Part shown: piece after piece, positions 1 through 64,000 of the stretch
Position numbering within the stretch: position 1 is the stretch's first letter
How the letters are laid out: the number at the start of each line of letters is the position of its first letter
Assembly (NCBI GenBank): GCA_027484025.1
Contig: JAIXTI010000081.1
Span: 62,001 to 126,000 of the forward strand
DNA from: a bacterium
GTDB lineage: Bacteria; Gemmatimonadota; Gemmatimonadetes; Gemmatimonadales; Gemmatimonadaceae
Length of the DNA: 64,000 nucleotides
Reading direction: 5' to 3'
The notes under the pieces: generated by a model
Seen by the model: only the letters and a program-made list of their open reading frames with translations
What the model was told of the DNA's origin: nothing
Databases searched by the model: none
Program-made: the position numbers and the translations under genes

Positions 1-126
1 TCTCGGCACTGGCGTTGGTACGTCGGCGTCGCCGGACGCTCTAAACGATTCGTTGAAAGGGGCAGCGGCGCGAACTGAAACCGCTCGCTGTGATGGCAAA
101 ACCCTGACGACGCCTAGTCGAGTATC

Positions 127-173
127 AAAGAGGGGCGGAAGCTCTCAGCATCGCTGAGCTTCCGCCCCTCTTT
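127..173. terminator. Strong bidirectional hairpin terminator
   Basis: A perfect 18-bp inverted repeat (arms 127-144 and 156-173, loop of 11 bases) has an A-run at its left edge and a T-run at its right edge, so it can act on both strands. It lies about 75 bp beyond the stop codon of the minus-strand gene at 247-720 and would also end any plus-strand transcript entering from the left. Nothing else recognisable lies in bases 1-246. Confidence 0.85.
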
Positions 174-246
174 CGTGCGTGTTCGTGGGCCACAGTCGCG
201 GGCCGTGGACATCAGCGCCGCAACACGAGCGTCTGGAACGAGCCGA

Positions 247-720
247 TCAACCCGCAGGCGGATTCCACTGAAAGTTCGACGCATGATGGTGCACGATGAG
301 CCACGTGTCACCCTCGCGATGCAGGACGAACGTCCGTCTCGCGAACGAGAGCGGTTCCTTGATCGGAGTGGGAGGCACATCGCGCAGGTGCGCCGTGACA
401 ATGGCCATGTCCCCGAACATCTGCGCTGTCACGGCAGCCGGTGTAATGGTGATCGGCCCTGACCTGCGACCGAATATTGCCGCAAACGCCTCCCGAATCT
501 GCGGCTTCCCCGTCAGCCGATACGGTGCATCACCCACGGGCATGAATAGCGTCGCCTCCTCGGCGAAGGTACTCACCATGAGGTCGAGATCTGCCGTTTC
601 GTTCGCCCGAATGAACGTGCGAACCGTTGCCAACGCTCCGCCCTCGTCGGCCGCCGGCTGCGCGTGAAGGGTGGGCGCCAGGAGCAAGCCACTGAGGAGC
701 ACCGCATGCAGTAGGCGCAT
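247..720 (-). CDS. Exported SnoaL/NTF2-like protein
   Basis: The 157-residue product starts with a clear signal peptide (hydrophobic stretch LLHAVLLSGLLLAPTLHA, cleavage near residue 20). The rest has the layout of SnoaL/DUF4440 NTF2-like folds: an early helix with the phrase VRTFIRANETADLDLMVSTF, then a GDMAIVTAH strand and the final strand DTWLIVHHHASNF. Such domains bind small ligands or act as isomerases or hydrolases, and the substrate cannot be told. The ATG at 720 is chosen because it opens the signal peptide, although the frame continues upstream. It is transcribed towards the terminator at 127-173. Confidence 0.7.
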   Translation of the reverse strand: MRLLHAVLLSGLLLAPTLHAQPAADEGGALATVRTFIRANETADLDLMVSTFAEEATLFMPVGDAPYRLTGKPQIREAFAAIFGRRSGPITITPAAVTAQMFGDMAIVTAHLRDVPPTPIKEPLSFARRTFVLHREGDTWLIVHHHASNFQWNPPAG

Positions 721-901
721 CTGCAACTCCGCGCGTCTGAAGGTTGGGTTGGTCGCACCGTCTATGGCCACTAACCTTACGCCCACCCACAGTGTGCGCC
801 AGCACGAGACGCGCGATCGCGCTGTATTCTCCAGCGACCCCGATCGTAGTGCCCTTGCCTATGCGCGACCGGTGTTCTGAGTCCACGTATATCCTCTCGT
901 C

Positions 902-1828
902 ATGCCTGACCTCCTGCACCGCCTCCTCCGGGTCGGCGCGATCGCCATCACTGTGGCCTGCTCCGGTGCCGCGTCCTCCACGGCCACGATCGCCCCGACG
1001 CCAAGCGATGTCGACGCTGACGGGGTGCAGATGCTCTTCCCCTCGGCACCGGGTGCGTCGTTCCGCCTCGGGACCAGCGATCCGAATCGCACCGCGCGGC
1101 TCGTGATCGAAAAGGGAACGACCGCGACCGCCGGCGTAGACGGTGGTATTCGCTTCTGGAATCTGCCGTCGTATCCGCTCGAGTACTCGAGCGGCGGCAC
1201 CGGTGTCACGAGCCGCCTGCACATTCAGGCGAGCGACGCCGCGCAGCAGTTCACTTGGCGCACGCAGCGTGGCTTTCTCGCCGCGCCCACCGATCTCAAG
1301 AACCAGGAGTTCACGATCTACGCGCGGGTGCATGGCCTCACCGATCTGGCGCGCGCGATGCTTACCATGAAGGTGCGCGGCGGCGGACACAGTGCGAACA
1401 ACGGAGATCTCGCATCGTGTGTCATGATCACCGTCGCCCCGGCCACGGCGCCGGGCGGGCCCACACGCTTCGGCAAGGAGCTCGTGCACCCCGACTACGA
1501 CTACGTGCGGCTCACGCCGCGCTTCGACGCGTCACTCGTCGAGAATCAGTGGCTCGGCATCAAGATGGTGAGCTGGAACGATCCGACCGACAGCACGCGG
1601 GTGGTGAATCGCCTCTATCTCGACACCGACCCATTCGATCGGGCCAGTGGTCGGCCGCGCAACGGCTGGCGCTTGTACAGCGAATACATCGATGTGGCTG
1701 GCAAGAGCTCCGGACGCTACAACACCGTCGTGAACTGGGGTGGATGGCAGACCACGATGCGCCTCGACGGTTACCGCAGCGTCGACTTCGCGCTGCTCTC
1801 GGCGCGGGAGATCGTGCCACCGCGATAA
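902..1828 (+). CDS. Lipoprotein of unknown function, lectin-fold-like
   Basis: The 308-residue protein has a short signal sequence ending in a lipobox-like VACSG (Cys about residue 20), so it is probably lipid-anchored. No catalytic motif is recognised. The alternating beta-rich pattern and repeated aromatic and glycine-rich strands (NGWRLYSEYIDV, VVNWGGWQTTMRLDG) resemble concanavalin-like or polysaccharide-lyase-like beta-sandwiches; this is inference. It is divergent from the NTF2-like gene. No attC site is visible on either side, so cassette origin cannot be shown. Confidence 0.6.
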   Translation: MPDLLHRLLRVGAIAITVACSGAASSTATIAPTPSDVDADGVQMLFPSAPGASFRLGTSDPNRTARLVIEKGTTATAGVDGGIRFWNLPSYPLEYSSGGTGVTSRLHIQASDAAQQFTWRTQRGFLAAPTDLKNQEFTIYARVHGLTDLARAMLTMKVRGGGHSANNGDLASCVMITVAPATAPGGPTRFGKELVHPDYDYVRLTPRFDASLVENQWLGIKMVSWNDPTDSTRVVNRLYLDTDPFDRASGRPRNGWRLYSEYIDVAGKSSGRYNTVVNWGGWQTTMRLDGYRSVDFALLSAREIVPPR

Positions 1829-2190
1829 CAAGGTGCGACATCGACGCGGAGGGCATTCGCTTGGCCATCGTTCTCCGGCGCTATCGTCACCGGGCGAGAC
1901 GCGCCTCCTGACTACGATGCGGCGCGGCGCTGCTGCCGAGGCTCCTGATCGTCAGACTCGTGCCGCCAGTCGTCGCCCAGAACGGCGAGTGTATTCCATC
2001 GTTTTAGCGAAATAGAAGCAACCACCCCTCGGGGTCTATCGGCAGCCGGCGGCAGACTGTCGCACGGGAATAGTGGTTATGACAAAACGAGAAGACGCGT
2101 AAAGCTGGCTGACAAACGCTTGCATCCATGGGAAGTCTCACGAAGTCCGCTCAGCGAAGTTGCGGCGGCACAACCGGTACGTCCGCCCGC
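1829..2190. other. Intergenic stretch, no gene recognised
   Basis: About 360 bp between two convergent genes. Frames on both strands are short and lack coding character. A phrase near 2110-2130 (gacaaacgcttgca) weakly recalls the left end of the attC sites further right but has no matching right arm, so no site is called. Confidence 0.5.
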
Positions 2191-3540
2191 TCACCGCGTC
2201 GCACGCCCGATCAGTCGGTACAGGTCCGCGTAAATCGAATTCCAGCCACCGGCATCCTCCTCCGACCGTCGACCGGGATGTGTCCAGCTGGCGTAGCGCA
2301 CCACCACCGTGCGTGTCTCAGGGTACACGAGCAACCACTGGCCCCAGCTGCCCGAATGGTACACCACCTGCGCCGGCCCCCGCGTGCGCGGCGGATCCAC
2401 GCGGCCGCCGGTCTCGGCGTACCAGCGCGGCATCCCCGACGCGAAGCTGCCGCTCCCGATGGCCGTATCCAGCACCATTTTGAATTGCGACGTGGTGAGG
2501 GTGCGCGCGCCGGAGTCGGGCACCAGGCGGCGCAGCGCGGCGCGCAGCGGCGCCGAAGCCGCGGTGGCCTCTACACGTGCGAGCCAGGCGGCGTCGAGAG
2601 TCACGTGGTCGTCTCCCGCCCAGCCCCAGCTGGCCGCGAAGCCGTGCGGGGCGAGCGGCAGCCCGCTGGCACCGTTGATGTGGGTGAGCGTGTCGATCAC
2701 CGCGCGTGACAGGAGGCGCTGCCCGTGCCACTCGCCGCCGTCCAACACCAGTTGTCCGAGCGCGGCGAGGTCGCGCGCCCGCAGGCGCACGCGCGAGTAC
2801 GCGTAGTTGCTGCCGCGCGCGTCCACATCCCACGACCACTGGCCGATGCACAGCGGCCGGAACAGCCGCGCTTCCAGCAGTCGCGCCAACGGCTGCCCCG
2901 CGCGTGCCTCAGTCACCAGCCCCATCAATTGCGCGCCCACATTGTTGTAGCGAAACACCGTGCCCGCCGGCTCGGCCATCGGTTGCGTCGTGACGAAGGC
3001 ACGCACATCGGGCTGCCCGACGAACTGCGCCTCACCTCGCGCGGCGGCAATACCGCTGGTGTGCGACATGAGCATGCGTAGCGTCACCGGCGCCTTGTCC
3101 TCGGCGGTGAACTCGGGGAACAGTGTGCGCAGCGGCAGGTCGAGCGACGGCAGACGCCCGTCGTCGAGCATCAGGCCCACGCCCAGCGATGCCACCGCCT
3201 TGGTGACCGACTGGGGATTCCACACCGTGTCACGGAACGATGGATGCCGCCAGTGATGCACCACGCGCCCGTCGCGCACGATGACCAGTTCATCCGTCAG
3301 CGACGCCTCGGCCACGCGCTGAATGGAATCGATCGTGGCGCGCGGGATGCCAGTGGATTCGGGCGTCGCGTTCGGTAATCCGGAACAGCTGGCGGGCGCC
3401 CCCGCGATCGTCTCCGGCCCGATACGGCCGTAGTCGTAGCCTCGTTTGCCGCAGGCGCCGAGTAACGCCGAGGCCGCGATCAGCAGCAGGGCGGCGTGGC
3501 GTGGAGCGCCGGCTCGGCGGGATGAGATGGAGAGCGTCAT
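2191..3540 (-). CDS. Serine hydrolase, class C beta-lactamase/esterase family lipoprotein
   Basis: A 449-residue member of the beta-lactamase-related serine hydrolase family (class C/DD-peptidase/esterase fold). The SxxK nucleophile motif SVTK lies at residues 111-114, the YxN motif as YNN in VFRYNNVG about residue 200, and the third motif as HSG in VYHSGSWGQW near residue 400. The N-terminus has a signal peptide with lipobox ALLGAC (Cys30), so it is likely membrane-anchored on the periplasmic side. Such enzymes cleave amide or ester bonds and activity on beta-lactams cannot be assumed. The ATG at 3540 opens the signal peptide. A decayed attC lies about 100 bp upstream. Confidence 0.85.
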   Translation of the reverse strand: MTLSISSRRAGAPRHAALLLIAASALLGACGKRGYDYGRIGPETIAGAPASCSGLPNATPESTGIPRATIDSIQRVAEASLTDELVIVRDGRVVHHWRHPSFRDTVWNPQSVTKAVASLGVGLMLDDGRLPSLDLPLRTLFPEFTAEDKAPVTLRMLMSHTSGIAAARGEAQFVGQPDVRAFVTTQPMAEPAGTVFRYNNVGAQLMGLVTEARAGQPLARLLEARLFRPLCIGQWSWDVDARGSNYAYSRVRLRARDLAALGQLVLDGGEWHGQRLLSRAVIDTLTHINGASGLPLAPHGFAASWGWAGDDHVTLDAAWLARVEATAASAPLRAALRRLVPDSGARTLTTSQFKMVLDTAIGSGSFASGMPRWYAETGGRVDPPRTRGPAQVVYHSGSWGQWLLVYPETRTVVVRYASWTHPGRRSEEDAGGWNSIYADLYRLIGRATR

Positions 3541-3636
3541 TGGCCGTCCAACGTGAGAGTCGTGCTGGAAGCGCTGCGGCAGCGCTGGCTGACGAAGGTC
3601 CGTGACGAGCGAACGTCGAAATTGGTTGAGCACCTG

Positions 3637-3790
3637 ACGATTGAGTTCGCTGCAAGGCCCTTCGATAAGTTGTGGTCAGTGAGGGCCCGCGAAAAGGCCA
3701 CAATGGTTGAAGGCACTGTCAAGCGCAACGCCTCGTTGCGCGTGCGGCGCGCCATCCGAAATGCGCCGTCAGCAGCAGTCCGTCGTTATG
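3637..3790 (-). repeat. Decayed integron attC site(s)
   Basis: Bases 3637-3743 line up with the intact sites at 21853 and 28647: a left arm gttcgctgcaaggcccttcg, a central gtcagtgagggc...aaaaggcc stem and a right arm ttgaaggcactgtcaagcgc. The terminal cores are mutated (CCTGACG and GTTGCGC). Directly to the right, 3762-3790 carries a second right-half arm (gccgtcagcagcagtccgtc) ending in GTTATG, without a matching left half. The stop codon of the neighbouring gene lies in this second core. I read this as two fused, inactivated attC remnants. Confidence 0.6.
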
Positions 3791-4157
3791 TCGCGGCGTC
3801 ACGATTGACGAAGGTGCCATCGTCATAGGCCACGAGGAACTGCTGTAGATGAAGAAGGGCCCGCCCCTGTGGACGGCTGATCGGCACCTCGATATCCCGA
3901 ACCGATCCTACGGCGATCAGCGCGTCCAACACCGCAAAATCCTGCCCGCCGATCAAGGTCACAAACCCCTGCTCCCAGTCACTAGGATCGTAGCTCGCCA
4001 AGCGTCCTGCCAGCCCGTCGACATCGCGCATGGCGAGCCACAGGGTGGGCATCGCCGGTGTCCGCTCCGCGACCTCTCGCAGGTGGGTGGCAATCTCCTG
4101 AAGCGCGGCAACTCCAGTCGCGACGACCGCGGCGAATCCGACGGGTAAATGCATCAT
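3786..4157 (-). CDS. Hypothetical cassette protein, 123 residues
   Basis: Not recognised. The product begins MMHLPVGFAAVVATG and has helical segments, an acidic middle part and the conserved-looking phrase DWEQGFVTLIGGQDFAVLD. There is no signal peptide or catalytic motif. Its stop codon TAA is formed by bases inside a GTTATG attC-type core at its 3' end, a geometry also seen in the genes ending at 31031 and 27991, and a half attC lies just upstream. Small size, unknown function and these borders point to a relic integron cassette gene. The double ATG at 4157 is preferred; the frame continues upstream into the attC remnant. Confidence 0.6.
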   Translation of the reverse strand: MMHLPVGFAAVVATGVAALQEIATHLREVAERTPAMPTLWLAMRDVDGLAGRLASYDPSDWEQGFVTLIGGQDFAVLDALIAVGSVRDIEVPISRPQGRALLHLQQFLVAYDDGTFVNRDAAT

Positions 4158-4167
4158 CTCAGTTTGG

Positions 4168-4210
4168 CGATACACCGTCTTGCGTTCTGCTGCAGCGCTC
4201 AAAACAAGAT
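4168..4210 (-). repeat. Half attC remnant
   Basis: The phrase gtcttgcgttctgctgcag with following gcgctcaaaacaagatgcg matches the left arm of the intact sites at 26122 and 28647. The matching right arm and the terminal AAC core are absent: the expected ataacg reads acaccg. It separates two small genes and is best read as a truncated site. Confidence 0.55.
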
Positions 4211-4411
4211 GCGCCGCATCACCGCATCGTCATCCCACTCCGTCGGGCGTTCGACTTCCAGCTCGATCTGTGTTGGCGGGCTCACGTGCGTGCAGGCGGC
4301 GAAGAAGCGGTGGAGATCTTCCCATGCCCGTTGCACGCCGCGCCGACGAAACGCATGCCCGAAGCCAGTGGATTTACTTGGGTGATAGGAGACGAATTCT
4401 GCGGTACGCAT
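4199..4411 (-). CDS. Small hypothetical cassette protein, 70 residues
   Basis: Not recognised. The 70-residue product is basic in its first half (HAFRRRGVQRAWEDLHRFF) and acidic in its second (EVERPTEWDDDAV). The reading frame ends inside the half attC at 4168-4210 and starts about 70 bp left of another half attC (4478-4510), so it sits exactly where a cassette gene would. Codon use is unremarkable and no ribosome site is clear. It may be a real cassette gene or a chance frame. Confidence 0.4.
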   Translation of the reverse strand: MRTAEFVSYHPSKSTGFGHAFRRRGVQRAWEDLHRFFAACTHVSPPTQIELEVERPTEWDDDAVMRRILF

Positions 4412-4477
4412 TGTCAGTGGGTCAGTCGGTCCGATCGATCGTGTTCACTGGTGACGATGTTAGCGACAGCGTCGCGA

Positions 4478-4510
4478 CGCCGGACTGCAGCAAGCAGCGT
4501 TAGGCAGGGT
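4478..4510 (-). repeat. Half attC remnant with GTTAGGC core
   Basis: The sequence ctgcagcaagcagcgttaggc matches the right arm and GTTAGGC core of intact attC sites such as the one ending at 21965. No left arm is found at the usual distance. Confidence 0.5.
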
Positions 4511-4529
4511 TTCCGTCCTACTCTGCGTG

Positions 4530-4943
4530 CTATCTGCCGGAGCGTTCGGCGCTCAAGGTCCCGACGAGCCGCAGCCGCACGCTTCGTTGCCCATCTGCTC
4601 TCGTCGGATCACTCGGGGATTGCGTCGTCTCGGTGGCCAGGACTTTTACCGTCACCAACACCGTCGAGTCGTCACGGCCTGCGACGCTCCGGGGCTGGAC
4701 GCGGCACCCCGACGAGGTGGCGCCAGGACTTGGTGTCTCCATCGTCCGACACGTGCCGATGAAGCGCTCAAGACGTCCGTTGGGGCTAATCTCGAATGAC
4801 CCAGTCACATCGGCCAATCCGGGGAGTGCCCCCGAGAATCGGTAGGATCCCGATGGCGCTGGTGACCGCGACGGTCCAGCGTGTGCGCACGCCGCCGTCG
4901 CGACCACGAACGCCAGAGCCAATCTTTGCGCTATCGATGCCAC
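4530..4943 (-). CDS. Small lipoprotein of unknown function
   Basis: A 137-residue protein with a signal sequence ending AFVVATAACAHAG (lipobox-like, Cys about residue 19). The mature part is beta-rich, with the phrases GSYRFSGALPGLADVTGSFEI and SVRLRLVGTLSAERSGR at the end; no family is recognised. The GTG start at 4943 is chosen because a GGGGGA ribosome site stands 5-8 bases upstream and because it opens the signal peptide. The gene stops about 20 bp right of a half attC, consistent with a cassette relic. Confidence 0.6.
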   Translation of the reverse strand: MASIAQRLALAFVVATAACAHAGPSRSPAPSGSYRFSGALPGLADVTGSFEISPNGRLERFIGTCRTMETPSPGATSSGCRVQPRSVAGRDDSTVLVTVKVLATETTQSPSDPTRADGQRSVRLRLVGTLSAERSGR

Positions 4944-5030
4944 GTGTCCCCCTTTCTCGATTGTCGAATGTATACGGACCGTATTCACATCACACAGATC
5001 CGCTTGACTGACTGCCATCTAGATGCCGCA

Positions 5031-6524
5031 CTACCAGCGCGACCAGAGCAGGAGTGTGCCGCACGGCGAACCCCCAAAAGCGAACTGAAACGGTAGAGTG
5101 GCGGGCGTATAGAACTCGGCGGCGCCGATCGTGGCGGGCTCGATGGAGTCCAGATTCAGTGGTGCCGCGTCGAGGCTCCCGTCGAAGATCACGCGTATCG
5201 GGCACTGCGGCTGCGAAAAGCTGATGCTCCCACGACTCGAGACCAGCGTCCGACGGCCGGTGTCGGCGATGCGCATCCCGGGGATTCGGCTGGTGAGGAA
5301 ATTCAGGATGTTTACGCCTTCGGCCTTTGCAAAGTCATCCTGCGTCAGGAACCTGCCGAATCCCATCTTCCGCCTTTCTTCGAAGGCCGCGAGGTTGGGC
5401 CCGAGCCGCGTGCGCGCCATCGCGTTCGCGCGCACCTGCACGGTATCCAGCACCAGCGCGCGCACCAGCGCCACCACCTGCGCCACGGTGTCGCCGGGCA
5501 CGAGGTCGACCGGCTGCTGTCGCGGCGCGTACCCGAGCGCCTGCACGGCGAGCGTCCACGTGCCGGTGGGTGTGGCCGCGAGCAGGAAGCGCCCCGCACT
5601 GTCGGTGCGTGTCTCGAGCCCGGTCGCACTCAACCCGACGATGGCGTTGGCGAGCGGACGTCCATCATCTGTCTGCACCGTGCCGCGCACCCCACCCGCG
5701 CCACGCAGCACGATGTCCACCAGACCACTGTCTTCCGGTGTCTGCGGGCTACTCGGCGATGTCACCACCGTGTCCGCACGCCCAAGCACCATGTCGCGCG
5801 ACACAATGCCGGTGGCCGACGACGTGAACGTGGTGACGCCGCTCGCCCCTTCGGCGCCCACCGCGCGCAGCCGTACGGTGGTCTCGGTGGGCACGCCGCA
5901 CAGCACGTAACGGCCGTTGTCGTCCACCGGCACGTCGGTGGTCACGATCGTGCGTTCGACACGCCCCGTCTCGACCCGCAGGTCCGGCCACTGCGCCGTC
6001 ACCTGTCCGGCGCTGAGCGGCAGCTCGCTGCCCGTCGCTGCTGCGCGCGACGACGCGCTGGTCCGCACGGCCCGCCGCACCGTGCCGAACAGATAGCCGG
6101 TGCCCGGGGTGGCCGCGCTCCCGCACACACGCGCCACGAGTGTGTTGACCGACGGCACCGCCGCGCGCACGGTCACGCCCCTCCCGCCGCGCACCGTGAA
6201 CGGCACCGCGACGCTGCCCACACCGAGCGTATCGAGGCGTGCGTGGCGCGCCGTGAGCACCCACGGCCCGGCCGGCAGGCTGTCCACCCGCGCGCGTCCG
6301 CGCGCATCGAGGGTGGCGTCGTGCACGCGCGTCGTATTGATCACCGACACGAGTCGCACGCTCGCCCCCGCGAGCGGCAAGCGTGTGCTGCCATCCACAC
6401 CCGTGATGTCCACGCGCCCGGGACGCCCCGGCAACGCGGACGCTTGCGCGTGCACACGCGCAGCGCCGAGCATGCTCACGCACGCGACCATGGCGGCGAC
6501 GAGGAACTGCTTCCGATGCGTCAT
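5031..6524 (-). CDS. Carboxypeptidase regulatory-like domain protein with plug-like C-terminus
   Basis: A 497-residue exported protein: signal peptide (FLVAAMVACVSMLGAARVHA), several Ig-like carboxypeptidase-regulatory repeats (phrases DSAGRFLLAATPTGTWTLAVQALGYAPR and DDNGRYVLCGVPTETTVRL), then a segment VNILNFLTSRIPGMRI...QCPIRVIFDG that resembles the TonB-receptor plug without a following beta-barrel. Proteins of this layout are common in Gemmatimonadota and Bacteroidota; they sit in the periplasm or outer membrane and their roles are mostly unknown. The ATG at 6524 follows an in-frame GTG. A relative with the same design is at 17897-20338. Confidence 0.75.
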   Translation of the reverse strand: MTHRKQFLVAAMVACVSMLGAARVHAQASALPGRPGRVDITGVDGSTRLPLAGASVRLVSVINTTRVHDATLDARGRARVDSLPAGPWVLTARHARLDTLGVGSVAVPFTVRGGRGVTVRAAVPSVNTLVARVCGSAATPGTGYLFGTVRRAVRTSASSRAAATGSELPLSAGQVTAQWPDLRVETGRVERTIVTTDVPVDDNGRYVLCGVPTETTVRLRAVGAEGASGVTTFTSSATGIVSRDMVLGRADTVVTSPSSPQTPEDSGLVDIVLRGAGGVRGTVQTDDGRPLANAIVGLSATGLETRTDSAGRFLLAATPTGTWTLAVQALGYAPRQQPVDLVPGDTVAQVVALVRALVLDTVQVRANAMARTRLGPNLAAFEERRKMGFGRFLTQDDFAKAEGVNILNFLTSRIPGMRIADTGRRTLVSSRGSISFSQPQCPIRVIFDGSLDAAPLNLDSIEPATIGAAEFYTPATLPFQFAFGGSPCGTLLLWSRW

Positions 6525-7007
6525 CACTGGCGATTCTCCATTTATACCGATGCGTTCGAGCTACTTGCGAGCTGTCCAGCACACGAGTGCCCCGCAGTCC
6601 ATGGTGAAGCGCTGGAACCGCGGCGGCGCCAAGGTCTTGCATTGTCGTTCTCCCCGCCGAGCACGTCGTCGAGATCGCTCTCGGGAGAGGCATTGCCATC
6701 GGGCTGGGCCGATTGCCTATGGAGCATACGGCTGGATCACCGGCCTCGCCAGCGCCTCGGGCCGGACGGCGGCCTGCCGTCGATTATGCGCTGGCAACCG
6801 CCGCGAGCCCGAGCAGGTCACCAAGCACCCAAGACGGCGCACTCGCGGGCCATCGCACTGGAACAACGCCGCCCCCAACCGGTGAACGAGCTTGCCAGTT
6901 GGCGGAAATCCGCGTAACACGCCGACGTGCCGCCCCGTGGAGCGCATTTAGGCGAACGCTCGATCGCCTTCGGCCACGCACTCGAGAACTTCGCCGCGGT
7001 AGTCGGC
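6525..7007. other. Intergenic stretch, no gene supported
   Basis: About 480 bp upstream of the minus-strand gene at 5031-6524 and downstream of the cupin gene. Frames present in both strands show no recognisable domain and conflict with one another. I see no attC arms. It may hold a degraded gene, and the promoter of the left-hand gene must lie at its left end. Confidence 0.45.
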
Positions 7008-7325
7008 CTATCGTAAGTCCTCACGCACCGGCGTGAACATGTCGATCACGTCCGTCGACTCGATCGCGAGTGCATGGTGCGGCGTTCCCCCCGGAATGAA
7101 CACGGTCGAACCAGGACCCATCTCGCACACGGTCTCTCCAACGACGAGCTGCAAGTGCCCGCGCACCACCGTCGTGACCTGTTCATGCGGGTGCTCGTGG
7201 CGGGGCAACATCGCGCCGGGCTCGAGGCGTACGCGCATCATCGTGATCCCGGTGCCGTGCATCAAGCGGGCGAAGATCCCGGGCGCGAGTTCGCGCTCCG
7301 GCAACGTGGTGTGGTCGATCAACAT
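7008..7325 (-). CDS. Single-domain cupin protein
   Basis: A 105-residue cupin. Motif 1 appears as PRHEHPHEQVTTVVRG and motif 2 as GSTVFIPGGTPHHALA, giving the expected His/Glu metal ligands. There is no signal peptide, so it is probably cytoplasmic. Such small cupins bind a metal and act as isomerases, dioxygenases or ligand sensors, and the substrate cannot be read. The start at 7325 gives the full first strand. It lies downstream of the large propeller gene with a hairpin between them. Confidence 0.8.
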   Translation of the reverse strand: MLIDHTTLPERELAPGIFARLMHGTGITMMRVRLEPGAMLPRHEHPHEQVTTVVRGHLQLVVGETVCEMGPGSTVFIPGGTPHHALAIESTDVIDMFTPVREDLR

Positions 7326-7420
7326 GGGGAGAGTCTACTGAAGGAGGGACCGGAGGCCGAAAGTGTCCCATTCATGATCCGGTGGCGGATCGCCATCGGA
7401 CCGAAACCATGAGACACCTT

Positions 7421-7447
7421 GGGGAGCCGGCTTATCGTCGGCTCCCC
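7421..7447. terminator. Hairpin, candidate terminator
   Basis: A perfect 9-bp inverted repeat (ggggagccg / cggctcccc, arms 7421-7429 and 7439-7447) lies about 50 bp beyond the stop of the 3.3-kb minus-strand gene. No clear T-run follows in that direction, so it may work only as a pause or RNA-end stabiliser. Confidence 0.5.
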
Positions 7448-7493
7448 GCATCGTCGTACGTCGATGATCGACCGACGAGTGATTACCGATGGC

Positions 7494-10400
7494 TCACGGA
7501 ATGATCCGACCCGGCGTCCACGGCGCACCCTCCGCTTCCGCCCTGCGCTCGAGCGCCGCGAGGTCGTTCGCCACGAATGTCGTGAGCGCCGCATGGATGG
7601 CCGGGTAGCGCTGCATGACGATCGCCAACTGCTGTTGCTGCGTTCCCGTAGGCCCGTGCAGCCCGCCTCCGGCCAACGCCGTGTTCAGGCGCCCGAGCAG
7701 TGAGGTCTCCGTGGGCTCGGAGTAGCGTCCAGGCGTGTTGTCGCCGTTGAGCTGCTCCCGGATGGCACGTAGCTTCGCGGTGGCCGTGCGAACCTCGGCG
7801 TCGAGCGTTGTCGGCTTCGTGACTTGCTGGACGGCGCGCTGGAGCGCATCGAGGCGCGTGCTGATCTCGGCCATCAGCGCGTTGTCGCCGAGCACCTGCC
7901 GCTGCAGCGGCTGGGCGTCACGATAATACGCCACCGCACGCGCGCGCTCGGCCGGTGTGATGGTCGCGTTCGGAAGGAGCTGCACGTCGAACGGTGCAGG
8001 TTGCGTGAGCGCGGTGCGGACGCCCTGCACACGCTTGAACAATTGCACACGATACGTGCCCGGTGCGACGAGCGGTCCGTTGCCGCCAAGCGTGCCGGCA
8101 CCCGCACCACCACCACCACCGCCGAATCCTCCACCGGCACCGCCGCCAGCGCCTTGCATTGGCGTCACGCTCGGCCAGCGCAAGTTCCACGTCACACGAT
8201 TGCTGCCGCCGGTGTTGGTGCCATCGAAACGCGAGACGATCGCGCCACTCGCGTCGCTGATCTCGACCTCGATCGCTGGGGCCTCCTCGTCCTGCTCGGC
8301 CTTGAGCACGGCCCAGCCGGGGAACGGAACATCAGCGCCGCTGCGATTCAGTGCGGTCTCCCGCTGCTGCCGCACCTGGCGCGCGCTGCGCAACGCGGCA
8401 CGCAGGTGATACGTGATGGTTGCACCTACCGGCGGGTTCGGCGCGACGTACAGCGACGCGCCCTGGAACGACACACCGTTGCCGCCGAGCGGTGACGCCT
8501 GCTGGAACTGGTACGTTGGTGACACACCGAGCAATGCTGCCTCGGCGCGGAGCTTCTCCGGCGCAAGGTCGCGAAGTGGCGCGTAGTCGTCGAGGACATA
8601 GATGCCGCGCCCCATCGTGGCAACGACCAGGTCGTTCATCTGCGGCTGAATCGCGATGTCGTATACGGCGATGGTAGGGAGCCCGCCGCGCATCTGCTGC
8701 CAGCGCGCGCCGTCGTCGAACGAGACGAAGAGCCCGAATTCGGTGCCGGCGAAGAGCAGGCCCGGCTTCACAGGATCCTCGCGCACCACATGCGTGGGGC
8801 CACGCGCGGGGAGATCCGCAGAGACGAGCGTCCACGTGCGCCCGCGATCACCGGTGCGTACGAGGTAGGGCTTGAAGTCGCCGCGCTTGAAGTTGTTGAT
8901 CGCGGCATACGCCACGTTGGCATCGTGCGGCGAGGCGGTGACGTACGCGACGAACGACGTATCCGGCACGCCCGGAATGCTCGCAATCTTGCGCCACGTC
9001 TTGCCGCCATCTTCGGTGACCTGCAGCAGTCCGTCGTCGGTGCCGGCGTAGATGAGCCCTTCCATCTTTGGCGACTCCGCGACGGTGGCGATGCTGCCGG
9101 CAAACGAGGTGGAGGTATTGCGCGCCACGGCATCCACGCTCCACAGCCGGCCAAGCATCTTCATCGATGTGCGCGGAATGTTGCGCGAGAGGTCGGGAGA
9201 GATCGGCTTCCAGCTGTCACCCCGATCATCCGAGCGGTACAGCCGCTGCGAGCCGAAGTAGAGCCGCGTGTTGCTGTGCGGGCTGATGATGACCGGCGCG
9301 TCCCAGTACCAGCGCGCGGGATCCTCGCCGATCTCCTCCTCGGGAACGATGCGCACGCTGGTGCCGGTGCGGCGGTCGAAGCGCACAAGGCCACCGTTCT
9401 GCGATTCGGCGTAGACGGTATTGTGGTCTTTCGGGTCGATACGGCTCTGAAAGCCGTCGCCACCGTTGGTCACGAACCAGTCGGAGTTGCGGATGCCGTT
9501 GTTGTTGTTCGTGCGTGTGGGGCCGCAGAACGAATAGTTGTCCTGCGTGCCGCCGCACACGTTGTAGAACGGCGCGTTCATGTCGACGTCAATTTTGTAG
9601 AACTGCGTCACGGGCAGGTTGCCGACGAACTTCCAGGTGCGCGCGCCGTCGAAGCTCTCGTAAATGCCGCCGTCGTTGCCGTTGATGATGTGGTCGGTGT
9701 CTGCCGGATCGACCCAGATGACGTGGTTGTCGACATGCTTGCCCGCTTCACCCAGGCCGGTGAACGTGCGGCCGCCGTCGTTGGACACCTGGTTCTGCAC
9801 GTCCACGGCGTACACGCGGTCGGTGTTGATGGGATCGACCCACAGCTCCGAGTAGTAGAGAGAGCCCGACGAGTATCCACTCTGCCGAGTCCAACTCACG
9901 CCGTTGTCCGAGGAGCGGTACACACCTCCGCGTTGGTTGGCCGCCTCGACGATCGCGTACATGACGTTCGCGTCGGACGGTGCGCGCGCGAGGCCGATGC
10001 GGCCTTCTCCTTCCGGCACGCCGCTCAGCTTCTTCCACGTCTTGCCGCCATCGGTGGAGCGATGGAGTGCCGACTCGGGACCGCCGGCGAGGTAGCCCCA
10101 GACCTGCCGGTGACGTTGCCACGTGCTGGCCACCAGGATGTCGGGATTGCGAGGATCGAGCGAGACGTCGTTCACGCCCGCCCACTTTTCACCGGAGAGG
10201 AGCTTCGTCCACGTTTCGCCACCGTCGGTCGACTTGTAGAGGCCGCGGTCACCGCCCTCGGCCCACAGCGGCCCCTGCGCCGCGACATAGATCACCCGCG
10301 AGTCGCGCGGATCGATCACGATCCGTCCGATGTGCTCCGACTGCCGAAGACCCATGTTGCGCCACGTGCGCCCCCCGTCTTCCGACTTGTAGACACCATC

Positions 10401-10805
10401 GCCGAACGCCACCGCGCGCTGCGCGTTGTTCTCGCCAGTGCCGACCCAGACCACATTCGGATCGCGTGGATCGAGCACCACGGTCCCGGTGGAAAACGTG
10501 CTTTGCGTATCGAAGATCGGCGCCCAGGTCGTGCCGGCGTTTTCGGTCTTCCAGACCCCTCCGGCAGCGACCGCCGCGTACCAGATCTTCTTGTTCGGAT
10601 GGATGGCGAGATCCGCGATGCGCCCCGAGGTGAAGGCGGGGCCGATAAGACGAAAGCGGAAGGCTGCAAGCGCGCTGGCGGGCACTCCACCGGCACGGGC
10701 AGAGTCACCTGCCGGCGCCGAGTCGTTGGCGGCGCGCGCCGGCGGGCGGGTCTGCGCCTGCGTGAGGGTCGCCACGGTGGCGAGGAGGAAGAGCGAGGAT
10801 CTCAT
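7494..10805 (-). CDS. Exported VPS10/sortilin-type beta-propeller protein
   Basis: A 1103-residue protein with a signal peptide (LFLLATVATLTQAQ) and at least ten Asp-box/BNR-like repeats of the type S-x-D-x-G-x-T-W (KSEDGGRTW, KSTDGGETW, RSTDGGKTW, QVTEDGGKTW, RTGDRGRTW). These build the large sortilin-like propeller found in many secreted bacterial proteins. The C-terminal third has a FlgD-like/Ig strand region (NRVTWNLRWPSV), a Gly-rich linker and a helical tail. No glycosidase active site is evident; the role is probably binding or degradation outside the cell. It diverges from the serine hydrolase gene at 11007. Confidence 0.85.
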   Translation of the reverse strand: MRSSLFLLATVATLTQAQTRPPARAANDSAPAGDSARAGGVPASALAAFRFRLIGPAFTSGRIADLAIHPNKKIWYAAVAAGGVWKTENAGTTWAPIFDTQSTFSTGTVVLDPRDPNVVWVGTGENNAQRAVAFGDGVYKSEDGGRTWRNMGLRQSEHIGRIVIDPRDSRVIYVAAQGPLWAEGGDRGLYKSTDGGETWTKLLSGEKWAGVNDVSLDPRNPDILVASTWQRHRQVWGYLAGGPESALHRSTDGGKTWKKLSGVPEGEGRIGLARAPSDANVMYAIVEAANQRGGVYRSSDNGVSWTRQSGYSSGSLYYSELWVDPINTDRVYAVDVQNQVSNDGGRTFTGLGEAGKHVDNHVIWVDPADTDHIINGNDGGIYESFDGARTWKFVGNLPVTQFYKIDVDMNAPFYNVCGGTQDNYSFCGPTRTNNNNGIRNSDWFVTNGGDGFQSRIDPKDHNTVYAESQNGGLVRFDRRTGTSVRIVPEEEIGEDPARWYWDAPVIISPHSNTRLYFGSQRLYRSDDRGDSWKPISPDLSRNIPRTSMKMLGRLWSVDAVARNTSTSFAGSIATVAESPKMEGLIYAGTDDGLLQVTEDGGKTWRKIASIPGVPDTSFVAYVTASPHDANVAYAAINNFKRGDFKPYLVRTGDRGRTWTLVSADLPARGPTHVVREDPVKPGLLFAGTEFGLFVSFDDGARWQQMRGGLPTIAVYDIAIQPQMNDLVVATMGRGIYVLDDYAPLRDLAPEKLRAEAALLGVSPTYQFQQASPLGGNGVSFQGASLYVAPNPPVGATITYHLRAALRSARQVRQQRETALNRSGADVPFPGWAVLKAEQDEEAPAIEVEISDASGAIVSRFDGTNTGGSNRVTWNLRWPSVTPMQGAGGGAGGGFGGGGGGAGAGTLGGNGPLVAPGTYRVQLFKRVQGVRTALTQPAPFDVQLLPNATITPAERARAVAYYRDAQPLQRQVLGDNALMAEISTRLDALQRAVQQVTKPTTLDAEVRTATAKLRAIREQLNGDNTPGRYSEPTETSLLGRLNTALAGGGLHGPTGTQQQQLAIVMQRYPAIHAALTTFVANDLAALERRAEAEGAPWTPGRIIP

Positions 10806-11006
10806 CACGTGAGGAGTGCGGGAAAGGGGGATCATCCAACCGAAAACCAGTGAGCCGAGCGCGTGATCCGGGAGGCAGGATCGCCGGACCATCTCGCCGA
10901 GACCGAGAAGATGGCACATCGCACCCTGCGCGTCACGCAATGTGTCGGCGTGTCAGACCGTTCGGGGCGCGGCGGCGGCAACCTCCAAAACCGGTATCTT
11001 TCCTCC

Positions 11007-11939
11007 ATGACCCGACTCCTCCTCGCTCTCGCGCTGGCAGCCACCCCAACACTCGTCGCCGCGCAAACGACGTCACCGCGTGCGGCCACCACGGGCAGCA
11101 TTCCGCCGAACGCTCTGCAGCAAGAGTTGCTTGGTCGACTTCGTACGCGTCTCGACTCCATTGTTGCGCACGCCGACGGCGTGGTCGGTTACGCCGTGTA
11201 CGACCCAACGAGCGGCGGCGTACCGCTTGCACGGCTGGAACGCGGCATCTTCCCGACAGCGTCCACGATCAAGCTCGCGGTGCTCGATGAGATGTTCCGG
11301 CAATACGACGCGGGCGTCCTTGATATCGATGCCGTACGAACCGTGCCGAAAGAAGCGATCGTGGCGGGCTCCGGCGTGCTGCAACATCTGACCGCCCCTC
11401 AGATGCCCCTGAGGGATATCGCCACCCTGATGATGATCGTCAGCGATAACACAGCAACGAACATCATCATCGACGCGCTCGGCATGGACAAGATCAATGC
11501 GCGCATTGCCGCGCTTGAGATGCCGGACACACGGTTGCGCAGAAAGATGAACGACATGGTGTCTGCGCGACGCGGGGTGGAGAACGTGGCGTCGCCTCGG
11601 GATCTGGCAACGCTGGTGTACAAACTCTGGAACGGAGAGGGACTCACTGGGGCGAGCCGTGATGCCGCGCGGCGCATGTTGTATGCAGTGCCCGGGCGCA
11701 TGCGAAACGCCGTACCGGCGGATGTACGCGTGGCGCTCAAGACCGGAGAGAATCAGGGCGTGCGGGCGGAGGCGGCGGTGGTGGAAGTGCCCGGGCGCTC
11801 CTATGCGATTGCCGTGATGACCACCTATCTCGCCAGTGACCAACGCGGCTCCGACGTGATTGAGGCGATTGCCGGCGAGGTGTACCGCACGATGGCGCGA
11901 CTCGGGAGCGGGGGCGAGTACGGTCGAAAGCTGCCGTGA
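11007..11939 (+). CDS. Class A beta-lactamase-like serine hydrolase, exported
   Basis: A 310-residue exported enzyme with signal peptide (LLLALALAATPTLVAAQ) and class A beta-lactamase motifs: S86-T-I-K89, S146-D-N148 and K245-T-G247. The region that should carry the deacylating Glu (ExxLN) reads TRLRRKMNDM and lacks it, as in a group of class A-related hydrolases annotated simply as serine hydrolases. Hydrolysis of beta-lactams is therefore uncertain. The ATG at 11007 opens the signal peptide. It is convergent with the VOC gene, only 15 bp away. A second, distinct member of the family is at 24648-25634. Confidence 0.8.
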   Translation: MTRLLLALALAATPTLVAAQTTSPRAATTGSIPPNALQQELLGRLRTRLDSIVAHADGVVGYAVYDPTSGGVPLARLERGIFPTASTIKLAVLDEMFRQYDAGVLDIDAVRTVPKEAIVAGSGVLQHLTAPQMPLRDIATLMMIVSDNTATNIIIDALGMDKINARIAALEMPDTRLRRKMNDMVSARRGVENVASPRDLATLVYKLWNGEGLTGASRDAARRMLYAVPGRMRNAVPADVRVALKTGENQGVRAEAAVVEVPGRSYAIAVMTTYLASDQRGSDVIEAIAGEVYRTMARLGSGGEYGRKLP

Positions 11940-11954
11940 TCGGGAAGCCACGCG

Positions 11955-12377
11955 CTACTGGTCCCAGTACTCGCCGGCGCGATAGTTCCCGAAGTACCAC
12001 ACGTGATTCTCAATATCGAGGACTTCGTATCCCCTCGCGCCGTAGTCTTCTGTTCGAAGCTCGCGAATGACTTTGGCGCCCGCAGCGACGGCGACTTTGT
12101 AGTGCGCATCCGGATCTTCGACATAGACGTTCAGTGCCTGAGACACGCCGGGCATTCCGACTGGGCTCAGGCGGCCAAGCTCCGGCTTAGTCGAACCGAC
12201 CATTACGACGCCTGTACCTAAGCTCAGTTCCGAGTGCTCGATCCTGCCGCCCGCTCCCGGAAGGACAAATCTCTTCACGAAGCCAAAGGCTTGGCAAAGC
12301 CACTCGATTGCGGCCGGCGCATCGTTGTACGTAATGCTCGGGTAGATGTCTGAGGGACTGCGGTACACGCTTGGCAC
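11955..12377 (-). CDS. VOC (glyoxalase/PhnB-like) family protein
   Basis: A 140-residue vicinal-oxygen-chelate protein. The phrase SITYNDAPAAIEWLCQAFGF is the typical opening of PhnB-like members, followed by GRIEHSELSLGTGVVMV and the C-terminal LDIENHVWYFGNY. These proteins act as lyases, dioxygenases or antibiotic-binding proteins, and the metal ligands cannot be assigned safely. The GTG at 12377 is chosen because it opens the first strand; the frame also runs upstream without sense. A decayed attC lies 40 bp upstream, so it is probably a cassette gene whose own 3' attC is lost. Confidence 0.75.
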   Translation of the reverse strand: MPSVYRSPSDIYPSITYNDAPAAIEWLCQAFGFVKRFVLPGAGGRIEHSELSLGTGVVMVGSTKPELGRLSPVGMPGVSQALNVYVEDPDAHYKVAVAAGAKVIRELRTEDYGARGYEVLDIENHVWYFGNYRAGEYWDQ

Positions 12378-12415
12378 GATGCGATTCCTGTTCGGTGAGA
12401 GGCGGCGTTGCCATT

Positions 12416-12553
12416 GTGGCCTAACGGGTTTTCGCGTGTTCAGAAACATTGCCAACGCTGGCAACGAGTGGGTGCTCACGCCGAGGCTTTTTCTGTGAGG
12501 CCAAAGCGAGCGCAGCGAGCGTCCGAAGATGCCCGTCTGCAGCAAGTGCCGCC
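12416..12553 (-). repeat. Decayed attC site
   Basis: The left end reads GGCCTAACGGG, a good core. The centre contains aaagcgagcgcagcgagcg, shared with the sites at 21853 and 28647, and the right arm gcccgtctgcagcaagtgcc corresponds to gccctgccagcagcaacg of the intact site. The right core GTTRRRY is mutated beyond use (gccaga). Confidence 0.55.
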
Positions 12554-12651
12554 AGACCGCGCCCCGCGGCTCAAGCGTCCGGGCGTGGCCCCGATCGTTA
12601 CGCAACACGCCCCTTCCCTGCCGGCCCCACATCGCGGCTACATATTGCAGC

Positions 12652-13959
12652 ATGGCCCAGCCACGTGATGTTGCCGCCCGTGTATTGTTGCCTCGCCAAC
12701 GGGTACGTACCCTGTCTGCCGTCCTGGCGCGCGCGTCTGCGATCGTGTGCTTCGCCGCGATCAGTGTCGGCTGCGCGCGTGACGCGTCCCCCGCACTCGG
12801 TCCGGATCTTACCGATCCGCGTCGTGACACCACGGCGCAGACACCACCCACCGGCGCGCCTTTGCGGCCCGCGTCGTGGTCGTTTACCGGCCCTACGCCG
12901 TCACCGGTGCCATTCAATGAACCGGGATGGGACGTGCAGATTCATTCGCGCGATCGCGACACGTGGCTCACGCCGCAACCGGTCGACGCCCATCACGCCG
13001 CCGATTGTGGCCCGCATCCCGGCACGCACGCCGTTACACGCTACGAGCAGATGGTGTTTCGCTGCCGCGACCATCTGATGACGTCGATCCGGGCGGACGG
13101 CTATGGCGTCGTGGTGCTCTCCCCCGATCGCATGCTCGATTGGACGGCGGGCGAGGCCGTGCTGCGTTTTGATGTGTCCACCTTTCGCAGCTCATCGCGC
13201 GATTGGATCAAAGTGTGGCTCAGCCCGTTCAACGCGCAGCTTCCCGTACCAGCTGGCGCGTTTGTCCCCGACCTCAATGGTCCGCCCGAAGACGCCGTCT
13301 TTGTCGAGATGACGGCCAACGGCAATCTCTGCGCGCGTGTCGTGCGCGACTTCGTGATCAGCGAGCTCCCGTGCGACGCCTGGCGGGATCTGGCCGAACG
13401 CGTACCGCCCAGTGCCACGGCGCGCACCACCGTGGAGATCCGGCTCTCGCGCACTCATGTGCGCGTGGCGCTCCCACAACACAACATTGTGCTGGCGGAC
13501 GCCGCCTTCCCCGCCCCGCTCCGCTTTGCGCAGGGCGTGATACAGTTCGCGCACTACTCGTACACGCCTGGGAAATGCGACGGGTGCACCGGCGCCAACA
13601 CGTGGCACTGGGATGAGGTACACGCCGCGCCGAGCGTGCCGTTCACCATCATCCGCGCGGATCGTCGGCACGTGGACGGCGCCGGCGGCGAGGTGCGATT
13701 CGCGAGCCCGGCTCCGCGCAACGCATCGCTCCGTTTCGTCGCCGCCGGCGTGGCGCCGGAAGTGAGCTTCGACGGAGGCACTCGATGGATGCCGGCTCAG
13801 CCGCAACGCGTGTCCAAGGAGGCCGACCCCGTGCGGCAGTACTGGATGCCGGTTCCCCAAGGCACCGACCGCGTGGCGATTCGTCCCGGTGCGCCTATCA
13901 CATGGTGGCCACACCGCGACGTGTGGATCGCCCGAGACTTCGCGCTGTGGGCACGCTGA
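12652..13959 (+). CDS. Lipoprotein of unknown function, 435 residues
   Basis: Not recognised. A basic N-terminal region of about 30 residues is followed by a hydrophobic stretch and a lipobox ISVGCARD, so it is likely a lipoprotein with a rather long signal. The mature part is beta-rich with many Trp and Asp residues and two CxxC-like pairs (GKCDGC), resembling secreted carbohydrate-binding or lectin-like proteins; this is inference. ATG at 12652 is the first start after the attC remnant. It is antiparallel to the array direction. Confidence 0.6.
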   Translation: MAQPRDVAARVLLPRQRVRTLSAVLARASAIVCFAAISVGCARDASPALGPDLTDPRRDTTAQTPPTGAPLRPASWSFTGPTPSPVPFNEPGWDVQIHSRDRDTWLTPQPVDAHHAADCGPHPGTHAVTRYEQMVFRCRDHLMTSIRADGYGVVVLSPDRMLDWTAGEAVLRFDVSTFRSSSRDWIKVWLSPFNAQLPVPAGAFVPDLNGPPEDAVFVEMTANGNLCARVVRDFVISELPCDAWRDLAERVPPSATARTTVEIRLSRTHVRVALPQHNIVLADAAFPAPLRFAQGVIQFAHYSYTPGKCDGCTGANTWHWDEVHAAPSVPFTIIRADRRHVDGAGGEVRFASPAPRNASLRFVAAGVAPEVSFDGGTRWMPAQPQRVSKEADPVRQYWMPVPQGTDRVAIRPGAPITWWPHRDVWIARDFALWAR

Positions 13960-13966
13960 GCGGTGA

Positions 13967-14251
13967 ACGGCCCGCGCTCGCCACACCCCGCTCGCCATCG
14001 GCTCCTGGCTCTACCGACTCCTGTACGGTTTCTGGTTCACGCTCACGGGTGGTCTCGGACCCAGGGAGCACTTCGACGGTCCGTTCGACGCGGTGATGGC
14101 GTTCTTCTATCTGCCCGACCTCGTCGTCGTGGACGCACTCGTGCGCGCAACGGGCCGGACGCGTCATCCGGCATTCGTGTGGGTCAGCGCAAGGATTCTC
14201 GCTGCCGGTAGCGCTGTGCTCTGCGTTGGCACCTACTACTTCGGGCGCTAG
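13967..14251 (+). pseudogene. Small membrane protein fragment without a proper start
   Basis: This frame encodes SWLYRLLYGFWFTLTGG...MAFFYLPDLVVVDALVRATG...ARILAAGSAVLCVGTYYFGR, with two or three convincing membrane segments and a clean stop. No ATG, GTG or TTG precedes the first membrane segment in frame; the nearest start is the GTG-ATG pair at 14093-14098. A GTG coupled to the preceding stop (13963) is in another frame, so a single frameshift would restore a full gene. I infer a frameshifted or truncated gene. Confidence 0.4.
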
Positions 14252-14394
14252 TACTGGGGACCCGCGATTGAAGAACGCTTCGCCCGGCGGGAACAGCACC
14301 ACGAACTCCGGGGCGTCGGCACACTGCGTCCAATACCTCTTGGCGGACCAACGTTGCACATGACCGCGCAACGCGGCGGCGAGGTGCGACGCCC

Positions 14395-15057
14395 TCAATA
14401 CAGCCGCGACGGCACCACGTGGAGCATGACAAAGAACGTGCTATTGCGCGAAGTGCCGGCTTGGCGCTCGCTGTCGAGGAGACCGAGTTCATACCGCCCC
14501 TCCACGCCGAAAATGCTGCCATCCCTTGCTCGCCTCTCCAGCCCGAGGCCAAGCATCACGCCAGCATCGACGCGTCGCATGCGATAGTCCCGCGCAAAGG
14601 GCGCGGTGAGCACCTGGTCGCACCGTTCACTCGCCGAGATGGCTTGCAGTCCTTGCAAGCGACAGGTCGCGAGCACCGCCACGGTCGGCCCCAGCGAGAG
14701 TACGGGACTCAGCGCCGCGCCGGTCGGCGCCAGTGCCCCGAGACGCAAGAGCACCGGAACCTCCACATAGCCGAGCGTACGCGTCGGCTTGCTCGCTGGG
14801 CCGTACCCTTTGGGCACCCAGAGCAATTCCGTCTGCAGCACCGTCCGACGCCGAAGGGAGTGACGATAGGTGAGACCCGCCGCCACGGCGTTCCGGTTTT
14901 GGTAGGAGCCGGCGGTACCATTGCCATACGTCGTGATGATGTCGGACGTCGTCCGCGCGACCGTCAGACCCACGTGCTGGGCGCGGAGGCCGGCGAGTGG
15001 CACGAAGACCCCCACGAGCGCCATGAGCGGAATCAAGAGACGTCTGCGGTTGTGCAT
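14395..15057 (-). CDS. Outer-membrane beta-barrel protein (PorT-like)
   Basis: A 220-residue exported protein: signal peptide LLIPLMALVGVFVPLAGLRAQ, then amphipathic strands alternating with short turns (VAAGLTYRHSLRRRTVLQTELLWVPKGYG, GYVEVPVLLRLGAL) and an aromatic-rich end (FFVMLHVVPSRLY). This is the pattern of the outer-membrane beta-barrel domain family (OMP_b-brl_2/PorT). The gene ends in Tyr, typical of BAM substrates. The start lies next to a decayed attC, as in a cassette with its gene close behind the site. Confidence 0.7.
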   Translation of the reverse strand: MHNRRRLLIPLMALVGVFVPLAGLRAQHVGLTVARTTSDIITTYGNGTAGSYQNRNAVAAGLTYRHSLRRRTVLQTELLWVPKGYGPASKPTRTLGYVEVPVLLRLGALAPTGAALSPVLSLGPTVAVLATCRLQGLQAISASERCDQVLTAPFARDYRMRRVDAGVMLGLGLERRARDGSIFGVEGRYELGLLDSERQAGTSRNSTFFVMLHVVPSRLY

Positions 15058-15140
15058 TTGCAGTGAAAAGAAGGGGGAGGGAACGCGCGTAGCGCGTTTG
15101 CTCGATAGCCGCCTTGTCAGCAGTCGCTGCTCGTACGGCG
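15058..15140 (-). repeat. Decayed attC site, relative of the 27899 site
   Basis: The segment cgcgtagcgcgtttgctcgatagccgcctt...cagcag matches the centre and right arm of the intact site at 27899-27996 (cgcgaagcgcgtttgctcaatggccgcctt...cagcag). The right core is reduced to CGTACGG; it still nearly pairs with the CCATAAC core of the next site at 15873. The left arm has diverged. Confidence 0.6.
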
Positions 15141-15375
15141 GCTGGCTTTGAGGAGTGCCGGAACGCGCAGTTCCAACTGCCGAAGGCGAGTTCACGCGAG
15201 TCCAAGTTGTGCGATGTGCTGGTCACACTCGTGAACACCCGGAAGGAGGCCGACTGCCAGGTACAACGCTCTGGCCTCGCGCACTCGCCCCTCCATCCGA
15301 TCCTGCCTGGCCTGCTCGACGATCGACGCAGCGACCCGTTATGGCGATTCAGTCGCCGTTGCTTACCCTCCAAAG

Positions 15376-15846
15376 TCACTGGACGGGACACGCGACGCGC
15401 CGTCCGGCGAGGCGTGCTCGGTTCGGTGGTGCAAGTTCATCCGTTGAGAATCTTACAGTACCACGAACGGAGTCTGTCGAGAGCTCACGGAGCATCATCT
15501 CATATCCCCAGTCGACATCGTAGTACTCGATCTCAATTTCACCCGAGGGCCGAGCCGACCAACGTCGCGCTTGCCCGAGGGTGGGCGCGCGATCTCTGTA
15601 CATCTTTACCCATCCCGTCGGTTCCGCAGTCGGCCCGTCCGCATCGGTCGCGAGCCAGAAATTTGCGTGAGAGCCTTTGGCTGGCTCCTCCAGCAGCCAA
15701 GAAGGTCGCCAGCGAGACGCGTCGCCGGTAGAAAGCTGATAGCATCTCGCATTGGCCTCCGTGTCCGACGGCGCAGGTCGTGGGCGTTCGCACCCGGCGA
15801 TGGCGGTGACCAACAGCAGTGCCGCTCCTCTCGTACGTCGATTCAT
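15376..15846 (-). CDS. Small lipoprotein of unknown function
   Basis: A 156-residue lipoprotein: signal GAALLLVTAIAGCERP with lipobox (Cys about residue 18). The mature domain has the phrases RWSARPSGEIEIEYYDVDWGYEMML and VRGTVRFSTDE; no family is recognised. The gene reads in cassette direction between the decayed site at 15058-15140 and the intact attC at 15873. The ATG at 15846 is chosen because upstream in-frame Met codons fall inside the attC sequence. About 235 bp downstream of the stop hold no gene. Confidence 0.65.
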   Translation of the reverse strand: MNRRTRGAALLLVTAIAGCERPRPAPSDTEANARCYQLSTGDASRWRPSWLLEEPAKGSHANFWLATDADGPTAEPTGWVKMYRDRAPTLGQARRWSARPSGEIEIEYYDVDWGYEMMLRELSTDSVRGTVRFSTDELAPPNRARLAGRRVACPVQ

Positions 15847-15872
15847 TGCATTGGTGTGCGCGATGTCCGCCG

Positions 15873-15983
15873 CCATAACGCTGGCGTTGTACTGCAGGGC
15901 CCTGTAACAGGATGCGCCCAGTGAGCGCGGCGAACAAGGGCGCAATCCGTGAAGGCCCTGCCAGTACCAACGCGAGGTTAGAC
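15873..15983 (-). repeat. attC site (cassette 12/13 boundary)
   Basis: Cores CCATAAC and GTTAGAC bound complementary arms (ctgcagggccctgtaacagg / ccgtgaaggccctgccagta). The central stem is gcgcccagtgagcgcggcgaacaagggcgc. It belongs to the main attC subfamily of this array. Confidence 0.85.
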
Positions 15984-15994
15984 ACCCATGCCAC

Positions 15995-17425
15995 CTACTG
16001 GCGGCGGCGCGGTGCGCGAACGGCGCGGCCTGGCGTCACCCCGTCTACCGCGCGCCCGTTCGTGACGACGGAAACGCCGCCGACGAGCACATGGGCAATC
16101 CCCACGGGCGGGAGCGTCGGCTCACGATACGTCGACTGATCCAGTACCGTCGCGGGGTCAAAGATCGTGAGGTCGGCGTCGGCGCCAAGCGCGATGCGCC
16201 CCTTGCGGCGCATGGCTGGGACGCGCGCCTCCAGTCGTTGCGCCGGCATGAGCGTCATCTTTCGCAGCGCGTCCATCAGCGAGACCGCGTGCTGCTCGCG
16301 CACGAAGCGCCCGAGCACGCGCGAGAAGGTGCCCGTCGTACGCGGATGGCCCGTGCCGTCCTGCCAGTACGCGTCGCTCCCGATCATCACCAGCGGGCTC
16401 GCGATCGCGGCGGTCACCATGGGCTCGGTGTTCCTGAAGATCACCACGGGGCCGCCGATCGCCGTGTACTTCGCGAACCGCTCGCGGTTCATGCGTTCGC
16501 CCGTGCGCGGCCACTCGATCTCGGCCAGCACGGAGTCCGGCGCGTTGCGATACGCATCCTGGACGGTGGCCGACTGGATTTCTGTCATCCCCGCGGTGTA
16601 CGGATACGCTTCCGTCGTGACGTCGCTGCCCGCGCGCCGCGCCTCGGCAATCAGGTCAAGCATCGCCGGCGTCTCGGCGTAGCCCGCGCTGTTGATGTGG
16701 ACCACGTGAAGTGCCGCCCCAGACACGCGCGCGAGGTCGAGCGCTTCCGTCAGTCCCTTCACGCCGCCTCGGATATGTACGTGCACCGGCGTCTTCGCAC
16801 GTGCCGCGACACGGAAGACGTCGAGCAGCTCCGCATGAGACGCCGACGGCGTGTACGTGAAGCCGGCACCGACGCTCACGGCCCCCGCATCGAGTCCGGC
16901 TTGGATCCGTCGCGCGATCTCCTGCGTCTCCGCCGCCGTGGCGACGCGATACGCGCCTGGCCCGACGGGCATCACGGTGCCCGAGTCGCCGAGTACCGCC
17001 ATGCGCACCTTGATGTGGCCGATGCTCACGCCGTAGTTGATCCGCTGGCCGGGCGCACGGGCCGCGTACCACGCCGCGATATCGGCCGTGCCGAGTTCGA
17101 GCTCGAAGGACGACGTCACGCCATCGAGCGCCTGAAAGCGATACGTCTCCGCCGTCTGCCCATGCGCGTGCACATCGATGAAGCCGGGGGCCACCACGAG
17201 CCCCCTCGCCGCAATCGTGTCCCGTCCACGGATGGTACCGGTCGTGACGGCCGCGATGCGGCCCGCCCTTAGGCCGAGATTGCGGACGGCGTGCAATCCG
17301 GTGGCGGGATCCATCACCGTCCCCCCGAGGATGACGCGGTCGTAGGTGGTCGTTGATTGGGCCTGCAGTCCCATCGCCGAAAGAGCCAACGTTGCAATGG
17401 CGAACCGAATCGAGGGTGCGGACAC
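15995..17425 (-). CDS. D-aminoacylase-like amidohydrolase, exported (cassette 12)
   Basis: A 476-residue amidohydrolase with a signal peptide (FAIATLALSAMGLQAQ). Metal-ligand motifs are visible: GFIDVHAHGQ (HxH, about residues 80-90), HVHIRGG, HVVHINSAG and a late IGSDAYW. The family (N-acyl-D-amino-acid deacylase/dihydroorotase-like) hydrolyses amide bonds with one or two metal ions; the exact substrate is unknown. The GTG start at 17425 opens the signal peptide. The gene reads in cassette direction, starts 66 bp from the attC at 17491 and stops 12 bp from the next attC, so it fills a 1.6-kb cassette. Confidence 0.85.
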   Translation of the reverse strand: MSAPSIRFAIATLALSAMGLQAQSTTTYDRVILGGTVMDPATGLHAVRNLGLRAGRIAAVTTGTIRGRDTIAARGLVVAPGFIDVHAHGQTAETYRFQALDGVTSSFELELGTADIAAWYAARAPGQRINYGVSIGHIKVRMAVLGDSGTVMPVGPGAYRVATAAETQEIARRIQAGLDAGAVSVGAGFTYTPSASHAELLDVFRVAARAKTPVHVHIRGGVKGLTEALDLARVSGAALHVVHINSAGYAETPAMLDLIAEARRAGSDVTTEAYPYTAGMTEIQSATVQDAYRNAPDSVLAEIEWPRTGERMNRERFAKYTAIGGPVVIFRNTEPMVTAAIASPLVMIGSDAYWQDGTGHPRTTGTFSRVLGRFVREQHAVSLMDALRKMTLMPAQRLEARVPAMRRKGRIALGADADLTIFDPATVLDQSTYREPTLPPVGIAHVLVGGVSVVTNGRAVDGVTPGRAVRAPRRRQ

Positions 17426-17490
17426 GTTTTCTGGCTCGTCTTTCTAAAGGGGTCAAACGCACTCGCGCACGCGCGCGAGTCAGTCGGGGT

Positions 17491-17582
17491 GCCTAACGCT
17501 CGGTTTTGTTGCAGCACTCTCATGAAACTGCGCGCATGGCGCGCATACCGCAAAGCGCTGTCAACAGCTACGATCGTTATGC
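17491..17582 (-). repeat. attC site (cassette 11/12 boundary)
   Basis: Cores GCCTAAC and GTTATGC enclose arms ttttgttgcagcactctcat and gcgctgtcaacagctacgat with a cgcgcatggcgcg centre. Its right core pairs with the left core GCATAAC of the next site at 20428, as expected for the two ends of one cassette. Confidence 0.8.
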
Positions 17583-17896
17583 ACTCGCGCGACGAGACGG
17601 ACGTGTCGCCGCATCGCGCTCGACGGCGACGCGCTCGGCCAGGTAGACTTTCAAGAGTGACTGGTATGGCAGGAAACAGTTGGCGAGCAAGAGCGGGACC
17701 TTACCCGTGAAAGGCGATACATGGTTTCCAAGAAGGCCAGCGCGATGCTCCGAAGCATCTGCGGGAGCCGGGCTTCATCGTGGACCACGGGCACGGCAAA
17801 GCACGTCAGGAGCAGGAATGGGTGGAGAGCGACGTGGCGAAGTCGTTCTGGGTTGGCATCCACTCCAAGGGTCGCGGGTGCGACTATCGCGTATCG
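17583..17896. other. Non-coding part of cassette 11
   Basis: About 310 bp between the stop of the large cassette gene and its attC. Short frames on both strands have no recognisable domain; a minus-strand frame with one hydrophobic patch (17651-17863) is not convincing. It could be a remnant of a second gene in the cassette. Confidence 0.4.
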
Positions 17897-20338
17897 CTAT
17901 CGACGCGCGTGCAGTACCAACAGTCCGCACGTCGCGAGCCCGCGAAACACCGGCGGGATCTCGCGATCGTTGGCGTACCACTCCAGCGACTCGAACTGCT
18001 CGGGCGCGAACAGATTGAGATCGATCGGATCGCCGAGGCCGAAATACAGTGGACGCGAATCGAGAAACACCGCCGACGGACAGCGAAACCTGATCGCGCC
18101 GCTACGCGGCACCGCGCCGTTTAGCACCGCGCCCTGTGGCACCGCGCTCGAGACGTCGCCAGAAGGTACGGCGCCACTGCGTGCAATGGTCGGCGTGATC
18201 GCGGCCTCTCGCAGCGTGCGCAGCAGATCGCCGAGCGGCTTGCCTTCCGCGCGCTCCAACCGATCGCGTAACATGAATTGACCGGGGCCCTTTCGACGCG
18301 CCTCGAATGCGGCCCACTGAACCGCCGCGGCTGCGCTATCGTCCGCGACACCGCTGTTCGCGGCACGACCATCGGTGGAACGCGGCGCGGCGCCAAGTCG
18401 CGGCAGCGCCGTGAGCACCAGATTGAGCGTTGAATCGGCACCCGCCGCAAGCGTGATCGCGGTATCCAGCGGCGCGAACCCGACGCGCCGCACACTCAGC
18501 ACCACACGCCCGGCACTCACGCGCGGCATTCGCCAGGCACCCGAAATCTCGGTGACGGAGCGCCGCAGAAGCGAATCGATCGACACCAACGCCCCAGACA
18601 CAAGACGCTGTTGTCCGTCGCGCACCACGCCGCGCAGGGCGCCTTCACTGGCACTGCGCGGTTGTACGTCATGATGCTTCACACCGTACGGACTCGTGCC
18701 ATTGAGCTGCACGCGCACGGGCGTCGACGTCCGCGCGCCGCGCTCGGCGTACAAATCCAACGGAATGTCGGGCGGCAACCCACACAGCCGATACTGTCCG
18801 CTCGGCTCCGCCCGCGTCGAGAATCGCATCGGCATACCGGTGTACGGATCCATCCACACGGCACGAACAAACGTCGGCTGCGAATCGCTCGCACTCGTGG
18901 TGTTCACCTCCGCGGTCTCCCGCCCGAGAGAGTCCGTCGCGCGGGCGGTGACCACTCCGTGAATGAGCGACGGTACGCCCGATGTCGGGAACGTCGCCTC
19001 GCGCACGCACAGGCCGGCCAGTGACTGTCGTAGCGATGGAACGGTCAGTCGCGAGGCCGACAGCGAATCGGCCACGAGCAGACGCTTGACGCTCGCGACC
19101 CCGAGCGAATCGAGCGAACTCGTGTTGATCTGCAACGTGTGAACGCCAGGGCGCACAGCACCGATCGTAAACGCGCCCACACTATCGGTGACTGCAACGC
19201 GCCCGGACTCAAGCAGAAGGAGTTGCGCGTTGGGCACAGGCCGAGCCGTTACGGAATCGCGCAGCACACCGCTCAGCGTTGGAAACGGTTGCACGAACAC
19301 CGTGTCATCGCCGCGCCGCGCCTCGAAGACTCGCCCACCCACTTGCTCAGCGTACACGATCGCGCGGGCTTTCCGATCCGGCCGACGCGGCGAGCTATCG
19401 ACGACCGGGACGCGGATGAACCATTCGGTGACGAGCCAGGAACCGTCGCGTGCGCGCGCGAACTGCATGCGCCCACCGGCGCCGGCGTTCACGGCGGCCG
19501 CGTCGACATTGGTGTAACGGAACGACAGTTCGCGCAGTTCGGCGGTATGACGGTCTACTGCGATACGGCCGGTGATGTCGATGATCGCCCGGCGCTTGCG
19601 GCGTGGCTCGAACGCCAGCACGACCAACGACGGATCGCTGGCATCCTCGAGTCGCGCGCAATGCTCGGCCGAGAACTCGCTCGAGCCAAGGACCTCGAGA
19701 CTGGGCGCCCAGAACTGCATGGTGGTTGGTGTGAGCCAGCGCGCGTAGCCTTTGTCGCGCATCACGCGCGGTGACGGGGCGTACCACGGCGCGCTGCCGG
19801 AGTCGGCGTCCTGCACGTCAACGGTGCGCACGGTGACCGTGCCAGCGCGATCGATCCGCTGATAGCGCATAAGCAATGTCGATAGCGGCCGCGACGACGT
19901 GGTGGCATCGGTGGCGAGCAGCGCGGTCTTGGTCTGCTCCCACACCGCCGCGACCGGCGAGTCGGTTCGCGACAGCGCGACACACGCGGCCGCGCGAATG
20001 CGAATCGTATCGAGCGCGACGGCGAGACTTGAGAGTCCGATGGGGACATCGCGCACGATGCCCGTCGTCAGTACGAACGTGGGCGTGCGATGCGGCGCAA
20101 ACCCGATGCGGCGCGCGAGCACGCGAAACGTGCCGGCGCGTGGCGCGATGATGCGATAGACACCGCGCTCGTCGGAGATACTCGCGCCGGACGGGGCGTC
20201 GGTGCTGTCCAGCAACTGGACGACGACCCCGGGAATCGGCGCGCCGGCTCTGGTGACGATCCCGCGCACCGTCTGCGCGTGCGCCGCACTGCCCGCGAAG
20301 CCCGCGAGCAGTGCAAAAAGCGCGAGGACGCGCAGCAT
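17897..20338 (-). CDS. Multi-domain carboxypeptidase regulatory-like protein (cassette 11)
   Basis: An 813-residue exported protein: signal peptide (VLALFALLAGFAGSAAHAQ), an N-terminal carboxypeptidase-regulatory domain (VRGIVTRAGAPIPGVVVQLLD...GVYRIIAPRAGTFRVLARRIGF), a large middle beta-rich domain of about 250 residues (SAEHCARLEDASDPSLVVLAFEPRR), then further regulatory repeats and a C-terminal plug-like part ending LEWYANDREIPPVFRGLATCGLLVLHARR. The whole design recalls the gene at 5031-6524. It reads in cassette direction and fills a 2.9-kb cassette, unusually large. The ATG at 20338 opens the signal peptide; the longer frame upstream runs through the attC. Confidence 0.75.
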   Translation of the reverse strand: MLRVLALFALLAGFAGSAAHAQTVRGIVTRAGAPIPGVVVQLLDSTDAPSGASISDERGVYRIIAPRAGTFRVLARRIGFAPHRTPTFVLTTGIVRDVPIGLSSLAVALDTIRIRAAACVALSRTDSPVAAVWEQTKTALLATDATTSSRPLSTLLMRYQRIDRAGTVTVRTVDVQDADSGSAPWYAPSPRVMRDKGYARWLTPTTMQFWAPSLEVLGSSEFSAEHCARLEDASDPSLVVLAFEPRRKRRAIIDITGRIAVDRHTAELRELSFRYTNVDAAAVNAGAGGRMQFARARDGSWLVTEWFIRVPVVDSSPRRPDRKARAIVYAEQVGGRVFEARRGDDTVFVQPFPTLSGVLRDSVTARPVPNAQLLLLESGRVAVTDSVGAFTIGAVRPGVHTLQINTSSLDSLGVASVKRLLVADSLSASRLTVPSLRQSLAGLCVREATFPTSGVPSLIHGVVTARATDSLGRETAEVNTTSASDSQPTFVRAVWMDPYTGMPMRFSTRAEPSGQYRLCGLPPDIPLDLYAERGARTSTPVRVQLNGTSPYGVKHHDVQPRSASEGALRGVVRDGQQRLVSGALVSIDSLLRRSVTEISGAWRMPRVSAGRVVLSVRRVGFAPLDTAITLAAGADSTLNLVLTALPRLGAAPRSTDGRAANSGVADDSAAAAVQWAAFEARRKGPGQFMLRDRLERAEGKPLGDLLRTLREAAITPTIARSGAVPSGDVSSAVPQGAVLNGAVPRSGAIRFRCPSAVFLDSRPLYFGLGDPIDLNLFAPEQFESLEWYANDREIPPVFRGLATCGLLVLHARR

Positions 20339-20427
20339 AACGCCGTGATTACTTGGGCGCGCGCGTGAAGATGAGATAATCGGCGCGATCAGCGTCTTCC
20401 TCCGGTAACGGCGCCTGCCAGAATTCT

Positions 20428-20548
20428 GCATAACGCTTGCGTTGTGCCGCAGCCGCTCAGAATAGGAAGCCGTGAACGAGCGGGCGCCAGCCCGCGACGT
20501 TACACGGCGCACCGCTGAGCGGCTGACTGCACCAACGCGAGGGTAGAT
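20428..20548 (-). repeat. attC site with mutated right core
   Basis: Left core GCATAAC and arms ttgcgttgtgccgcagccgc / gctgagcggctgactgcacc are good. The right core reads GGTAGAT instead of GTTAGAT, a single change at the crossover triplet. The remaining bases still pair with ATCTAAC of the site at 21853. Confidence 0.75.
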
Positions 20549-20856
20549 GGCTACGTGGGCACTATCCCCCGGTGCCGATACCTCAGGACCGCACGACAGG
20601 TCGGTCGCGCGCGCCGCTCGGGGCAGCGAGTACTCGACTGGCGATCTTCTCGCGCTCGTTCACCCTCACGCAGCACGCCGGTCGTGGAACGTACGACTTT
20701 CCACGCTTCCCGAAAGTGGCACGATGGTGGGCGCCATGCTCTCAGTGTTCGACTAGCCCGCGGCCACTCCCGAACTCCCAGCCGCGAGCGTTATCATCGT
20801 CTGGTTGCCGCGGCGCGCTCGGGGGCGCGCGCACCCTCTCCACACCCGATCCGCCT
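20549..20856. other. Leader region of cassette 10
   Basis: About 300 bp between the attC and the plus-strand hydrolase gene. No second gene or clear promoter hexamers could be picked out. The promoter of the hydrolase should lie here, because the gene faces away from the integrase side. Confidence 0.4.
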
Positions 20857-21789
20857 ATGCACACCATCAAGCGTCTCCGGGCAGTCGCGAGTTCGACGAC
20901 CCTCGTGCTGGCGTTCGCCGCCTGCGCCAACTCGAAGGCCGACGCGGTGGACACTGTCACCGCCACGTCCGCCGCATCGCCGACGGTCACGGCCCTCGCC
21001 AGCGCCCCTGATCAATCGTTCCTGCGCGGCGATGTGCCCATCAACTACCGCGTGATCGGCGCCGGTGAGCCCGTCCTGCTGATTCATGGCTACGGTGACA
21101 ATCTGATGATGTGGAGCGGCTTTCTGGCCGACTCGTTGGCGCGTGACCATCGCGTGATCGCGATGGATACGCGCGCGTTCGGCAAGAGTGGCAAGCCTAC
21201 CGGCGCGACGAACTACGGCCTTGAGATGGTCGACGACCTCGTGGCGTTGCTGGACCACGAACACGTGGCCCAGGCGCATGTAGTGGGCTACTCCATGGGC
21301 GCCGTCTTGGGCGCGAGGCTGGCGACCGCACACCCTACGCGCGTCCGCACCGTCGCACTTCTGGCGGGTCCGGCCTTCAAGGACTCGACGGCGGCGCGCA
21401 CGCTCCTCGCGCCGTGGCTCGCCGATGCGCACACGGGCAAGCGCCTGAAGCGCTTCGTAAAGTGGATCGTACCCACGCTCCCGGACAGCATGGTGCAGAT
21501 GTACAGCGACCAGATGTACACCGACGGAGATTCCGCCGCACTGGAAGGGGTGCTGGACGCGTTTCCGGCGCTGACGCTCGACTGGAGCGCGGTCGCGCAG
21601 TCCACAGTGCCGGCAATGGTGGCGGTAGGCGTCGACGATCCGCTTCGCCCCTACTCCAAGGAGCTCGCCGCCACGTGGCCGAAGGCGCAGCACCTCGAAC
21701 TGCCATCGACGGACCACACGAACGTGTTCACCCGACCGGAGGTGCTGGTGGCGGTGCGGGCGCTCTTAGCCGCGAACCCCATTCGCTGA
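20857..21789 (+). CDS. Alpha/beta-hydrolase lipoprotein (cassette 10, reversed)
   Basis: A 310-residue alpha/beta hydrolase with a lipobox LAFAAC (Cys23). Fold marks: LLIHGYGDNLMMW oxyanion segment, nucleophile elbow GYSMG (Ser146), acid in AVGVDDPLRPYSKEL and histidine in STDHTNVF. It acts on an unknown ester or amide outside the cytoplasm. The ATG at 20857 opens the lipoprotein signal although the frame is open upstream. The gene runs opposite to the array, so it must be driven by a promoter inside the cassette. Confidence 0.85.
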   Translation: MHTIKRLRAVASSTTLVLAFAACANSKADAVDTVTATSAASPTVTALASAPDQSFLRGDVPINYRVIGAGEPVLLIHGYGDNLMMWSGFLADSLARDHRVIAMDTRAFGKSGKPTGATNYGLEMVDDLVALLDHEHVAQAHVVGYSMGAVLGARLATAHPTRVRTVALLAGPAFKDSTAARTLLAPWLADAHTGKRLKRFVKWIVPTLPDSMVQMYSDQMYTDGDSAALEGVLDAFPALTLDWSAVAQSTVPAMVAVGVDDPLRPYSKELAATWPKAQHLELPSTDHTNVFTRPEVLVAVRALLAANPIR

Positions 21790-21852
21790 CGCGTTCGGCG
21801 CTCGCGTGGGGTTGTCAATCGTGCCCGTTCATGTGAGATGACTGCTGTTGCT

Positions 21853-21965
21853 ATCTAACGCTCTCGTTCTGCTGCAGGGCCTTTCAACAAGTTGCGGCCA
21901 GCGAGCGCAGCGAGCAATAGGCCGCAATCCTTGAAGGCTCTCCCAGCAGCAACGCACGGTTAGGC
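21853..21965 (-). repeat. attC site (cassette 9/10 boundary)
   Basis: Cores ATCTAAC and GTTAGGC, arms cgttctgctgcagggccttt / ttgaaggctctcccagcagc, and a ttgcggccagcgagcgcagc centre. Read leftwards, the arm next to the right core carries an extra base 8 positions in from the core, the place of the extrahelical base in known attC hairpins. Confidence 0.9.
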
Positions 21966-22372
21966 GGTGGCCGATGCGACGACCTGCCCTCCGACCGCGG
22001 CCACGGTCACGACCGCACGACACCACCGCTATACTCGACGCTTCCGAGGGCCCGCGGTGGGCCGAGACTTCGTCGACCGGCTCAAGTGGTCGACGTGCCG
22101 AAGGTTCGCAACGGAACTGCATGCACCGCGCAGGCGTCCGTCAGGGAGAAGCTAGTCTGACTCTCGGGACGCGCATACGTCACGACACAGCTCCGAAGCG
22201 ATTCGGGCGCCCCGTCGCTCCGCTGCGCAAGTCCTGACACCCCCACCTCGCGATGGCGGCTGCGCCGACGACTGTTCGCTGGTGCTCGCGAGTAGGGGGA
22301 CTGCTACCTACATTCAGCCCAATTGGAGTGAATTGCCTATCCCGGTTCGAAGCCATGCGGATCATACCGTCC
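21966..22372. other. Leader region of cassette 9
   Basis: About 400 bp between the attC and the amidase start. No gene is recognisable. It must contain the amidase promoter if the gene is expressed, since it is transcribed against the array direction. Confidence 0.4.
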
Positions 22373-24409
22373 ATGCACAAAAGAGCGCTCATCTTCACAC
22401 TCGTAATCGCAGGCAGTGCCGACGCACACGCGCAGACTCGCGCCAGTGCGCCCGTCACCGAATCCATTATCGTCGATGCGACCATCGACCAGCTTCAGGC
22501 GTGGATGAAGTCCGGGCAGCTTTCGTCGCGCAGACTGACCGAGGTCTATCTCTCACGCATCGAGCGATACGACAAACGGGGGCCCAGAATCAACAGCCTG
22601 CTTGAGGTCAATCCAGACGCATTGGCAATTGCCGACTCGCTCGATCGTGAACGTCGAGCAAAAGGACCTCGTGGTCCGCTGCACGGCATCCCGGTCATCT
22701 TGAAGGACGCGATCGCGACGGCCGATCACATGCGCACCTCGAACGGCTCGTACTGGCTGATGGATGCCGTACCAACGACGGACGCCACCATTGTCCAGAA
22801 GCTTAGGGCCGCCGGAGCGCTCATGCTCGCGAAGGCGAACATGGACGAAATGGCCTGTTGCAACGGGGTCGCGAGCGCCCGCGGTGGCGCTGTCCGCAAT
22901 CCATACAACCTCGATCGCTTCGCAAGTGGTTCGAGCAGCGGACCCGCTGCATCCATCGCGGCGAATCTTGGAGTCTTTTCAATTGGTGGCGACACACGGT
23001 CCTCCATTCGCTTTCCAGCCTCCGTCACATCACTCGTCGGCCTGAAGCCAACGCTCGGCCTCATCAGCCGCGCAGGTGTCATCCCCGGAGATGTGCATCT
23101 CGACGTCGTCGGCCCCATTGGACGCACTGTTACCGACGTTGCGATTGCCACGGGTGTGCTCACGGGCGAAGATCCGCGTGACTACTACACACTCGGCAGC
23201 AAGGGGCAGTCGCTCACCGACTACAGACGGTTTCTACAGCGCAACGCCTTGAAAGGCGCACGCATCGGCATTGCGCGCGATGGGTTCTTCGGACTCAATG
23301 CATCCATCGATACGGTGATGGAGCGAGCGCTCGCCGCGCTCGAGCGAGAGGGCGCGATTCTCGTCGATTCCATTTCACTCAAGACGGTACCGTACGCCGG
23401 CGGCCGGCGTGAGGATGCGGCGACGCTCAACGCGGCAAGCTCGCTCGCCCTCGACCAGTACTTGGGCGCGCTGTCGCCCGAATCACCAGTGCGCTCATGG
23501 GCGCAACTCCGGGCGCTGGCACTACTCGATCCACTGCCTAGTGGTCTCGCGCCAAGGCGAATGAGCGTGGACACTGGAACAACCCCCTTTTCGGCGTTCA
23601 CGCTCGGCAGCCCACGCGTGAAGGCAGCGTGGGATCGCTTTCGCAACGAGCAGCGCGACAGCGTCATGAGGCAGATCGAGAAATATCACCTCGATGCAAT
23701 CGTGTTTCCCACAACCAGCACACTCACCGCTCTCGTTGTTCCGTCGACTAGGGTGCAAGACCGACCGTCGGCGAGCCGCGGAAAGCCCGAGATCGCGAGT
23801 AATGCAGGGCTGCCGGAAATCACGGTGCCTGCGGGGTATACGGGTGGTGGTTTTCCCGTTGGAATGTCAATTCTCGGCCCCGCGTTTTCAGAGGGCAAGC
23901 TTCTTGGCTTTGCGTACTCGTTCGAGCAAGGCACACACAGTCGGAAGCCGCCCGACCTGTCGAAAGCACCGCCGCCGGTAGACGCCTATCTGCCGCCCGT
24001 TCCCGCCAACGATTCGTTTGCCGTTCGCCTGCGTCTCGAAGGACCGTCGGGTCGCGTCACCGGGAACCTGCTTCTCGCCACGGTGGAGTTCGGTGAGCCG
24101 AGAACGAGCACGCGTGCGATTGATCGGAGCGTGTGGTTCACGTATACGGCTGAGCGCGACGGGCAGCTGATCATCGACGATGACGGATCGGCGCCGACAC
24201 GCAACGACCTCGTTGTGTATGAGGGTGGTGCGAGCCTGGACAAACTCGGTACACCGACAAGAGCGCAGCGGAGATTGAACGGCGCGTTGCAAGCAACGCT
24301 CTCCGTAAAAGCGGGTGCGATCTACGTCATCGTATTGGGCACTGACGTCTTTGGCGCGGCGGGCGGGCAGTATGTGCTCAACTGGCGGTTGGGGGATGCG
24401 AAGCCATAG
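22373..24409 (+). CDS. Exported amidase with C-terminal PPC-like domain (cassette 9, reversed)
   Basis: A 678-residue amidase-signature enzyme. After a signal peptide (ALIFTLVIAGSADAHA) the Ser-cisSer-Lys triad is readable: Lys111 in PVILKDAIA, cis-Ser in SGSSSGPAAS (about residues 185-190) and nucleophile Ser211 in GGDTRSSIRFPAS. From about residue 565 a separate beta-sandwich (FAVRLRLEGPSGRVTGNLLLATVEFGEP...VWFTYTAERDGQLIIDD) resembles the bacterial pre-peptidase C-terminal domain, usually a secretion or binding module. It hydrolyses an unknown amide. The gene stops 5 bp before the attC at 24414 and fills a 2.5-kb cassette. Confidence 0.85.
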   Translation: MHKRALIFTLVIAGSADAHAQTRASAPVTESIIVDATIDQLQAWMKSGQLSSRRLTEVYLSRIERYDKRGPRINSLLEVNPDALAIADSLDRERRAKGPRGPLHGIPVILKDAIATADHMRTSNGSYWLMDAVPTTDATIVQKLRAAGALMLAKANMDEMACCNGVASARGGAVRNPYNLDRFASGSSSGPAASIAANLGVFSIGGDTRSSIRFPASVTSLVGLKPTLGLISRAGVIPGDVHLDVVGPIGRTVTDVAIATGVLTGEDPRDYYTLGSKGQSLTDYRRFLQRNALKGARIGIARDGFFGLNASIDTVMERALAALEREGAILVDSISLKTVPYAGGRREDAATLNAASSLALDQYLGALSPESPVRSWAQLRALALLDPLPSGLAPRRMSVDTGTTPFSAFTLGSPRVKAAWDRFRNEQRDSVMRQIEKYHLDAIVFPTTSTLTALVVPSTRVQDRPSASRGKPEIASNAGLPEITVPAGYTGGGFPVGMSILGPAFSEGKLLGFAYSFEQGTHSRKPPDLSKAPPPVDAYLPPVPANDSFAVRLRLEGPSGRVTGNLLLATVEFGEPRTSTRAIDRSVWFTYTAERDGQLIIDDDGSAPTRNDLVVYEGGASLDKLGTPTRAQRRLNGALQATLSVKAGAIYVIVLGTDVFGAAGGQYVLNWRLGDAKP

Positions 24410-24413
24410 CGCC

Positions 24414-24523
24414 GCCTAACGATTGCATCCTGCAGCAGGGTCCTTCCATAGGTTGCACGCGGTGTGCGAAGCGAGCAAGCGTGCAATCCTTGAAGGCCTG
24501 TCTGCAGCAACGCGATGTTATAC
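24414..24523 (-). repeat. attC site (cassette 8/9 boundary)
   Basis: Cores GCCTAAC and GTTATAC; arms tgcatcctgcagcagggtcc / ttgaaggcctgtctgcagca around a tgcacgcggtgtgcgaagcg centre. The ten bases from the right core (TTATACCGCC) are the exact complement of those before the next left core at 25699. Confidence 0.9.
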
Positions 24524-24647
24524 CGCCCTGCCGCCATCCTACGGGCGCGATCTCAAGAGAAGTGCCCCCGGCTAGCCCAACGCGTTTAGCACATGCAAGT
24601 TCGGCGCGTGCACGCGTTTGACACCCACTCCTCCGCCTCACTTCCGA

Positions 24648-25634
24648 ATGCGCCCGATCGTACTGGCCCTCTTGATGCTGCTGTCCGCGCGTACCTCGTG
24701 GGCACAAATGGCGGCGCGCACCGCTGACACCCTCATCACCGCGGAGATTCGCCGCCAGCTTGACCTCCTGTCGGCGACGACAAGTGTCGCGGCGGTCCAT
24801 CTGGGCTCGGGGCGCACGGCAGACGTGCGCGCCGACGTACCGATGAACACCATGAGCACGATCAAGATTCCGATCATGCTGCTGGCGTACCGGGATGCCG
24901 AAGCCGGACGACTCAACTTGGATGAACGGGTCACACTGCGCGAAGAGGACATGCGCGGCGGCACTGGCCTGCTCAGGCGCCTCGTACCCGGCGCCACGGT
25001 GACGTACCGGGATCTGATCGACCACATGATCATCACCAGCGACAATACGGCGACCGAAGCGCTGATCGTCAAACTGGGGATGGACCGCATCAACGGCATG
25101 TTGCGCGAGCTCGGGTTCCGCGAGACGCGACTCGTCCAGACCATCTCGCAGTACTTCCGGAACCGACAGATCGCGCTGGCGCCTGAGCGTGCGACGTGGA
25201 GCAACGTACAGATCCTGCGCGCACCCCGCGTCGCCGGGATGACCGACGCCGAGCTCGCCGCCAAGAATTTCGCGTATGCCGCGGATACGGCCACGTGGCT
25301 CGGGCGCACGACCGCCCGCGAGATGACCTCGCTCCTCGAGGGCATCTACACCGCGAGGTACGCAAGTCGCGCCAGCAGCACAGCCATGATGAACCACCTT
25401 TTTGGCCAGGTCTATACTACGAGACTGCCGGCCACGCTGCGCTATCGTTCGGACGTGCGCATTGCACATAAGACGGGCGACTACCCACCGACCTCCGGCA
25501 GCGATGTCGGCGTGATCGTGTATCCCGGCGGCGTGTTGGTGATCAGCGTGTACACCAACGCGAACCGCGGAGACTTCGCGCAACTCGAGCTCACGATCGG
25601 ACGCATTGCGGAGTTGCTCGTCAACCGCTGGTAG
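24648..25634 (+). CDS. Class A beta-lactamase-like serine hydrolase (cassette 8, reversed)
   Basis: A 328-residue exported enzyme with signal peptide (VLALLMLLSARTSWAQ) and class A landmarks: S70-T-I-K73, S131-D-N133 and K275-T-G277. The expected omega-loop ExxLN is missing (the segment reads RETRLVQTISQYFRNRQ), so efficient beta-lactam deacylation is doubtful; a peptidase, esterase or weak lactamase role is possible. The ATG at 24648 opens the signal. It runs opposite to the array in a 1.3-kb cassette, with 124 bp of leader after the attC and about 65 bp from the stop to the next site. Confidence 0.8.
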   Translation: MRPIVLALLMLLSARTSWAQMAARTADTLITAEIRRQLDLLSATTSVAAVHLGSGRTADVRADVPMNTMSTIKIPIMLLAYRDAEAGRLNLDERVTLREEDMRGGTGLLRRLVPGATVTYRDLIDHMIITSDNTATEALIVKLGMDRINGMLRELGFRETRLVQTISQYFRNRQIALAPERATWSNVQILRAPRVAGMTDAELAAKNFAYAADTATWLGRTTAREMTSLLEGIYTARYASRASSTAMMNHLFGQVYTTRLPATLRYRSDVRIAHKTGDYPPTSGSDVGVIVYPGGVLVISVYTNANRGDFAQLELTIGRIAELLVNRW

Positions 25635-25698
25635 CAGGGGAGCCACTGCACGGCGACGATCCGCCAGCGTACCGGTCGCTGCGTGGGGTTTGTTGGCG

Positions 25699-25835
25699 GT
25701 ATAACGAACGTTTGGTTGTTCCGTGACCGCCCCGTAAAGTGCCTGTGAGCGGCCGCGCGCTACCGTGAGGTACCAAACAGCGCGGCCGCTTACCGGCATC
25801 CTTACCGCGGTCATCGGCACCAACCGCCGTTCTCC
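25699..25835 (-). repeat. attC site, long-hairpin subfamily, mutated right core
   Basis: Left core GTATAAC is intact; the right core reads GTTCTCC and no longer pairs with GGCTAAC of the site at 26122. The centre is a long stem gagcggccgcgcgctaccg / ggtaccaaacagcgcggccg also present in the site at 30903, so these two form a second attC subfamily. Confidence 0.75.
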
Positions 25836-25865
25836 CGCGCCGAGCGAGTATCGGCGAAGTCGCGC

Positions 25866-26072
25866 CTATCGCGCGGCCTGAGTTCGCCGCCAGTCATCCG
25901 TCAACTGTCCGGCAAACCCCCAATTCTCCTCGCTGATCTCTTGGATGACCACGTGGATGTGCTCGGGCTTCTTCTGCAACTCACGCACGAGGGATTCGGT
26001 TACGTCGCGAACGAGCGCTGCCTTCTGGGCGCGCGTCGCTCCGGCGGTGATCTGAATGTTTACGTACGGCAC
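25866..26072 (-). CDS. 4-oxalocrotonate tautomerase family protein (cassette 7)
   Basis: A 68-residue tautomerase. The initiator residue is followed by Pro (MPYVNIQITAG), the N-terminal proline being the catalytic base once Met is removed. The phrase KAALVRDVTESLVRELQKKPEHIHVVIQEISEENWGFAG matches the family, including the late Trp-Gly. It would form a small cytoplasmic oligomer that moves double bonds in dienols or similar compounds. The GTG start at 26072 fixes Pro at position 2. The gene reads in cassette direction in the smallest intact cassette, about 420 bp. Confidence 0.9.
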   Translation of the reverse strand: MPYVNIQITAGATRAQKAALVRDVTESLVRELQKKPEHIHVVIQEISEENWGFAGQLTDDWRRTQAAR

Positions 26073-26121
26073 GTGTTCGAGGGAAGGAAAAGAATGTGTG
26101 GCCCGGCAAAGCTGCTGGTCG

Positions 26122-26231
26122 GGCTAACGCTTGCGTTCTGTTGCAGCGCCCTTCCATAAAATGTGGCCAGTGAGCGCAGCGAACAGGCCACCAACCGAAA
26201 CGGTGCTGTCAACAGCAACGCGAGGTTAGAT
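26122..26231 (-). repeat. attC site (cassette 6/7 boundary)
   Basis: Cores GGCTAAC and GTTAGAT, arms gcgttctgttgcagcgccct / gaaacggtgctgtcaacagc, centre aatgtggccagtgagcgcag. Main subfamily. The right core pairs exactly with ATCTAAC at 27899. Confidence 0.9.
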
Positions 26232-26299
26232 GGCGGCGGGTCGCGTGGTCTAATCCTAGCGGCGTGACGCCACCAGGTGCGGTGCGCTCCCCGTCGTGG

Positions 26300-27625
26300 C
26301 TACCGCTTCGGCAATCCGTCGACAAAGGCTTGGATTTCGCGCATCACCTCCGCGGGGTGTGATTCGAATACCGCGTGCTCTGCATTGGCGATTCGGATAA
26401 CCTTCGCGGACGGTACGCCCCGCTCGAAGGCCAGCGCCTGCTGCAGCGTCGCGCGGTCGGCGCCCGCAATCATCGCCCGTGTGGCGGAGTCGGCGCCTGA
26501 CGGAGCCCGATGCGGGTAGGCGAAGATGGCGAGCGTGGGTACAGGAATACGCGTGTGCTTCTGCCCCCCAAGGTAGATGGCTCGGGGAACGGCTTCATAC
26601 GTGGGAATCGGCCCGGTGGGGGTCGGCGCGCTCGTCAAGAGCGGTAGGGCGGCGCGTATGTCGCGCTCCAGATCAGGCAGTCCCCGATCAAGCAGCGCGC
26701 GGTATCGGCGCAATTGCTCGGCCGGTGGAATCGGTGCAAACGGATCGGTGAGCGCTTCGAGTTCACGGCGCACGTCCGAGGCGCTCGTGATGAAGCCGTT
26801 GTTGGCGTCGCCGGGCGTCGCGTCGTAGTACGCGTACGGATACCCCGCGTCCAGATAGACGAGACCCGAGACGCGCTCCGGCGCGCGCGAGGCGATCGAG
26901 CTCATCTCCGCGCCGCCAAACGACCACCCCGCGAGTACCGGCTTCGCAATCTTGAGCGAATCGAGCACCGCCAGCACATCGTCGGCCAGACTATCCGTGC
27001 GATAGCCCGTGGACGGAATGGACGAGGCGCCATAGCCACGGCGCGAGATGCCGATGACGCGATAATGCGCCGCCAACTTCGGTGCGAAATCGTTGAACAC
27101 GTGCCCACCTGCCCCTAACCCGGCAAGCAGCACAATCGTACGGCCCGTTCCCCCCCAATCGAGCACCTCGAGCTGCACGCCCGGTGCGACCGTCACAAAC
27201 GTCACCGGAGGTGCCTTTGCGTCGCGGAACTCGGTGCTCGGCGTATTACGGCTGAGTGCGAATGGAAGCACCGTCGCGGCTTGCGTGTAGGTGCCGGTGA
27301 TCGTCGCGCCATCGGCGCTCGCGAGCGCCTCGTACCGCGCGGGTCCAGTAAACACCAGGCGGATGCCGTCTCGCCGCACCTGCACCGTGTCGGCGATCTG
27401 CCGGTCGTCGATGCCGCCCTCGTCGAGCTTTACGAGGTAGGCGGAGAGCCGATGGTCGGGACCCTCAAACACACGCACGACGAGCCGTTGTACTGACGGC
27501 GTCGTGGCGACCGTACCCTGATAGTTGCCGATAGCGGTATGCGCGGCGCTCGGCCCCTGCGCGAGTGAGCGCGAGGCCGTCAGCATCACCACGCCTGCTG
27601 CGAACAAGTGACGTCGTAGAGACAT
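26300..27625 (-). CDS. Exported alpha/beta hydrolase (cassette 6)
   Basis: A 441-residue protein: signal peptide (FAAGVVMLTASRSLAQ), an N-terminal beta-rich region of about 130 residues, then an alpha/beta-hydrolase domain with the oxyanion phrase VLLAGLGAGGHVF, the nucleophile elbow GWSFGG (Ser about residue 235) and a histidine in NAEHAVFESHP. The leading region (YQGTVATTPSVQRLVVRVFE) is found in front of hydrolases in soil bacteria. Substrate unknown. The ATG at 27625 is preferred over GTG at 27640 because a GAGAAG site stands just upstream. It reads in cassette direction. Confidence 0.85.
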   Translation of the reverse strand: MSLRRHLFAAGVVMLTASRSLAQGPSAAHTAIGNYQGTVATTPSVQRLVVRVFEGPDHRLSAYLVKLDEGGIDDRQIADTVQVRRDGIRLVFTGPARYEALASADGATITGTYTQAATVLPFALSRNTPSTEFRDAKAPPVTFVTVAPGVQLEVLDWGGTGRTIVLLAGLGAGGHVFNDFAPKLAAHYRVIGISRRGYGASSIPSTGYRTDSLADDVLAVLDSLKIAKPVLAGWSFGGAEMSSIASRAPERVSGLVYLDAGYPYAYYDATPGDANNGFITSASDVRRELEALTDPFAPIPPAEQLRRYRALLDRGLPDLERDIRAALPLLTSAPTPTGPIPTYEAVPRAIYLGGQKHTRIPVPTLAIFAYPHRAPSGADSATRAMIAGADRATLQQALAFERGVPSAKVIRIANAEHAVFESHPAEVMREIQAFVDGLPKR

Positions 27626-27898
27626 CGAAATACTTCTCACGGTGAGGTACGCGGCTGCACATGGTCTGGCCGATGATTATGCATCGGGCACGCATCGCTG
27701 ACCAGCCTCAGCCGCTTGAGGGGGCGATCCTCCGCCTCGCCGTACTGGGGTCGGGCACGGATCACAGGCGGTAGAGCGGCTGCCATCGGAGCGCCGCACC
27801 ATCCTCAGGCCTTGACGTGTCGCCAGAGGAGAACTGCATCCGAATTCGACACGTAGCGGATACGGAGGCCAATGCCGTACACCGAAGGCGCAGCCGCC
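27626..27898. other. Leader of cassette 6
   Basis: About 270 bp between the attC at 27899 and the hydrolase start. The only long minus-strand frame crosses the attC and has no recognisable domain, so no gene is called. Confidence 0.4.
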
Positions 27899-27996
27899 AT
27901 CTAACGCCAAAGTTCTGCTGCAAGGCGATTGGATAAAAGAACGCGCGAAGCGCGTTTGCTCAATGGCCGCCTTGGCAGCAGCAACGACAGTTATAC
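27899..27996 (-). repeat. attC site (cassette 5/6 boundary)
   Basis: Cores ATCTAAC and GTTATAC, arms aagttctgctgcaaggcg / cgccttggcagcagcaacga, hairpin centre aacgcgcgaagcgcgtt. Two extra bases on the right arm are spaced by six paired bases, as in described attC hairpins. The brnA stop codon TAA is made of bases in the right core. Confidence 0.9.
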
Positions 27997-28287
27997 CGCG
28001 CGCTTTCGACGTGGCGTTGGTGTCGATGCCGCCACATGGTCGACGTAGCTGCGCAACACCGCGTTGATCTGTGACTGATATCGAGGCCCCTGGGCGCGAA
28101 AGAACTCCACGACGTCGCGGTCCAAGCGAATGGAGATCGCCTGCTTGGACACCGGCGAAACCACGCGCGCACTCTGCCACACCGTATCCGGGAGGTCGCG
28201 AAGCTCCGCCGGCGACGTCCGTTGAATCTCCGCTTCCGTGACGCGCCTGAGCCGCGCCAGATCAGCGCGCCCCTTCGTCGGGCTCAT
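27991..28287 (-). CDS. brnA: BrnA antitoxin (cassette 5)
   Basis: A 98-residue antitoxin of the BrnA family. The C-terminal half (SKQAISIRLDRDVVEFFRAQGPRYQSQINAVLRSYVDH) is the ribbon-helix-helix DNA-binding and dimerisation part with the typical RLDRDVVEFF...YQSQINAVLRSY pattern; the N-terminal half wraps the toxin. The start at 28287 overlaps the last 26 bases of brnT, the usual toxin-first order of this system. Its stop lies within the attC core, so the coding sequence ends at the very edge of the cassette. It is expected to repress its own operon through the palindrome at 28604-28613. Confidence 0.9.
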   Translation of the reverse strand: MSPTKGRADLARLRRVTEAEIQRTSPAELRDLPDTVWQSARVVSPVSKQAISIRLDRDVVEFFRAQGPRYQSQINAVLRSYVDHVAASTPTPRRKRAV

Positions 28288-28588
28288 CTTGCTCGCGGAT
28301 GGCTTCGAGGGCTTCGGCATACAGGCGGCGCTCCTTGCGGTTGCTGAGACGGGCACTGATCAGGCGGCGGACCACGCCGCTAGACGGCTCGACGCGATCG
28401 GTGAACACGACCGTGAGAGCGAAGCCGTCGGCGGTGCCGAGCGCCACCACGCGTCGCTCTCCGTAGTCGCGACGCGTATCGTCGAATTCCACGTACGGGC
28501 TCGCGAATACCTGCGAGGCGAATTCAAAGTCGAACCCGCGCTGCGCGAGATTCCGCAGGCTCTTGGCGGCGTCCCACTCAAAGGTCAC
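28262..28588 (-). CDS. brnT: BrnT toxin (cassette 5)
   Basis: A 108-residue BrnT-family toxin, a small RelE-fold ribonuclease that cuts mRNA. It opens with the family signature FEWDAAKSLRNLAQRGFDFEFASQVF and carries the later DYGERRVVALGTADGFALTVVFTDR and RLISARLSNRKERRLY, which include the conserved Arg residues. The GTG start at 28588 lies 16 bp from the palindromic operator, so leader RNA is short or absent. Toxin-antitoxin cassettes are known to stabilise chromosomal integron arrays. Confidence 0.92.
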   Translation of the reverse strand: MTFEWDAAKSLRNLAQRGFDFEFASQVFASPYVEFDDTRRDYGERRVVALGTADGFALTVVFTDRVEPSSGVVRRLISARLSNRKERRLYAEALEAIREQDEPDEGAR

Positions 28589-28603
28589 AGGGAAGGATAC
28601 AAA

Positions 28604-28613
28604 TGTATATACA
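28604..28613. promoter_or_regulatory. Palindromic operator upstream of brnTA
   Basis: The perfect palindrome TGTATATACA, followed on the minus strand by ttTGTATcc as a half-repeat, lies directly before brnT in AT-rich DNA that could also hold its -10 region. Ribbon-helix-helix antitoxins bind such sites; the link to BrnA is inference. Confidence 0.6.
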
Positions 28614-28646
28614 CTCGCGCAAGGCCGCCCGCAGGCGAGTCAAGCG

Positions 28647-28759
28647 GTATAACGCTCGCGTTCTGCTGCAGCGCCCTTCAACAGGATGCGGCCAGCGAGC
28701 GCAGCGAGCAATGGGCCGCAATCCTTGAAGGCCCTGCCAGCAGCAACGCAAGGTTAGAC
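28647..28759 (-). repeat. attC site (cassette 4/5 boundary)
   Basis: Cores GTATAAC and GTTAGAC; arms gcgttctgctgcagcgccct / ccttgaaggccctgccagca; centre gatgcggccagcgagcgcag. It is the best representative of the main subfamily and nearly identical to the sites at 21853 and 26122. Confidence 0.92.
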
Positions 28760-28968
28760 CGCGGCCGCCACTCGACTTTCCGCGACGCCGTTCCCGCGGT
28801 GTATCCCAGTGTCGAAGCGCGACTGGTCAACGGCCAGTTCGCAGATCGCGCCTTAGCCGTCCGCCGACATGCGGCGCTGTAGTTCCGGCTACAGGGCACA
28901 CGCCCATCGCTGCGGAACAGCAACAGAGACACGCCCGATTCTTGGATTTATAGGCCGGTAGTAAAGCG

Positions 28969-28997
28969 TTGCAAATGAATACGTTAGGCGATATATG
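28969..28997 (+). promoter_or_regulatory. Candidate promoter of the reversed cassette 4 gene
   Basis: TTGCAA (28969-28974) and TATATG (28992-28997) are 17 bp apart, in an AT-rich patch unlike the surroundings, about 90 bp before the start codon at 29090. The 330 bp between the attC and this gene hold no other gene. Confidence 0.45.
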
Positions 28998-29053
28998 GCT
29001 AAATACTTGGCAATAGGGGCTTTGGGGCACTTGCGCCATGAAACGCCCGAGTA

Positions 29054-29071
29054 TAGGATAACTTCATCCTA
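29054..29071. promoter_or_regulatory. Small inverted repeat before cassette 4 gene
   Basis: TAGGAT and ATCCTA are separated by six bases, about 20 bp before the start codon. The position suits an operator, possibly bound by the winged-helix-like product itself; this is inference. Confidence 0.35.
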
Positions 29072-29089
29072 ATTCGGGGAGCTTTCGTG

Positions 29090-29896
29090 ATGGGAACCCA
29101 GACAGAGACCGACGGCGACGCGACTGCCCCTGAACGGGGAGTTCAGTACCCGGGTGACAACCTCGCCGACGCACTCGCGATGCTCGAGAAGGTGCGAACA
29201 GCGGTAGGCGTGGGCGCGGCCAAGCGCGAGCTCATCGCGTCAGCGATTGGCTACAAGTCGCTGAGCGGCCATGCGGCGCGGCGATTGGGATCGCTAGCCC
29301 ACTACGGACTGCTTGAGCGTGCAGGCAAGGGTGCGGCGCGCATTTCGCAGCTCGGCAAGGCGATACTCATGCCCACGAGCGAGGCGGAGAAGACGCTGGC
29401 GATAGTAGAGGCAGTGAAGCAGCCGAACTTATTTGCGACCTTGCTGGCGAAGCACACGGGGCATGCTCTGCCGACGATGCTTCCGAACATGCTGGCGAGG
29501 GAGCACGGCGTTAACGCTTCGGTCGCAGAGCAGGCGGCTACGACATTTCGAGAGTCGGTCGAATTCGCCGGCCTGCTTCGCAACGGCGTCCTGTACTCCT
29601 CTCTCGAAAGCGATGACCCCGCAGCGACGGGAAATAACGCTGCGCCCGCATCTCGTACGACTGCGCCCGAATCTGCCGGGCAGGTGCCGAAGCGAGTCAC
29701 GGAGGGCGCTGGTGAAGGCCCATCGGCAGACGTCATGACTTACACGATCGCCCTTGATCCTCGCACGACACGGGTTGCCTCGATCTCAATGCCCGTTCCA
29801 GTCACTGCGCGGGACCTTAGGAATGTCGAGGCGTGGGTGACGTACATGAAGATGGCCATGCTGGACGAAGAAGCGCCCGACATCAGCGGGAACTGA
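29090..29896 (+). CDS. Winged-helix-like protein of unknown function (cassette 4, reversed)
   Basis: A 268-residue cytoplasmic protein. Residues 20-90 (DNLADALAMLEKVRTAVGVGAAKRELIASAIGYKSLSGHAARRLGSLAHYGLLERAGKGAARISQLGKAIL) look like a winged-helix domain of a family known from mobile elements, followed by a helical part and a low-complexity Ala/Pro/Thr linker (about 180-215). The C-terminal 40 residues are a separate small domain. The ATG at 29090 follows an in-frame GTG and a GGGGAG site. The gene runs against the array with its own candidate promoter and a strong terminator at its stop, so it is insulated from neighbouring cassettes. Confidence 0.7.
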   Translation: MGTQTETDGDATAPERGVQYPGDNLADALAMLEKVRTAVGVGAAKRELIASAIGYKSLSGHAARRLGSLAHYGLLERAGKGAARISQLGKAILMPTSEAEKTLAIVEAVKQPNLFATLLAKHTGHALPTMLPNMLAREHGVNASVAEQAATTFRESVEFAGLLRNGVLYSSLESDDPAATGNNAAPASRTTAPESAGQVPKRVTEGAGEGPSADVMTYTIALDPRTTRVASISMPVPVTARDLRNVEAWVTYMKMAMLDEEAPDISGN

Positions 29897-29906
29897 TGTC
29901 GGGCGC
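29873..29906. terminator. Perfect hairpin over the stop codon
   Basis: A 14-bp perfect inverted repeat (29873-29886 and 29893-29906, six-base loop) includes the TGA of the preceding gene. There is no T-run, but it should form a very stable hairpin and block read-through in either direction. Confidence 0.65.
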
Positions 29907-30040
29907 CAGAATCTCCCATCGGGTATAGAGGTCGCCCAAAGGGAGGCCGAACGAGGGTCGAGCGTTGGTGCACTTGCAATGCCAACGCTACGTGTTCGAC
30001 CCCGCGGTAGCAAGTGACCCCGACTCAACCAGGAGGGCCA

Positions 30041-30172
30041 ATGGACGCTCATTGCGTACCGGCTCCGCCAGGAAAGCGGTGGATCTATCGCCGTTGGGTG
30101 CGAAATCCCAAGACTGGGAAGCGCATCTACCCGCGTGGCGGAAAGTGCTTCGCGTTTCTCGTAGACGAGTAG
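30041..30172 (+). CDS. Small basic protein of 43 residues (cassette 4)
   Basis: An AGGAGG ribosome site six bases before the ATG marks this short gene. The product starts MDAHCVPAPPGKRWIY and continues RRWVRNPKTGKRIYPRGGKCFAF, rich in Arg, Lys, Trp and Tyr. Short proteins with a similar WIYRRWxxxxxGKRIY pattern occur on plasmids and phages without known function. It follows the winged-helix gene on the same strand after 145 bp and precedes its own hairpin at 30182-30224, so it may be a separate transcript. Confidence 0.6.
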   Translation: MDAHCVPAPPGKRWIYRRWVRNPKTGKRIYPRGGKCFAFLVDE

Positions 30173-30181
30173 CCTAAGTGG

Positions 30182-30224
30182 CGCCCGATAGCGGGGGAGA
30201 ATCTTGCGTTCTCGCTATCGGGCG
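30182..30224. terminator. Hairpin terminator-like structure at cassette end
   Basis: A 12-bp perfect inverted repeat (cgcccgatagcg / cgctatcgggcg) with an inner gagaa/ttctc stem lies 10 bp after the small gene and 14 bp before the attC. It could end the plus-strand transcript before it enters the attC. Confidence 0.6.
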
Positions 30225-30237
30225 AAGGGCACGAGCG

Positions 30238-30345
30238 GTCTAACGCATAGCTCTGCCGCGGGGCCTCATAACAATGGGGCAGGCCCGCGCAGCGGGCCAG
30301 CCACCAACCTTCATCAGCCCCGTCGGCAGCAGCGACCCGTTAGCT
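30238..30345 (-). repeat. attC site (cassette 3/4 boundary)
   Basis: Cores GTCTAAC and GTTAGCT; arms ctctgccgcggggcctcat / ccccgtcggcagcagcgac; centre ggcaggcccgcgcagcgggcc. The ten bases TTAGCTCGCG after the crossover match the complement of those before the next left core at 30903. Confidence 0.9.
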
Positions 30346-30370
30346 CGCGGGAACAGTTGTCGCAGTGACA

Positions 30371-30874
30371 CTAGTCATGAGGAAGTGCACTGCGAGCACG
30401 GACTTGAACGATGAGAGCCTTAATTGACTCTGCCAGACGCGCGTGATCCGGCACTACCCATGTTCCACCGCCACCATATCGGGAAGCGAATCGGTCACCG
30501 GTTGCGAGGTCTTCGTAGTAGCCGTGATTGAGATGCACGATAAACGCGTGCATATGCTCTACCGCGAGGTCGAATCCTTCCGCCTCAACCTGCTTGCAAA
30601 GCCTCACAAGATCGTGCGTTCTGGGTGGTTCGACTCCAGCGACGGCCAGGCAAGCCTTCATTGCCAGTTCTAATGCCTGACCGATGAGCTGATACCAGGG
30701 CATGGTATGCCGAAGTGGTTGGTTAGCGTCGTCAAGCACTGCTGCGGCGTCCAGGTACTGCTCAGCGTACACGACGTACGCCAACGAGATTATCTGAAGC
30801 GACTCCGCAAACGTGCGCCTCGGCTGCTGGTAGAGCGCCGCGGTCTTTGCTTGCAGTGCATCAATGTCGTGCAT
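30371..30874 (-). CDS. HEPN-like protein (cassette 3)
   Basis: A 167-residue all-helical cytoplasmic protein. Residues 60-100 (WYQLIGQALELAMKACLAVAGVEPPRTHDLVRLCKQVEAEG) carry the HEPN signature: a helix of the LE-x-AxKAxLxxxG type, then PRTHDLxxL. A clear RxxxxH ribonuclease motif is not seen, so it could be a non-catalytic HEPN or a partner protein. HEPN domains are frequent in toxin-antitoxin and abortive-infection systems. The ATG at 30874 lies 29 bp after the attC, and the gene reads in cassette direction. Confidence 0.7.
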   Translation of the reverse strand: MHDIDALQAKTAALYQQPRRTFAESLQIISLAYVVYAEQYLDAAAVLDDANQPLRHTMPWYQLIGQALELAMKACLAVAGVEPPRTHDLVRLCKQVEAEGFDLAVEHMHAFIVHLNHGYYEDLATGDRFASRYGGGGTWVVPDHARLAESIKALIVQVRARSALPHD

Positions 30875-30902
30875 GTTGAGTCTCGGTGCGTTCGCGGTCG
30901 CG

Positions 30903-31036
30903 AGCTAACGCCAAGTTGTGCTGTGGCCGCTTCTATAAGGTGCGGTTGGGCGGCCGTGCGGTACCGTCAGGTACGATAAAGCACGGCCGCCCAACCGCTA
31001 CCCCAGCGCGGCCGTCTGCACCAACTGCCGTTATGC
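30903..31036 (-). repeat. attC site, long-hairpin subfamily (cassette 2/3 boundary)
   Basis: Cores AGCTAAC and GTTATGC; arms aagttgtgctgtggccgct / agcgcggccgtctgcaccaac. The centre is a long stem gttgggcggccgtgc / gcacggccgcccaac with an inner ggtacc/ggtac repeat, shared with the site at 25699. The stop of the cassette 2 gene falls in the right core. Confidence 0.9.
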
Positions 31037-31921
31037 CCCGGCGCCGCGATCTCGTCGATCAAGCTTCACGTTTTCGCCGTCGAACCATGCTTCGACGCCG
31101 CAGGGGAGCGCTCCACGCTCAATCGGATTCGACGCATTCGGGTTGTGCACGAGAATGAAGTCGCGACCCTGCTGCGTCGCTCGATTGTACTGATCGACCC
31201 AGCAGTACATGACAGCGCTGATTCCGTCGTGCGACTTGTCCAGAAAGATGCTCTTTGATACTTCCGCACCGGATTGCTTGATAAGGGTAGGCTCGTGCTC
31301 GAACGAGTGTCCGGTGATTTCGAAGGTGTTGGCGTCGAGGTGGACCACGCGGTTCCCGATGGGGAACACGGCGCCAATGATCCATGGCACATCCGGTTCG
31401 CCACGGGACGAAGGAAGGCGCGCTCCATTGATGGCCACAACGTACGGATCTGAACTCGATAACACACCATTCTTCCGATACCCCTGATACTTCATGTGTT
31501 TCTCTGCAATCGCCGCCCGCAGGCGCAACGTTATCTCCGCCTTCGGTACTGAGCGCACCACGCCAAGCTCCGCCTCCGTGACCCTGTCGGGACCGGCACC
31601 TGGGCGTGCCGCGATTGCCTCAACGTAGATGCTTGGCGGTGCAACCACGAAGTCGGGACCGCCTTTCGCGAGGTTGCGCTTCTTGTTAGGAACGAGCGGA
31701 AGCCCCGCATCAAGGATCGCGGCCGCGAGGTACATCTCCCAGTAGCGCCCAATCAGGTCGTTCTGCGCTGCCTCGCGGATGTCCGCGTCGAGGAACTGAT
31801 TCGCGCGTAGCCACAGAGCTTCAACGCGCTCACGCGCTTCGATCTCGTGCGCGTGCTCGGGCGAGTGCAAGTTGCCATACTCGACATCGGCTCCGACGTG
31901 GTCAATCAGAAAGAAGGTCAT
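31031..31921 (-). CDS. Hypothetical protein with PD...E nuclease-like motif (cassette 2)
   Basis: A 296-residue cytoplasmic protein. After a helix RYWEMYLAAAILDAG (about 59-73) comes KGGPDFVV (Pro89-Asp90) and then IYVEAIAA (Glu101). This is the spacing of the PD-(D/E)xK nuclease fold, although the Lys of ExK is replaced by Ile. The later part (VVAINGARLPSS, WIIGAVFPIGNRVVHLD) looks like the rest of a compact beta/alpha fold. Similar GPDFLL...VWVEAVA proteins occur widely without known function. The start at 31921 lies 14 bp from the attC core; its TAA stop lies inside the next one. Confidence 0.6.
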   Translation of the reverse strand: MTFFLIDHVGADVEYGNLHSPEHAHEIEARERVEALWLRANQFLDADIREAAQNDLIGRYWEMYLAAAILDAGLPLVPNKKRNLAKGGPDFVVAPPSIYVEAIAARPGAGPDRVTEAELGVVRSVPKAEITLRLRAAIAEKHMKYQGYRKNGVLSSSDPYVVAINGARLPSSRGEPDVPWIIGAVFPIGNRVVHLDANTFEITGHSFEHEPTLIKQSGAEVSKSIFLDKSHDGISAVMYCWVDQYNRATQQGRDFILVHNPNASNPIERGALPCGVEAWFDGENVKLDRRDRGAGA

Positions 31922-31934
31922 ACTCCGGTCGTGG

Positions 31935-32059
31935 GCATAACGTGTGCATCTGCTGTGAACGCTCCAGTAAGAAGGGTTTGGCGGGGCGTCCGCAAACAAG
32001 CCTAGGCCATCACGGACGCCCCGCCAAAACGCGTTCATCGGCAGCAAGCGCCGTTAGCC
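31935..32059 (-). repeat. attC site with 16-bp perfect stem (cassette 1/2 boundary)
   Basis: Cores GCATAAC and GTTAGCC; outer arms catctgctgtgaacg / cgttcatcggcagcaagcg; centre is the perfect stem tttggcggggcgtccg / cggacgccccgccaaa with a 20-base loop. It represents a third attC type. The right core pairs with GGCTAAC at the attI junction. Confidence 0.9.
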
Positions 32060-32074
32060 CGTACCGCGCCACGG

Positions 32075-33883
32075 CTATCCAAGGATTGCGTCTAGCGAGC
32101 CGTCGATTGAGGAGTGACGCTGACGGATGCTTGCTTCGACCGCAACGATTTTCTCGAAGAACGAGAAACCCAAGAGGTGGGGGTGGGCTCTCAAGGCGGC
32201 AAAGGTGGCTGGGTCGGAAATGCAATCGTCAATCGGAACCCTTTCGACCCCGGGAAAGCGCGTGGGAAGAAGGAGAGCGACCGGATCTGGGAGTAAAGCG
32301 GGCGGCGCACCGTGTGCTGTCTTGTCGGTCAAGTAGCACGACTGAATGAAGAGCACTGCGTGAAAGAGCGGAAGGTCTGCAATGGTAAGCGAAACATGCT
32401 TGCCTCCTTTCTCAGTAAGCTGGATAGTCTCGTACAGCTTTCGGAGAAACTTCCGATAGTGCGTCACGCCAGGCTTGCGAACAAGCCCAGTGGCTGCGCG
32501 TATCCGCTGCAGTGCGGGGAGCACGTAATGCTGTTCGACTGCGAACGGGTCAATCTCAAAAAGTAGCGGAATGACTGCATCCGTTCCAACGGAAGCGCCG
32601 AACTTCTTGATTAGTTGGGCCTTCGCCTGTGGCGGCGCCGACGCAACGAACCGGGCCGCGAAATACTCTTGGAAGGAACGATGGGCGAATGTGATATCTT
32701 GACCTTCCTCGACCAGCAAGCACACTGCTTGTTTTGCGTCAGCGAGAAAGTCAGTCGGGGAGAACTCAAGGTGCGTCAAGGAGCGACAGCGGTCAAACTC
32801 GTCGAGCGCAAGGGTTAGCGGGAACGAGAACTGTCGCTTGCTGTAGGTCCGGACGCAGAAGGTGGAGAACACGCGCTCAAAGTCGCGGATATCCAGAGTG
32901 GTACGGCGCGCGCGCTGATAGCCCGATTTGAGCGCGTCGTGCTTTTGGAAGAGCGCTTCGTAGGCAGAGTTGTAGAAAATGCTGAGTTTGCTCGGTATAT
33001 GCGCTGTGTCGTGATAGGTCAGCAGCATAATGGAGAGCAGAAGTGGATTAGAAAGAAACGACTGATGACGCGCAAACAGCTCGCTCCGAAGATCGCGAAC
33101 AAAGCGCGCCTTCACATCGCTATCAAAGTCGAGCCGCTCAACAAGCGAGACCGCCTTCTCAATGCTAAGTGGGGCAACGCGGAGTACTGAGAACGCTGTC
33201 CATCCTTCAAGCTCGGGGTCCGGTCGAGACGAGAGAACGATCCAGTTGCCTGTATATCGTTCAGCGAGTGCCTGCACCTCCGTAGCCACCTTGCTCCGTG
33301 TGCGCTTGTCCAGTTCGTCGTACCCATCGAGGAGCAGCACAAAATGACCGGCTCCGAGGGCGAGCCGTAAATAGCTGGACTCAACCTCAAGACCATTCGC
33401 GTTCAGGGATGCGAGCAGCGCCTCCTCCAGCGACAACTCCGAGAGATCTACGGTGCGGAGTTCGAGGAATACAGGAATCTTCTCACGAGTACGTAGCGCT
33501 GACAGCAGGATGTGGCGCATGATCATACTCTTGCCGGATCCGCCGCTACCTGTGAGAATGGCACGCGGTGCCACCGCTGCGATGTCCGCCGCACCCGCGC
33601 TCGGAATAGTGCGACGGTCCGTCACTACGTCTAGCGGAACGAAAAACCGATACAGTGAGATCGGCTCCGAGCGAATGAAGAACGACTTCGCTCGCGAGTG
33701 GCGGTCAAGAAGCCTTCGCACGTACGTATCGTACGTGCGCTCGAGTTTGACTCGCAGCTTATCCCGTGCGCCGCGAAAACCGTGGCTCGCTATTGAGAAT
33801 GCTTTGTCGACGTGAGCCTGAAGGAACTCGGCCGCAATCTTGTTCGGATCGAGATCCGGCGGAACAACTACTGGAACGGTCAT
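32075..33883 (-). CDS. NACHT-domain NTPase (cassette 1, next to attI)
   Basis: A 602-residue STAND ATPase. Residues 1-105 form a helical N-terminal region; Walker A is LTGSGGSGKSM (112-119), Walker B LLLDGYDELD (183-192), followed by the sensor LSSRPDPEL and the late motif ITFAHRSFQEYFAARF typical of NACHT proteins. The C-terminal ~170 residues lack clear repeats. Bacterial NACHT proteins include anti-phage NLR-like sensors; no separate effector domain is recognised here. Base composition is visibly lower in GC than the flanking chromosome. The ATG at 33883 lies 18 bp after the attI junction and the stop 15 bp before attC, a textbook cassette in the position of newest insertion and highest expression. 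Confidence 0.88.
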   Translation of the reverse strand: MTVPVVVPPDLDPNKIAAEFLQAHVDKAFSIASHGFRGARDKLRVKLERTYDTYVRRLLDRHSRAKSFFIRSEPISLYRFFVPLDVVTDRRTIPSAGAADIAAVAPRAILTGSGGSGKSMIMRHILLSALRTREKIPVFLELRTVDLSELSLEEALLASLNANGLEVESSYLRLALGAGHFVLLLDGYDELDKRTRSKVATEVQALAERYTGNWIVLSSRPDPELEGWTAFSVLRVAPLSIEKAVSLVERLDFDSDVKARFVRDLRSELFARHQSFLSNPLLLSIMLLTYHDTAHIPSKLSIFYNSAYEALFQKHDALKSGYQRARRTTLDIRDFERVFSTFCVRTYSKRQFSFPLTLALDEFDRCRSLTHLEFSPTDFLADAKQAVCLLVEEGQDITFAHRSFQEYFAARFVASAPPQAKAQLIKKFGASVGTDAVIPLLFEIDPFAVEQHYVLPALQRIRAATGLVRKPGVTHYRKFLRKLYETIQLTEKGGKHVSLTIADLPLFHAVLFIQSCYLTDKTAHGAPPALLPDPVALLLPTRFPGVERVPIDDCISDPATFAALRAHPHLLGFSFFEKIVAVEASIRQRHSSIDGSLDAILG

Positions 33884-33900
33884 CTGAGTCCTGAGTATCG

Positions 33901-34081
33901 GGCTAACGCCCATTAGCCTGCAGGAAACTCTTGCAAGGCGGCCGTTATGTGACATTTCCCTGCAAGATAACAGAATCATCTAGCCGTTCACGACATCCCG
34001 CAAGCGACTGCGGACAAACGACTTGGGACGAGTTATCGCCGTTTCGAACGCCGTTGTTCTCTTGCAAGCGCTGCAAGATAA
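33901..34081 (-). other. attI-like integration region
   Basis: Between the intI stop and the first cassette. The core GGCTAAC (GTTAGCC when read leftwards) at 33901-33907 is the junction where the first cassette begins and pairs with the far end of that cassette. Upstream of it are two pairs of direct repeats: CTCTTGCAAG at 33928-33937 and 34059-34068, and CTGCAAGATAA at 33960-33970 and 34071-34081. Such repeats are expected as integrase binding sites in attI. A second core-like GTTATGT is at 33944-33950. The exact limits of attI are inferred. Confidence 0.7.
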
Positions 34082-34115
34082 ATGGAATTCGCCGAGAGGC
34101 GGCGCCGCGCAAACG

Positions 34116-35084
34116 TCAGCGCCTCGCGCGGTCCAATGGACTCTGAACCCCAAGCCCGCCGCGGTTCAATACGTGGGTGTACAACATCGTCGTTTTCACG
34201 TCGCGATGCCCCAGGAGCTCCTGTACCGTCCGGATATCGGAGCCCGACTCTAGCAGGTGCGTGGCAAAGCTGTGGCGGAACGTATGGCACCCCACCCGCT
34301 GCGCGACCCCGCTCTTCACGCCGGCCTCGGCCACCGCTCTTTGCACGACAGAGGGATCAATGTGATGTGTGCGCCGAGTGCTGCTCTCCCGGTGCCAATA
34401 CTCGCGAGCCGCGGGAAACACCCAACACCATCCCCAGAGCCGGGAAACGCGTGGCGCTTTCCGCTCCATGGCATGCGGCACTTCCACCCAGGCGCCTCCG
34501 CGCGCTACCCGCCGTCCCATCAGGTGGCGCACCTGCACGAGGTGCGCGCGCAGCGGTGTGCTGACCGACACGGGCAGCATGGTGACACGATCGCGCTGCC
34601 CTTTGCCACGGCGCACACGTATCTCCCCACGATCGAAGTCCACATCCTTCACTCGCAGCTGACAGCATTCCTGAACGCGCAGGCCGCTGCCATACATCAG
34701 CTGCGCCATCAGCAATGGTGTCCCCGACAAGCACCCGAGGACCTGTTGGACGGCCTCGCGCGACAGCACGTTGGGCAAGTGCGTCGGGCGACGCGCCGGC
34801 TCGACGCCAGGCAACTCCGCCAATGGCTGCTCCAAGACGTCACGATAGAGAAATTGCAGGGCGGCCAACGCCTGATTCTGTGTCGACGCCGCAACGTTTC
34901 GCTCGCGGGCCAGATACGTGAGAAAATCGCGCACCTGCATGGCTCCCAGCTGAGCCGGGTGGCGAAGCCCACTCCATCGCACATACCGCACAATCCACCG
35001 CACATACACCTGCGCCGTGCGCGGACTGTACCGCCGCACCGCCGCACGGTCGCGCACCAACAACAAGAGGCGTGAAGACGTCAT
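34116..35084 (-). CDS. intI: Integron integrase IntI
   Basis: A 322-residue tyrosine recombinase with all catalytic residues: Arg136 (GSGLRVQE), Lys161 (RRGKGQRDR), His267-x-x-Arg270 (HTFRHSF), His293 (LLGHRDVKTT) and Tyr302 (MLYTH). Residues about 206-245 (ERKAPRVSRLWGWCWVFPA and on) are the extra segment that sets IntI apart from XerC/D and is needed to bind folded attC. It recombines attI with attC to insert, excise and shuffle cassettes. It reads in the same direction as the cassettes with attI beyond its stop, the inverted layout reported for some spirochaetes and planctomycetes. The ATG at 35084 lies in a tandem-repeat hairpin. Confidence 0.95.
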   Translation of the reverse strand: MTSSRLLLLVRDRAAVRRYSPRTAQVYVRWIVRYVRWSGLRHPAQLGAMQVRDFLTYLARERNVAASTQNQALAALQFLYRDVLEQPLAELPGVEPARRPTHLPNVLSREAVQQVLGCLSGTPLLMAQLMYGSGLRVQECCQLRVKDVDFDRGEIRVRRGKGQRDRVTMLPVSVSTPLRAHLVQVRHLMGRRVARGGAWVEVPHAMERKAPRVSRLWGWCWVFPAAREYWHRESSTRRTHHIDPSVVQRAVAEAGVKSGVAQRVGCHTFRHSFATHLLESGSDIRTVQELLGHRDVKTTMLYTHVLNRGGLGVQSPLDRARR

Positions 35085-35114
35085 GCATCATCATGCATCG
35101 GTCTCCACGCCTCT
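35066..35114. promoter_or_regulatory. Hairpin and tandem repeat around the intI start codon
   Basis: A 14-bp inverted repeat with one mismatch (agaggcgtgaagac at 35066-35079, gtctccacgcctct at 35101-35114) encloses two tandem copies of a ten-base unit (TCATGCATCA, TCATGCATCG), the first of which contains the intI start codon. In RNA this would put the start codon in a loop; in DNA it is a good repressor target. No SOS-type box was recognised. Confidence 0.55.
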
Positions 35115-35175
35115 CTGTCATCATCGCAACGCGCGCCGTCTCACGACAACGCACGTCACGCCACCACCCGACGAA

Positions 35176-37020
35176 CTACTTCGTGCGGTCCCGGCGCACC
35201 TGCACCCGCAAACCCTTGATCTTCGTGTTCTTGAGCGCGGTGATCACTTCGTCAGCCATCGCCTCCGGCACGTCGACCGTGCTGAAGTTGTCGGCAATCT
35301 GAATGGCACCAATGTGCTCCGAGTCCAAACCGGCCTCGTTCGCAATCGCACCCACGAGATCGCCCGGACGCATCTTGAGCTTGCGACCAGCACCAATCCA
35401 CAACGTGGCCGCGGTCCACGCCGACTCACGACGCGGCTTCTTGCCACGAGCGGCGCCAGCCCCACCTTCCGCACGCGGCGGACGGCGATCGCTGCTGCCT
35501 TCACGCGAGAAACGCTCGCCACCGCGCGAATCGCCGCGAGAATCACCTCGCGACTCCCCACCACGGCTCTCGCCACGATCGAACCGCTCACGCGGCTCAC
35601 GCGCCGTCACTGCCGGGATCTCGTCTTCGCCACCATCGCGCGCCGCGACCAGCTTCACCGCCGCCGCCGCCACGTCCATCACGTCGAACTCGCCCGCCAG
35701 CGCTTCCACGATACCACGGAAGCTTTCGAGGCCGCCCTCAACAATGGCCTCACGCAACGTCATCTTCACCAGCTCCTGACGGTGCGCACGCAAATCGGCC
35801 ACGGTGGGCACCTGCGCAATATCGATCTTCTGGCTCGTCTGACGCTCGATGTTGCGCAGCAACCGGTGCTCACGCGGCTCGGCCAACGTAATGGCCACAC
35901 CCTCGCGACCCGCACGGCCGGTGCGGCCAATACGGTGCACATACGTTTCCGCGTCGGCGGGCACGTCGAAGTTGACCACGTGACTCACGTGCTTCACGTC
36001 GAGACCACGCGCCGCCACGTCGGTGGCGATGAGCAGATCCACCTTCTTGGCGCGGAACTTCTGCATCACGCGGTCACGCTGATCCTGCGACAACCCGCCG
36101 TGCAGCGACTCCGCCCGCAACCCGCGCGCCGACAGCGTCTCACTCAACTCGTCCACTTCGGTCCGCGTGCGGCAGAAGACGATCGCGCTGGTGGGCTGCT
36201 CGATATCGAGCACCCGCGCCAACGCCGGCATCTTGTGCGCGCGGCTCACCACGTACGCCACCTGGCGCACCCGGGCCACGGCGCCCTCAGCCAACACCTC
36301 ACGCTCCACCGTCACATGCTCGGGGTCACGCAGATACTTGCGCGCGATTCCGGCAATGCGCGGCGGCAACGTGGCCGAGAAAAGACAGGTCTGCTTGCTC
36401 TCCGGCGTGGCGTCGAGAATGGCCTCGAGTTCGTCGGCGAAGCCCATGTCGAGCATTTCGTCGGCTTCGTCGAGCACCACCGCCTGCAACGTGCCCAGCT
36501 TGAGCGTGTTGCGCTTGATGTGGTCGAGCGCACGACCCGGCGTCGCAATCACGACATCGACGCCGCGCTTGAGCGCCCGGATCTGCAACTCCATGCTCGC
36601 GCCGCCGTACACGGCCAGCGCGTGCAAGCCGAGCGGCTTGCCGTACCGATGCACCGCCTCGGCCACCTGCATGGCCAGTTCGCGGGTCGGGACCAGAATG
36701 AGGACCGACGGCGCCCCGTTGGCAGCCTTATGTCCGGCGCCAATACGGGTGAGCAACGGCAGCGAAAAGGCGGCCGTCTTGCCGGTGCCCGTGGCGGCCT
36801 GCGCGAGCACGTCGCGACCAGCCAGCAGGGGCGGAATGGACGCCCGCTGTACGGGCGTGGGTTCTTCGTATCCGAGAGCCGAAAGGGCCTCGGCAATGCG
36901 CGGGTCAACACCCAGAGCGGCGAAACCGTTGGAATTCCCGGTTTCGGAACTATCCTGCTGATCGAGCTCGGTGTTCGCGCGGATCGGCGCTGCAGACGAG
37001 CGCACGTCCGTTTTGGTCAT
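35176..37020 (-). CDS. DEAD-box RNA helicase with DbpA-type RNA-binding domain
   Basis: A 614-residue helicase. Motifs in order: Q motif (PTPVQRASIP), AATGTGKTAAFS, PTRELAMQV, DEADEMLDMGF, SATLPPR, then the second RecA domain with ATDVAARGLD and HRIGRTGRAGREG. Next come an Arg/Gly/Ser/Asp-rich linker (about 450-530) and a C-terminal DbpA RNA-binding domain (KMRPGDLVGAIANEAGLDSEHIGAIQIADNFSTVDVP). This is the CsdA/DeaD layout; such proteins unwind structured RNA in ribosome assembly and cold adaptation. An AGGAG site precedes the ATG. It marks the chromosomal edge of the integron and diverges from the SET gene. Confidence 0.92.
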   Translation of the reverse strand: MTKTDVRSSAAPIRANTELDQQDSSETGNSNGFAALGVDPRIAEALSALGYEEPTPVQRASIPPLLAGRDVLAQAATGTGKTAAFSLPLLTRIGAGHKAANGAPSVLILVPTRELAMQVAEAVHRYGKPLGLHALAVYGGASMELQIRALKRGVDVVIATPGRALDHIKRNTLKLGTLQAVVLDEADEMLDMGFADELEAILDATPESKQTCLFSATLPPRIAGIARKYLRDPEHVTVEREVLAEGAVARVRQVAYVVSRAHKMPALARVLDIEQPTSAIVFCRTRTEVDELSETLSARGLRAESLHGGLSQDQRDRVMQKFRAKKVDLLIATDVAARGLDVKHVSHVVNFDVPADAETYVHRIGRTGRAGREGVAITLAEPREHRLLRNIERQTSQKIDIAQVPTVADLRAHRQELVKMTLREAIVEGGLESFRGIVEALAGEFDVMDVAAAAVKLVAARDGGEDEIPAVTAREPRERFDRGESRGGESRGDSRGDSRGGERFSREGSSDRRPPRAEGGAGAARGKKPRRESAWTAATLWIGAGRKLKMRPGDLVGAIANEAGLDSEHIGAIQIADNFSTVDVPEAMADEVITALKNTKIKGLRVQVRRDRTK

Positions 37021-37081
37021 GGTTTTCTCCTGTAGCCCTCAAATATATCACACTGGGCCCCAGAGTGGCGAAATTATCCAC

Positions 37082-37540
37082 ATGAGCATCCCCGACGACC
37101 TCCCCTTCGAGGTCCGCCATAGCGCCATCCAGGGCGCCGGCGGCTTCGCCACCCGTGCCATCCCGGCCGGCGTCCGCATTGTCGAGTACGCCGGCGAACG
37201 GCTCAGCCCCGCCGAGGCGGAAGCGCGCTACCCCGATATTCCGGGCGAGCGGCACCACACCTACCTGTTCGCGATCGACGACGAGGTGGTCATCGATGCG
37301 GCGGTCAACGGCAACGAGGCGCGCTTTCTCAATCACTCCTGCGCCCCCAACTGCGACGCCGTTATCGAAGACGGCCGCATTTGGATCGAATCGATTCACG
37401 ACATAGAAGTGGGCGAAGAGCTCGTCTACGACTACGCCTATATGCTCGCGGAACGGCACACGCCCGCCGCCAAGAAGCGATTCCCCTGTTTTTGCGGCGC
37501 CATTACCTGCCGGGGTACCATTCTCGCCAAGAAGCGCTGA
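37082..37540 (+). CDS. SET-domain protein methyltransferase
   Basis: A 152-residue protein that is almost entirely a SET domain: GAGGFATRAIPAGVRIVEYAGERL at the start, RFLNHSCAPNC in the middle (the knot motif), ELVYDYAY, and a post-SET-like PCFCGAITCRGTI that could bind zinc with an upstream Cys. SET proteins methylate lysines using S-adenosylmethionine; bacterial targets are mostly unknown. It lies in its own short transcription unit between the helicase and the cytochrome. Confidence 0.88.
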   Translation: MSIPDDLPFEVRHSAIQGAGGFATRAIPAGVRIVEYAGERLSPAEAEARYPDIPGERHHTYLFAIDDEVVIDAAVNGNEARFLNHSCAPNCDAVIEDGRIWIESIHDIEVGEELVYDYAYMLAERHTPAAKKRFPCFCGAITCRGTILAKKR

Positions 37541-37603
37541 CCCCGCAGCGCACAGTCGCGAACAAGGTGGTAGCTTGTCTCCGTACACTTACGGAGACTG
37601 TTG

Positions 37604-38185
37604 ATGCGTACCCCGCTCGCCGCCGCCCTGCTGGTGGCCGCCACGACGATCGCCTGCGCCCGGACGCAGCAGGAAGCCCCTGTTGCCGCCGCACGCCCCA
37701 TTCCCGCCACGGCCGGCGCACCGGGCGCCCCCGCCGCGCCAGCCCAGCGCCGTCAGCCGGTGAGCCCCATGAAGCAGGACACGGTGCGCCGAGAGGCGAT
37801 CGCCACGCTTCTGGCTACGCTCAAGGGGCGCGAGAACGAACCGGCCGGCGTGGTCTTCAAGAACGTGAAGCTGCACAAGGAGATGCCGGTCACGCAGTTC
37901 ATCGCCATGATGGACGAGCAGTACGGACGTGGTCTGGGCTTCACCTGCGTCAACTGCCACATGGACAACGGCGACTACGCCAGCGACGAACGCAAGAACA
38001 AGGTCATCGCCCGGCAGATGGAACGCATGCAGCGCGATATCGACACCAAGTACATCGCGAAGGTCAAGGAACTCGACGACCCGCGCCCGAAGACCACCTG
38101 CGTCATGTGCCACCGCGGCACCGCCCACATGCCCAACACCATGGACGTGCCCACGGCGCCGGTCCCGCAGCGCAAGCGCGGCTAA
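37604..38185 (+). CDS. Di-haem c-type cytochrome lipoprotein, reaction-centre cytochrome-like
   Basis: A 193-residue exported protein with lipobox TTIACART (Cys about residue 18), an Ala/Pro-rich linker and two haem-binding motifs, CVNCH and CVMCH, about 55 residues apart. The region VFKNVKLHKEMPVTQFIAMMDEQYGRGLGFTCVNCHMDNGDYASDERKNKVIARQMERMQRDI matches the short relatives of the photosynthetic reaction-centre cytochrome subunit found in Acidobacteria and Gemmatimonadota. It would carry electrons on the periplasmic side. No photosynthesis genes are nearby. The ATG at 37604 follows a TTG in frame. The last bases overlap the convergent GNAT gene. Confidence 0.85.
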   Translation: MRTPLAAALLVAATTIACARTQQEAPVAAARPIPATAGAPGAPAAPAQRRQPVSPMKQDTVRREAIATLLATLKGRENEPAGVVFKNVKLHKEMPVTQFIAMMDEQYGRGLGFTCVNCHMDNGDYASDERKNKVIARQMERMQRDIDTKYIAKVKELDDPRPKTTCVMCHRGTAHMPNTMDVPTAPVPQRKRG

Positions 38186-38712
38186 GCGGTCAGCGCCGTC
38201 GACATGACGGCGTCCTGCTGTTCGTCGGAGCCCAGCCGAAAGGTCTGGGCTCCGATGCGTTCGAACCCCTGCTTTTCGTAAAAGCGGATGGCCTTCGCGT
38301 TGCGCTCCCACACCCCGAGCCAGAGCACATCGCCCTGCCACGCGCGAGCCACCGTGCGCGCCGCGTCCATGAGCGACGCCGCGACACCGCGCCCATGCCA
38401 GCGCTGGTCGACGTAAAAGCGCTCGAGCTCCACCGGGTGCCCCGCTACCACCGCCGCGTGCGGCGCGCTGTCCAAGAGCGACGCATACCCGATCAGTATG
38501 CCGTCTGCTTCCATCAACAGGCACACACGCCGAGCGTCTTCGAGCTCGGCCAGCTGCTTCGCAGGCGAAAACGCCTGGGCGAGATACACGGCCATGTCCT
38601 CCGGCGTATTGTCCGCCGCGAACGTGTCGTGAAACACTCGGCGCGCGAACGCGCTGAGCGCGACCGCGTCGTGTGGCGTCGCGCGTCGGAACGAGACACT
38701 TGGCGAAGTCAT
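38182..38712 (-). CDS. GNAT family N-acetyltransferase
   Basis: A 176-residue acetyltransferase. The acetyl-CoA loop is YVDQRWHGRGVAASLMDAA (the R/QxxGxG/A motif), preceded by the strand VELERFYV and followed by LWLGVWERNAKAIRFYEKQGFERIG, the common GNAT end. The acceptor is unknown. It overlaps the stop of the convergent cytochrome gene by four bases, so terminators must be shared or absent. Confidence 0.88.
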   Translation of the reverse strand: MTSPSVSFRRATPHDAVALSAFARRVFHDTFAADNTPEDMAVYLAQAFSPAKQLAELEDARRVCLLMEADGILIGYASLLDSAPHAAVVAGHPVELERFYVDQRWHGRGVAASLMDAARTVARAWQGDVLWLGVWERNAKAIRFYEKQGFERIGAQTFRLGSDEQQDAVMSTALTA

Positions 38713-38724
38713 GCTGCTCCTGAG

Positions 38725-38905
38725 ATCTGAGTACTCAGCGTGAGACGAAGACGCGAGAGCCGAGAGCCGAGTTCCGGATAGGCGTGAGAGTTCAGTAACG
38801 CAGGGGTGAGCAGCGAGGACCTGCAGCTGGCGGTGTCTGTCTTCTCACCGCTGCGTTGCTCGATTCTCACCCCTATCAAAGACTCAGTTCTGATCTCTGA
38901 GCCTC
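38725..38905. repeat. Long imperfect palindrome, MITE-like or RNA hairpin
   Basis: The arms 38768-38803 (gagttccggataggcgtgagag...taacgcag) and 38850-38893 (ctgcgttgctcgattctcac ccctatcaaagactc) are mutually complementary at roughly three of four positions over about 40 bp, with weaker pairing outward through the tctgag/ctcaga repeats. No gene lies within. It could be a miniature inverted-repeat element or a transcribed hairpin. Confidence 0.5.
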
Positions 38906-38911
38906 TGATTC

Positions 38912-40000
38912 TCAGCTCTGCCCATCTGAAAACTCACCGCTCACCGCTCGCACGCTGTGGGCGCGGATGGCGTTGTTGCCGTATCCCAGGGCGTTCCACA
39001 CGATGCGCTCGGGCTGCACGGCCCCACTCGCGTCGGTCGCGCGACTGCGCAACGTGACCTCACCCGGCGGCAGCGAGACGGACAGTTCGAACGGCGTCCA
39101 CGCGTACGCCGACGCCGCCTGGCCCACGGTGGCGCGATGCCACTGATCGTTTACCGCCACGTCCACGTTCGTGATGGGGCCGCTCCCCGACCACGCCCAG
39201 CCGCGTACCACCGTGTCGGTCGCGGTTTCCGCATGGAGCGCCGGCAGTACGATCATCGATTTCACCAGCGCGCGCGTGACGGGCGTTTTCGTGCCATTCA
39301 CGTCGTACACGTACCGCTTCGACTGGAAGTAGCCCGTGAACGGCGTCGTGTGCACCTCGAGCGCCGTGAGCCACTTCACACTCGCCATGCCGTACCAGTT
39401 GGGCACCAGCAATCGCAGCGGCGCCCCGTGATGCGCGGTGAGTGGCTCACCGTCCATGTGCGTGGCCACGAGCGTATCGGGATGTCGCGCCACCTCCAGC
39501 GGTAACGCGCGCTCGAAGCGCACCTCACCCTCCGCATCGTCGCGCGGCCCCGCGTCGGCGCCTACCGCCACCACTTCGAGCGCGTCGTCATGCACACCCG
39601 CGCGGTCGAGCAATGCACGCAGCGACACGCCACTCCATCGCGTGGTACTCACGGCACCGTATTTCCACGGCTCACCGGTGGGCACGGGATCCATCCCCAA
39701 CCGCCAGTTCCCCGCGCACTCCATCGTCGCCAGCACGGTGTGCACGGGTAACGCGGCGATGTCGGTCAGCGACAGCAAAAACGACGTACGCACGGCGCCA
39801 CCTACCGCCAGTGTCCACGCGTCATGTGCCGTCGGGGTTTCGAAGTTGCTGCGCACGTACACGCTCTCACGCGGCGTCACGGCCAACGGCAACACCGAGG
39901 TCGGTGTCTCGGCGCACAACGGATGCACCCGCACAACATCGAGAGGAGCCGCAGTATCCGTCTCCGCCTCCGGTGCGCTGGCAGTACGCGTGTCGGTCAC
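38912..40000 (-). CDS. Sulfite-oxidase-like molybdopterin enzyme
   Basis: A 362-residue protein of the sulfite oxidase/SoxC family. The molybdenum-ligand cysteine sits in VLATMECAGNWRLGM; pterin contacts are in VARHPDTLVATHMDGEPLTAHHGAPLRLLVPNWYGMASVKWL, followed by the C-terminal dimerisation domain (VVRGWAWSGSGPITNVDVAVND). It lacks an N-terminal haem domain. No signal peptide follows the chosen GTG (40000), so it may be cytoplasmic, or a start further upstream is used. The GTG overlaps the TGA stop of the TfoX-like gene (GTGA), which argues for translational coupling and for this start. Confidence 0.85.
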   Translation of the reverse strand: MTDTRTASAPEAETDTAAPLDVVRVHPLCAETPTSVLPLAVTPRESVYVRSNFETPTAHDAWTLAVGGAVRTSFLLSLTDIAALPVHTVLATMECAGNWRLGMDPVPTGEPWKYGAVSTTRWSGVSLRALLDRAGVHDDALEVVAVGADAGPRDDAEGEVRFERALPLEVARHPDTLVATHMDGEPLTAHHGAPLRLLVPNWYGMASVKWLTALEVHTTPFTGYFQSKRYVYDVNGTKTPVTRALVKSMIVLPALHAETATDTVVRGWAWSGSGPITNVDVAVNDQWHRATVGQAASAYAWTPFELSVSLPPGEVTLRSRATDASGAVQPERIVWNALGYGNNAIRAHSVRAVSGEFSDGQS

Positions 40001-40362
40001 GACGCCATCAATCCGCTGCGCTTCCCCTTTCGCTGCTTCGCGCGTCGTCCCACCGCCACCGCCTCCTCCGCCCACGCGCCAAGGGCATCGCGCTCCTCGA
40101 GCACTTCTGCGGGCACCTCGTAATACTGCATGACCTCCCCGCCTTCGCCGAACGGACGAAACGGGCGCATCCCCCTGGCTTCGAAGTGCTCGCGGGTTCG
40201 CTCGTCGACCTTGAAATAGAGCACGTCGTTCCCGATGAGGGCAAAGAAGATCGGGCCGCAGTAAATGCCGACTCCACCGAACATGCTGCGCGCATGGACG
40301 TCGGGGAGGGCCCTCGACAACTGCTCGAGGACAAAGGCGCGGTAAGTGGCGCTGACCGTCAT
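39997..40362 (-). CDS. TfoX N-terminal domain protein
   Basis: A 121-residue protein with the TfoX_N pattern: LSRALPDVHARSMFGGVGIYCGPIFFALIGNDVLYFKVDERTREHFEARGMRPF. The C-terminal tail is basic (GRRAKQRKGKRSG). TfoX regulates competence in gammaproteobacteria, but single-domain relatives are widespread and uncharacterised. It is the first gene of a coupled pair with the molybdopterin enzyme. Confidence 0.85.
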   Translation of the reverse strand: MTVSATYRAFVLEQLSRALPDVHARSMFGGVGIYCGPIFFALIGNDVLYFKVDERTREHFEARGMRPFRPFGEGGEVMQYYEVPAEVLEERDALGAWAEEAVAVGRRAKQRKGKRSGLMAS

Positions 40363-40420
40363 GGCTGGATACTCGGGCCCAGACCAGTCGCCGTCAACAG
40401 GCGATTTCCCTACAGCACGC

Positions 40421-40912
40421 TCAGAAGCGCGCGACATCCGCCTCATACGTCTCGTAACGGCCGCGGATGGCGCGCAGCAGCTCCATGTCCACCGGAGCAT
40501 TGCGGCGGTGGGACTCGGCAGCGACAGCGGCCGCGTCTGCGACGTACTTGTCGAAATCACCGCTGGGGGAGCAGACGAGCAGATACCGCGTGCGACCCAT
40601 CCCCTCGATGCGATAACTGTGCAGAACGCCCGGCGGGATGTACGCCACGTCGCCCGGGCCCAGTTGCTCTTCATGCTGCTCGAAGCGCACGGTGCACACC
40701 CCTTCGAGGCACACGAACGTTTCGGCGTAGCTCCGGTGCCAATGCAGCGGCGGCCCATCGAACGGGCGTTCGAAGGTGAACTCCGTCACCGCCTGAGCGC
40801 CTCCGGTGTCGGCGCTCGCCACCAGCACGCGCACCTCGAAATCCATGCCCGCAAAGCGGTATGGCAGTACCTGATCCCGAGACCGAACCACCCCACCGCC
40901 GAAGTCTTGCAT
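40421..40912 (-). CDS. Cupin domain protein
   Basis: A 163-residue cupin: motif 1 PPLHWHRSYAETFVCLEG with metal ligands HxH and Glu, motif 2 GDVAYIPPGVLHSYRIEG. A helical C-terminal tail of about 45 residues follows. It has no signal peptide. Function beyond metal and small-ligand binding cannot be told. It starts just 8 bp after the yaeQ-like stop, so the two are probably cotranscribed. Confidence 0.82.
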   Translation of the reverse strand: MQDFGGGVVRSRDQVLPYRFAGMDFEVRVLVASADTGGAQAVTEFTFERPFDGPPLHWHRSYAETFVCLEGVCTVRFEQHEEQLGPGDVAYIPPGVLHSYRIEGMGRTRYLLVCSPSGDFDKYVADAAAVAAESHRRNAPVDMELLRAIRGRYETYEADVARF

Positions 40913-40920
40913 GCCGCGCT

Positions 40921-41463
40921 TTACGCTCCGAGAGAGATGCGCTGAATGCTACTCGTTATGGTCGAGTTCGCCAGATTCAAAAACAGGTCGCCGTCGGTAA
41001 TCGACAGTTCGAAGGACATCCGACGGTCGAGCTTCTCCACCAACGCCTCGATAAGCTCCCGCTCGAGCCGGTAGCACTCGATGCGCTCCACCTTGTGAAT
41101 CCGCTCGCCGGCGATCTGACGCAACCAGACGGTCGGGTCCTTATGCGTGTACACGACGGTGCGGGGCGCCGCCTTGCTCGCCTTGTGCAGCCGCGCCGCA
41201 TCCGGGAGCCCGATCTCGATCCACGTCGTGATCGTCCCCGTCAGGTCGCGCACGCTCACCGTGGGATCGTCCGGGTCGGAAACCCCCTTGGAAAAGGCGA
41301 TCCCCTCACGGTACTCCAGACAATACGCCAGCAGCCGCGCCACGAAATACTCCGGCGACTCCGACGGATGCATCGCCATGCGGAACTCGAGCTGCTCGTA
41401 CACGCCACGATCGACGTGCGCGAGCGAGACGGTCATGGCGTACATCGTGGAGGTCAGCGCCAT
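40921..41463 (-). CDS. yaeQ: YaeQ family protein
   Basis: A 180-residue YaeQ homologue of full family length. It opens ALTSTMYAMTVSLAHVDRGVYEQLEFRMAMHPSESPEYFVARLLAYCLEY and carries WIEIGLPDAARLHKASKAAPRTVVYTHKD, a PD-(D/E)xK-like core. E. coli YaeQ can suppress an rfaH haemolysin defect; the biochemical role is unknown. Confidence 0.92.
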   Translation of the reverse strand: MALTSTMYAMTVSLAHVDRGVYEQLEFRMAMHPSESPEYFVARLLAYCLEYREGIAFSKGVSDPDDPTVSVRDLTGTITTWIEIGLPDAARLHKASKAAPRTVVYTHKDPTVWLRQIAGERIHKVERIECYRLERELIEALVEKLDRRMSFELSITDGDLFLNLANSTITSSIQRISLGA

Positions 41464-41541
41464 GTGCCCGCCGTCGCCAGCACCTCGCTCATGGCCCGAT
41501 CGTTGCGATACACGCCGCCGAACCCTTTGGTGGAGATCGCT

Positions 41542-41799
41542 ATGGATATGGTCACGTGGCTCATCGTTGGACTCGTTGCCGGTGTGCTCGCCTCACTCGT
41601 CGTAGGAGGCGTAGGGTTGGTGGGGAACATCGTCGTCGGCATCGTGGGCGCCTTTGTCGGCGGGTGGATTTTCCGCCAGCTCGGCATCAGCACGCCTCTC
41701 CCGGGATTGGGTGGCGTGATCTTCACGGCCTTCATCGGCGCCATGGTCACGCTCCTCCTGCTGCATTTCCTTGGCGGGAGACGCAGAACCGCGCCCTGA
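41542..41799 (+). CDS. GlsB/YeaQ/YmgE small membrane protein
   Basis: An 85-residue protein with three membrane segments and the Gly-rich repeats of the transglycosylase-associated family (WLIVGLVAGVLASLVVGG, GNIVVGIVGAFVGGWIFRQLG, GGVIFTAFIGAMVTLLLLHFL). These proteins respond to stress in several bacteria; their action is unknown. The ATG at 41542 places the first membrane segment at the N-terminus. Confidence 0.9.
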   Translation: MDMVTWLIVGLVAGVLASLVVGGVGLVGNIVVGIVGAFVGGWIFRQLGISTPLPGLGGVIFTAFIGAMVTLLLLHFLGGRRRTAP

Positions 41800-41839
41800 G
41801 CACGCTCAAGACGCGGTTCGCCATCGTTGCACAACGCGC

Positions 41840-42766
41840 TTAGCGGCAGTGCGTCAGCCACCCGTGGCGATCTTCGATCTGCCCCTTGGCGATGCCGAGG
41901 TATTCCTGCTGAAGCTGCTTGGTGATGGGGCCAACGCGACCCGCACCAACCGTAATGCGATCGACGCTGCGCACCGGCGTCAGCTCGGCGGCCGTCCCCG
42001 TGAAGAACACTTCGTCGGCCATGTAGAGCATCTCGCGCGGGATGTGCATTTCACGCACCGGGATGCCTGCGTCGGACGCGAGCTGCATGATCGTCGCGCG
42101 CGTAATGCCGCCCAGTATGCTGCCGTCGAGCGGCGTCGTGATGATCGTGCCCTTGGACACGATGAAGACGTTCTGCCCCGACCCTTCGCTCACCATGCCG
42201 CTCGGACTCAGCGCGATCCCTTCGGCATAGCCGTTCGCGAGCGCTTCCATCTTGATGAGCTGACCGCTGAGGTAGTTACCCGCGATCTTCGCCATGGCCG
42301 GAATGGTGTTGGGCTGCACACGATGCCAGCTCGAAATGCACGCATCCACACCGGCGTCGAGCGCTTCGTCGCCCAGGTACGCGCCCCACGGCCAGCAGGG
42401 GAGATACGTCTCCACCGGCGCACCAATGGGCACCATGCCCGCCGTGCCGTAACCGCGCACGACCATGGGGCGCAGGTAGCACGACTCGACGCCGTTGCGC
42501 GCGACGGTTTCGCGCGACGCCTCGATGAGCTGCTCGATCGTGTACGGCACCTCCATGCGGTAGATCTTGCACGAGTGCAGGAGCCGCTCGAGATGCTCGC
42601 GCAGACGGAAGATCGCCGGTCCCTTGGGCGTGCTGTACGCACGGATCCCTTCGAACGCGGACGACCCGAACTGCACGGAGTGGCTGAGCACGTGAATCGT
42701 GGCGTCGGCCCACGGAATGAAATGGCCATCGCGCCAGATCCACTGCGTCTCGGAAATGCGGCTCAT
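41840..42766 (-). CDS. ilvE: Branched-chain amino acid aminotransferase
   Basis: A 308-residue class IV aminotransferase. It has the opening WIWRDGHFIPWADATIHVLSHSVQFGSSAFEGIRAY, the PLP-lysine segment MAKIAGNYLSGQ and the phosphate-binding VSEGSGQNVFIV with GITRATIM. It interconverts Leu, Ile and Val with their 2-oxo acids using glutamate. The ATG at 42766 fits the family start; an upstream extension of the frame has no homology-like features. Confidence 0.93.
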   Translation of the reverse strand: MSRISETQWIWRDGHFIPWADATIHVLSHSVQFGSSAFEGIRAYSTPKGPAIFRLREHLERLLHSCKIYRMEVPYTIEQLIEASRETVARNGVESCYLRPMVVRGYGTAGMVPIGAPVETYLPCWPWGAYLGDEALDAGVDACISSWHRVQPNTIPAMAKIAGNYLSGQLIKMEALANGYAEGIALSPSGMVSEGSGQNVFIVSKGTIITTPLDGSILGGITRATIMQLASDAGIPVREMHIPREMLYMADEVFFTGTAAELTPVRSVDRITVGAGRVGPITKQLQQEYLGIAKGQIEDRHGWLTHCR

Positions 42767-42845
42767 GTGCGGAAGTGCTGAAGTAGAACGGAAACCGCGC
42801 GAACCCGCGCGACGAATCGGAATGCAGCGAACGACTGCGGTGTGA

Positions 42846-43637
42846 CTAGAGCAACGAGCGCACGGCGCCGCCATCCACCAGCACGGCCTGTCCGGTCATG
42901 AAGCCGGCGCGCGTCGAGCACAGGAAAGCTATCACCGCGGCCAACTCATCGGGGCGCCCGACGCGCCCCAGCGGCGACTCGTTGGCCCACCCGGCAAAGA
43001 TCGCCTCCGTGGACTGCCCGCTGCGCAGTGCATTGGCGGCGGCCAGGTCGTCGAGCCGCTCGGTGGCCGTGAACCCGGGGAGCACGGTGTTCACCGTCAC
43101 GCCGTCACGCCCCACATCGTCGGCCAGTGTGCGCAGATAACCCGTCACGCCCGCGCGCAGGGCGTTGCTCAGCACGAGGTTGGCCTGCGGGCGCTTCACG
43201 GCCAGCGACGTGATGGCGATGACGCGCCCCCACTTCTTCGCCTGCATGGCCGGCACGAACGCGCGCGTGAGCTCCACCACGCTCCGCAGCAGCATATCCG
43301 TCGCCGATTGCCACACGCTCCAATCGTGCCCCAGAGGCGTACCCGTTGGCGGGCCGCCGGTGTTGCACACCAGAATGTCGATGCCCGCCGGATACGCCGA
43401 CTTTACGTGCGCCACCACATGCTCGATCCCCTCGGCCGTCGCGAGATCGGCCTCGAGTGCCGTGACCGTGACACCGTGCGCTTCGAGCTTGCGCTTCGCG
43501 TTACGAATGCTGTCACCGGCGCGTGAGCAGATCACCAGCTCCACCCCTTCCTGCGCCAGCTCTTCGGCGGTGGCGTAAGCAATGCCACGGCTGGCCCCGC
43601 ACACGAGCGCCACCTTGCCCTTGAGGCCAAGATCCAT
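42846..43637 (-). CDS. SDR family oxidoreductase lacking the YxxxK motif
   Basis: A 263-residue short-chain dehydrogenase fold: nucleotide motif VCGASRGIAYATAEEL (GxxxGxA), VCNTGGPPTG and the catalytic Ser in AITSLAVKRP. The usual Tyr-x-x-x-Lys is replaced in LVLSNALRAGVTGYLRTLA; this substitution is typical of a known SDR subfamily of uncertain activity. The C-terminal TGQAVLVDGG is normal. Its start codon overlaps the stop of the upstream cupin gene (TGATG), so the two are coupled. Confidence 0.87.
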   Translation of the reverse strand: MDLGLKGKVALVCGASRGIAYATAEELAQEGVELVICSRAGDSIRNAKRKLEAHGVTVTALEADLATAEGIEHVVAHVKSAYPAGIDILVCNTGGPPTGTPLGHDWSVWQSATDMLLRSVVELTRAFVPAMQAKKWGRVIAITSLAVKRPQANLVLSNALRAGVTGYLRTLADDVGRDGVTVNTVLPGFTATERLDDLAAANALRSGQSTEAIFAGWANESPLGRVGRPDELAAVIAFLCSTRAGFMTGQAVLVDGGAVRSLL

Positions 43638-44308
43638 CAGCCCTGCCCTCCGTTGCTCATCGGCTTGCCGGAACGGAGGTAGTCATCCGACTTGTCGATC
43701 CAGTCCTGACGCGGCGGATTGAAGATGTCCACGTCGAGCGTGTCTTCGAGCGCTTCGGCGCGGTGCCGCACCATGCTCGGAATGACGAGCACTTCGCCGG
43801 CGCGCACGTCCACGTACGTCTCGCCCGGCTGGTCGGCGTGTTCGCCAATCCAGAAGCGTAGCGCGCCCGACAGGATGTACGTGATCTGCTCGTTGATGTG
43901 ATCGTGCGCGGGCACGATCGCACCCTGCTTGAGATACACATGCGCGAGCATCTGCTTGTCGGTATACACGAGGCGACGGCCAATGAGCGGCGTCAGCTCT
44001 TCTACAGCCATGTCGTCCCACGCGACCTTGCGAACGTCGGTCATATCCTCAGCCAGGTACAGGGAAGCGGGAAGGGTGGGGACTTCAACAACTGGAGCAG
44101 ATGCCGCCGGGGTGGGCCACCGCATGGCCGTCGCCGAAGCGGTTGGCGGAGGGGCCGACGCGCGCGCCCGCTGCAGTGCGGCCTTTTTGGCGGCGGCCAG
44201 CTTGTTCTCCTTGCGCAGATCCCACAGCATCCAGCCACAGAAGGCCATCGCCGCACCGAACGTCAGCACCGTGTCGTACGGAAAACTCGAACGCAATGAG
44301 GGCTCCAT
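43637..44308 (-). CDS. Membrane-anchored cupin protein
   Basis: A 223-residue protein: one N-terminal membrane segment (TVLTFGAAMAFCGWMLWDL), an Ala/Pro-rich linker of about 50 residues, then a cupin domain with VPAHDHINEQITYILSG (motif 1) and VLVIPSMVRHRAEALED (motif 2). The cupin may face either side of the membrane. It lies between the NAD(P)-binding gene and the SDR gene on the same strand with tiny gaps, so the three probably form an operon. Confidence 0.78.
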   Translation of the reverse strand: MEPSLRSSFPYDTVLTFGAAMAFCGWMLWDLRKENKLAAAKKAALQRARASAPPPTASATAMRWPTPAASAPVVEVPTLPASLYLAEDMTDVRKVAWDDMAVEELTPLIGRRLVYTDKQMLAHVYLKQGAIVPAHDHINEQITYILSGALRFWIGEHADQPGETYVDVRAGEVLVIPSMVRHRAEALEDTLDVDIFNPPRQDWIDKSDDYLRSGKPMSNGGQG

Positions 44309-44334
44309 GCGGGTTCCGTCGTTGGTGCGAGCGG

Positions 44335-44967
44335 TCAGCGCTCGGCGACGTAGACCGCCTGCTGCGCAAACTTGGGCGTACCCAACTCCTGCACGAGCAA
44401 CTTCGCCAGCGACGCGCGAGACACCTGACTGCCGGCGCCGAGCGATACCGTCGTGTCCATCTGCGCACGATCGCTGACCACGCCATCGGTGAGCTTGCCG
44501 GGCTTGATCACCGTCCACCCGTCGAGATGACTCGCGCGCACGTAACGCTCCTGCTCATCGCGATCTTCCATCATGCCGTCATGCGCTGAGCGGCGCGCAA
44601 AGAGCGTGCGGATTTTCATGGTGAGGCCAACGGTCGATTCACCCGCCATCGCACTCGTGATCACGAGCAATCGCGACTGGTTGAGCGTCTTCATCGTGCT
44701 CACGATGAGCTTCATCGCCGCGGCGATATACGGCACGCGCGCATCATCCTTGTGCCCGAGCATCACCACTGCCGCATCGGCGCCGCGCAACACTTCGCGT
44801 ACCGCGGTCGGATCGGCCAGCGACCCCACGATCACGGTGGCGTTCTCCGGCAGCTGCTCCGAGGGTTTGGAGCGATAGTGCAGACGCAGTGAATGGCCTG
44901 CCTCGGCAGCGGCCACGATGAACTGCTGTCCCAACCGGCTTGACGCGCCGTATACGGCGATGATCAT
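44335..44967 (-). CDS. NAD(P)-binding (NmrA/atypical SDR) protein
   Basis: A 210-residue atypical short-chain dehydrogenase: MIIAVYGASSRLGQQFIVAAAEAGH is a good dinucleotide-binding motif, followed by VGSLADPTAVREVLRGADAAVVMLG and VRASHLDGWTVIKPGKLTDG, as in NmrA-like and SDR_a5 proteins. It could be a reductase or a redox sensor. It is first in the probable three-gene operon and diverges from the fhs gene. Confidence 0.85.
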   Translation of the reverse strand: MIIAVYGASSRLGQQFIVAAAEAGHSLRLHYRSKPSEQLPENATVIVGSLADPTAVREVLRGADAAVVMLGHKDDARVPYIAAAMKLIVSTMKTLNQSRLLVITSAMAGESTVGLTMKIRTLFARRSAHDGMMEDRDEQERYVRASHLDGWTVIKPGKLTDGVVSDRAQMDTTVSLGAGSQVSRASLAKLLVQELGTPKFAQQAVYVAER

Positions 44968-45027
44968 GAGCGTACACCCGCGCCACGGCGGGGTCCGGTG
45001 ATTGCTGCTAGAATGAAGGAAGGCGCC

Positions 45028-46749
45028 ATGCCTACAACTTGCACTCGCACCCCACGGTCCGCCATGACGGTCACGCCATCTTCCGTCCCCTCCGATATCG
45101 AGATCGCCCAGGCGGCGATCATGCGTCCCATCCGCGACGTGGCCGCCGAGCTCGGACTCGCCGAAGACGACATCGACCTGTACGGGAAGTACAAAGCCAA
45201 ACTGCCGTTGTCGCTCGCGTCGGCGCCGCCCAAGGGGCGTCTGGTGCTGGTCACGGCCATCAACCCGACACCGGCGGGCGAGGGCAAGAGCACGGTCAGC
45301 GTGGGGCTGTCGCAGGCGTTTCGGCGGCTGGGACACAATGCCGTATTGTGCATGCGCGAACCGAGCCTCGGCCCGGTGTTCGGGGTGAAGGGCGGTGCTG
45401 CTGGTGGCGGCTATTCGCAGGTGTTGCCCATGGACGACATCAACCTGCATTTCACCGGCGATTTTCACGCGATCGCCAGTGCGCACGCGCTGCTCAGTGC
45501 CATGATCGACAACCACCTCTATCATGGCAATGCGCTGGGGCTCAATCCCAAGGCCATCTCGTGGCCGCGCACGATCGACATGAACGACCGCGCGCTGCGC
45601 AGCGCCATCATCGGTGTGGGCACGGGCAACGGCACCATGCGCGAGGAGCGGTGGGTGATCATCCCCGCCAGCGAGATCATGGCGATCGTGGCGCTTGCCG
45701 CCGACGCGGAAGACCTCGAGCAACGGTTGGGTAACATCGTCGTGGGCACCACGCTCGGCAAAGACAAAAAGCCCGTCTACGCGCGCGACCTCGGCGCCAC
45801 CGGCGCCATGACGCTGCTGCTCAAGGATGCCATGCGCCCCAACCTCGTGCAGACGCTCGAGGGCGGACCGGCCATTCTGCACGCCGGCCCGTTCGGCAAC
45901 ATCGCGCACGGCTGCAACTCGCTCGTCGCGACGCGCACCGGTCTCGCGCTCGCCGACATCGTCGTCACCGAAGCAGGCTTCGGCAGTGATCTGGGCGCCG
46001 AGAAATTCTTCGACATCAAGTGTCGCGCTGGTGGCCTCAACCCCGAGGCAGCCGTGCTGGTCGCCACGGTGCGCTCACTCAAGATGCAGGGCGGTGTCCC
46101 CAAGTCGGAGCTCGACCACGAAGACCTTGGCGCCCTCGAACGCGGACTGCCGCATGTCGCACATCATGTGCGCAACGTGCAGCAGTTCGGCGTGCCGGTG
46201 GTGGTGGCCATCAACCGCCGCACCAGCGACAGCGACGCGGAAGTCGAGATGATTCGTGCGTACGTGGCGCAGCTTGGTGTACCGGTAGCCATGTGCAACG
46301 TGTGGGCCGAAGGCGGCGCGGGCGGTGAAGCGTTGGCGCACGAAGTGCTCGCGCTGTTGGCCTCCGGGCGCGCCGAGTTCCGGCCGCTGTACGACAGCGC
46401 ACGTCCCATTCGCGAAAAGATTCTCGAAGTGGCGCAGAAGGTGTACGGCGCCGACGGCGTCGACTTCTCGAGTGCAGCCGAAAAGAGCATGGCGTGGCTC
46501 GAGGCCAACGGCATGGCGCACACGCCGGTGTGCATGGCCAAAACGCAGTATTCGCTCACCGACGATGCGACGCGGCTCAATGTGCCCACGGGCTTTCGCA
46601 TTACCGTGAACGAAGTCTACGGCAGCGCGGGCGCAGGATTCGTGGTGGCCAAATGCGGCGACATCATGACGATGCCGGGACTGTCGAAAAAGCCCGCCGC
46701 CGAAGGGATGCGGCTGCGGGCCGATGGAACGATCGAGGGGCTGTCGTAG
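45028..46749 (+). CDS. fhs: Formate-tetrahydrofolate ligase
   Basis: A 573-residue formyltetrahydrofolate synthetase: ATP site NPTPAGEGKSTVSVGLSQA, EPSLGPVFGVKGGAAGGGYSQVLPMDDINLHFTGD, and GLSKKPAAEGMRL near the end. It makes 10-formyl-THF from formate, ATP and THF for purine and one-carbon metabolism. The ATG at 45028 is chosen because AGGAAGG stands just upstream; 45064 is an alternative closer to the usual family start. Confidence 0.95.
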   Translation: MPTTCTRTPRSAMTVTPSSVPSDIEIAQAAIMRPIRDVAAELGLAEDDIDLYGKYKAKLPLSLASAPPKGRLVLVTAINPTPAGEGKSTVSVGLSQAFRRLGHNAVLCMREPSLGPVFGVKGGAAGGGYSQVLPMDDINLHFTGDFHAIASAHALLSAMIDNHLYHGNALGLNPKAISWPRTIDMNDRALRSAIIGVGTGNGTMREERWVIIPASEIMAIVALAADAEDLEQRLGNIVVGTTLGKDKKPVYARDLGATGAMTLLLKDAMRPNLVQTLEGGPAILHAGPFGNIAHGCNSLVATRTGLALADIVVTEAGFGSDLGAEKFFDIKCRAGGLNPEAAVLVATVRSLKMQGGVPKSELDHEDLGALERGLPHVAHHVRNVQQFGVPVVVAINRRTSDSDAEVEMIRAYVAQLGVPVAMCNVWAEGGAGGEALAHEVLALLASGRAEFRPLYDSARPIREKILEVAQKVYGADGVDFSSAAEKSMAWLEANGMAHTPVCMAKTQYSLTDDATRLNVPTGFRITVNEVYGSAGAGFVVAKCGDIMTMPGLSKKPAAEGMRLRADGTIEGLS

Positions 46750-46773
46750 CGCGACAGCGACCGCGCTGAGCCG

Positions 46774-46800
46774 TCCCCGTCAGGCTGACGACGGGGTGGC
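46774..46800. terminator. Short hairpin between convergent genes
   Basis: CCCCGTC and GACGGGG with an eight-base loop lie between the convergent fhs and globin genes, overlapping the globin stop. There is no T-run, and it may serve both genes. Confidence 0.4.
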
Positions 46801-47199
46801 TTCGCGCACCATGACGCCGCTGATGAAAATGTAGAGCTCAGTCCATGCGCGCTTCACCTCGGCGTCCCATTTATCGCCAAGCCCCTGCTCGAGCGCCCAG
46901 AGCAAAGCGGCACCCACGGTCTCGTAGTGCGCCACGATGACGCCGTAGCCCACATGGCGCCGCGACAGGGCCTGCAGCTCTTCGATGACGCGCGGCGGAT
47001 AGTCGAGGGTCTGCACGAGCCAGTCGACGGTCTTGAGGAACTTGTCGTACTGCTCGTGCATCGGCTTGCCGGCGAAGAGCTCCTCCGCCGTCGGGTCGAT
47101 GGCAAACAACCGCGAGTAGAACAGCTCGGCCGCGACAGCACGAATGGGCACGAGCTGCATCCACGTTTCGCGAATCAGGCGTTCTGCATTGGGATTCAT
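46780..47199 (-). CDS. Single-domain globin
   Basis: A 139-residue flavohaemoglobin-type globin: LFYSRLFAIDPTAEELF, the helix with distal residues DKFLKTVDWLVQTLDYPP, and the proximal His in ALSRRHVGYGVIVAHYETVGAALLWALEQGLG. Reductase domains are absent. It would bind O2 or NO in the cytoplasm. Confidence 0.9.
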   Translation of the reverse strand: MNPNAERLIRETWMQLVPIRAVAAELFYSRLFAIDPTAEELFAGKPMHEQYDKFLKTVDWLVQTLDYPPRVIEELQALSRRHVGYGVIVAHYETVGAALLWALEQGLGDKWDAEVKRAWTELYIFISGVMVREATPSSA

Positions 47200-47232
47200 G
47201 GGCGGGAATCAGCGGTTGATGGATGGAAAAGC

Positions 47233-47853
47233 TTACGCTGGTGACTGCAGCGGTGCCATCGCACCGCGGGTGATGTGTTGAAGCTGTGCTTGGAGTATCG
47301 GCAGCTGCGTGCGCGGCACCGTTACCGTGAACTCCGCCTCCACCGCAAACTGCTGCGCTACCACCTCGGCCTCGACGGTGGGGAGCATCTGTTGTACGGC
47401 ACCGATGGCGGCGTATCCCACGGCAAACGTTACGGTTACGGTATCGACGCGCATCTGCGTGGGCAGCTGCACCAGTGCTTCCTGCACGGCACCGCCGTAC
47501 GCCTTGACCAACCCGCCAGTGCCGAGATTGGTGCCACCGTAGTAGCGCGTCACGACCGCGACGACTTCGCCGATGCCGCAGTGCATGAGGACCGTGAGCA
47601 TGGGGCGACCGGCGGTGCCGTGCGGTTCGCCGTCGTCGCTCATGCCGATGCGGTCGGTACTTCCGGGCGGCCCCAGCACATACGCCCAGCAATTGTGCGT
47701 GGCGTTCGAGAATTCGGCGTTCATCGACTTGATGAACGCCTGTGCATCTTCGGCGGTGGAGGCGCGAGTGAGGGTGCAGATGAAGCGACTGCGATCGACC
47801 ACCTGCTCGATGCGGTGGACGGCGGCCGGTACCGGATACCGAATGTCGTTCAC
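47233..47853 (-). CDS. YigZ/IMPACT family protein
   Basis: A 206-residue protein with the UPF0029 signature SNATHNCWAYVLG, DDGEPHGTAGRPMLTVL and VTRYYGGTNLGTGGLVKAYGGAV, followed by the C-terminal DUF1949-like domain. Members bind RNA or act near ribosomes; the precise role is unknown. Confidence 0.92.
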   Translation of the reverse strand: MNDIRYPVPAAVHRIEQVVDRSRFICTLTRASTAEDAQAFIKSMNAEFSNATHNCWAYVLGPPGSTDRIGMSDDGEPHGTAGRPMLTVLMHCGIGEVVAVVTRYYGGTNLGTGGLVKAYGGAVQEALVQLPTQMRVDTVTVTFAVGYAAIGAVQQMLPTVEAEVVAQQFAVEAEFTVTVPRTQLPILQAQLQHITRGAMAPLQSPA

Positions 47854-47874
47854 GGTACCACCGCGATCACAAGC

Positions 47875-49365
<1,491 letters not shown>

Positions 49366-49454
49366 GTATGGTTTCTTGGATTATATGTATCCTTGAAACT
49401 TCACCTGCTGCCAGCTAAAGCGGTACCTGTGTTGGCAGGCAATTGACAAGCCCG

Positions 49455-51269
49455 TCACCCGGTCGCGGCAATCTCCTCGCCCGGATTGATGAACTGATCG
49501 CTCTCCAGCTGATACTGCCGGCGGTACAGGTCGTGATAGCGTCCCCCCAGCTCCAGCAACTGCGCGTGCGAGCCGCGCTCCACGATCTCGCCATGCTCCA
49601 GCACGAGAATCTGATCGGCGCTGGTAATGGTCGACAAACGGTGGGCAATCACGAAGGTGGTACGACCAGCCCGTAGGCGGCGCAGTCCTTCCTGAATGAG
49701 ATGTTCGCTCTCGCTGTCGAGACTCGAGGTGGCTTCGTCGAGAATGAGCACCCGCGGATTGGCGAGAATGGCACGCGCGATCGCCACACGCTGACGCTGG
49801 CCACCCGACAGCTTCACGCCGCGCTCACCGACAATCGTGTCGTAGCCCTGCGGAAATCCTTGGATGAACTCGTGCGCGTTGGCGATCTTGGCGACATGCA
49901 TGACCTCTTCGTCGGTCGCGCCGGGCTTCGTGAAGGCGATGTTCTCCTTCACCGTGCCATCGAAGAGGAAGTTGTCCTGCATGACCACACCAAGATGCCG
50001 GCGATAGTCGCGCAGCTTGAGGTCGCGCACCGGCACCCCGTCCACCTTGATGCTGCCTTGCTGCGGCTGCGCGAAGGCCATGATGAGCGAAATCATGGTG
50101 CTCTTGCCGCTGCCGCTCGAGCCCACCAACGCCGTGGTCGTGCCGGCCGGCGCCGAAAAGTTGACGTGCTTGAGCACCGGTACTCCGGGCTCGTATTCGA
50201 AGCTCACATCGTCGAATTCCACACGCCCTACGACCTCCGGCACCGACTGCTTGCTCGCGTCTTCCTGATCTTCAGTCGCCATGTCGCGCAACTCGCGAAT
50301 GCGGTCGAGTCCCGCAAAGGCTTCCGTGATCTGCGTGCCGATGCTCGCTACCGAAATGAGCGGCGCCGTCACCATGCCAATGAAGATGAGGAAGGTGAAC
50401 AGGCTGCCGATCGTCGTCGTGCCGCGCATCACGTCACCGCCACCGACGTACATCACGATCACGCCGATCACACCAACGACCGCGAGACCGAGTGTGCCGG
50501 TGAGCGACGTGCCCGTAATGGTCTTCGCGATGTTCTGAAAGAGACGCTGCACACCCTTGCCGAACACTTCCTTCTCGCGTTCTTCGGCCGTGTACACCTT
50601 GATGAGACGAATGCCGCCCAGCGTTTCCGTGAGACGACCCGTGACTTCGGCGTTGATGACGCTGCGTTCGCGGAAGATGGGGCGCAGACGCTTGAACGCG
50701 ACGCTCATGCCAGCGCCGAACAGCGCGATGGGCAGCACCGTGGCCAGCGTGAGCTTCCAATTGAGATGCAGCAGCACGGCCATGGCCGCGATCGCGCTCA
50801 GAATGCCGCCCGTGAGCTGAATGAGCCCCGTGCCGATGAGATTGCGAATGCCTTCGGGGTCGCTCATCACGCGCGAGACGAGCACGCCGCTCTTGGTGCT
50901 GTCGAAGTAGCGCACCGGCAGGCGAATGAGATGCCCCTGCACTTCTTCGCGCAGCTGCGCGATGGCCTGCTGTGCCGCGACACTCACGACTTGCGAGAGC
51001 GCGTAGCCGGTGAGTGTCTGCACGATGGTGGCGCCAAGTCCCGCCAGCGCGACGAGCCCCAGCATGCGCAGATCTTTCTGCGGCAGCACTTCATCGAGCA
51101 CGTACTTGGTGGAGTACGGCAGCACGAAGCTCGAGGCTCGGCTGATCAGCATCAACACCAAGCCGATACTCACGGACTTGCGGTGCTGGAGAATGAGCGC
51201 GCGGGCTTCGCCCCAGGCCCGCTTGCTGTCGTACTTGGGCTTCTTTGATGCCGCAGTTGGAGGAACCAT
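49455..51269 (-). CDS. ABC exporter, MsbA-like (fused membrane and ATPase domains)
   Basis: A 604-residue half-transporter: six membrane segments in residues 35-320 (VSIGLVLMLISRASSFVLPYSTKYVLDEVLP at the first), then the ATPase with Walker A GSSGSGKST, Q-loop VMQDNFLFDGTV, signature LSGGQRQRV and Walker B VLILDEATSSLDSE. It would dimerise and export lipid, drug or peptide; lipid A flipping cannot be shown. Its start is 20 bp from the next gene's stop. Confidence 0.92.
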   Translation of the reverse strand: MVPPTAASKKPKYDSKRAWGEARALILQHRKSVSIGLVLMLISRASSFVLPYSTKYVLDEVLPQKDLRMLGLVALAGLGATIVQTLTGYALSQVVSVAAQQAIAQLREEVQGHLIRLPVRYFDSTKSGVLVSRVMSDPEGIRNLIGTGLIQLTGGILSAIAAMAVLLHLNWKLTLATVLPIALFGAGMSVAFKRLRPIFRERSVINAEVTGRLTETLGGIRLIKVYTAEEREKEVFGKGVQRLFQNIAKTITGTSLTGTLGLAVVGVIGVIVMYVGGGDVMRGTTTIGSLFTFLIFIGMVTAPLISVASIGTQITEAFAGLDRIRELRDMATEDQEDASKQSVPEVVGRVEFDDVSFEYEPGVPVLKHVNFSAPAGTTTALVGSSGSGKSTMISLIMAFAQPQQGSIKVDGVPVRDLKLRDYRRHLGVVMQDNFLFDGTVKENIAFTKPGATDEEVMHVAKIANAHEFIQGFPQGYDTIVGERGVKLSGGQRQRVAIARAILANPRVLILDEATSSLDSESEHLIQEGLRRLRAGRTTFVIAHRLSTITSADQILVLEHGEIVERGSHAQLLELGGRYHDLYRRQYQLESDQFINPGEEIAATG

Positions 51270-51289
51270 CCTCCAAACTTAGCGCGTCG

Positions 51290-52480
51290 TCAGGGTTCGG
51301 GCCGCGTCCAGATCACACCTTCATGCGCGCGGAAGCGCAGCGCCGTGGTGGGATCCTTGTCGGCCAGCACGTCGAGCGTCTTCTCCGTGCCATCGGCCTG
51401 CCGATACGTCACTGAGATCGCCGTCTCACGACCCGCATCGCTGGTCTCGACCTTCGTAATGGGATAGCGCCCCTCGACCGGGTCGGTGAGCGTGAGCACC
51501 ACCGTGTCGGGGAGGAACTCCAACGTCTGCTGCTTGAAGCGCCAGAAGTCCGTCTTCCACGGCCCGACGATCTCGGCAGGGAGTGGATCGTGGCCCTTGG
51601 CGGGGCGGTTCATGTACACGACGGCCATGAGCATGGCGATCGCCGGCGCGACGATCCACCACCGTGATCCCCCGCCGGCCGGCGCTCCCGTCGTCGGCTT
51701 GCCGCTCGGCTTGGCACTTGGCGCCGGTCGCGCCGCCGTCGACTTTTTGGCCGTTGCCGGAGCGCTCTTGGTGGCCGGTCTGGCTGTGGGGCGCGGGCGC
51801 GGAATGGGGATCTTGACCGGTTCGAGCACCTGGTCGACCCACTCGTCCGCCTTGGAAGCGGGCGGGGTGGGCTCCAACACCAGATCCACCCAGGTGTCGG
51901 CCGGCGCGGCCGGTGGCGTGGGCTCGAGTACCTGATCCACCCACGTATCCACGTGGTCGGCAACTGGCGACGGGTCAGCGGCGACCGGCTCAGCGGCGAC
52001 CGGCTCAGCGGCGACCGGAGACGCCTCAGCCACCACGTTGTCCGTCTTGCGGCGGCGAGGCGTCCGCTTGGCAGGCGCGTCCGTCGCCTCGGTCACCGTC
52101 TTGCGACGATCCCCGCGCTTCGTGCCGCTCGCCTTCGGCTTCTTGGGTGCAGCAGGCTCATCGGCCACCTCGGCTTTCTTCGCCCGGGAACGCCGAGTTC
52201 GAGCCGGCGGCGGTTCAACGGGGGCGACCGCCTCGGACAGGGGGGCGCCAGCGGGCTCGGCGGCCACCTCAGCCGGCACGGCTATGGGCTCGACCGCCGG
52301 ATCCGGATCCTCAGGCACGTACAGAAATGCGTCGGCAAAGGCCGTGGCAAAGTCTTCCGGGCTGCGCGGGTCCACCACCGTCGTCAACGCCTCATTCGCG
52401 TCGATCGTGGCGTGCTCCACAGACGTTGGGGTCGGGCGCGGCGTCGCTGCCCGTTTCTGCCGACGAGGTTTGCTGCCCAT
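51290..52480 (-). CDS. Ala/Pro-rich membrane protein with WVDQVLEP repeats
   Basis: Not recognised. The 396-residue protein has a long low-complexity N-terminal part (Ala, Pro, Lys, Arg, Glu) including basic patches, then three tandem copies of a 14-17 residue unit (DTWVDQVLEPTPPA, DTWVDLVLEPTPPA, DEWVDQVLEP), a Pro/Ala/Lys linker, one membrane segment (WWIVAPAIAMLMAVVYM) and an about 90-residue beta-rich domain that recalls lipocalin-like stress proteins (IVGPWKTDFWRF...VLTLTDPVEGRYPITKV). A cytosolic tail with short linear motifs and an outside sensor domain is one reading. The ATG at 52480 is chosen over an upstream frame extension. Confidence 0.65.
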   Translation of the reverse strand: MGSKPRRQKRAATPRPTPTSVEHATIDANEALTTVVDPRSPEDFATAFADAFLYVPEDPDPAVEPIAVPAEVAAEPAGAPLSEAVAPVEPPPARTRRSRAKKAEVADEPAAPKKPKASGTKRGDRRKTVTEATDAPAKRTPRRRKTDNVVAEASPVAAEPVAAEPVAADPSPVADHVDTWVDQVLEPTPPAAPADTWVDLVLEPTPPASKADEWVDQVLEPVKIPIPRPRPTARPATKSAPATAKKSTAARPAPSAKPSGKPTTGAPAGGGSRWWIVAPAIAMLMAVVYMNRPAKGHDPLPAEIVGPWKTDFWRFKQQTLEFLPDTVVLTLTDPVEGRYPITKVETSDAGRETAISVTYRQADGTEKTLDVLADKDPTTALRFRAHEGVIWTRPEP

Positions 52481-52623
52481 CTGTCTTCTCTGAACGAACC
52501 CAAAGGGGGGATGATGAGGTGGCGCGACATCCGCCACGACGACTCACCGCAAGGGACGATCAGTAGAGACTTCGGGAAACGCGCGGGACACGACCGGTCG
52601 GCGACGACCCGGCTGTTACCACA

Positions 52624-52654
52624 CGCCGACGCATGGGCTGGGTGTGCGTCGGCG
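52624..52654. terminator. Hairpin downstream of the aldo/keto reductase gene
   Basis: A perfect 10-bp inverted repeat (cgccgacgca / tgcgtcggcg, 11-base loop) lies about 75 bp beyond the stop of the minus-strand reductase gene. There is no T-run. Confidence 0.45.
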
Positions 52655-52729
52655 GAATTATTCGCAACATCAACAAAGCACTATAGAGTCAGCATAACGC
52701 GAGCGTGAGGCATAACCCCGCTTCTCCAC

Positions 52730-53731
52730 TTACATCGAACGCTGTACGAGCGCCTCGATGCGCTTGAGATGCTCAGCTGTGGGCAGTCCGCCGCGCATCC
52801 CCGCAGTGTTGTCGTTCACGTACTTCACCTGCGCCGTACCCGGAATGACGCAAGTCACCGCCGGGTTAGCCACGATGTACTTGAGGAAGATCTGCGCCCA
52901 GCTCGACGCGTCGAATTCCTTGGCCCACTCGGGCACCGGCGTCTGGAGCACGTTCTGAAAGACCCGGGTGCGCCCGAACGGCAAGTTCACCAGCACCCCA
53001 ATGCCCTTCTCGCGCGCCATCGGCAGCACCCGCTCGGCGGCGTTGCGATTGTCCGCTGCGTAGTCGATCTGGATGAAGTCCAGCGACTCAGACTGCATGA
53101 GCTGCTCGAGCATCGGGTACTGCTGATCGCTGCTCGTCGTCACCCCCACGTAGCGAATGCGGCCGGCGGCCTTCATCTCGCGCAGCACCGGCAACAGCGT
53201 CGGCGTGCCCTGGAGGTTCCACACCTGCATGAGATCGATGCGCGTGGTCTTGAGACGGCGGAACGACTCCTCCATTTGCGCGACGCCCGCGGCAGCATCG
53301 GTCCCCCGTGTGGACACCTTGGTGGCCAGAAAGAGTCGATCGCGAATACCAAGTTCACTCACCAGCTCTCCCGTCACCACCTCGGCTTGCCCGTACCCCG
53401 GGGCGGTGTCGATCACCTTTCCGCCCAGCTTGGGAAACTCGCGCAATGTTTCGCGCAGGGGGGCCTTTTCCTCGACCGTCGACACGTCGTAGCGGCGCGC
53501 CGTGCCAATCCCGACGACCGGAAGCTTTTCGCCGCTCGACGGAATCGCCCGGGTGATGAGTGCGCCCTGCGCCGCGTCGTCGCGCGCGAACACCGGGGGC
53601 AGCACGCCGTGGCTCAAGGCTTCAGCCACCGCCGGCGTAACGAGGGCCGCCAGACCGGCACCGATTCCGAGCTTGAGGGCCGCACGACGCGAGAAATTTG
53701 CCGACGGTTCGGGACGAAGCGTGTCAGACAT
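52730..53731 (-). CDS. Tat-exported aldo/keto reductase-like protein
   Basis: A 333-residue protein with a twin-arginine signal (NFSRRAALKLGIGAGLAALVTPAVA). The reductase barrel shows KVIDTAPGYGQAE (Asp and Tyr of the tetrad) and FLATKVSTRG (Lys). The fourth residue, normally His in a VHNL-type motif, reads Trp in LMQVWNLQGT. It may therefore have altered chemistry or bind ligands only. The cofactor would be needed before Tat export of the folded protein. Confidence 0.85.
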   Translation of the reverse strand: MSDTLRPEPSANFSRRAALKLGIGAGLAALVTPAVAEALSHGVLPPVFARDDAAQGALITRAIPSSGEKLPVVGIGTARRYDVSTVEEKAPLRETLREFPKLGGKVIDTAPGYGQAEVVTGELVSELGIRDRLFLATKVSTRGTDAAAGVAQMEESFRRLKTTRIDLMQVWNLQGTPTLLPVLREMKAAGRIRYVGVTTSSDQQYPMLEQLMQSESLDFIQIDYAADNRNAAERVLPMAREKGIGVLVNLPFGRTRVFQNVLQTPVPEWAKEFDASSWAQIFLKYIVANPAVTCVIPGTAQVKYVNDNTAGMRGGLPTAEHLKRIEALVQRSM

Positions 53732-53893
53732 GGGGCGGTTGGCGAACGGTTGATGGCGTTGCTGCGTTGATGAAATGTCAGCGATGGGTGCGCCCTCCTG
53801 CTATCGCAGGACAAACGGCGGCGCCGAGCTGATTGGTTCTTGAGGTGTCGTTCCGGTAGTTTACCGGTGATACCCGCCCCCCATCAGGATTGC

Positions 53894-54862
53894 ATGTTCA
53901 TACCCGATAAAGAAACACTGGCCAAGGTCGAAGTGCTTGCCGACCTCGAGAGCGACGTCGAGCAGCTCATGGCGACGCACGAGTCCAAGCGCATCCTTTG
54001 GTTCCCCTCCGAACTGCTCGCCCCCGCGCCTGACACGGACCCGGACGAACATGTGAAGATGCTGCGCGAACGTGCGCGCGGGATCAGCATGCCGGCCCGC
54101 GTCGCGCTCGCGCTCAACACGCTCACCGAAGAAGGGCTGCCGCACTTCCACCGCCTGCTCGCCACCTACCTGGGCGGCGACACCTTCTGGGCCAAGTGGA
54201 ACAACCTGTGGACCGCCGAGGAAGACCGTCACGGCGCCGTGCTGCATGACTACGCGCACGACAGCAAGATCCTCGATAATCCGGTGCTCGAGCGCATGCA
54301 GTTCGAGTATCTCAAGGCCGGCTTCGAGCCCCAGTGGGACAAGGATCCGTATCGCGTGTTCGTGTACACCTCGCTGCAGGAGCGCGCGACGCAGGTGAGC
54401 CATGCCAATACTGGCAAGCTCGCCGGCGAATACGAGCCGCTCATTGGCGAGGTGCTCGCCAACGTGGCCAAGGAGGAAGCGCGGCACTACGTGTTCTACC
54501 GCGAAATCTTCCAGCGCGTGCTCGTGCGCGACCCCAACAACGCCATGGTGTCGGCCTCGCTCGTCATGCCCAGCATCGATATGCCGGGCGTGAGCATGCC
54601 GCACTTCCGCGAGATGGGCGACGTGATCCGTCGTGCCGGCATCTACGGCCCACGCGATTACATCAAGATCGTCGACGATCTCATCAAGTTCTGGGCGCTC
54701 GACAAGGTCGAGGGGCTCAACGAGATGGGCAAGAAGGCGCAGGAAAAGATCATGGGGATCACGGCGCGCCTGGAGCGCATCGCCGATGCCATGGAGACCC
54801 GCAGCAAGGCCAAGACGTTTGCGTTCAACGTCGCCTTCGCTCGCGAATTCGCGATGGAGTAG
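53894..54862 (+). CDS. Acyl-ACP desaturase
   Basis: A 322-residue soluble di-iron desaturase. The two iron-binding motifs are AEEDRHGAVLHDY and KEEARHYVFY (EExxH type), with an earlier Glu in TLTEEGLPHF. It inserts a double bond into ACP-bound fatty acids using O2 and electrons from ferredoxin. The ATG at 53894 is chosen because AGGA stands just upstream. The stop is two bases before the kinase gene, so the two are cotranscribed. Confidence 0.92.
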   Translation: MFIPDKETLAKVEVLADLESDVEQLMATHESKRILWFPSELLAPAPDTDPDEHVKMLRERARGISMPARVALALNTLTEEGLPHFHRLLATYLGGDTFWAKWNNLWTAEEDRHGAVLHDYAHDSKILDNPVLERMQFEYLKAGFEPQWDKDPYRVFVYTSLQERATQVSHANTGKLAGEYEPLIGEVLANVAKEEARHYVFYREIFQRVLVRDPNNAMVSASLVMPSIDMPGVSMPHFREMGDVIRRAGIYGPRDYIKIVDDLIKFWALDKVEGLNEMGKKAQEKIMGITARLERIADAMETRSKAKTFAFNVAFAREFAME

Positions 54863-54864
54863 CC

Positions 54865-56490
54865 ATGACGGAAGCGCTCACCGAACTGCGTCGTGCACTC
54901 GGTGAGCGTTTCGCCGTCGAGCGGTTACTTGGCCAAGGTGGCATGGGGGCCGTGTATCTGGCCCGCGACAGGCAACTCGATCGGCCGGTGGCGCTCAAGG
55001 TGCTGCCGGCCGAGTTTGCATTGCAGCACGATCTGCGCGAGCGCTTCCTGCGCGAAACGCGTACGGCCGCAAGCTTCTCGCACCCGAACATCGTGCCGGT
55101 GTTCAGCGTGGAAGATCACGGCAGCGTGCTCGCGTACTCCATGGGCTACGTGGAAGGGGAAAGCCTCGCGCAGCAGGTGGCGCGCTCAGGTCCACTCTCG
55201 GTACGCGACACGGTGCGTATGCTGCAGGACGTGGCGTACGCGCTGGCCTATGCACATGGTCGCGGTGTGGTGCATCGCGATATCAAGCCCGACAACATCA
55301 TGATCGAGCGCGCCACGGGGCGCGCACTGCTCATGGATTTCGGCATCTCGCGGTCGGTGAGCGCTCCGGCGCCCACCAACGGTACCAGCGCCGGACTCAC
55401 TCGGGTGGGCGAGGTCGTCGGCACGCCCGAGTTCATGAGTCCGGAGCAGGCGGCGGGCGATACACTCGACGGTCGCAGTGATCTGTATTCGCTGGGCCTC
55501 GTCGCCTGGTTCGCGCTGAGCGGACAGAGTGCAATGGGTGGCGACTCCATACAGAAGGTGCTGGTGAAGCAGCTGACCGAAGTGGTGCCACCCATTCAGA
55601 CGCTTCGGGCCGATGTACCCGCACTGCTGTCAGATGTCGTGCAGCGCTGTCTCGCCAAGTCTCCCGACGAACGTTTCGCGGCGGCCGAGCAGCTGGTGGA
55701 AGCACTGGACGTCTCCGCGCTGCGCGGCGTGGAGATCCCGCTACCCATTCGCCTCTTCGCGCAGGACGTCGCGCAAGCGGGCATGGTGTCGGGTTTCAGC
55801 GTGATCGTGCTGGTCCTGTTGTACGAGGTACTGGCGGTCGGTGACCGCAGCGATCTCGACGTGCTCCTTCCCCTGGTGATGTTCAGCGCAATCGTATGGG
55901 GACGTATTGCGCAGACGGTTCATCAAGGTCGCACCCTGATACGACGAGGCTTCGGTGTCGCCGAGATCCAGTCGGGATTTCGCGCACTGCTCGATGAGCA
56001 GGTGGCAGAACGTGCGCAGCTCCGTGCCGATACCAATTTCGTGAAGCATCGCCGGCGGCGTGAGCTGCTGTGGGGCGCCATGCTGGTCGTCGCGTTTGTG
56101 CTGTTTCGGTGGGTGATGAATTCCATGCGTATCGAGGGGGACGAAGGGTTCTTCACGATCTCGCGCCCGGGCATGGTCATCATCTACGCCTCGTTCATCA
56201 TCGCCGGCCTCTCGGTGGTGAACCTGTTGCGTTCCCCGCTGCGTGCCAACATCGGCGAGCATCTGTTCCGACTCGTGTGGGCCTCAGCAATCGGCCGAGC
56301 TGTGCTTTCGCTCCTCGGCCTCGGCGTGGCGCGCGCGACGGCCCCACAAACACTGCCGCCGACGCGACCGGTGACGGCGCCGGCTGCGCCAGTCCACACA
56401 TCGAAAGCGACGCCAGCGGCTGACACGACCACCCTCGAAAATCGCGTAGCAGCGCTGGAACAGTGGCGACGTGAGACAGAGCGACACTGA
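54865..56490 (+). CDS. Ser/Thr protein kinase with four membrane segments
   Basis: A 541-residue kinase. N-terminal catalytic domain: GQGGMGAVYLAR, VALKVLP (Lys), HRDIKPDN, MDFGIS and GTPEFMSPEQAAGD, all active-site residues present. After residue 290 come four membrane segments (MVSGFSVIVLVLLYEVL, LLPLVMFSAIVWGRIA, LLWGAMLVVAFVLF, MVIIYASFIIAGLSVV), a Pro/Thr/Ala linker and a short C-terminal coiled coil (TLENRVAALEQWRRE). Coupling to the desaturase gene suggests, by context only, a link to membrane-lipid adjustment. Confidence 0.9.
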   Translation: MTEALTELRRALGERFAVERLLGQGGMGAVYLARDRQLDRPVALKVLPAEFALQHDLRERFLRETRTAASFSHPNIVPVFSVEDHGSVLAYSMGYVEGESLAQQVARSGPLSVRDTVRMLQDVAYALAYAHGRGVVHRDIKPDNIMIERATGRALLMDFGISRSVSAPAPTNGTSAGLTRVGEVVGTPEFMSPEQAAGDTLDGRSDLYSLGLVAWFALSGQSAMGGDSIQKVLVKQLTEVVPPIQTLRADVPALLSDVVQRCLAKSPDERFAAAEQLVEALDVSALRGVEIPLPIRLFAQDVAQAGMVSGFSVIVLVLLYEVLAVGDRSDLDVLLPLVMFSAIVWGRIAQTVHQGRTLIRRGFGVAEIQSGFRALLDEQVAERAQLRADTNFVKHRRRRELLWGAMLVVAFVLFRWVMNSMRIEGDEGFFTISRPGMVIIYASFIIAGLSVVNLLRSPLRANIGEHLFRLVWASAIGRAVLSLLGLGVARATAPQTLPPTRPVTAPAAPVHTSKATPAADTTTLENRVAALEQWRRETERH

Positions 56491-56510
56491 CGCCACGCAT
56501 CACAAACGCC

Positions 56511-59294
56511 TCACCCGCTATTCCGCAGCCCCGCAGCAATCCCGTTGATGGTGATGTGAATGCCGCGGCGCAGCGACTCGTCCGTCGCGCCTTCGGGAGC
56601 GCCGCGCTCGCGGTACCGGCGCAACAGCGCGATCTGCAAATGATTGAGCGGGTCCATGTACGGAAAACGCGTTTCGATGGACCGCGCCAGCAACGGATTG
56701 TCGGCCAACAGCTCCTCTTGCCCCGTAATGCGCCGCAGCGCGTCACGCGTGCGCTGCCACTCGGCACCAATACGGGCGAAAATCGTGTCACGCAATGTTG
56801 CGTCGGTCACGAGTTCCGCGTAGCGCGACGCGACGCGCAAGTCGCTCTTGGCAAGCACCATGTCCACGTTCGACAGCAGCGTGCGGAAGAAGGGCCAGGC
56901 CGTGGCCATGCGCTGCAGCACCGGCAAGCCGTCGGGATGTTCTTCCAGCCACTGTGAGACCGCGCTGCCGAAGCCATACCACCCCGGCAGCATGCAACGG
57001 CACTGCGCCCACGCGAACACCCAGGGGATGGCCCGCAAGTCTTCAATGCGGTCCGATGGCTTTCGCGATGCTGGACGGCTCCCGATGTTGAGCGTCGCGA
57101 TTTCGGCGAGCGGCGTACTCTCGCGGAAGTACTGCGTAAAGCCCGGCGTGTCGTACACCAGCGCGCGATACGCCTGAAACGCCAGCGCCGACAATCGCTC
57201 CATGACCGGATGAAAGGTCACCGCCTTATCGGCCTGATTTTCGTGATCGGTGAGCGTCGCTTCGAGCGTCGCTGCCACCAGCAGTTCCAGATTGCGGCGA
57301 CCGACATCCGGCGTGGCGTACTTGGACGCGATCACTTCGCCTTGCTCAGTAAGCCGGATCTGTCCGCTGACTGCGCCCGAGGGCTGCGCCAGAATGGCCT
57401 CGTAGCTGGGGCCGCCGCCGCGGCCCACACTGCCACCGCGACCGTGGAAGAAGCGCAGCTTGACCGACGCGCGCGCGAACACCCCCATGAGCGCGAGCTC
57501 GGCCTGATACAACTCCCAGCCGCTCGTGAGGAAGCCACCGTCCTTGTTGCTGTCGGAGTAGCCGAGCATGACCTCCTGCACATTGCCACGCGCGGCGACG
57601 AGCGCGCGATACGCGGGAAGCTCGAACGCTGCGCGCATGATGTCGCCGGCGCGCTGCAGGTCGCTGATGGTTTCGAAGAGCGGAATGATGTCGAGTGCCA
57701 CACTGGGCGCGTCGCCGCCGGTGGCGAGCCCCGCCTCCTTCAGCAGCAGCGCCACCTCGAGCAGGTCCGACACGCCATCGCACTTGGAGATGATGTAGTG
57801 TGGCAGCGCCGCGCTTCCGAAGCGCTCTCGCATGACGCGGGCGGCGAACACGATGGCCAGTTCACCCTGAACCTCGGCGCTGTACGTCAGGTGCGGCGAG
57901 TACAGGGGCCGCGTGCCGCCGAGCTCCGACGCCAGCAACGCCACCCGTGCCGTTTCGTCGAGCGCCAGGTATTGGTCGGTAACGCCCGCCTGCGCGAGGA
58001 GCTCGGCCACCACTTTCTCATGCACATCGGCATTCTGCCGCAGATCGAGTGGGGCCAGATGAAATCCGAAAACGTCCACGGCAGTCATGAGCGCACGCAG
58101 CCGCCCACTGGCGAGCAACGTCAATCCGGTGTGCACGAGCGACTCGTGCACCACCTGCAACTCGGCCCGTAACTCGGCGGCGTTTCCGTATGGCGCGGCG
58201 TCGCCCAACGCGGCACGCGTGGGGAGTGGCAAATCGAGCGTGCGCATCGTGGCCACGAGTCTCGCATAGATGCCACTGAGCGCACGTCGATACGGCTCGT
58301 CGCGCCGTTGCACCGATTGGTCCGGCGAGGCCGCCGCAAGCGCATCGAGTGCCGGAGTCACTGGATGCAGGGCTCGCGATACGCTGAGCGTACCACCGAC
58401 TTCGTGTACTTCGGCCAGATAGAAATCGAACGCCGCGGCCGATTGCAGGCGGAGCGTATCGCGAAGAATGTCGGCGGTCACGAACGGATTACCGTCGCGG
58501 TCACCGCCAATCCAGCTTCCCACCTGCAGAAATGTCCCCGGCGTAAACGGTGCGTCGGGAAAACGTTGGGCCCACAGGGAGGCCGTGTGCGCATACAACC
58601 GCGGCACCTCGGTAAAGAAGGTGCTGCGGTAATAGCCAATCCCGTTCTTCACTTCGTCGAGCACGCGCAGCCGCTCGCCGCGAACGAGGCGCGTATACCA
58701 CAGCGTCAGCACCTGACGCTGCAACGCCAGATCGTTCTCGGCGCGCTCTTCGGCGGTCAGCACCATGCGTTCGCGCTGCTCGAGCAATTCCGCAATCTCC
58801 TGCATGGCCACCTGCGTGCTCTGACGCTGCACTTCGGTGGGGTGTGCGGTGAGTACGGGTACCACCAGCGCCTCGGCAAAGAATTGCTGCAACCGCTCGC
58901 GCGCCGCGGCGTCGTCACCAATAGCCTTGCGCACCGCGTCGATGGCAAAGGCCAACGTCCCTTCGCGTGCCGGCGAGCCCATGGCTTCGTGCGCGCGACG
59001 GCGCCGCGCGCGGTGCGTGTCCTCAGCGATATTCGACAGCTGCAGGAAGTACGCGAACGCGCGCACCACGCTGAGCATCGTGGCGGGGGGCAACTGATCG
59101 AGCAGATCGTGCAGCCGCGCCCGGTCCTCGGCCCGTCCCTCGCGCGCAAAGCGAATGGCGGCCTTGCGCGTCTGCTCGACGAGCTCGAACGTCGCCTCCC
59201 CCTCCTGCTCCCGAACCGCGTCGCCAAGCAGACGGCCAAGGAGGCGAATATCGTCGCGGAGTGGTAGATCTTTGTCGTCGCGGTTGATGGGCAT
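56511..59294 (-). CDS. ppc: Phosphoenolpyruvate carboxylase
   Basis: A 927-residue enzyme of normal length. Active-site segments: VVPVLTAHPTEVQRQS (catalytic His), GSWIGGDRDGNPFV, EVMLGYSDSNKDGGFLTSGW, FFHGRGGSVGRGGGP and the C-terminal AAGLRNSG, corresponding to the family's RNTG end. It carboxylates PEP to oxaloacetate to refill the TCA cycle. The ATG at 59294 is preferred; the upstream frame is not conserved-looking. Confidence 0.96.
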   Translation of the reverse strand: MPINRDDKDLPLRDDIRLLGRLLGDAVREQEGEATFELVEQTRKAAIRFAREGRAEDRARLHDLLDQLPPATMLSVVRAFAYFLQLSNIAEDTHRARRRRAHEAMGSPAREGTLAFAIDAVRKAIGDDAAARERLQQFFAEALVVPVLTAHPTEVQRQSTQVAMQEIAELLEQRERMVLTAEERAENDLALQRQVLTLWYTRLVRGERLRVLDEVKNGIGYYRSTFFTEVPRLYAHTASLWAQRFPDAPFTPGTFLQVGSWIGGDRDGNPFVTADILRDTLRLQSAAAFDFYLAEVHEVGGTLSVSRALHPVTPALDALAAASPDQSVQRRDEPYRRALSGIYARLVATMRTLDLPLPTRAALGDAAPYGNAAELRAELQVVHESLVHTGLTLLASGRLRALMTAVDVFGFHLAPLDLRQNADVHEKVVAELLAQAGVTDQYLALDETARVALLASELGGTRPLYSPHLTYSAEVQGELAIVFAARVMRERFGSAALPHYIISKCDGVSDLLEVALLLKEAGLATGGDAPSVALDIIPLFETISDLQRAGDIMRAAFELPAYRALVAARGNVQEVMLGYSDSNKDGGFLTSGWELYQAELALMGVFARASVKLRFFHGRGGSVGRGGGPSYEAILAQPSGAVSGQIRLTEQGEVIASKYATPDVGRRNLELLVAATLEATLTDHENQADKAVTFHPVMERLSALAFQAYRALVYDTPGFTQYFRESTPLAEIATLNIGSRPASRKPSDRIEDLRAIPWVFAWAQCRCMLPGWYGFGSAVSQWLEEHPDGLPVLQRMATAWPFFRTLLSNVDMVLAKSDLRVASRYAELVTDATLRDTIFARIGAEWQRTRDALRRITGQEELLADNPLLARSIETRFPYMDPLNHLQIALLRRYRERGAPEGATDESLRRGIHITINGIAAGLRNSG

Positions 59295-59322
59295 GCCGTA
59301 AACTATGCCACGGCACCGCGCC

Positions 59323-60366
59323 TTAGCGACGGATTCGCCCCGTTCCCTCGGCGACAAGGAACGGATCATCCCCGAAAATGCCGTCGACGCCGAGCGCGAT
59401 CATTTCGCGCACCTCGGCGAGCGCATCACCACGGTACCGCTTGGGAAGAAACGCCGGTTCGGGACGCAACGTCCACACGTGTACCAAGAGCCCCGCCGCG
59501 TGTGCATCCCGTACGACCGTCGTCGGTACGGCAGACGAGTCCGCCCCCACCAGCATCCGCGTGTTCACGCCGATGCCGTTGGCGAACGTGGCGATCTCCC
59601 GTAACCGCTCCGGCGTGAGGGCCCCGCGGTCGAGAAGATAAATGAGCCGCACGGAGGTCTGCCCACGCAGCGTCTTCAGGTTCGCCAACTCAAAGCTTTG
59701 AATGAACACGGGGGCGTTCGCCCGGTTCAGCCCGCGCGCGGTGAGCGACGCCAACAGCGCCGACTCGAGCGGAAGACCGATGGCGCGATGATACGTGGGG
59801 TGCTTGGTCTCAGGGTATACGCCCACCACGCGTCCGCGGGCGCGGCCCAGCGAATCGGCGAGCGCGAGCACTTCGTCGAAGGTGGGAATACCGTACTGTC
59901 CGTCGAAGGCATGCGAACGGAACGGCAAGCGCTCGCGGGCACGCAGCGTACGGAGCTCGGCCAGCGTGAAGTCTTCGGTGAACCAACCTTGGATAGTGTC
60001 GCCGTCGACCACCTTGCGCGTGCGCCGCGAGGGAAATTTGTCGGCGACGTCGGTCGTGCCCCCAATTTCGTTCTCGTGCCGCGCCACGAGTACGCCGTCC
60101 TTGGTGCTCACCAGATCGGGCTCGATGAAGTCGGCGCCCATCTGTACGGCCAGCGTGTAGGCCGCCAGCGTATGCTCGGGCCGGTGTGCGCTCGCCCCGC
60201 GATGCGCGATCACGATAGGCCGCGTGGTGGGCATGAGTGAGAGCGCCGGGGTGCCCCTGCATCCGGTCGCCAGCGCGCCGGTGAGCAGGAGGGGCACCGT
60301 GATCGCCACCCGTAGTGAACGGACCGGCCGGAGTGCATCGAGAAGAGTCGCCATGGCCACCATCAT
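59323..60366 (-). CDS. Glycerophosphodiester phosphodiesterase lipoprotein
   Basis: A 347-residue enzyme with lipobox ALATGCRG (Cys about residue 36) and the GDPD domain: IVIAHRGASAHRPEHTLAAY, GADFIEPDLVSTKDGVLVARHENEI and VGVYPETKHPTYH. It cleaves glycerophosphodiesters to glycerol-3-phosphate and an alcohol, at the membrane. Starts at 60366, 60363 and 60354 are all possible; none has a clear ribosome site. Confidence 0.9.
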   Translation of the reverse strand: MMVAMATLLDALRPVRSLRVAITVPLLLTGALATGCRGTPALSLMPTTRPIVIAHRGASAHRPEHTLAAYTLAVQMGADFIEPDLVSTKDGVLVARHENEIGGTTDVADKFPSRRTRKVVDGDTIQGWFTEDFTLAELRTLRARERLPFRSHAFDGQYGIPTFDEVLALADSLGRARGRVVGVYPETKHPTYHRAIGLPLESALLASLTARGLNRANAPVFIQSFELANLKTLRGQTSVRLIYLLDRGALTPERLREIATFANGIGVNTRMLVGADSSAVPTTVVRDAHAAGLLVHVWTLRPEPAFLPKRYRGDALAEVREMIALGVDGIFGDDPFLVAEGTGRIRR

Positions 60367-60469
60367 AACGCGGGAATGCGTCAGGGGATGGTCCGCTCCG
60401 TCACGGTTTGGACGCGAAGTCCGGGCCCCTACCCGTTGACGGGCCCCGCGTCGGCCTGCAGGATAGCGT

Positions 60470-61150
60470 ATGGTTCCTACTGCCCCTGATTCCCTGATCG
60501 CGGCCATCCGCGGCCGCGATCAGCTCACCATTGTCCGTCAGCTCGACGAAGACCCCGCGCGTGCCACCATGCGTGGGCCCGGCGGCGAGTCGCTGGCGCT
60601 CTACGCCTGCTATGCGGGTGCGGCCGATCTGGCGCCGCTGTTATTGCGTGGCCGCAAGCCCGACGCCTGCGAAGCGGCGGCCATTGGTGATATCGCGGCG
60701 CTCCGTGAAGCCATCGAAACCGACGACGACGCCCGGGTTCGGCGGAGCAGTGATGGCTGGACGCCGCTGCATCTCGCCGCGTTCTTCGGTCGTGAAGATG
60801 CCGTGGCACTGCTCATCGACCATGGGGCGCCCCTCGATGCGCACTCCACGAACGCGGCACGCAACACCCCGCTGCACGCCGCCATTGCGGGCGCGAGCAA
60901 ACCCGCAATCGTGCGCCGCATCATCTTCGCTGGCGCCGATGTGGAATCGCGCGGCGCCAGCAACATTACGCCCCTGCACGTCGCGGCCTCGCGCGGTGAC
61001 ACCGCCCTCTGCGACTTGCTGGTGGCGCGTGGCGCCGCCCCCCATGCCACTATGGAAGACGGCACCACACCGGCCCAACTCGCCACAGCGCGTGGCTTTG
61101 CCGAACTAGGCGAGAAGCTCGCCGCCCTGCCCCACGACGATCCCGCCTGA
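60470..61150 (+). CDS. Ankyrin repeat protein
   Basis: A 226-residue cytoplasmic protein with four to five ankyrin repeats (DGWTPLHLAAFFGREDAVALLIDHGAPLDA, NTPLHAAIAGASKPAIVRRIIFAGADVES, ITPLHVAASRGDTALCDLLVARGAAPHA). It should mediate protein binding. The 3' end overlaps the convergent efflux gene by 45 bp. Confidence 0.9.
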   Translation: MVPTAPDSLIAAIRGRDQLTIVRQLDEDPARATMRGPGGESLALYACYAGAADLAPLLLRGRKPDACEAAAIGDIAALREAIETDDDARVRRSSDGWTPLHLAAFFGREDAVALLIDHGAPLDAHSTNAARNTPLHAAIAGASKPAIVRRIIFAGADVESRGASNITPLHVAASRGDTALCDLLVARGAAPHATMEDGTTPAQLATARGFAELGEKLAALPHDDPA

Positions 61151-64000
61151 CGGTACCCGCACTGGCTCGTCGTCAGTCTCGAGTGCCGGCGCCAGCAACT
61201 TGTACATCACCGGAGTCACGAGCCGCGCAATGAGCGTGCTGCTCACCAGGCCGCCAATGATCACCCACGCCAGCGGCGAATACAAACCCGACCCCTGAAA
61301 CGCCAGCGGCAGCAAACCACCAATAGCGGTCATGGTCGTCAGCACAATGGGGAGGAAGCGCACTTCACCAGCGCGTTGAATCGCTTCGTCCAGCGCGACG
61401 CCTTCACGACGTAGCTGGTCGGTGAAGTCGACAAGCAGAATGCTCGTTTTGATTTCGATCCCCACCAGCGCCACGAAGCCGATCATGGCCGTGAAGCTGA
61501 AGGTGTAGCCGCTGAAGAGCAGCGCCAGAATCCCGCCCACGACGCCAAGGGGAATCACACTCGCCACCACCAGCGTGGTGCGGAAGTCGCGGAACTCGAG
61601 CACCAGAATGGCAAGAATCGCGAACACCGCCACGACGACAGCACCACCAATGCCGCCAAAGCTCTCCTGCCGACTCTCGATCTCACCCGCCGGTACCAGC
61701 GTATAGCCCACGGGCAGGGCGATCTCTTCCAGCCGTTCGATGACCTGCTTGGTGACGGCGTCGGTGTTGTAGCCCGAACGCACGTAGCTGGTCACCGTGA
61801 CGGCGCGAGTGCGGTCGTTATGGTCGATGGTGGTGGGTGAACCGGTAAATCGCAGACTCGCAATCTGCGACAGCGGCACCATCGCCCCTGTCACACTGCT
61901 CACGAAGATGCGATCGAGCGCTTCGGGTGCCGGCCGGCCGTTGTGCGCAATGCGAACCGTGAGCGGATACTCGTCGCCGTTGTCGGCGCGGATAGCACCC
62001 GCCTGCAACCCCGCAATGCCCAGACGCAGCGTCCGCTCGACTTCCGCACTCGGCACACCCAGCAGCCCCGCCTTCTGCTTGTCCACCACAAGACGCAGGT
62101 CAGAACGACGCAGGCGCACCGGGTTGTTCACATACTGCGTGCCGTCGGTGCTCTTGAGTACCTGCTCGAACTTGGACGCAATCTGCTGCAACGTATCGAG
62201 GTTGGGCCCTTCCACACGCATCGCGATCGGCGCATCGATGGGGGGACCGTTCTCGAACTCCTTCAGCTCGATGCGCGCACCCGGATATACTGCCAACTTC
62301 TCACGCAGCGAGTCGAGAACGATGGGCGTGGCCTCGTTGTCGTACGACTTGAGCAGTACGAGCAACTGCGCGCGATTGGGCGCTTCGGCACGCTGAAAGA
62401 CGTTGTAGTACACGTCGGGATTATCCTTGCCCACATTGGCAAAGATGCCACGAGTCTCGGGATGCCCGCCGATAATCGCTTCGGCGTACTGCACGGCACG
62501 ATCGGTCTCCTGCAGCGACGTGCCTTCGGGCGTGGTGATGTCCACGTGATACTGCGGCGTCCCGGCCTTGGGGAAGAGTGAGAAGCCCACCACCGGCACC
62601 AGCGAAAACGCACCCACCACCAGTGCGAACGATGCCACGAGCGTCGCGCGCGGATACGCCATGGCCCGCTTGAGCAACGGCGCGTACGTGCGATGAATGC
62701 CACCGTCGAGCCAGCGCAGCACGGCATTGCCGTCAGCATGTTCCTCGCGCGGCATGAGCCGGCTGGCGAGCCACGGAATGATGGTAAGCGACACGAACAG
62801 CGAGGCCAGTACCGCGTAGACCACGGCAATGGGCAGCGAGCGGATGTACTTGCCGGCAAGACCAGGGAGGAACAGCAACGGCAGGAACGCGAAGATGAGC
62901 GTGCCGGTAGCCCCCAATACGGCCACACCGATCTGCTTGGTGGCTTCGATCGCTGCCTGTGTACGCGTGTATCCGTCACGCAGGAAGCGTGCAATGTTCT
63001 CCACGACCACGATGGAATCGTCCACGAGCAAACCCAGTGCGATCACGAAGCCCACGATCGACAGCTGGTTGATGGAATACCCCGTGGCGTACAGCAGCAT
63101 CACGGCAATGGCCAGCGACGTGGGGATCGAGATCATCACGATGATCGACGCGCGCGTCCCCAGCGGCAGCAGCGTGATGAGCACGAGCGCAATGGCGATC
63201 AGGAAATCCCAGCCCAGACGCGACAGACGCTCGTCGACATTGCTCGACTGATCGAAGCCGCGCGCCAACGTCACGCCCTTGGGGAGCGTACCCTCGAGAT
63301 CGTCGAGCGCTTCCCACACGCGCGCCTTCACCGCCGAGATGTTGTTCCCCTTCTGCACGGCGACGGTAATCCACATCGCGCGCTGTCCGTTCCAGCGACC
63401 CATGTGCACGGGGTCGCCATCGGCCCACTGCACCGTGGCTACATCGGCGACGCGTACCGTGGCGCCATTGGCACCGGCGAGGACGGTGCGCTCGACATCG
63501 GCCGCGGTCTTGTAGCGACCGGTCGTCGCGATGTTGTAGCGGCGCGTGCCGACATCCACCGAGCCGCCGGGAATTTGCAGGTTGTCGCTGCCGAGTGCAT
63601 TCAGCACCTGGCCGGGCGTGATCCCCAACCGCGACAGGCGTCCCAGGTCGAGCGTCACCTGCATTTCACGTGGCGGTGCGGCCCACCGTTCGGCCTTCTT
63701 CACACCGGCCACGCGCTCCAGCGCGTCTTCGATGCGTTTGGCGATGTCATCGACCTGCTGGTACGGCGCGCTCGGTGCCACGAGCGCCACCTGAAACACA
63801 CTCAGGTCGGAGTTCTCGTTCCGCTTCACCTCGAGACGCTGCAGCGACGCGGGCAGCTCCGGACGCAGGGCGTTCACCTCACGAATGACCTGATCGTACT
63901 TCCGCTCGGCGTCCGCATTGGCCTCGAACTCCACCTTGATGACCGAGAGGCCATCACTGCTGGTGCTTTCGAGTTTCTTGACCTCCTCGAGAGACTTGAG
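61106..64000 (-). CDS. RND efflux transporter, AcrB type (5' end beyond window)
   Basis: At least 964 residues of a resistance-nodulation-division pump; the start lies off the right edge, since the frame is open through base 64000. Present: the periplasmic porter loops, the fourth membrane segment with LGLLVDDSIVVVENIARFL (the two proton-relay Asp), the second loop (EIESRQESFGGIGGAVVVAVFAILAILVLEF) and the final membrane bundle. It uses the proton gradient to expel drugs, lipids or metal ions; the divergent porter sequence does not show which. Partner adaptor and outer-membrane genes would lie beyond the window. Confidence 0.92.
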   Translation of the reverse strand, partial: LKSLEEVKKLESTSSDGLSVIKVEFEANADAERKYDQVIREVNALRPELPASLQRLEVKRNENSDLSVFQVALVAPSAPYQQVDDIAKRIEDALERVAGVKKAERWAAPPREMQVTLDLGRLSRLGITPGQVLNALGSDNLQIPGGSVDVGTRRYNIATTGRYKTAADVERTVLAGANGATVRVADVATVQWADGDPVHMGRWNGQRAMWITVAVQKGNNISAVKARVWEALDDLEGTLPKGVTLARGFDQSSNVDERLSRLGWDFLIAIALVLITLLPLGTRASIIVMISIPTSLAIAVMLLYATGYSINQLSIVGFVIALGLLVDDSIVVVENIARFLRDGYTRTQAAIEATKQIGVAVLGATGTLIFAFLPLLFLPGLAGKYIRSLPIAVVYAVLASLFVSLTIIPWLASRLMPREEHADGNAVLRWLDGGIHRTYAPLLKRAMAYPRATLVASFALVVGAFSLVPVVGFSLFPKAGTPQYHVDITTPEGTSLQETDRAVQYAEAIIGGHPETRGIFANVGKDNPDVYYNVFQRAEAPNRAQLLVLLKSYDNEATPIVLDSLREKLAVYPGARIELKEFENGPPIDAPIAMRVEGPNLDTLQQIASKFEQVLKSTDGTQYVNNPVRLRRSDLRLVVDKQKAGLLGVPSAEVERTLRLGIAGLQAGAIRADNGDEYPLTVRIAHNGRPAPEALDRIFVSSVTGAMVPLSQIASLRFTGSPTTIDHNDRTRAVTVTSYVRSGYNTDAVTKQVIERLEEIALPVGYTLVPAGEIESRQESFGGIGGAVVVAVFAILAILVLEFRDFRTTLVVASVIPLGVVGGILALLFSGYTFSFTAMIGFVALVGIEIKTSILLVDFTDQLRREGVALDEAIQRAGEVRFLPIVLTTMTAIGGLLPLAFQGSGLYSPLAWVIIGGLVSSTLIARLVTPVMYKLLAPALETDDEPVRVPSGGIVVGQGGELLA

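Follow-up and report, generated by a model that had tools for sequence, protein, structure and literature searches.

Damaged attC sites beside the intact array of a chromosomal integron in a Gemmatimonas-like bacterium

The zone to the left of the intact attC array in the window (the whole stretch of 64,000 nucleotides analysed here) is very probably the end, remote from intI, of a sedentary chromosomal integron in a Gemmatimonas-like species, where truncated or mutated attC sites have left the cassettes immobile. The two boxes of an attC site are named R'' (RYYYAAC) and R' (GTTRRRY). attI, at about 33.9 kb, would be the entry point of new cassettes, older ones being pushed to the left. Beyond the array, left of 15.87 kb, the sites show two kinds of damage: point mutation, with loss of the R' crossover triplet GTT and of the hairpin (relics 3632 and 12473), and truncation or fusion, leaving a single half (R'' or R') or a chimera (relics 3736, 4176, 4477 and 15059). 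On either side of block B, no attC is detectable. A site that lacks a usable R' box and hairpin should not allow the integrase to excise its cassette, and the immobilised genes would then change by ordinary mutation, deletion and insertion. We infer that IntI can no longer use the relics and that their damage arose at the present location, not before arrival.

Features of the integron and of the relic zone (positions in the window)
Feature	Position	Strand	Remarks
Serine hydrolase gene of the beta-lactamase fold family, possibly the cassette gene farthest to the left	2191..3540	-	PF00144
Relic attC, full length, point-mutated	3632..3741	-	R' GTCAGGT, R'' GCGCAAC
Relic attC of another type, R'' half, in fusion with relic 3632	3736..3791	-	SW 56 (3736-3788)
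Small orphan gene	3786..4157	-	TAA stop inside R'' of relic 3736
Relic attC, R' half only	4176..4216	-	SW 61 (4176-4213)
70-aa ORF	4199..4411	-	stop codon inside R' half relic 4176
Relic attC, R'' half only	4477..4505	-	R'' box GCCTAAC intact, SW 48
Small secreted orphan gene	4530..4943	-	ends 25 nt before R'' relic 4505
Block B	5026..7370	-	CarboxypepD_reg gene 5031-6527, cupin gene 7008-7325
VOC/glyoxalase-like gene adjoining relic 12473	11955..12379	-	PF00903 on ORF 11955-12917
Relic attC, near full length	12473..12557	-	R'' GTCTGGC, R' GTGAGCA
Probable attC arm fragment, absent from the earlier note	13963..14000	-	score 51
Outer-membrane beta-barrel gene, start at relic 15059	14395..15057	-	PF13568 on ORF 14395-15195
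Relic attC with R'' half and hairpin; no recognisable R' half	15059..15139	-	score 66 (15081-15123)
Small orphan gene, lipoprotein-like, with intact attC 15873 on one side and relic 15059 on the other	15376..15846	-
Intact array, 12 attC sites	15873..32059	-	found as repeats; low coordinates 15873, 17491, 20428, 21853, 24414, 25699, 26122, 27899, 28647, 30238, 30903, 31935
Probable attI	33905..33990	-	left boundary at about 33905, right boundary conjectural
intI (integron integrase)	34116..35084	-	TIGR02249, 394.3 bits against a cut-off of 265

The intact array and its integrase

The window carries an IntI-type tyrosine recombinase together with attC sites that have R''/R' boxes and an imperfect hairpin, as expected of an integron. 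The intI gene reads toward the array, on the strand common to most cassette genes, a direction that resembles the one in Treponema. Homology between this genome and the sister G006 begins at 33905, the GTT of a GTTAGCC core that we took as the attI core; this edge is supported by G006 and by no other of the six sisters in the comparison. In the array sites, 20 of 27 predicted base pairs show covariation, all 12 score 42.3-84.2 bits with a covariance model built from sister genomes, and the GTT triplet of R' is kept in 12/12. All of them fold better than shuffled sequence (z -1.98 or lower in 12/12), and R''/R' pairing is present in the lowest-energy structure of 10/12, being missing in two. 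Two junctions that differ from G009, the nearest relative, fall at R'. No Rfam family matched the window at gathering thresholds.

Damaged attC sites left of the array

We aligned 400-nt tiles over 126 kb locally against a panel of 81 attCs from sister genomes and the 12 own attCs. Seven attC fragments were found left of the intact array, every one on the minus strand, in array orientation. Within the zone (tile starts from -5 kb to 15.7 kb), a score of at least 36 was reached by 8/69 minus-strand tiles versus 0/69 plus-strand tiles. It was reached by 0/190 tiles farther left (maximum 34) and by 0/98 tiles on the right, starting at 34.1 kb (maximum 33), on either strand; these 288 control tiles contained no attC fragment. 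Six segments, 13963-14000 not among them, were also compared with 200 dinucleotide shuffles each: all six outscored every shuffle with at least one panel, whereas the scores of four control segments were reached by 86-200 of 200. Segment 15050-15150 passed with the own panel only, via site 27899, its sister-panel score being reached by 15/200 shuffles; segment 4440-4520 passed with the sister panel only, its own-panel score being reached by 9/200. The earlier note had proposed relics at 15058, 12416, 4168-4510 and 3637-3790, and all four places indeed hold fragments by alignment, control tiles and shuffles. The 12.4-kb relic is centred on 12473-12557.

It is hardly credible that these matches are GC-rich hairpins or terminators that look like attC by chance. 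Relics 12473 and 13963 are weak, and the latter, lying just past the stop of ORF 12529-13959, could be a terminator-like repeat; against this, no control tile scored equally, the shuffles were beaten, 7/7 fragments share one strand and the gene-to-attC spacing fits poorly with chance.

The relics differ widely in what they retain. The outer R''/R' stem is missing from the covariance models R1 and R2, which give half-sites low scores; half-sites were therefore judged by local alignment. By covariance model, 3632-3741 alone stands out among the relics: it reached 38.2 bits (E 1.7e-6) when the whole genome was searched, with 150 of the 6119 candidates scored, and 27.1 bits with the sister-only model; its segment 3634-3737 aligns to a G006 attC with a score of 107. 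This relic folds into other hairpins (z -2.13). The fused relic 3736 scores 3.7 bits with R2. At relic 4176, homology ends at the crossover triplet, and 27/29 nt of relic 4477-4505 match a G029 attC. The interval 4168-4510 may also be read as one attC split by an insert, which we do not favour: the halves best match different attCs, and the 70-aa ORF ends in the R' half.

By covariance model, relic 12473-12557 is a borderline case: it scores 18.0 bits within the window (E 0.0096), and its 16.8 bits with the sister model fall under a chance plus-strand match of 18.1 bits at 47587. Its alignment over 12502-12546 gives SW 56, and it does not fold better than shuffles (z +1.58). An alternative R' that keeps GTT is possible at 12420-12427, but the case is ambiguous. 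Taken as a site of its own, the GTTAGGC at this position, near the anchor of the earlier note, was set aside as a short motif with only 4.3 and 2.0 bits. The fragment 13963-14000 matches a G006 attC at 33/38 nt and is partly common to G009 (L072:1892-1916, score 40). Relic 15059 scores 11.4 bits with R1 and rests on one array site, 27899, which matches 39/43 nt of 15081-15123; the segment 15040-15145 outfolds 199/200 shuffles (z -3.17), although not as an attC hairpin. As aligned, the R' GTT of the relics is changed (GTC, GTG, GGT) or the R' half is absent, the alternative at 12420 excepted. No relic has a complete attC hairpin, each being a half-site or, for both full-length relics, adopting another fold.

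Cassette origin and fate of the genes in the zone

No attC is detectable on either side of block B in this genome, yet 5026-6805 is bracketed by attCs of 41-56 bits in three sisters (G028 L017 11821/14154; G006 L019 2316/4757; G016 L077 7517/10172), and in G009 its right end abuts an attC at R'. In G006 and G028, the bracketed homologue lies upstream of intI, on the intI contig. Its dS to the bracketed G006 copy is 0.086, versus 0.226 for the core helicase, and 0.135-0.138 to G028, G009, G005 and G016, for which the helicase gives 0.42, 0.22, 0.98 and 0.87, respectively. Block B thus spread independently of the core genome. Judged from sequence, these data support that block B is a former cassette whose attCs are now undetectable.

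The small genes of the zone are likewise probable cassette genes, as supported by the bracketing of block B in three sisters and of distant homologues of two small orphan genes. A 34% homologue of 3786-4157 in G007 (L085 1501-1842) lies between attCs at 1385-1478 (53.3 bits) and 1900-1993 (32.7 bits), and a 33% homologue of 15376-15846 in G029 (L100 1492-1941) between attCs at 1370-1477 (66.6 bits) and 2010-2149 (44.4 bits). The array, said in the earlier note to have once extended past 3.6 kb, thus very probably reached at least 3.63 kb. Still farther left, homologues (29%) of 2191-3540 adjoin block B homologues in G001 and G004, with one in-frame TAG in each match. ORF 4199-4411 had no match among 60 relatives; the VOC gene had matches in 30/60 (best by E-value 47%), with no attC near its homologues at the 12 loci scanned (E 0.1), and 14395-15057 had matches of 26-38% identity in 16/60. 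Four of the six small genes between relics occur in just 0-2 of the 60 relatives, confirming the region as accessory.

Six of the seven fragments lie wholly within islands that have no match in G009 (7.2 of 22.0 kb), absences that are soft, the G009 assembly being fragmented and 85% complete; 13963-14000 straddles an island edge. Blocks A, C and D, common to G009, are under purifying selection; in that comparison, part of the codons entered twice at genes 247-786, 902-1828 and 7494-10805, where two G009 contigs overlap. Blocks C and D (dS 0.11-0.26; dN/dS 0.05-0.17) resemble ordinary inherited genes, and no cassette copy of them was found, so that old array does not account for the whole zone. 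In the 15.9-kb DNA search, only ten candidates per genome were scored. ORF 37589-38524 was dropped as a probably false reading frame (dN/dS 2.15 in G009, unmatched in 6/7 genomes). The suggestion that fixed cassettes have here become ordinary genes thus holds in part: blocks A, C and D are under purifying selection but their cassette origin is unsupported, and four of the six small genes, found in so few relatives, are not fixed across the genus.

The inherited look of blocks C and D between relics could also mean that the relic cassettes never belonged to the main array, but were inserted by the integrase at secondary (non-attC) sites among ordinary genes beside the array, CALIN-style, where their attCs then decayed. 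The 12 other attC sites found elsewhere in the genome, on five other contigs, four of these with two or more, would agree with such insertions. We nevertheless consider this unlikely: at 2.2-6.5 kb the array strand carries five consecutive genes, three of them ending in damaged attCs, every relic is in array orientation, and block B is attC-bracketed upstream of intI in G006 and G028.

The distal end of an integron array thus remains the preferred reading, but it does not keep time. According to the earlier note, decay rises with distance from attI, giving a fossil record. Such a graded record would imply that attCs decay by a steady clock after leaving attI. All intact sites in the window are indeed proximal and all damaged ones distal. 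Within each class, however, no gradient was observed, either among the relics (distance versus SW score, n=7, Spearman rho 0.27, p 0.56) or in the array (R2 bits, n=12, rho -0.04, p 0.90). Moreover, the full-length relic farthest from attI is in the best condition, attC halves and a fusion occur as often as whole sites with point mutations, and block B is without detectable attC though so close in dS to a bracketed copy, so that distance is no clock. A graded record is therefore very improbable.

Relic scans of sister stretches (intact sites masked, threshold 38) revealed further damaged or divergent attCs in G006, G020, G004, G028 and G009, and weak matches only (38-42) in G005 and G016. One weak match (41) came from G028, in the long flank with few attCs that lies left of 4.309 Mb; thus we claim no general trail. 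Tentatively, the distal end might be a gene-settling zone, where attCs are destroyed by truncation in or beside their hairpins faster than genes decay, and cassettes become permanent under purifying selection, repeatedly across Gemmatimonas species.

Relation to known systems

Block B, bracketed in relatives yet without detectable attC here, shows how a cassette can stop moving while its gene is kept. Whether integrons feed permanent genes into chromosomes is an old question, which can thereby be tested in a natural genus for which genomes of many species exist; there is also a warning, as old cassettes can escape attC-based array finders. Among the matches listed for open-licence PMC papers, no title concerned decayed distal attCs in this phylum, and passages of PMC1382264 contained nothing about damaged sites. 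Distal cassettes are described as the most ancient and of low expression in PMC3108266, a statement that concerns expression, not attC decay.

The zone clearly illustrates a type of decay that is already known, not a new system. According to PMC8618304, sedentary chromosomal integrons (Vibrio, Xanthomonas) have intI and many cassettes with related attCs, and close lineages differ in content. The present integron shares these features, but its intI reads in array direction and its distal part has damaged attCs. CALIN elements, as PMC8618304 and PMC12444791 present them, are attC clusters without intI, with cassettes away from a working platform (at least two attCs, no integrase nearby); the zone, in contrast, adjoins an intI-bearing array on the same contig, and its attCs are damaged, not intact. 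In class 1 fused cassettes (blaGES-1/aacA4), partial or total attC loss locks neighbouring genes together; according to PMC4670013, the truncated attC there was no integrase substrate, although another study cited in that paper found that a truncated site was still excised. A fused-cassette structure would fit 4530/4199/3786 and, in block B, the CarboxypepD gene with the cupin gene as a putative separate cassette. Unlike in class 1 fused cassettes, several damaged sites lie in one zone, and the integron is chromosomal.

Damaged attC sites beside the intact array

The draft genome measures 4.74 Mb, with the window at positions 62001-126000 of contig C101. The array extends leftwards from the integrase gene intI, which is transcribed toward it and whose closest named counterpart belongs to Gemmatimonas sp. 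UKL202c (98%). The attI core was placed, probably, at 33905, because homology to the sister genome G006 begins there, with the GTT of the motif GTTAGCC. Defence-like genes occur in several intI-proximal cassettes (window 27991-33979) and encode a NACHT protein and a HEPN protein as well as a BrnT/BrnA toxin-antitoxin pair.

Mutated attC sites had been noticed earlier at 15058, 12416, 4168-4510 and 3637-3790. We aligned a panel of 81 sister-genome and 12 own attC sites to 400-nt tiles across 126 kb. From -5 kb (left of the window start) to 15.87 kb, seven fragments scored 48-107, all on the minus strand, and each of the four places held fragments. Scores stayed below 36 on the zone's plus strand and on both strands of the control tiles (190 to the left and 98 from 34.1 kb rightwards). 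Shuffle tests of six segments, with fragments 3736-3788 and 13963-14000 not shuffled separately, agreed with the alignment: these segments surpassed shuffled sequence, though two of the six did so with one of two panels only. R2, an attC covariance model built from sister sites only, gave 42.3-84.2 bits for the 12 array sites, 27.1 for 3632-3741, 10.6 for 4170-4235 and 16.8 for 12473-12557, the last being lower than the window's best chance match (18.1). In a whole-genome search with 150 of 6119 candidates scored, 3632-3741 was the only relic listed (38.2 bits).

Coordinates of the relics and of the integron platform in the window
Feature	Position	Strand	Details
Full-length relic attC	3632-3741	minus	match to G006 attC over 104 nt, score 107; R' GTCAGGT
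R'' half, of a different attC type and fused to relic 3632-3741	3736-3791	minus	
R' half relic	4176-4216	minus	homology ends at crossover triplet
R'' half relic, R'' box intact	4477-4505	minus	27/29 nt
Near full-length relic	12473-12557	minus	R'' GTCTGGC, R' GTGAGCA
Probable arm fragment, partly common to G009	13963-14000	minus	33/38 nt
Relic retaining R'' half and hairpin	15059-15139	minus	39/43 nt at 15081-15123
Intact attC sites (n=12)	15.87-32.06 kb	read on minus	
Integron integrase intI	34116-35084	minus	TIGR02249

Every one of the 12 array sites has the GTT triplet of R'. As aligned, no relic has it; for one relic, an alternative R' at 12420-12427 would preserve it. Compared with shuffled sequence, all 12 array sites fold better (z -1.98 to -9.87), and the lowest-energy structure pairs R'' with R' in 10 of them. 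Segment 3632-3741 (z -2.13) folds into other hairpins, 15040-15145 (z -3.17) has local hairpins, none of which connects two attC halves, and 12473-12557 gave z +1.58. The fossil record proposed in the earlier note is real, but decay does not rise with distance from attI, and distance does not date the relics: site quality followed no trend either in the array (rho -0.04, p 0.90, n=12) or among the relics (rho 0.27, p 0.56, n=7), and it changes in a step, at 15.87 kb. Among the relics, truncation is at least as frequent as point mutation.

Off the intI contig, the genome has 12 further attC sites (34-78 bits), on C128 (four), C135 (three), C45 and C179 (two each) and C138 (one), which are CALIN-like clusters. 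In G006 (L020 10274-13204), six close attCs with near-equal scores are spaced 509-606 bp apart, three of them ~125 nt long and three ~95 nt, a pattern that resembles recent amplification of small cassettes in tandem.

Genes between the relics

The spacing of genes and relics fits cassettes: gene 3786-4157 has its stop codon, TAA, in the R'' that follows, gene 4530 ends 25 nt ahead of an R'', and relic 15059 marks the start of the beta-barrel gene. Homologues of 15376-15846 in G029 (33%) and of 3786-4157 in G007 (34%) have attCs on both sides. At E 0.001 across 60 relatives, matches were found in one for 3786-4151, none for 4199-4411, two for 4530-4943 (E 3e-4, 9e-4), and two for 15376-15846 (one at 2e-4); the beta-barrel gene had matches in 16 and the VOC gene in 30. 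The hydrolase family has matches, chiefly distant paralogues, in 59 of the 60. In G001 and G004, homologues of hydrolase 2191-3540 (29%), with one in-frame TAG per match, adjoin those of block B. In G005 (contig C10, L075 532-999), fragments of this hydrolase (90-94%, internal stretch absent) are joined to a piece like own 6682-6772 (76%); this is a cassette junction that has decayed in a different species.

Block B, which comprises a CarboxypepD_reg gene and a cupin gene, is 91-95% identical over 5026-6805 in G006, G028, G005 and G016, at differing locations. Model matches of 41-56 bits flank it on both sides in G006, G028 and G016; G005 has one nearby attC, on one side only, and in G009, the nearest relative, the right end of the block meets the R' of an attC. 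In our window, the panel alignment found no attC signal scoring 32 or more between 4506 and 10.7 kb. As it is bracketed by attCs in sisters and lacks their signal here, the best reading of block B is a former cassette with both neighbouring sites lost. Its synonymous distances to G028, G009, G005 and G016 are near-uniform (0.135-0.138), whereas those of the core helicase are 0.42, 0.22, 0.98 and 0.87, so block B spread independently of the core genome. Its dS to the attC-bracketed G006 copy is only 0.086, and its dN/dS is 0.46 (vs G009).

Inheritance and exchange relative to G009

G009 shares A (pieces between -4486 and 1829), B (4980-7358), C (7384-11981) and D (12563-13987); the islands between them gave no match in G009, and such islands contain six of the seven relic fragments in full. 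For the genes of A, C and D, dS is 0.11-0.26, around that of the core helicase (0.218), and dN/dS is 0.05-0.17, some codons being counted twice where G009 contigs overlap; judged by these values, the genes are inherited and under constraint. In the intact array, cassette E (17491-20428) shows 97% identity to G009 but has different ends, the differences lying at attC sites. Its dS of 0.039 is far under the core distance, and it was exchanged recently, probably by the integrase.

The intI protein is 98% identical to that of G006 but 71% to that of G009, whereas the adjoining helicase is 97-99% identical to both; against G009, dS is 1.22 for intI and 0.22 for the helicase. Such divergence beside a conserved neighbour suggests that intI itself was replaced in place. 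In G001 (L079 14207-15004), the integrase match spans residues 53-318 with one internal stop, and this intI is possibly inactivated.

Comparison with known integrons

A review that lists integrons in Gemmatimonadota (PMC8618304) and a further source (PMC12444791) already include arrays differing between close lineages, inactivated integrases and CALINs. Among the class 1 integrons treated in PMC4670013 are cassettes fused through attC loss; of the truncated class 1 attCs mentioned there, the integrase did not use one but did use another, which that paper cites.

Follow-up and report, generated by a model that had tools for sequence, protein, structure and literature searches.

The window, by which we mean the whole stretch of 64,000 nucleotides analysed here, contains an integron integrase gene (intI), an attachment site (attI) located after its stop codon and an array of gene cassettes, in this order and all on the minus strand (Table 1). 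The complete intI gene starts with ATG, and its product scored 394 bits against the NCBIfam integron-integrase model TIGR02249 (cut-off 265), far above its scores against both XerC (159 bits, cut-off 335) and XerD. Its best relative of solved structure, IntI4 of V. cholerae (2a3v), aligned with it over the full length, and the alignment revealed the catalytic residues and the IntI-specific insertion, the extra domain of integron tyrosine recombinases. A previous reading of the letters without database searches (the sequence-only reading) had claimed a complete IntI with this insertion and had named grouping with XerC/D as one outcome that would speak against its view; both the gene and its family were read correctly, as was the Gemmatimonadota-like chromosome, since the window genome belongs to the same genus as G043. 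This is the sole IntI of the genome, with one match over the TIGR02249 cut-off, and PADLOC returned no match for it. The DEAD-box helicase gene 5′ of intI ends 91 bp from it and is its neighbour on the same strand in seven Gemmatimonas genomes, with gaps of 57–116 bp. An inverted repeat, GAGGCGTG...CACGCCTC, encloses a GATGCAT repeat and overlaps the intI start codon (35058–35115); it could form a regulatory hairpin.

Table 1. Features of the integron locus in the window, all on the minus strand unless a gene is marked (+). Cassette rows give the limits of the cassette and, under Feature, its gene and attC site.
Feature	Coordinates	Strand	Basis
DEAD-box helicase gene, directly 5′ of intI, chromosomal anchor	35176–37020	−	conserved neighbour
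intI, integron integrase, 322 aa	34116–35084	−	TIGR02249 394 bits; 2a3v E 9.4e-78
attI module, ~190 bp, CTCTCGGCG box to crossover	33905–34098	−	ends shared with orphan copies; R3 115.6 bits
Distal attI dyad, half-sites at −174 and −158 from crossover	34057–34081	−	half-site TTAKNYTGC
attI half-site at −63	33962–33970	−	half-site TTAKNYTGC
attI half-site at −14 (L box)	33913–33921	−	half-site TTAKNYTGC; phylum core consensus YCTAATNNNCGTT
attI core GTTAGCC, crossover after 33907	33901–33907	−	sequence; end of conservation among relatives
Cassette 1: NACHT NTPase gene 32075–33883 (−), attC1 31932–32062	31935–33906	−	PF05729
Cassette 2: 296-aa protein 31031–31921 (−), attC2 30900–31039	30903–31940	−	no Pfam match
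Cassette 3: HEPN-domain protein 30371–30874 (−), attC3 30235–30348	30239–30908	−	PF05168
Cassette 4: 269-aa ORF 29087–29896 (+), attC4 28644–28762	28647–30244	−	ORF; attC model
Cassette 5: BrnT/BrnA toxin–antitoxin pair 28262–28588, 27991–28356 (−), attC5 27896–27999	27899–28652	−	PF04365, PF14384
Cassette 6: alpha/beta hydrolase 26300–27640 (−), attC6 26119–26234	26122–27904	−	PF00561
Cassette 7: no clear gene, attC7 25700–25838	25700–26127	−	attC model
Cassette 8: beta-lactamase-family gene 24618–25634 (+), attC8 24411–24526	24414–25700	−	PF13354 E 4e-53
Cassette 9: amidase 22253–24409 (+), attC9 21850–21968	21850–24413	−	PF01425
Cassette 10: hydrolase 20572–21789 (+), attC10 20425–20551	20425–21850	−	PF00561
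Cassette 11: CarboxypepD_reg protein 17897–20512 (−), attC11 17488–17585	17488–20425	−	PF13620
Cassette 12: amidohydrolase-like ORF 15995–17425 (−), last attC 15870–15986	15870–17488	−	ORF

The array spans about 18 kb (33906–15870) and comprises 12 cassettes. Their 12 attC sites are all minus-strand ones, located from 32062 down to 15870. These sites were first noticed as repeats downstream of intI, and the attC model that gave the positions in Table 1 was built from an alignment of eight of them. The stem covariation score of this alignment was reached in none of 500 shuffles, and sliding the pairing destroyed the signal. As a check of the cassette boundaries, the first bases of each cassette (the R′ of the preceding site) were compared with its own R″, where they should recur complemented; over seven bases the match was exact in nine cassettes and mismatched in three. 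The attC sites carry R″/R′ boxes, a stem and extrahelical bases, as those of integron arrays do. A weak candidate at position 3630, with neither core boxes nor an R′/R″ match, was dropped.

The proximal cassettes encode a NACHT NTPase, a HEPN protein and the BrnT/BrnA toxin–antitoxin pair, and the distal ones hydrolases, an amidase and a beta-lactamase-family gene. The genes of the three cassettes nearest to intI (30371–33883), for the NACHT NTPase, an unknown protein and the HEPN protein, are all co-oriented, and they look like defence genes. In four of the 11 cassettes with a clear gene, including the beta-lactamase-family gene of cassette 8, the gene runs opposite to the array; such inverted genes would have to be served by promoters of their own.

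At 208 bp past the intI stop codon is the attI crossover, G^TTAGCC, which marks the end of conservation between related loci; the stretch singled out in the sequence-only reading (33901–35084) has its lower limit at the far end of this core. The closest relative (98% identity in IntI) is 89% identical to the window across the 211 bp that end with GTT, falling to the shuffled level beyond it, and pairs of relatives share 61–94% identity up to GTT and 13–37% beyond. This places an attI-like region after the intI stop codon, as had been proposed, and we regard it as a candidate entry site for cassettes in cis with intI. The core consensus across Gemmatimonadota is YCTAATNNNCGTT. Upstream of the core, Gemmatimonas attI sites contain half-sites TTAKNYTGC at the fixed positions −174, −158, −63, −46 and −14 relative to the crossover; over 13 loci there were 51 such matches, against 4.9 expected and a maximum of 11. 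The distance from the intI stop codon to the core varies between 176 and 250 bp while the spacing of the half-sites to the core is constant, and the distal dyad is fixed relative to the core and not to the stop codon in 10 of 11 Gemmatimonas loci. Within a genome the half-sites are more alike than between genomes (0 of 2000 permutations), which fits the binding of all of them by a single protein; this protein, which would bind the −174 dyad as well, is probably IntI. Nearly all attI, main and orphan, are marked at their left end, some 190 bp ahead of the crossover, by the box CTCTCNGNGCG, and in the main loci this left end follows directly after intI.

The direction of an attC site is defined by the extrahelical bases on its R″–L″ arm (PMC2727003). 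In the window these bases sit on the corresponding arm of the minus strand, which is therefore the attC top strand. With all attC sites on the minus strand and 3′ of intI, and none 5′ of it in the window, intI is transcribed towards the cassettes, in accordance with the sequence-only reading. The locus is a reverse integron: intI is co-oriented with the cassettes and attI lies 3′ of it.

Orientation was also examined with an independent attC finder, which accepts extrahelical bases on one arm only and was applied to either strand of each locus. Of its 153 hits in 40 Gemmatimonadaceae loci, 147 were located 3′ of intI on the intI strand, and so were 25 of 29 hits in 20 loci of other Gemmatimonadota. 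The class 1 integron was unusable as an orientation control, its short attC sites being missed by both the attC model and the finder, and 80 named loci from many phyla were used instead. These yielded 55 canonical placements (e.g. in Pseudoduganella, Pseudoalteromonas, a cyanobacterium and an Anaerolineales genome), 28 reverse ones, mainly in Acidobacteriota and Planctomycetota, and 11 others; the finder is thus able to return either answer. The reverse layout recurred, with no clear exception, in a further 30 loci of Gemmatimonadaceae and in 10 of other Gemmatimonadota families, and it is the rule in the phylum; the notion that the layout is special to the window locus is not supported. A megaplasmid-sized replicon carries one of the reverse integrons, with 21 or more attC sites.

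The IntI tree agrees with the layout. The window IntI falls in the inverted-type branch, and orientation changes twice along the tree compared with 12.2 times in shuffles (0 of 500 as low), with weak support for the backbone. An inverted IntI sub-clade has been reported (PMC8352920), and Gemmatimonadota are already among the phyla listed with integrons (PMC8618304). The novelty of the inverted layout itself is modest, the reverse integron being already known. Counting IntI matches above the curated cut-off, we found the gene in 93 of 179 Gemmatimonadaceae genomes and in 138 of 395 sampled genomes of the phylum, common soil bacteria that form a large, little-described reservoir of reverse integrons.

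Searching the window genome revealed a second exact copy of the distal dyad on another contig, within an attI copy 90% identical over ~195 bp that lacks intI and is followed by a cassette and an attC site. Using whole attI sequences and a 180-position attI profile, we obtained attI matches for 24 Gemmatimonas genomes out of 30, and most of these have several. The window genome has four attI and one intI, so that three of its attI are orphans, i.e. without intI; G067 has seven or more copies, and each of four genomes of the sister genus g10 has four or five. Among the 62 copies that we examined, 16 are located beside intI or a piece of it and 46 are not. The copies match the profile over its full length with 40–115 bits and have the half-sites and the left-end box in common, and the orphans share the right end, and approximately the left end, of the main attI.

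Downstream of the 46 orphans, 43 attC sites were called on the same strand and three on the opposite strand in 174 kb, compared with two and three, respectively, in 122 kb upstream. In the window genome every attC cluster without an integrase whose head lies on the contig (C138, C45 and C128) starts at a full-length attI. No attC was called by the strict finder within the available 5 kb in 17 of the 46 orphans, several of which are at contig ends; others may be dead. Orphans showed no bias to sit behind co-oriented genes (21 vs 15). An empty site for the orphan of locus A was sought and not found, since the downstream synteny had diverged.

Most of these genomes are draft assemblies; G045 and G043 are single contigs. 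Mis-assembly or contamination could in principle create extra attI copies, as the window genome consists of 291 contigs with 3.9% contamination and G057 has two intI genes. Against this, the single contig of G045 (4,716,552 bp) has one intI and five attI, four of them orphans, and the same orphan sites with their host flanks recur in independent genomes, which leaves an assembly artefact the least credible of the explanations we weighed. The two intI genes of G057 are different and full-length, each with an adjacent attI (contigs C60 and C72), and represent either two integrons or contamination.

Several orphan sites are orthologous between species, up to five of which share a site. One lies behind a Sortilin-Vps10 gene in the window genome, G058, G067, G045 and G057, another behind a PALP-CBS gene in the first four of these, and there are further such sites. 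Their upstream flanks are 79–97% identical and the attI is recognisable in each, whereas past the crossover the gapped similarity is 0.49–0.57 (random median 0.53). Cassettes are also shared between sites. In two species, a 1,220-bp cassette (98.6% identity) begins right at the core of an orphan attI, the two sites being different ones with attI of two different types; within G045, the main array and one orphan array have a 632-bp stretch in common (98%); and the BrnT/BrnA cassette of the window is 96% identical to a copy in a G045 orphan array, the backbones of the two genomes being ~80% identical. Differing cassettes at orthologous orphans together with shared cassettes are what would be expected if IntI in trans inserts cassettes at orphan attI. 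The orphan attI look used in this way and may still be active. A 2,433-bp cassette with a Xer-like tyrosine recombinase was found, 100% identical, at the main and an orphan attI core of G058, and a 79% relative of it in the G048 array.

Another view is that the orphan attI are relics of complete integrons that lost intI, the main locus alone being alive and the orphan arrays being ordinary CALINs (clusters of attC sites lacking an integrase) with a dead attI. It would explain why attI copies persist in genomes without a full-length intI (G056 and G064), where some copies may indeed be relics, why the left end of attI in main loci directly follows intI, and why some orphan cores have decayed (GCATTG on contig C109 of G067; G043 at 4377k). 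However, none of the 46 orphans was found to have an intI remnant upstream of it, their left end is near-constant over many loci (CTCTCGGCG-type box) and not ragged as after deletions, closely related species differ in the cassettes at orthologous sites, and orphan and main arrays have recently shared cassettes. We consider this view unlikely. A far less probable alternative is that the orphan arrays were filled through non-classical attG sites, which are neither attI nor attC, their likeness to attI being incidental. attG sites are short, while the orphans match the 180-position profile over its full length and bear the same half-sites and left-end box, so that these orphans do not qualify as attG insertions. 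Cassette clusters away from attI are known to arise by such insertion (discussed in PMC12444791).

Types of attI have also been exchanged at fixed positions. G067 shares 95% identity with the window genome in a backbone segment and 92–96% in most of the helicase gene, yet within intI identity drops to 64–78% and its attI is of another type; by this comparison (window 34116–37020 against contig C193 of G067), the intI–attI unit was replaced in place. At orphan locus B, different attI types are found on flanks that are 97% identical. We considered whether every attI in a genome is of the same type as the integrase there and discarded this, the window genome and G067 each carrying both types.

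The layout, the attI, the array, the orphan copies and the differing cassettes at orthologous sites can all be read in the DNA; that IntI is active and acts in trans is our inference. Our reading, to which we assign a probability of roughly 0.8, is a reverse sedentary chromosomal integron in which, in Gemmatimonas and its sister genus, the same IntI appears to act on other attI as well. IntI would be made from the gene whose 3′ end abuts attI and would recombine the bottom strand of an incoming attC with the G^TT core, so that cassettes queue up on the intI strand, 3′ of the gene. In trans, it would work on the further chromosomal attI, each at the head of its own array, providing several docking platforms per genome with one integrase. 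In the more extended form of this reading, which we favour with less assurance, this would be a distributed integron with one integrase and several scattered platforms, the 190-bp attI being a dispersing, type-swapping module and the cassettes being stored, shuffled and expressed independently of intI. Read-through from intI, suggested before as a source of cassette expression, is possible; between intI and the core a terminator-like signal was found in none of 32 loci, a result that says little with 0.4 expected. Coupling of intI and cassette expression cannot be general, as orphan attI head arrays without intI upstream.

The textbook integron has one integrase, one attI and one growing array. 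If our reading is true, one integrase feeding several conserved docking sites changes how arrays are counted and how CALINs are explained, and the several platforms change the view of where incoming cassettes can be expressed. Orthologous orphan sites with differing cassettes at exact coordinates make the trans idea testable. One integrase apparently serves several chromosomal platforms, and the dispersed full-length attI without intI, located outside the window, are apparently more unusual than the inverted layout; their novelty rests on a limited search of the open-access literature, which yielded no description of dispersed attI copies.

Among known systems, the closest in layout are Treponema denticola and other Treponema, in which intI is transcribed towards the cassettes with attI in between (PMC3607928; PMC7691350), as in the window. 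They belong to a different phylum, their attI is described as having two direct repeats where we found inverted half-site pairs and the −174 dyad, and the Treponema paper does not describe the extra attI copies present in Gemmatimonas. Archaeal integrons likewise have attI immediately downstream of intI (PMC9668308); their hosts differ, and dispersed attI are not known to be reported for them. Orphan arrays resemble CALINs in having attC sites without a nearby intI, at several places per genome as in Xanthomonas (PMC12444791), and some (e.g. C45 and C128 of the window genome, G045 at 4679k, and C13 of G051) have the at least two attC without intI that define CALINs; however, orphan arrays with an examinable head begin at a full-length attI, which is outside that definition. 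In Delta-attI cassettes of mobile integrons, attI sequence is also found away from its usual place (PMC12901181), but there a partial attI replaces the attC at a cassette end, whereas the orphans are full-length and located outside the array, at its head. An origin of the orphans as Delta-attI cassettes was rejected on these grounds and on the five attC calls in the 122 kb upstream. With class 1 and Vibrio integrons the window shares the IntI family, attC sites with extrahelical bases and the GTT core, but their intI diverges from the array and they have a single attI, next to intI.
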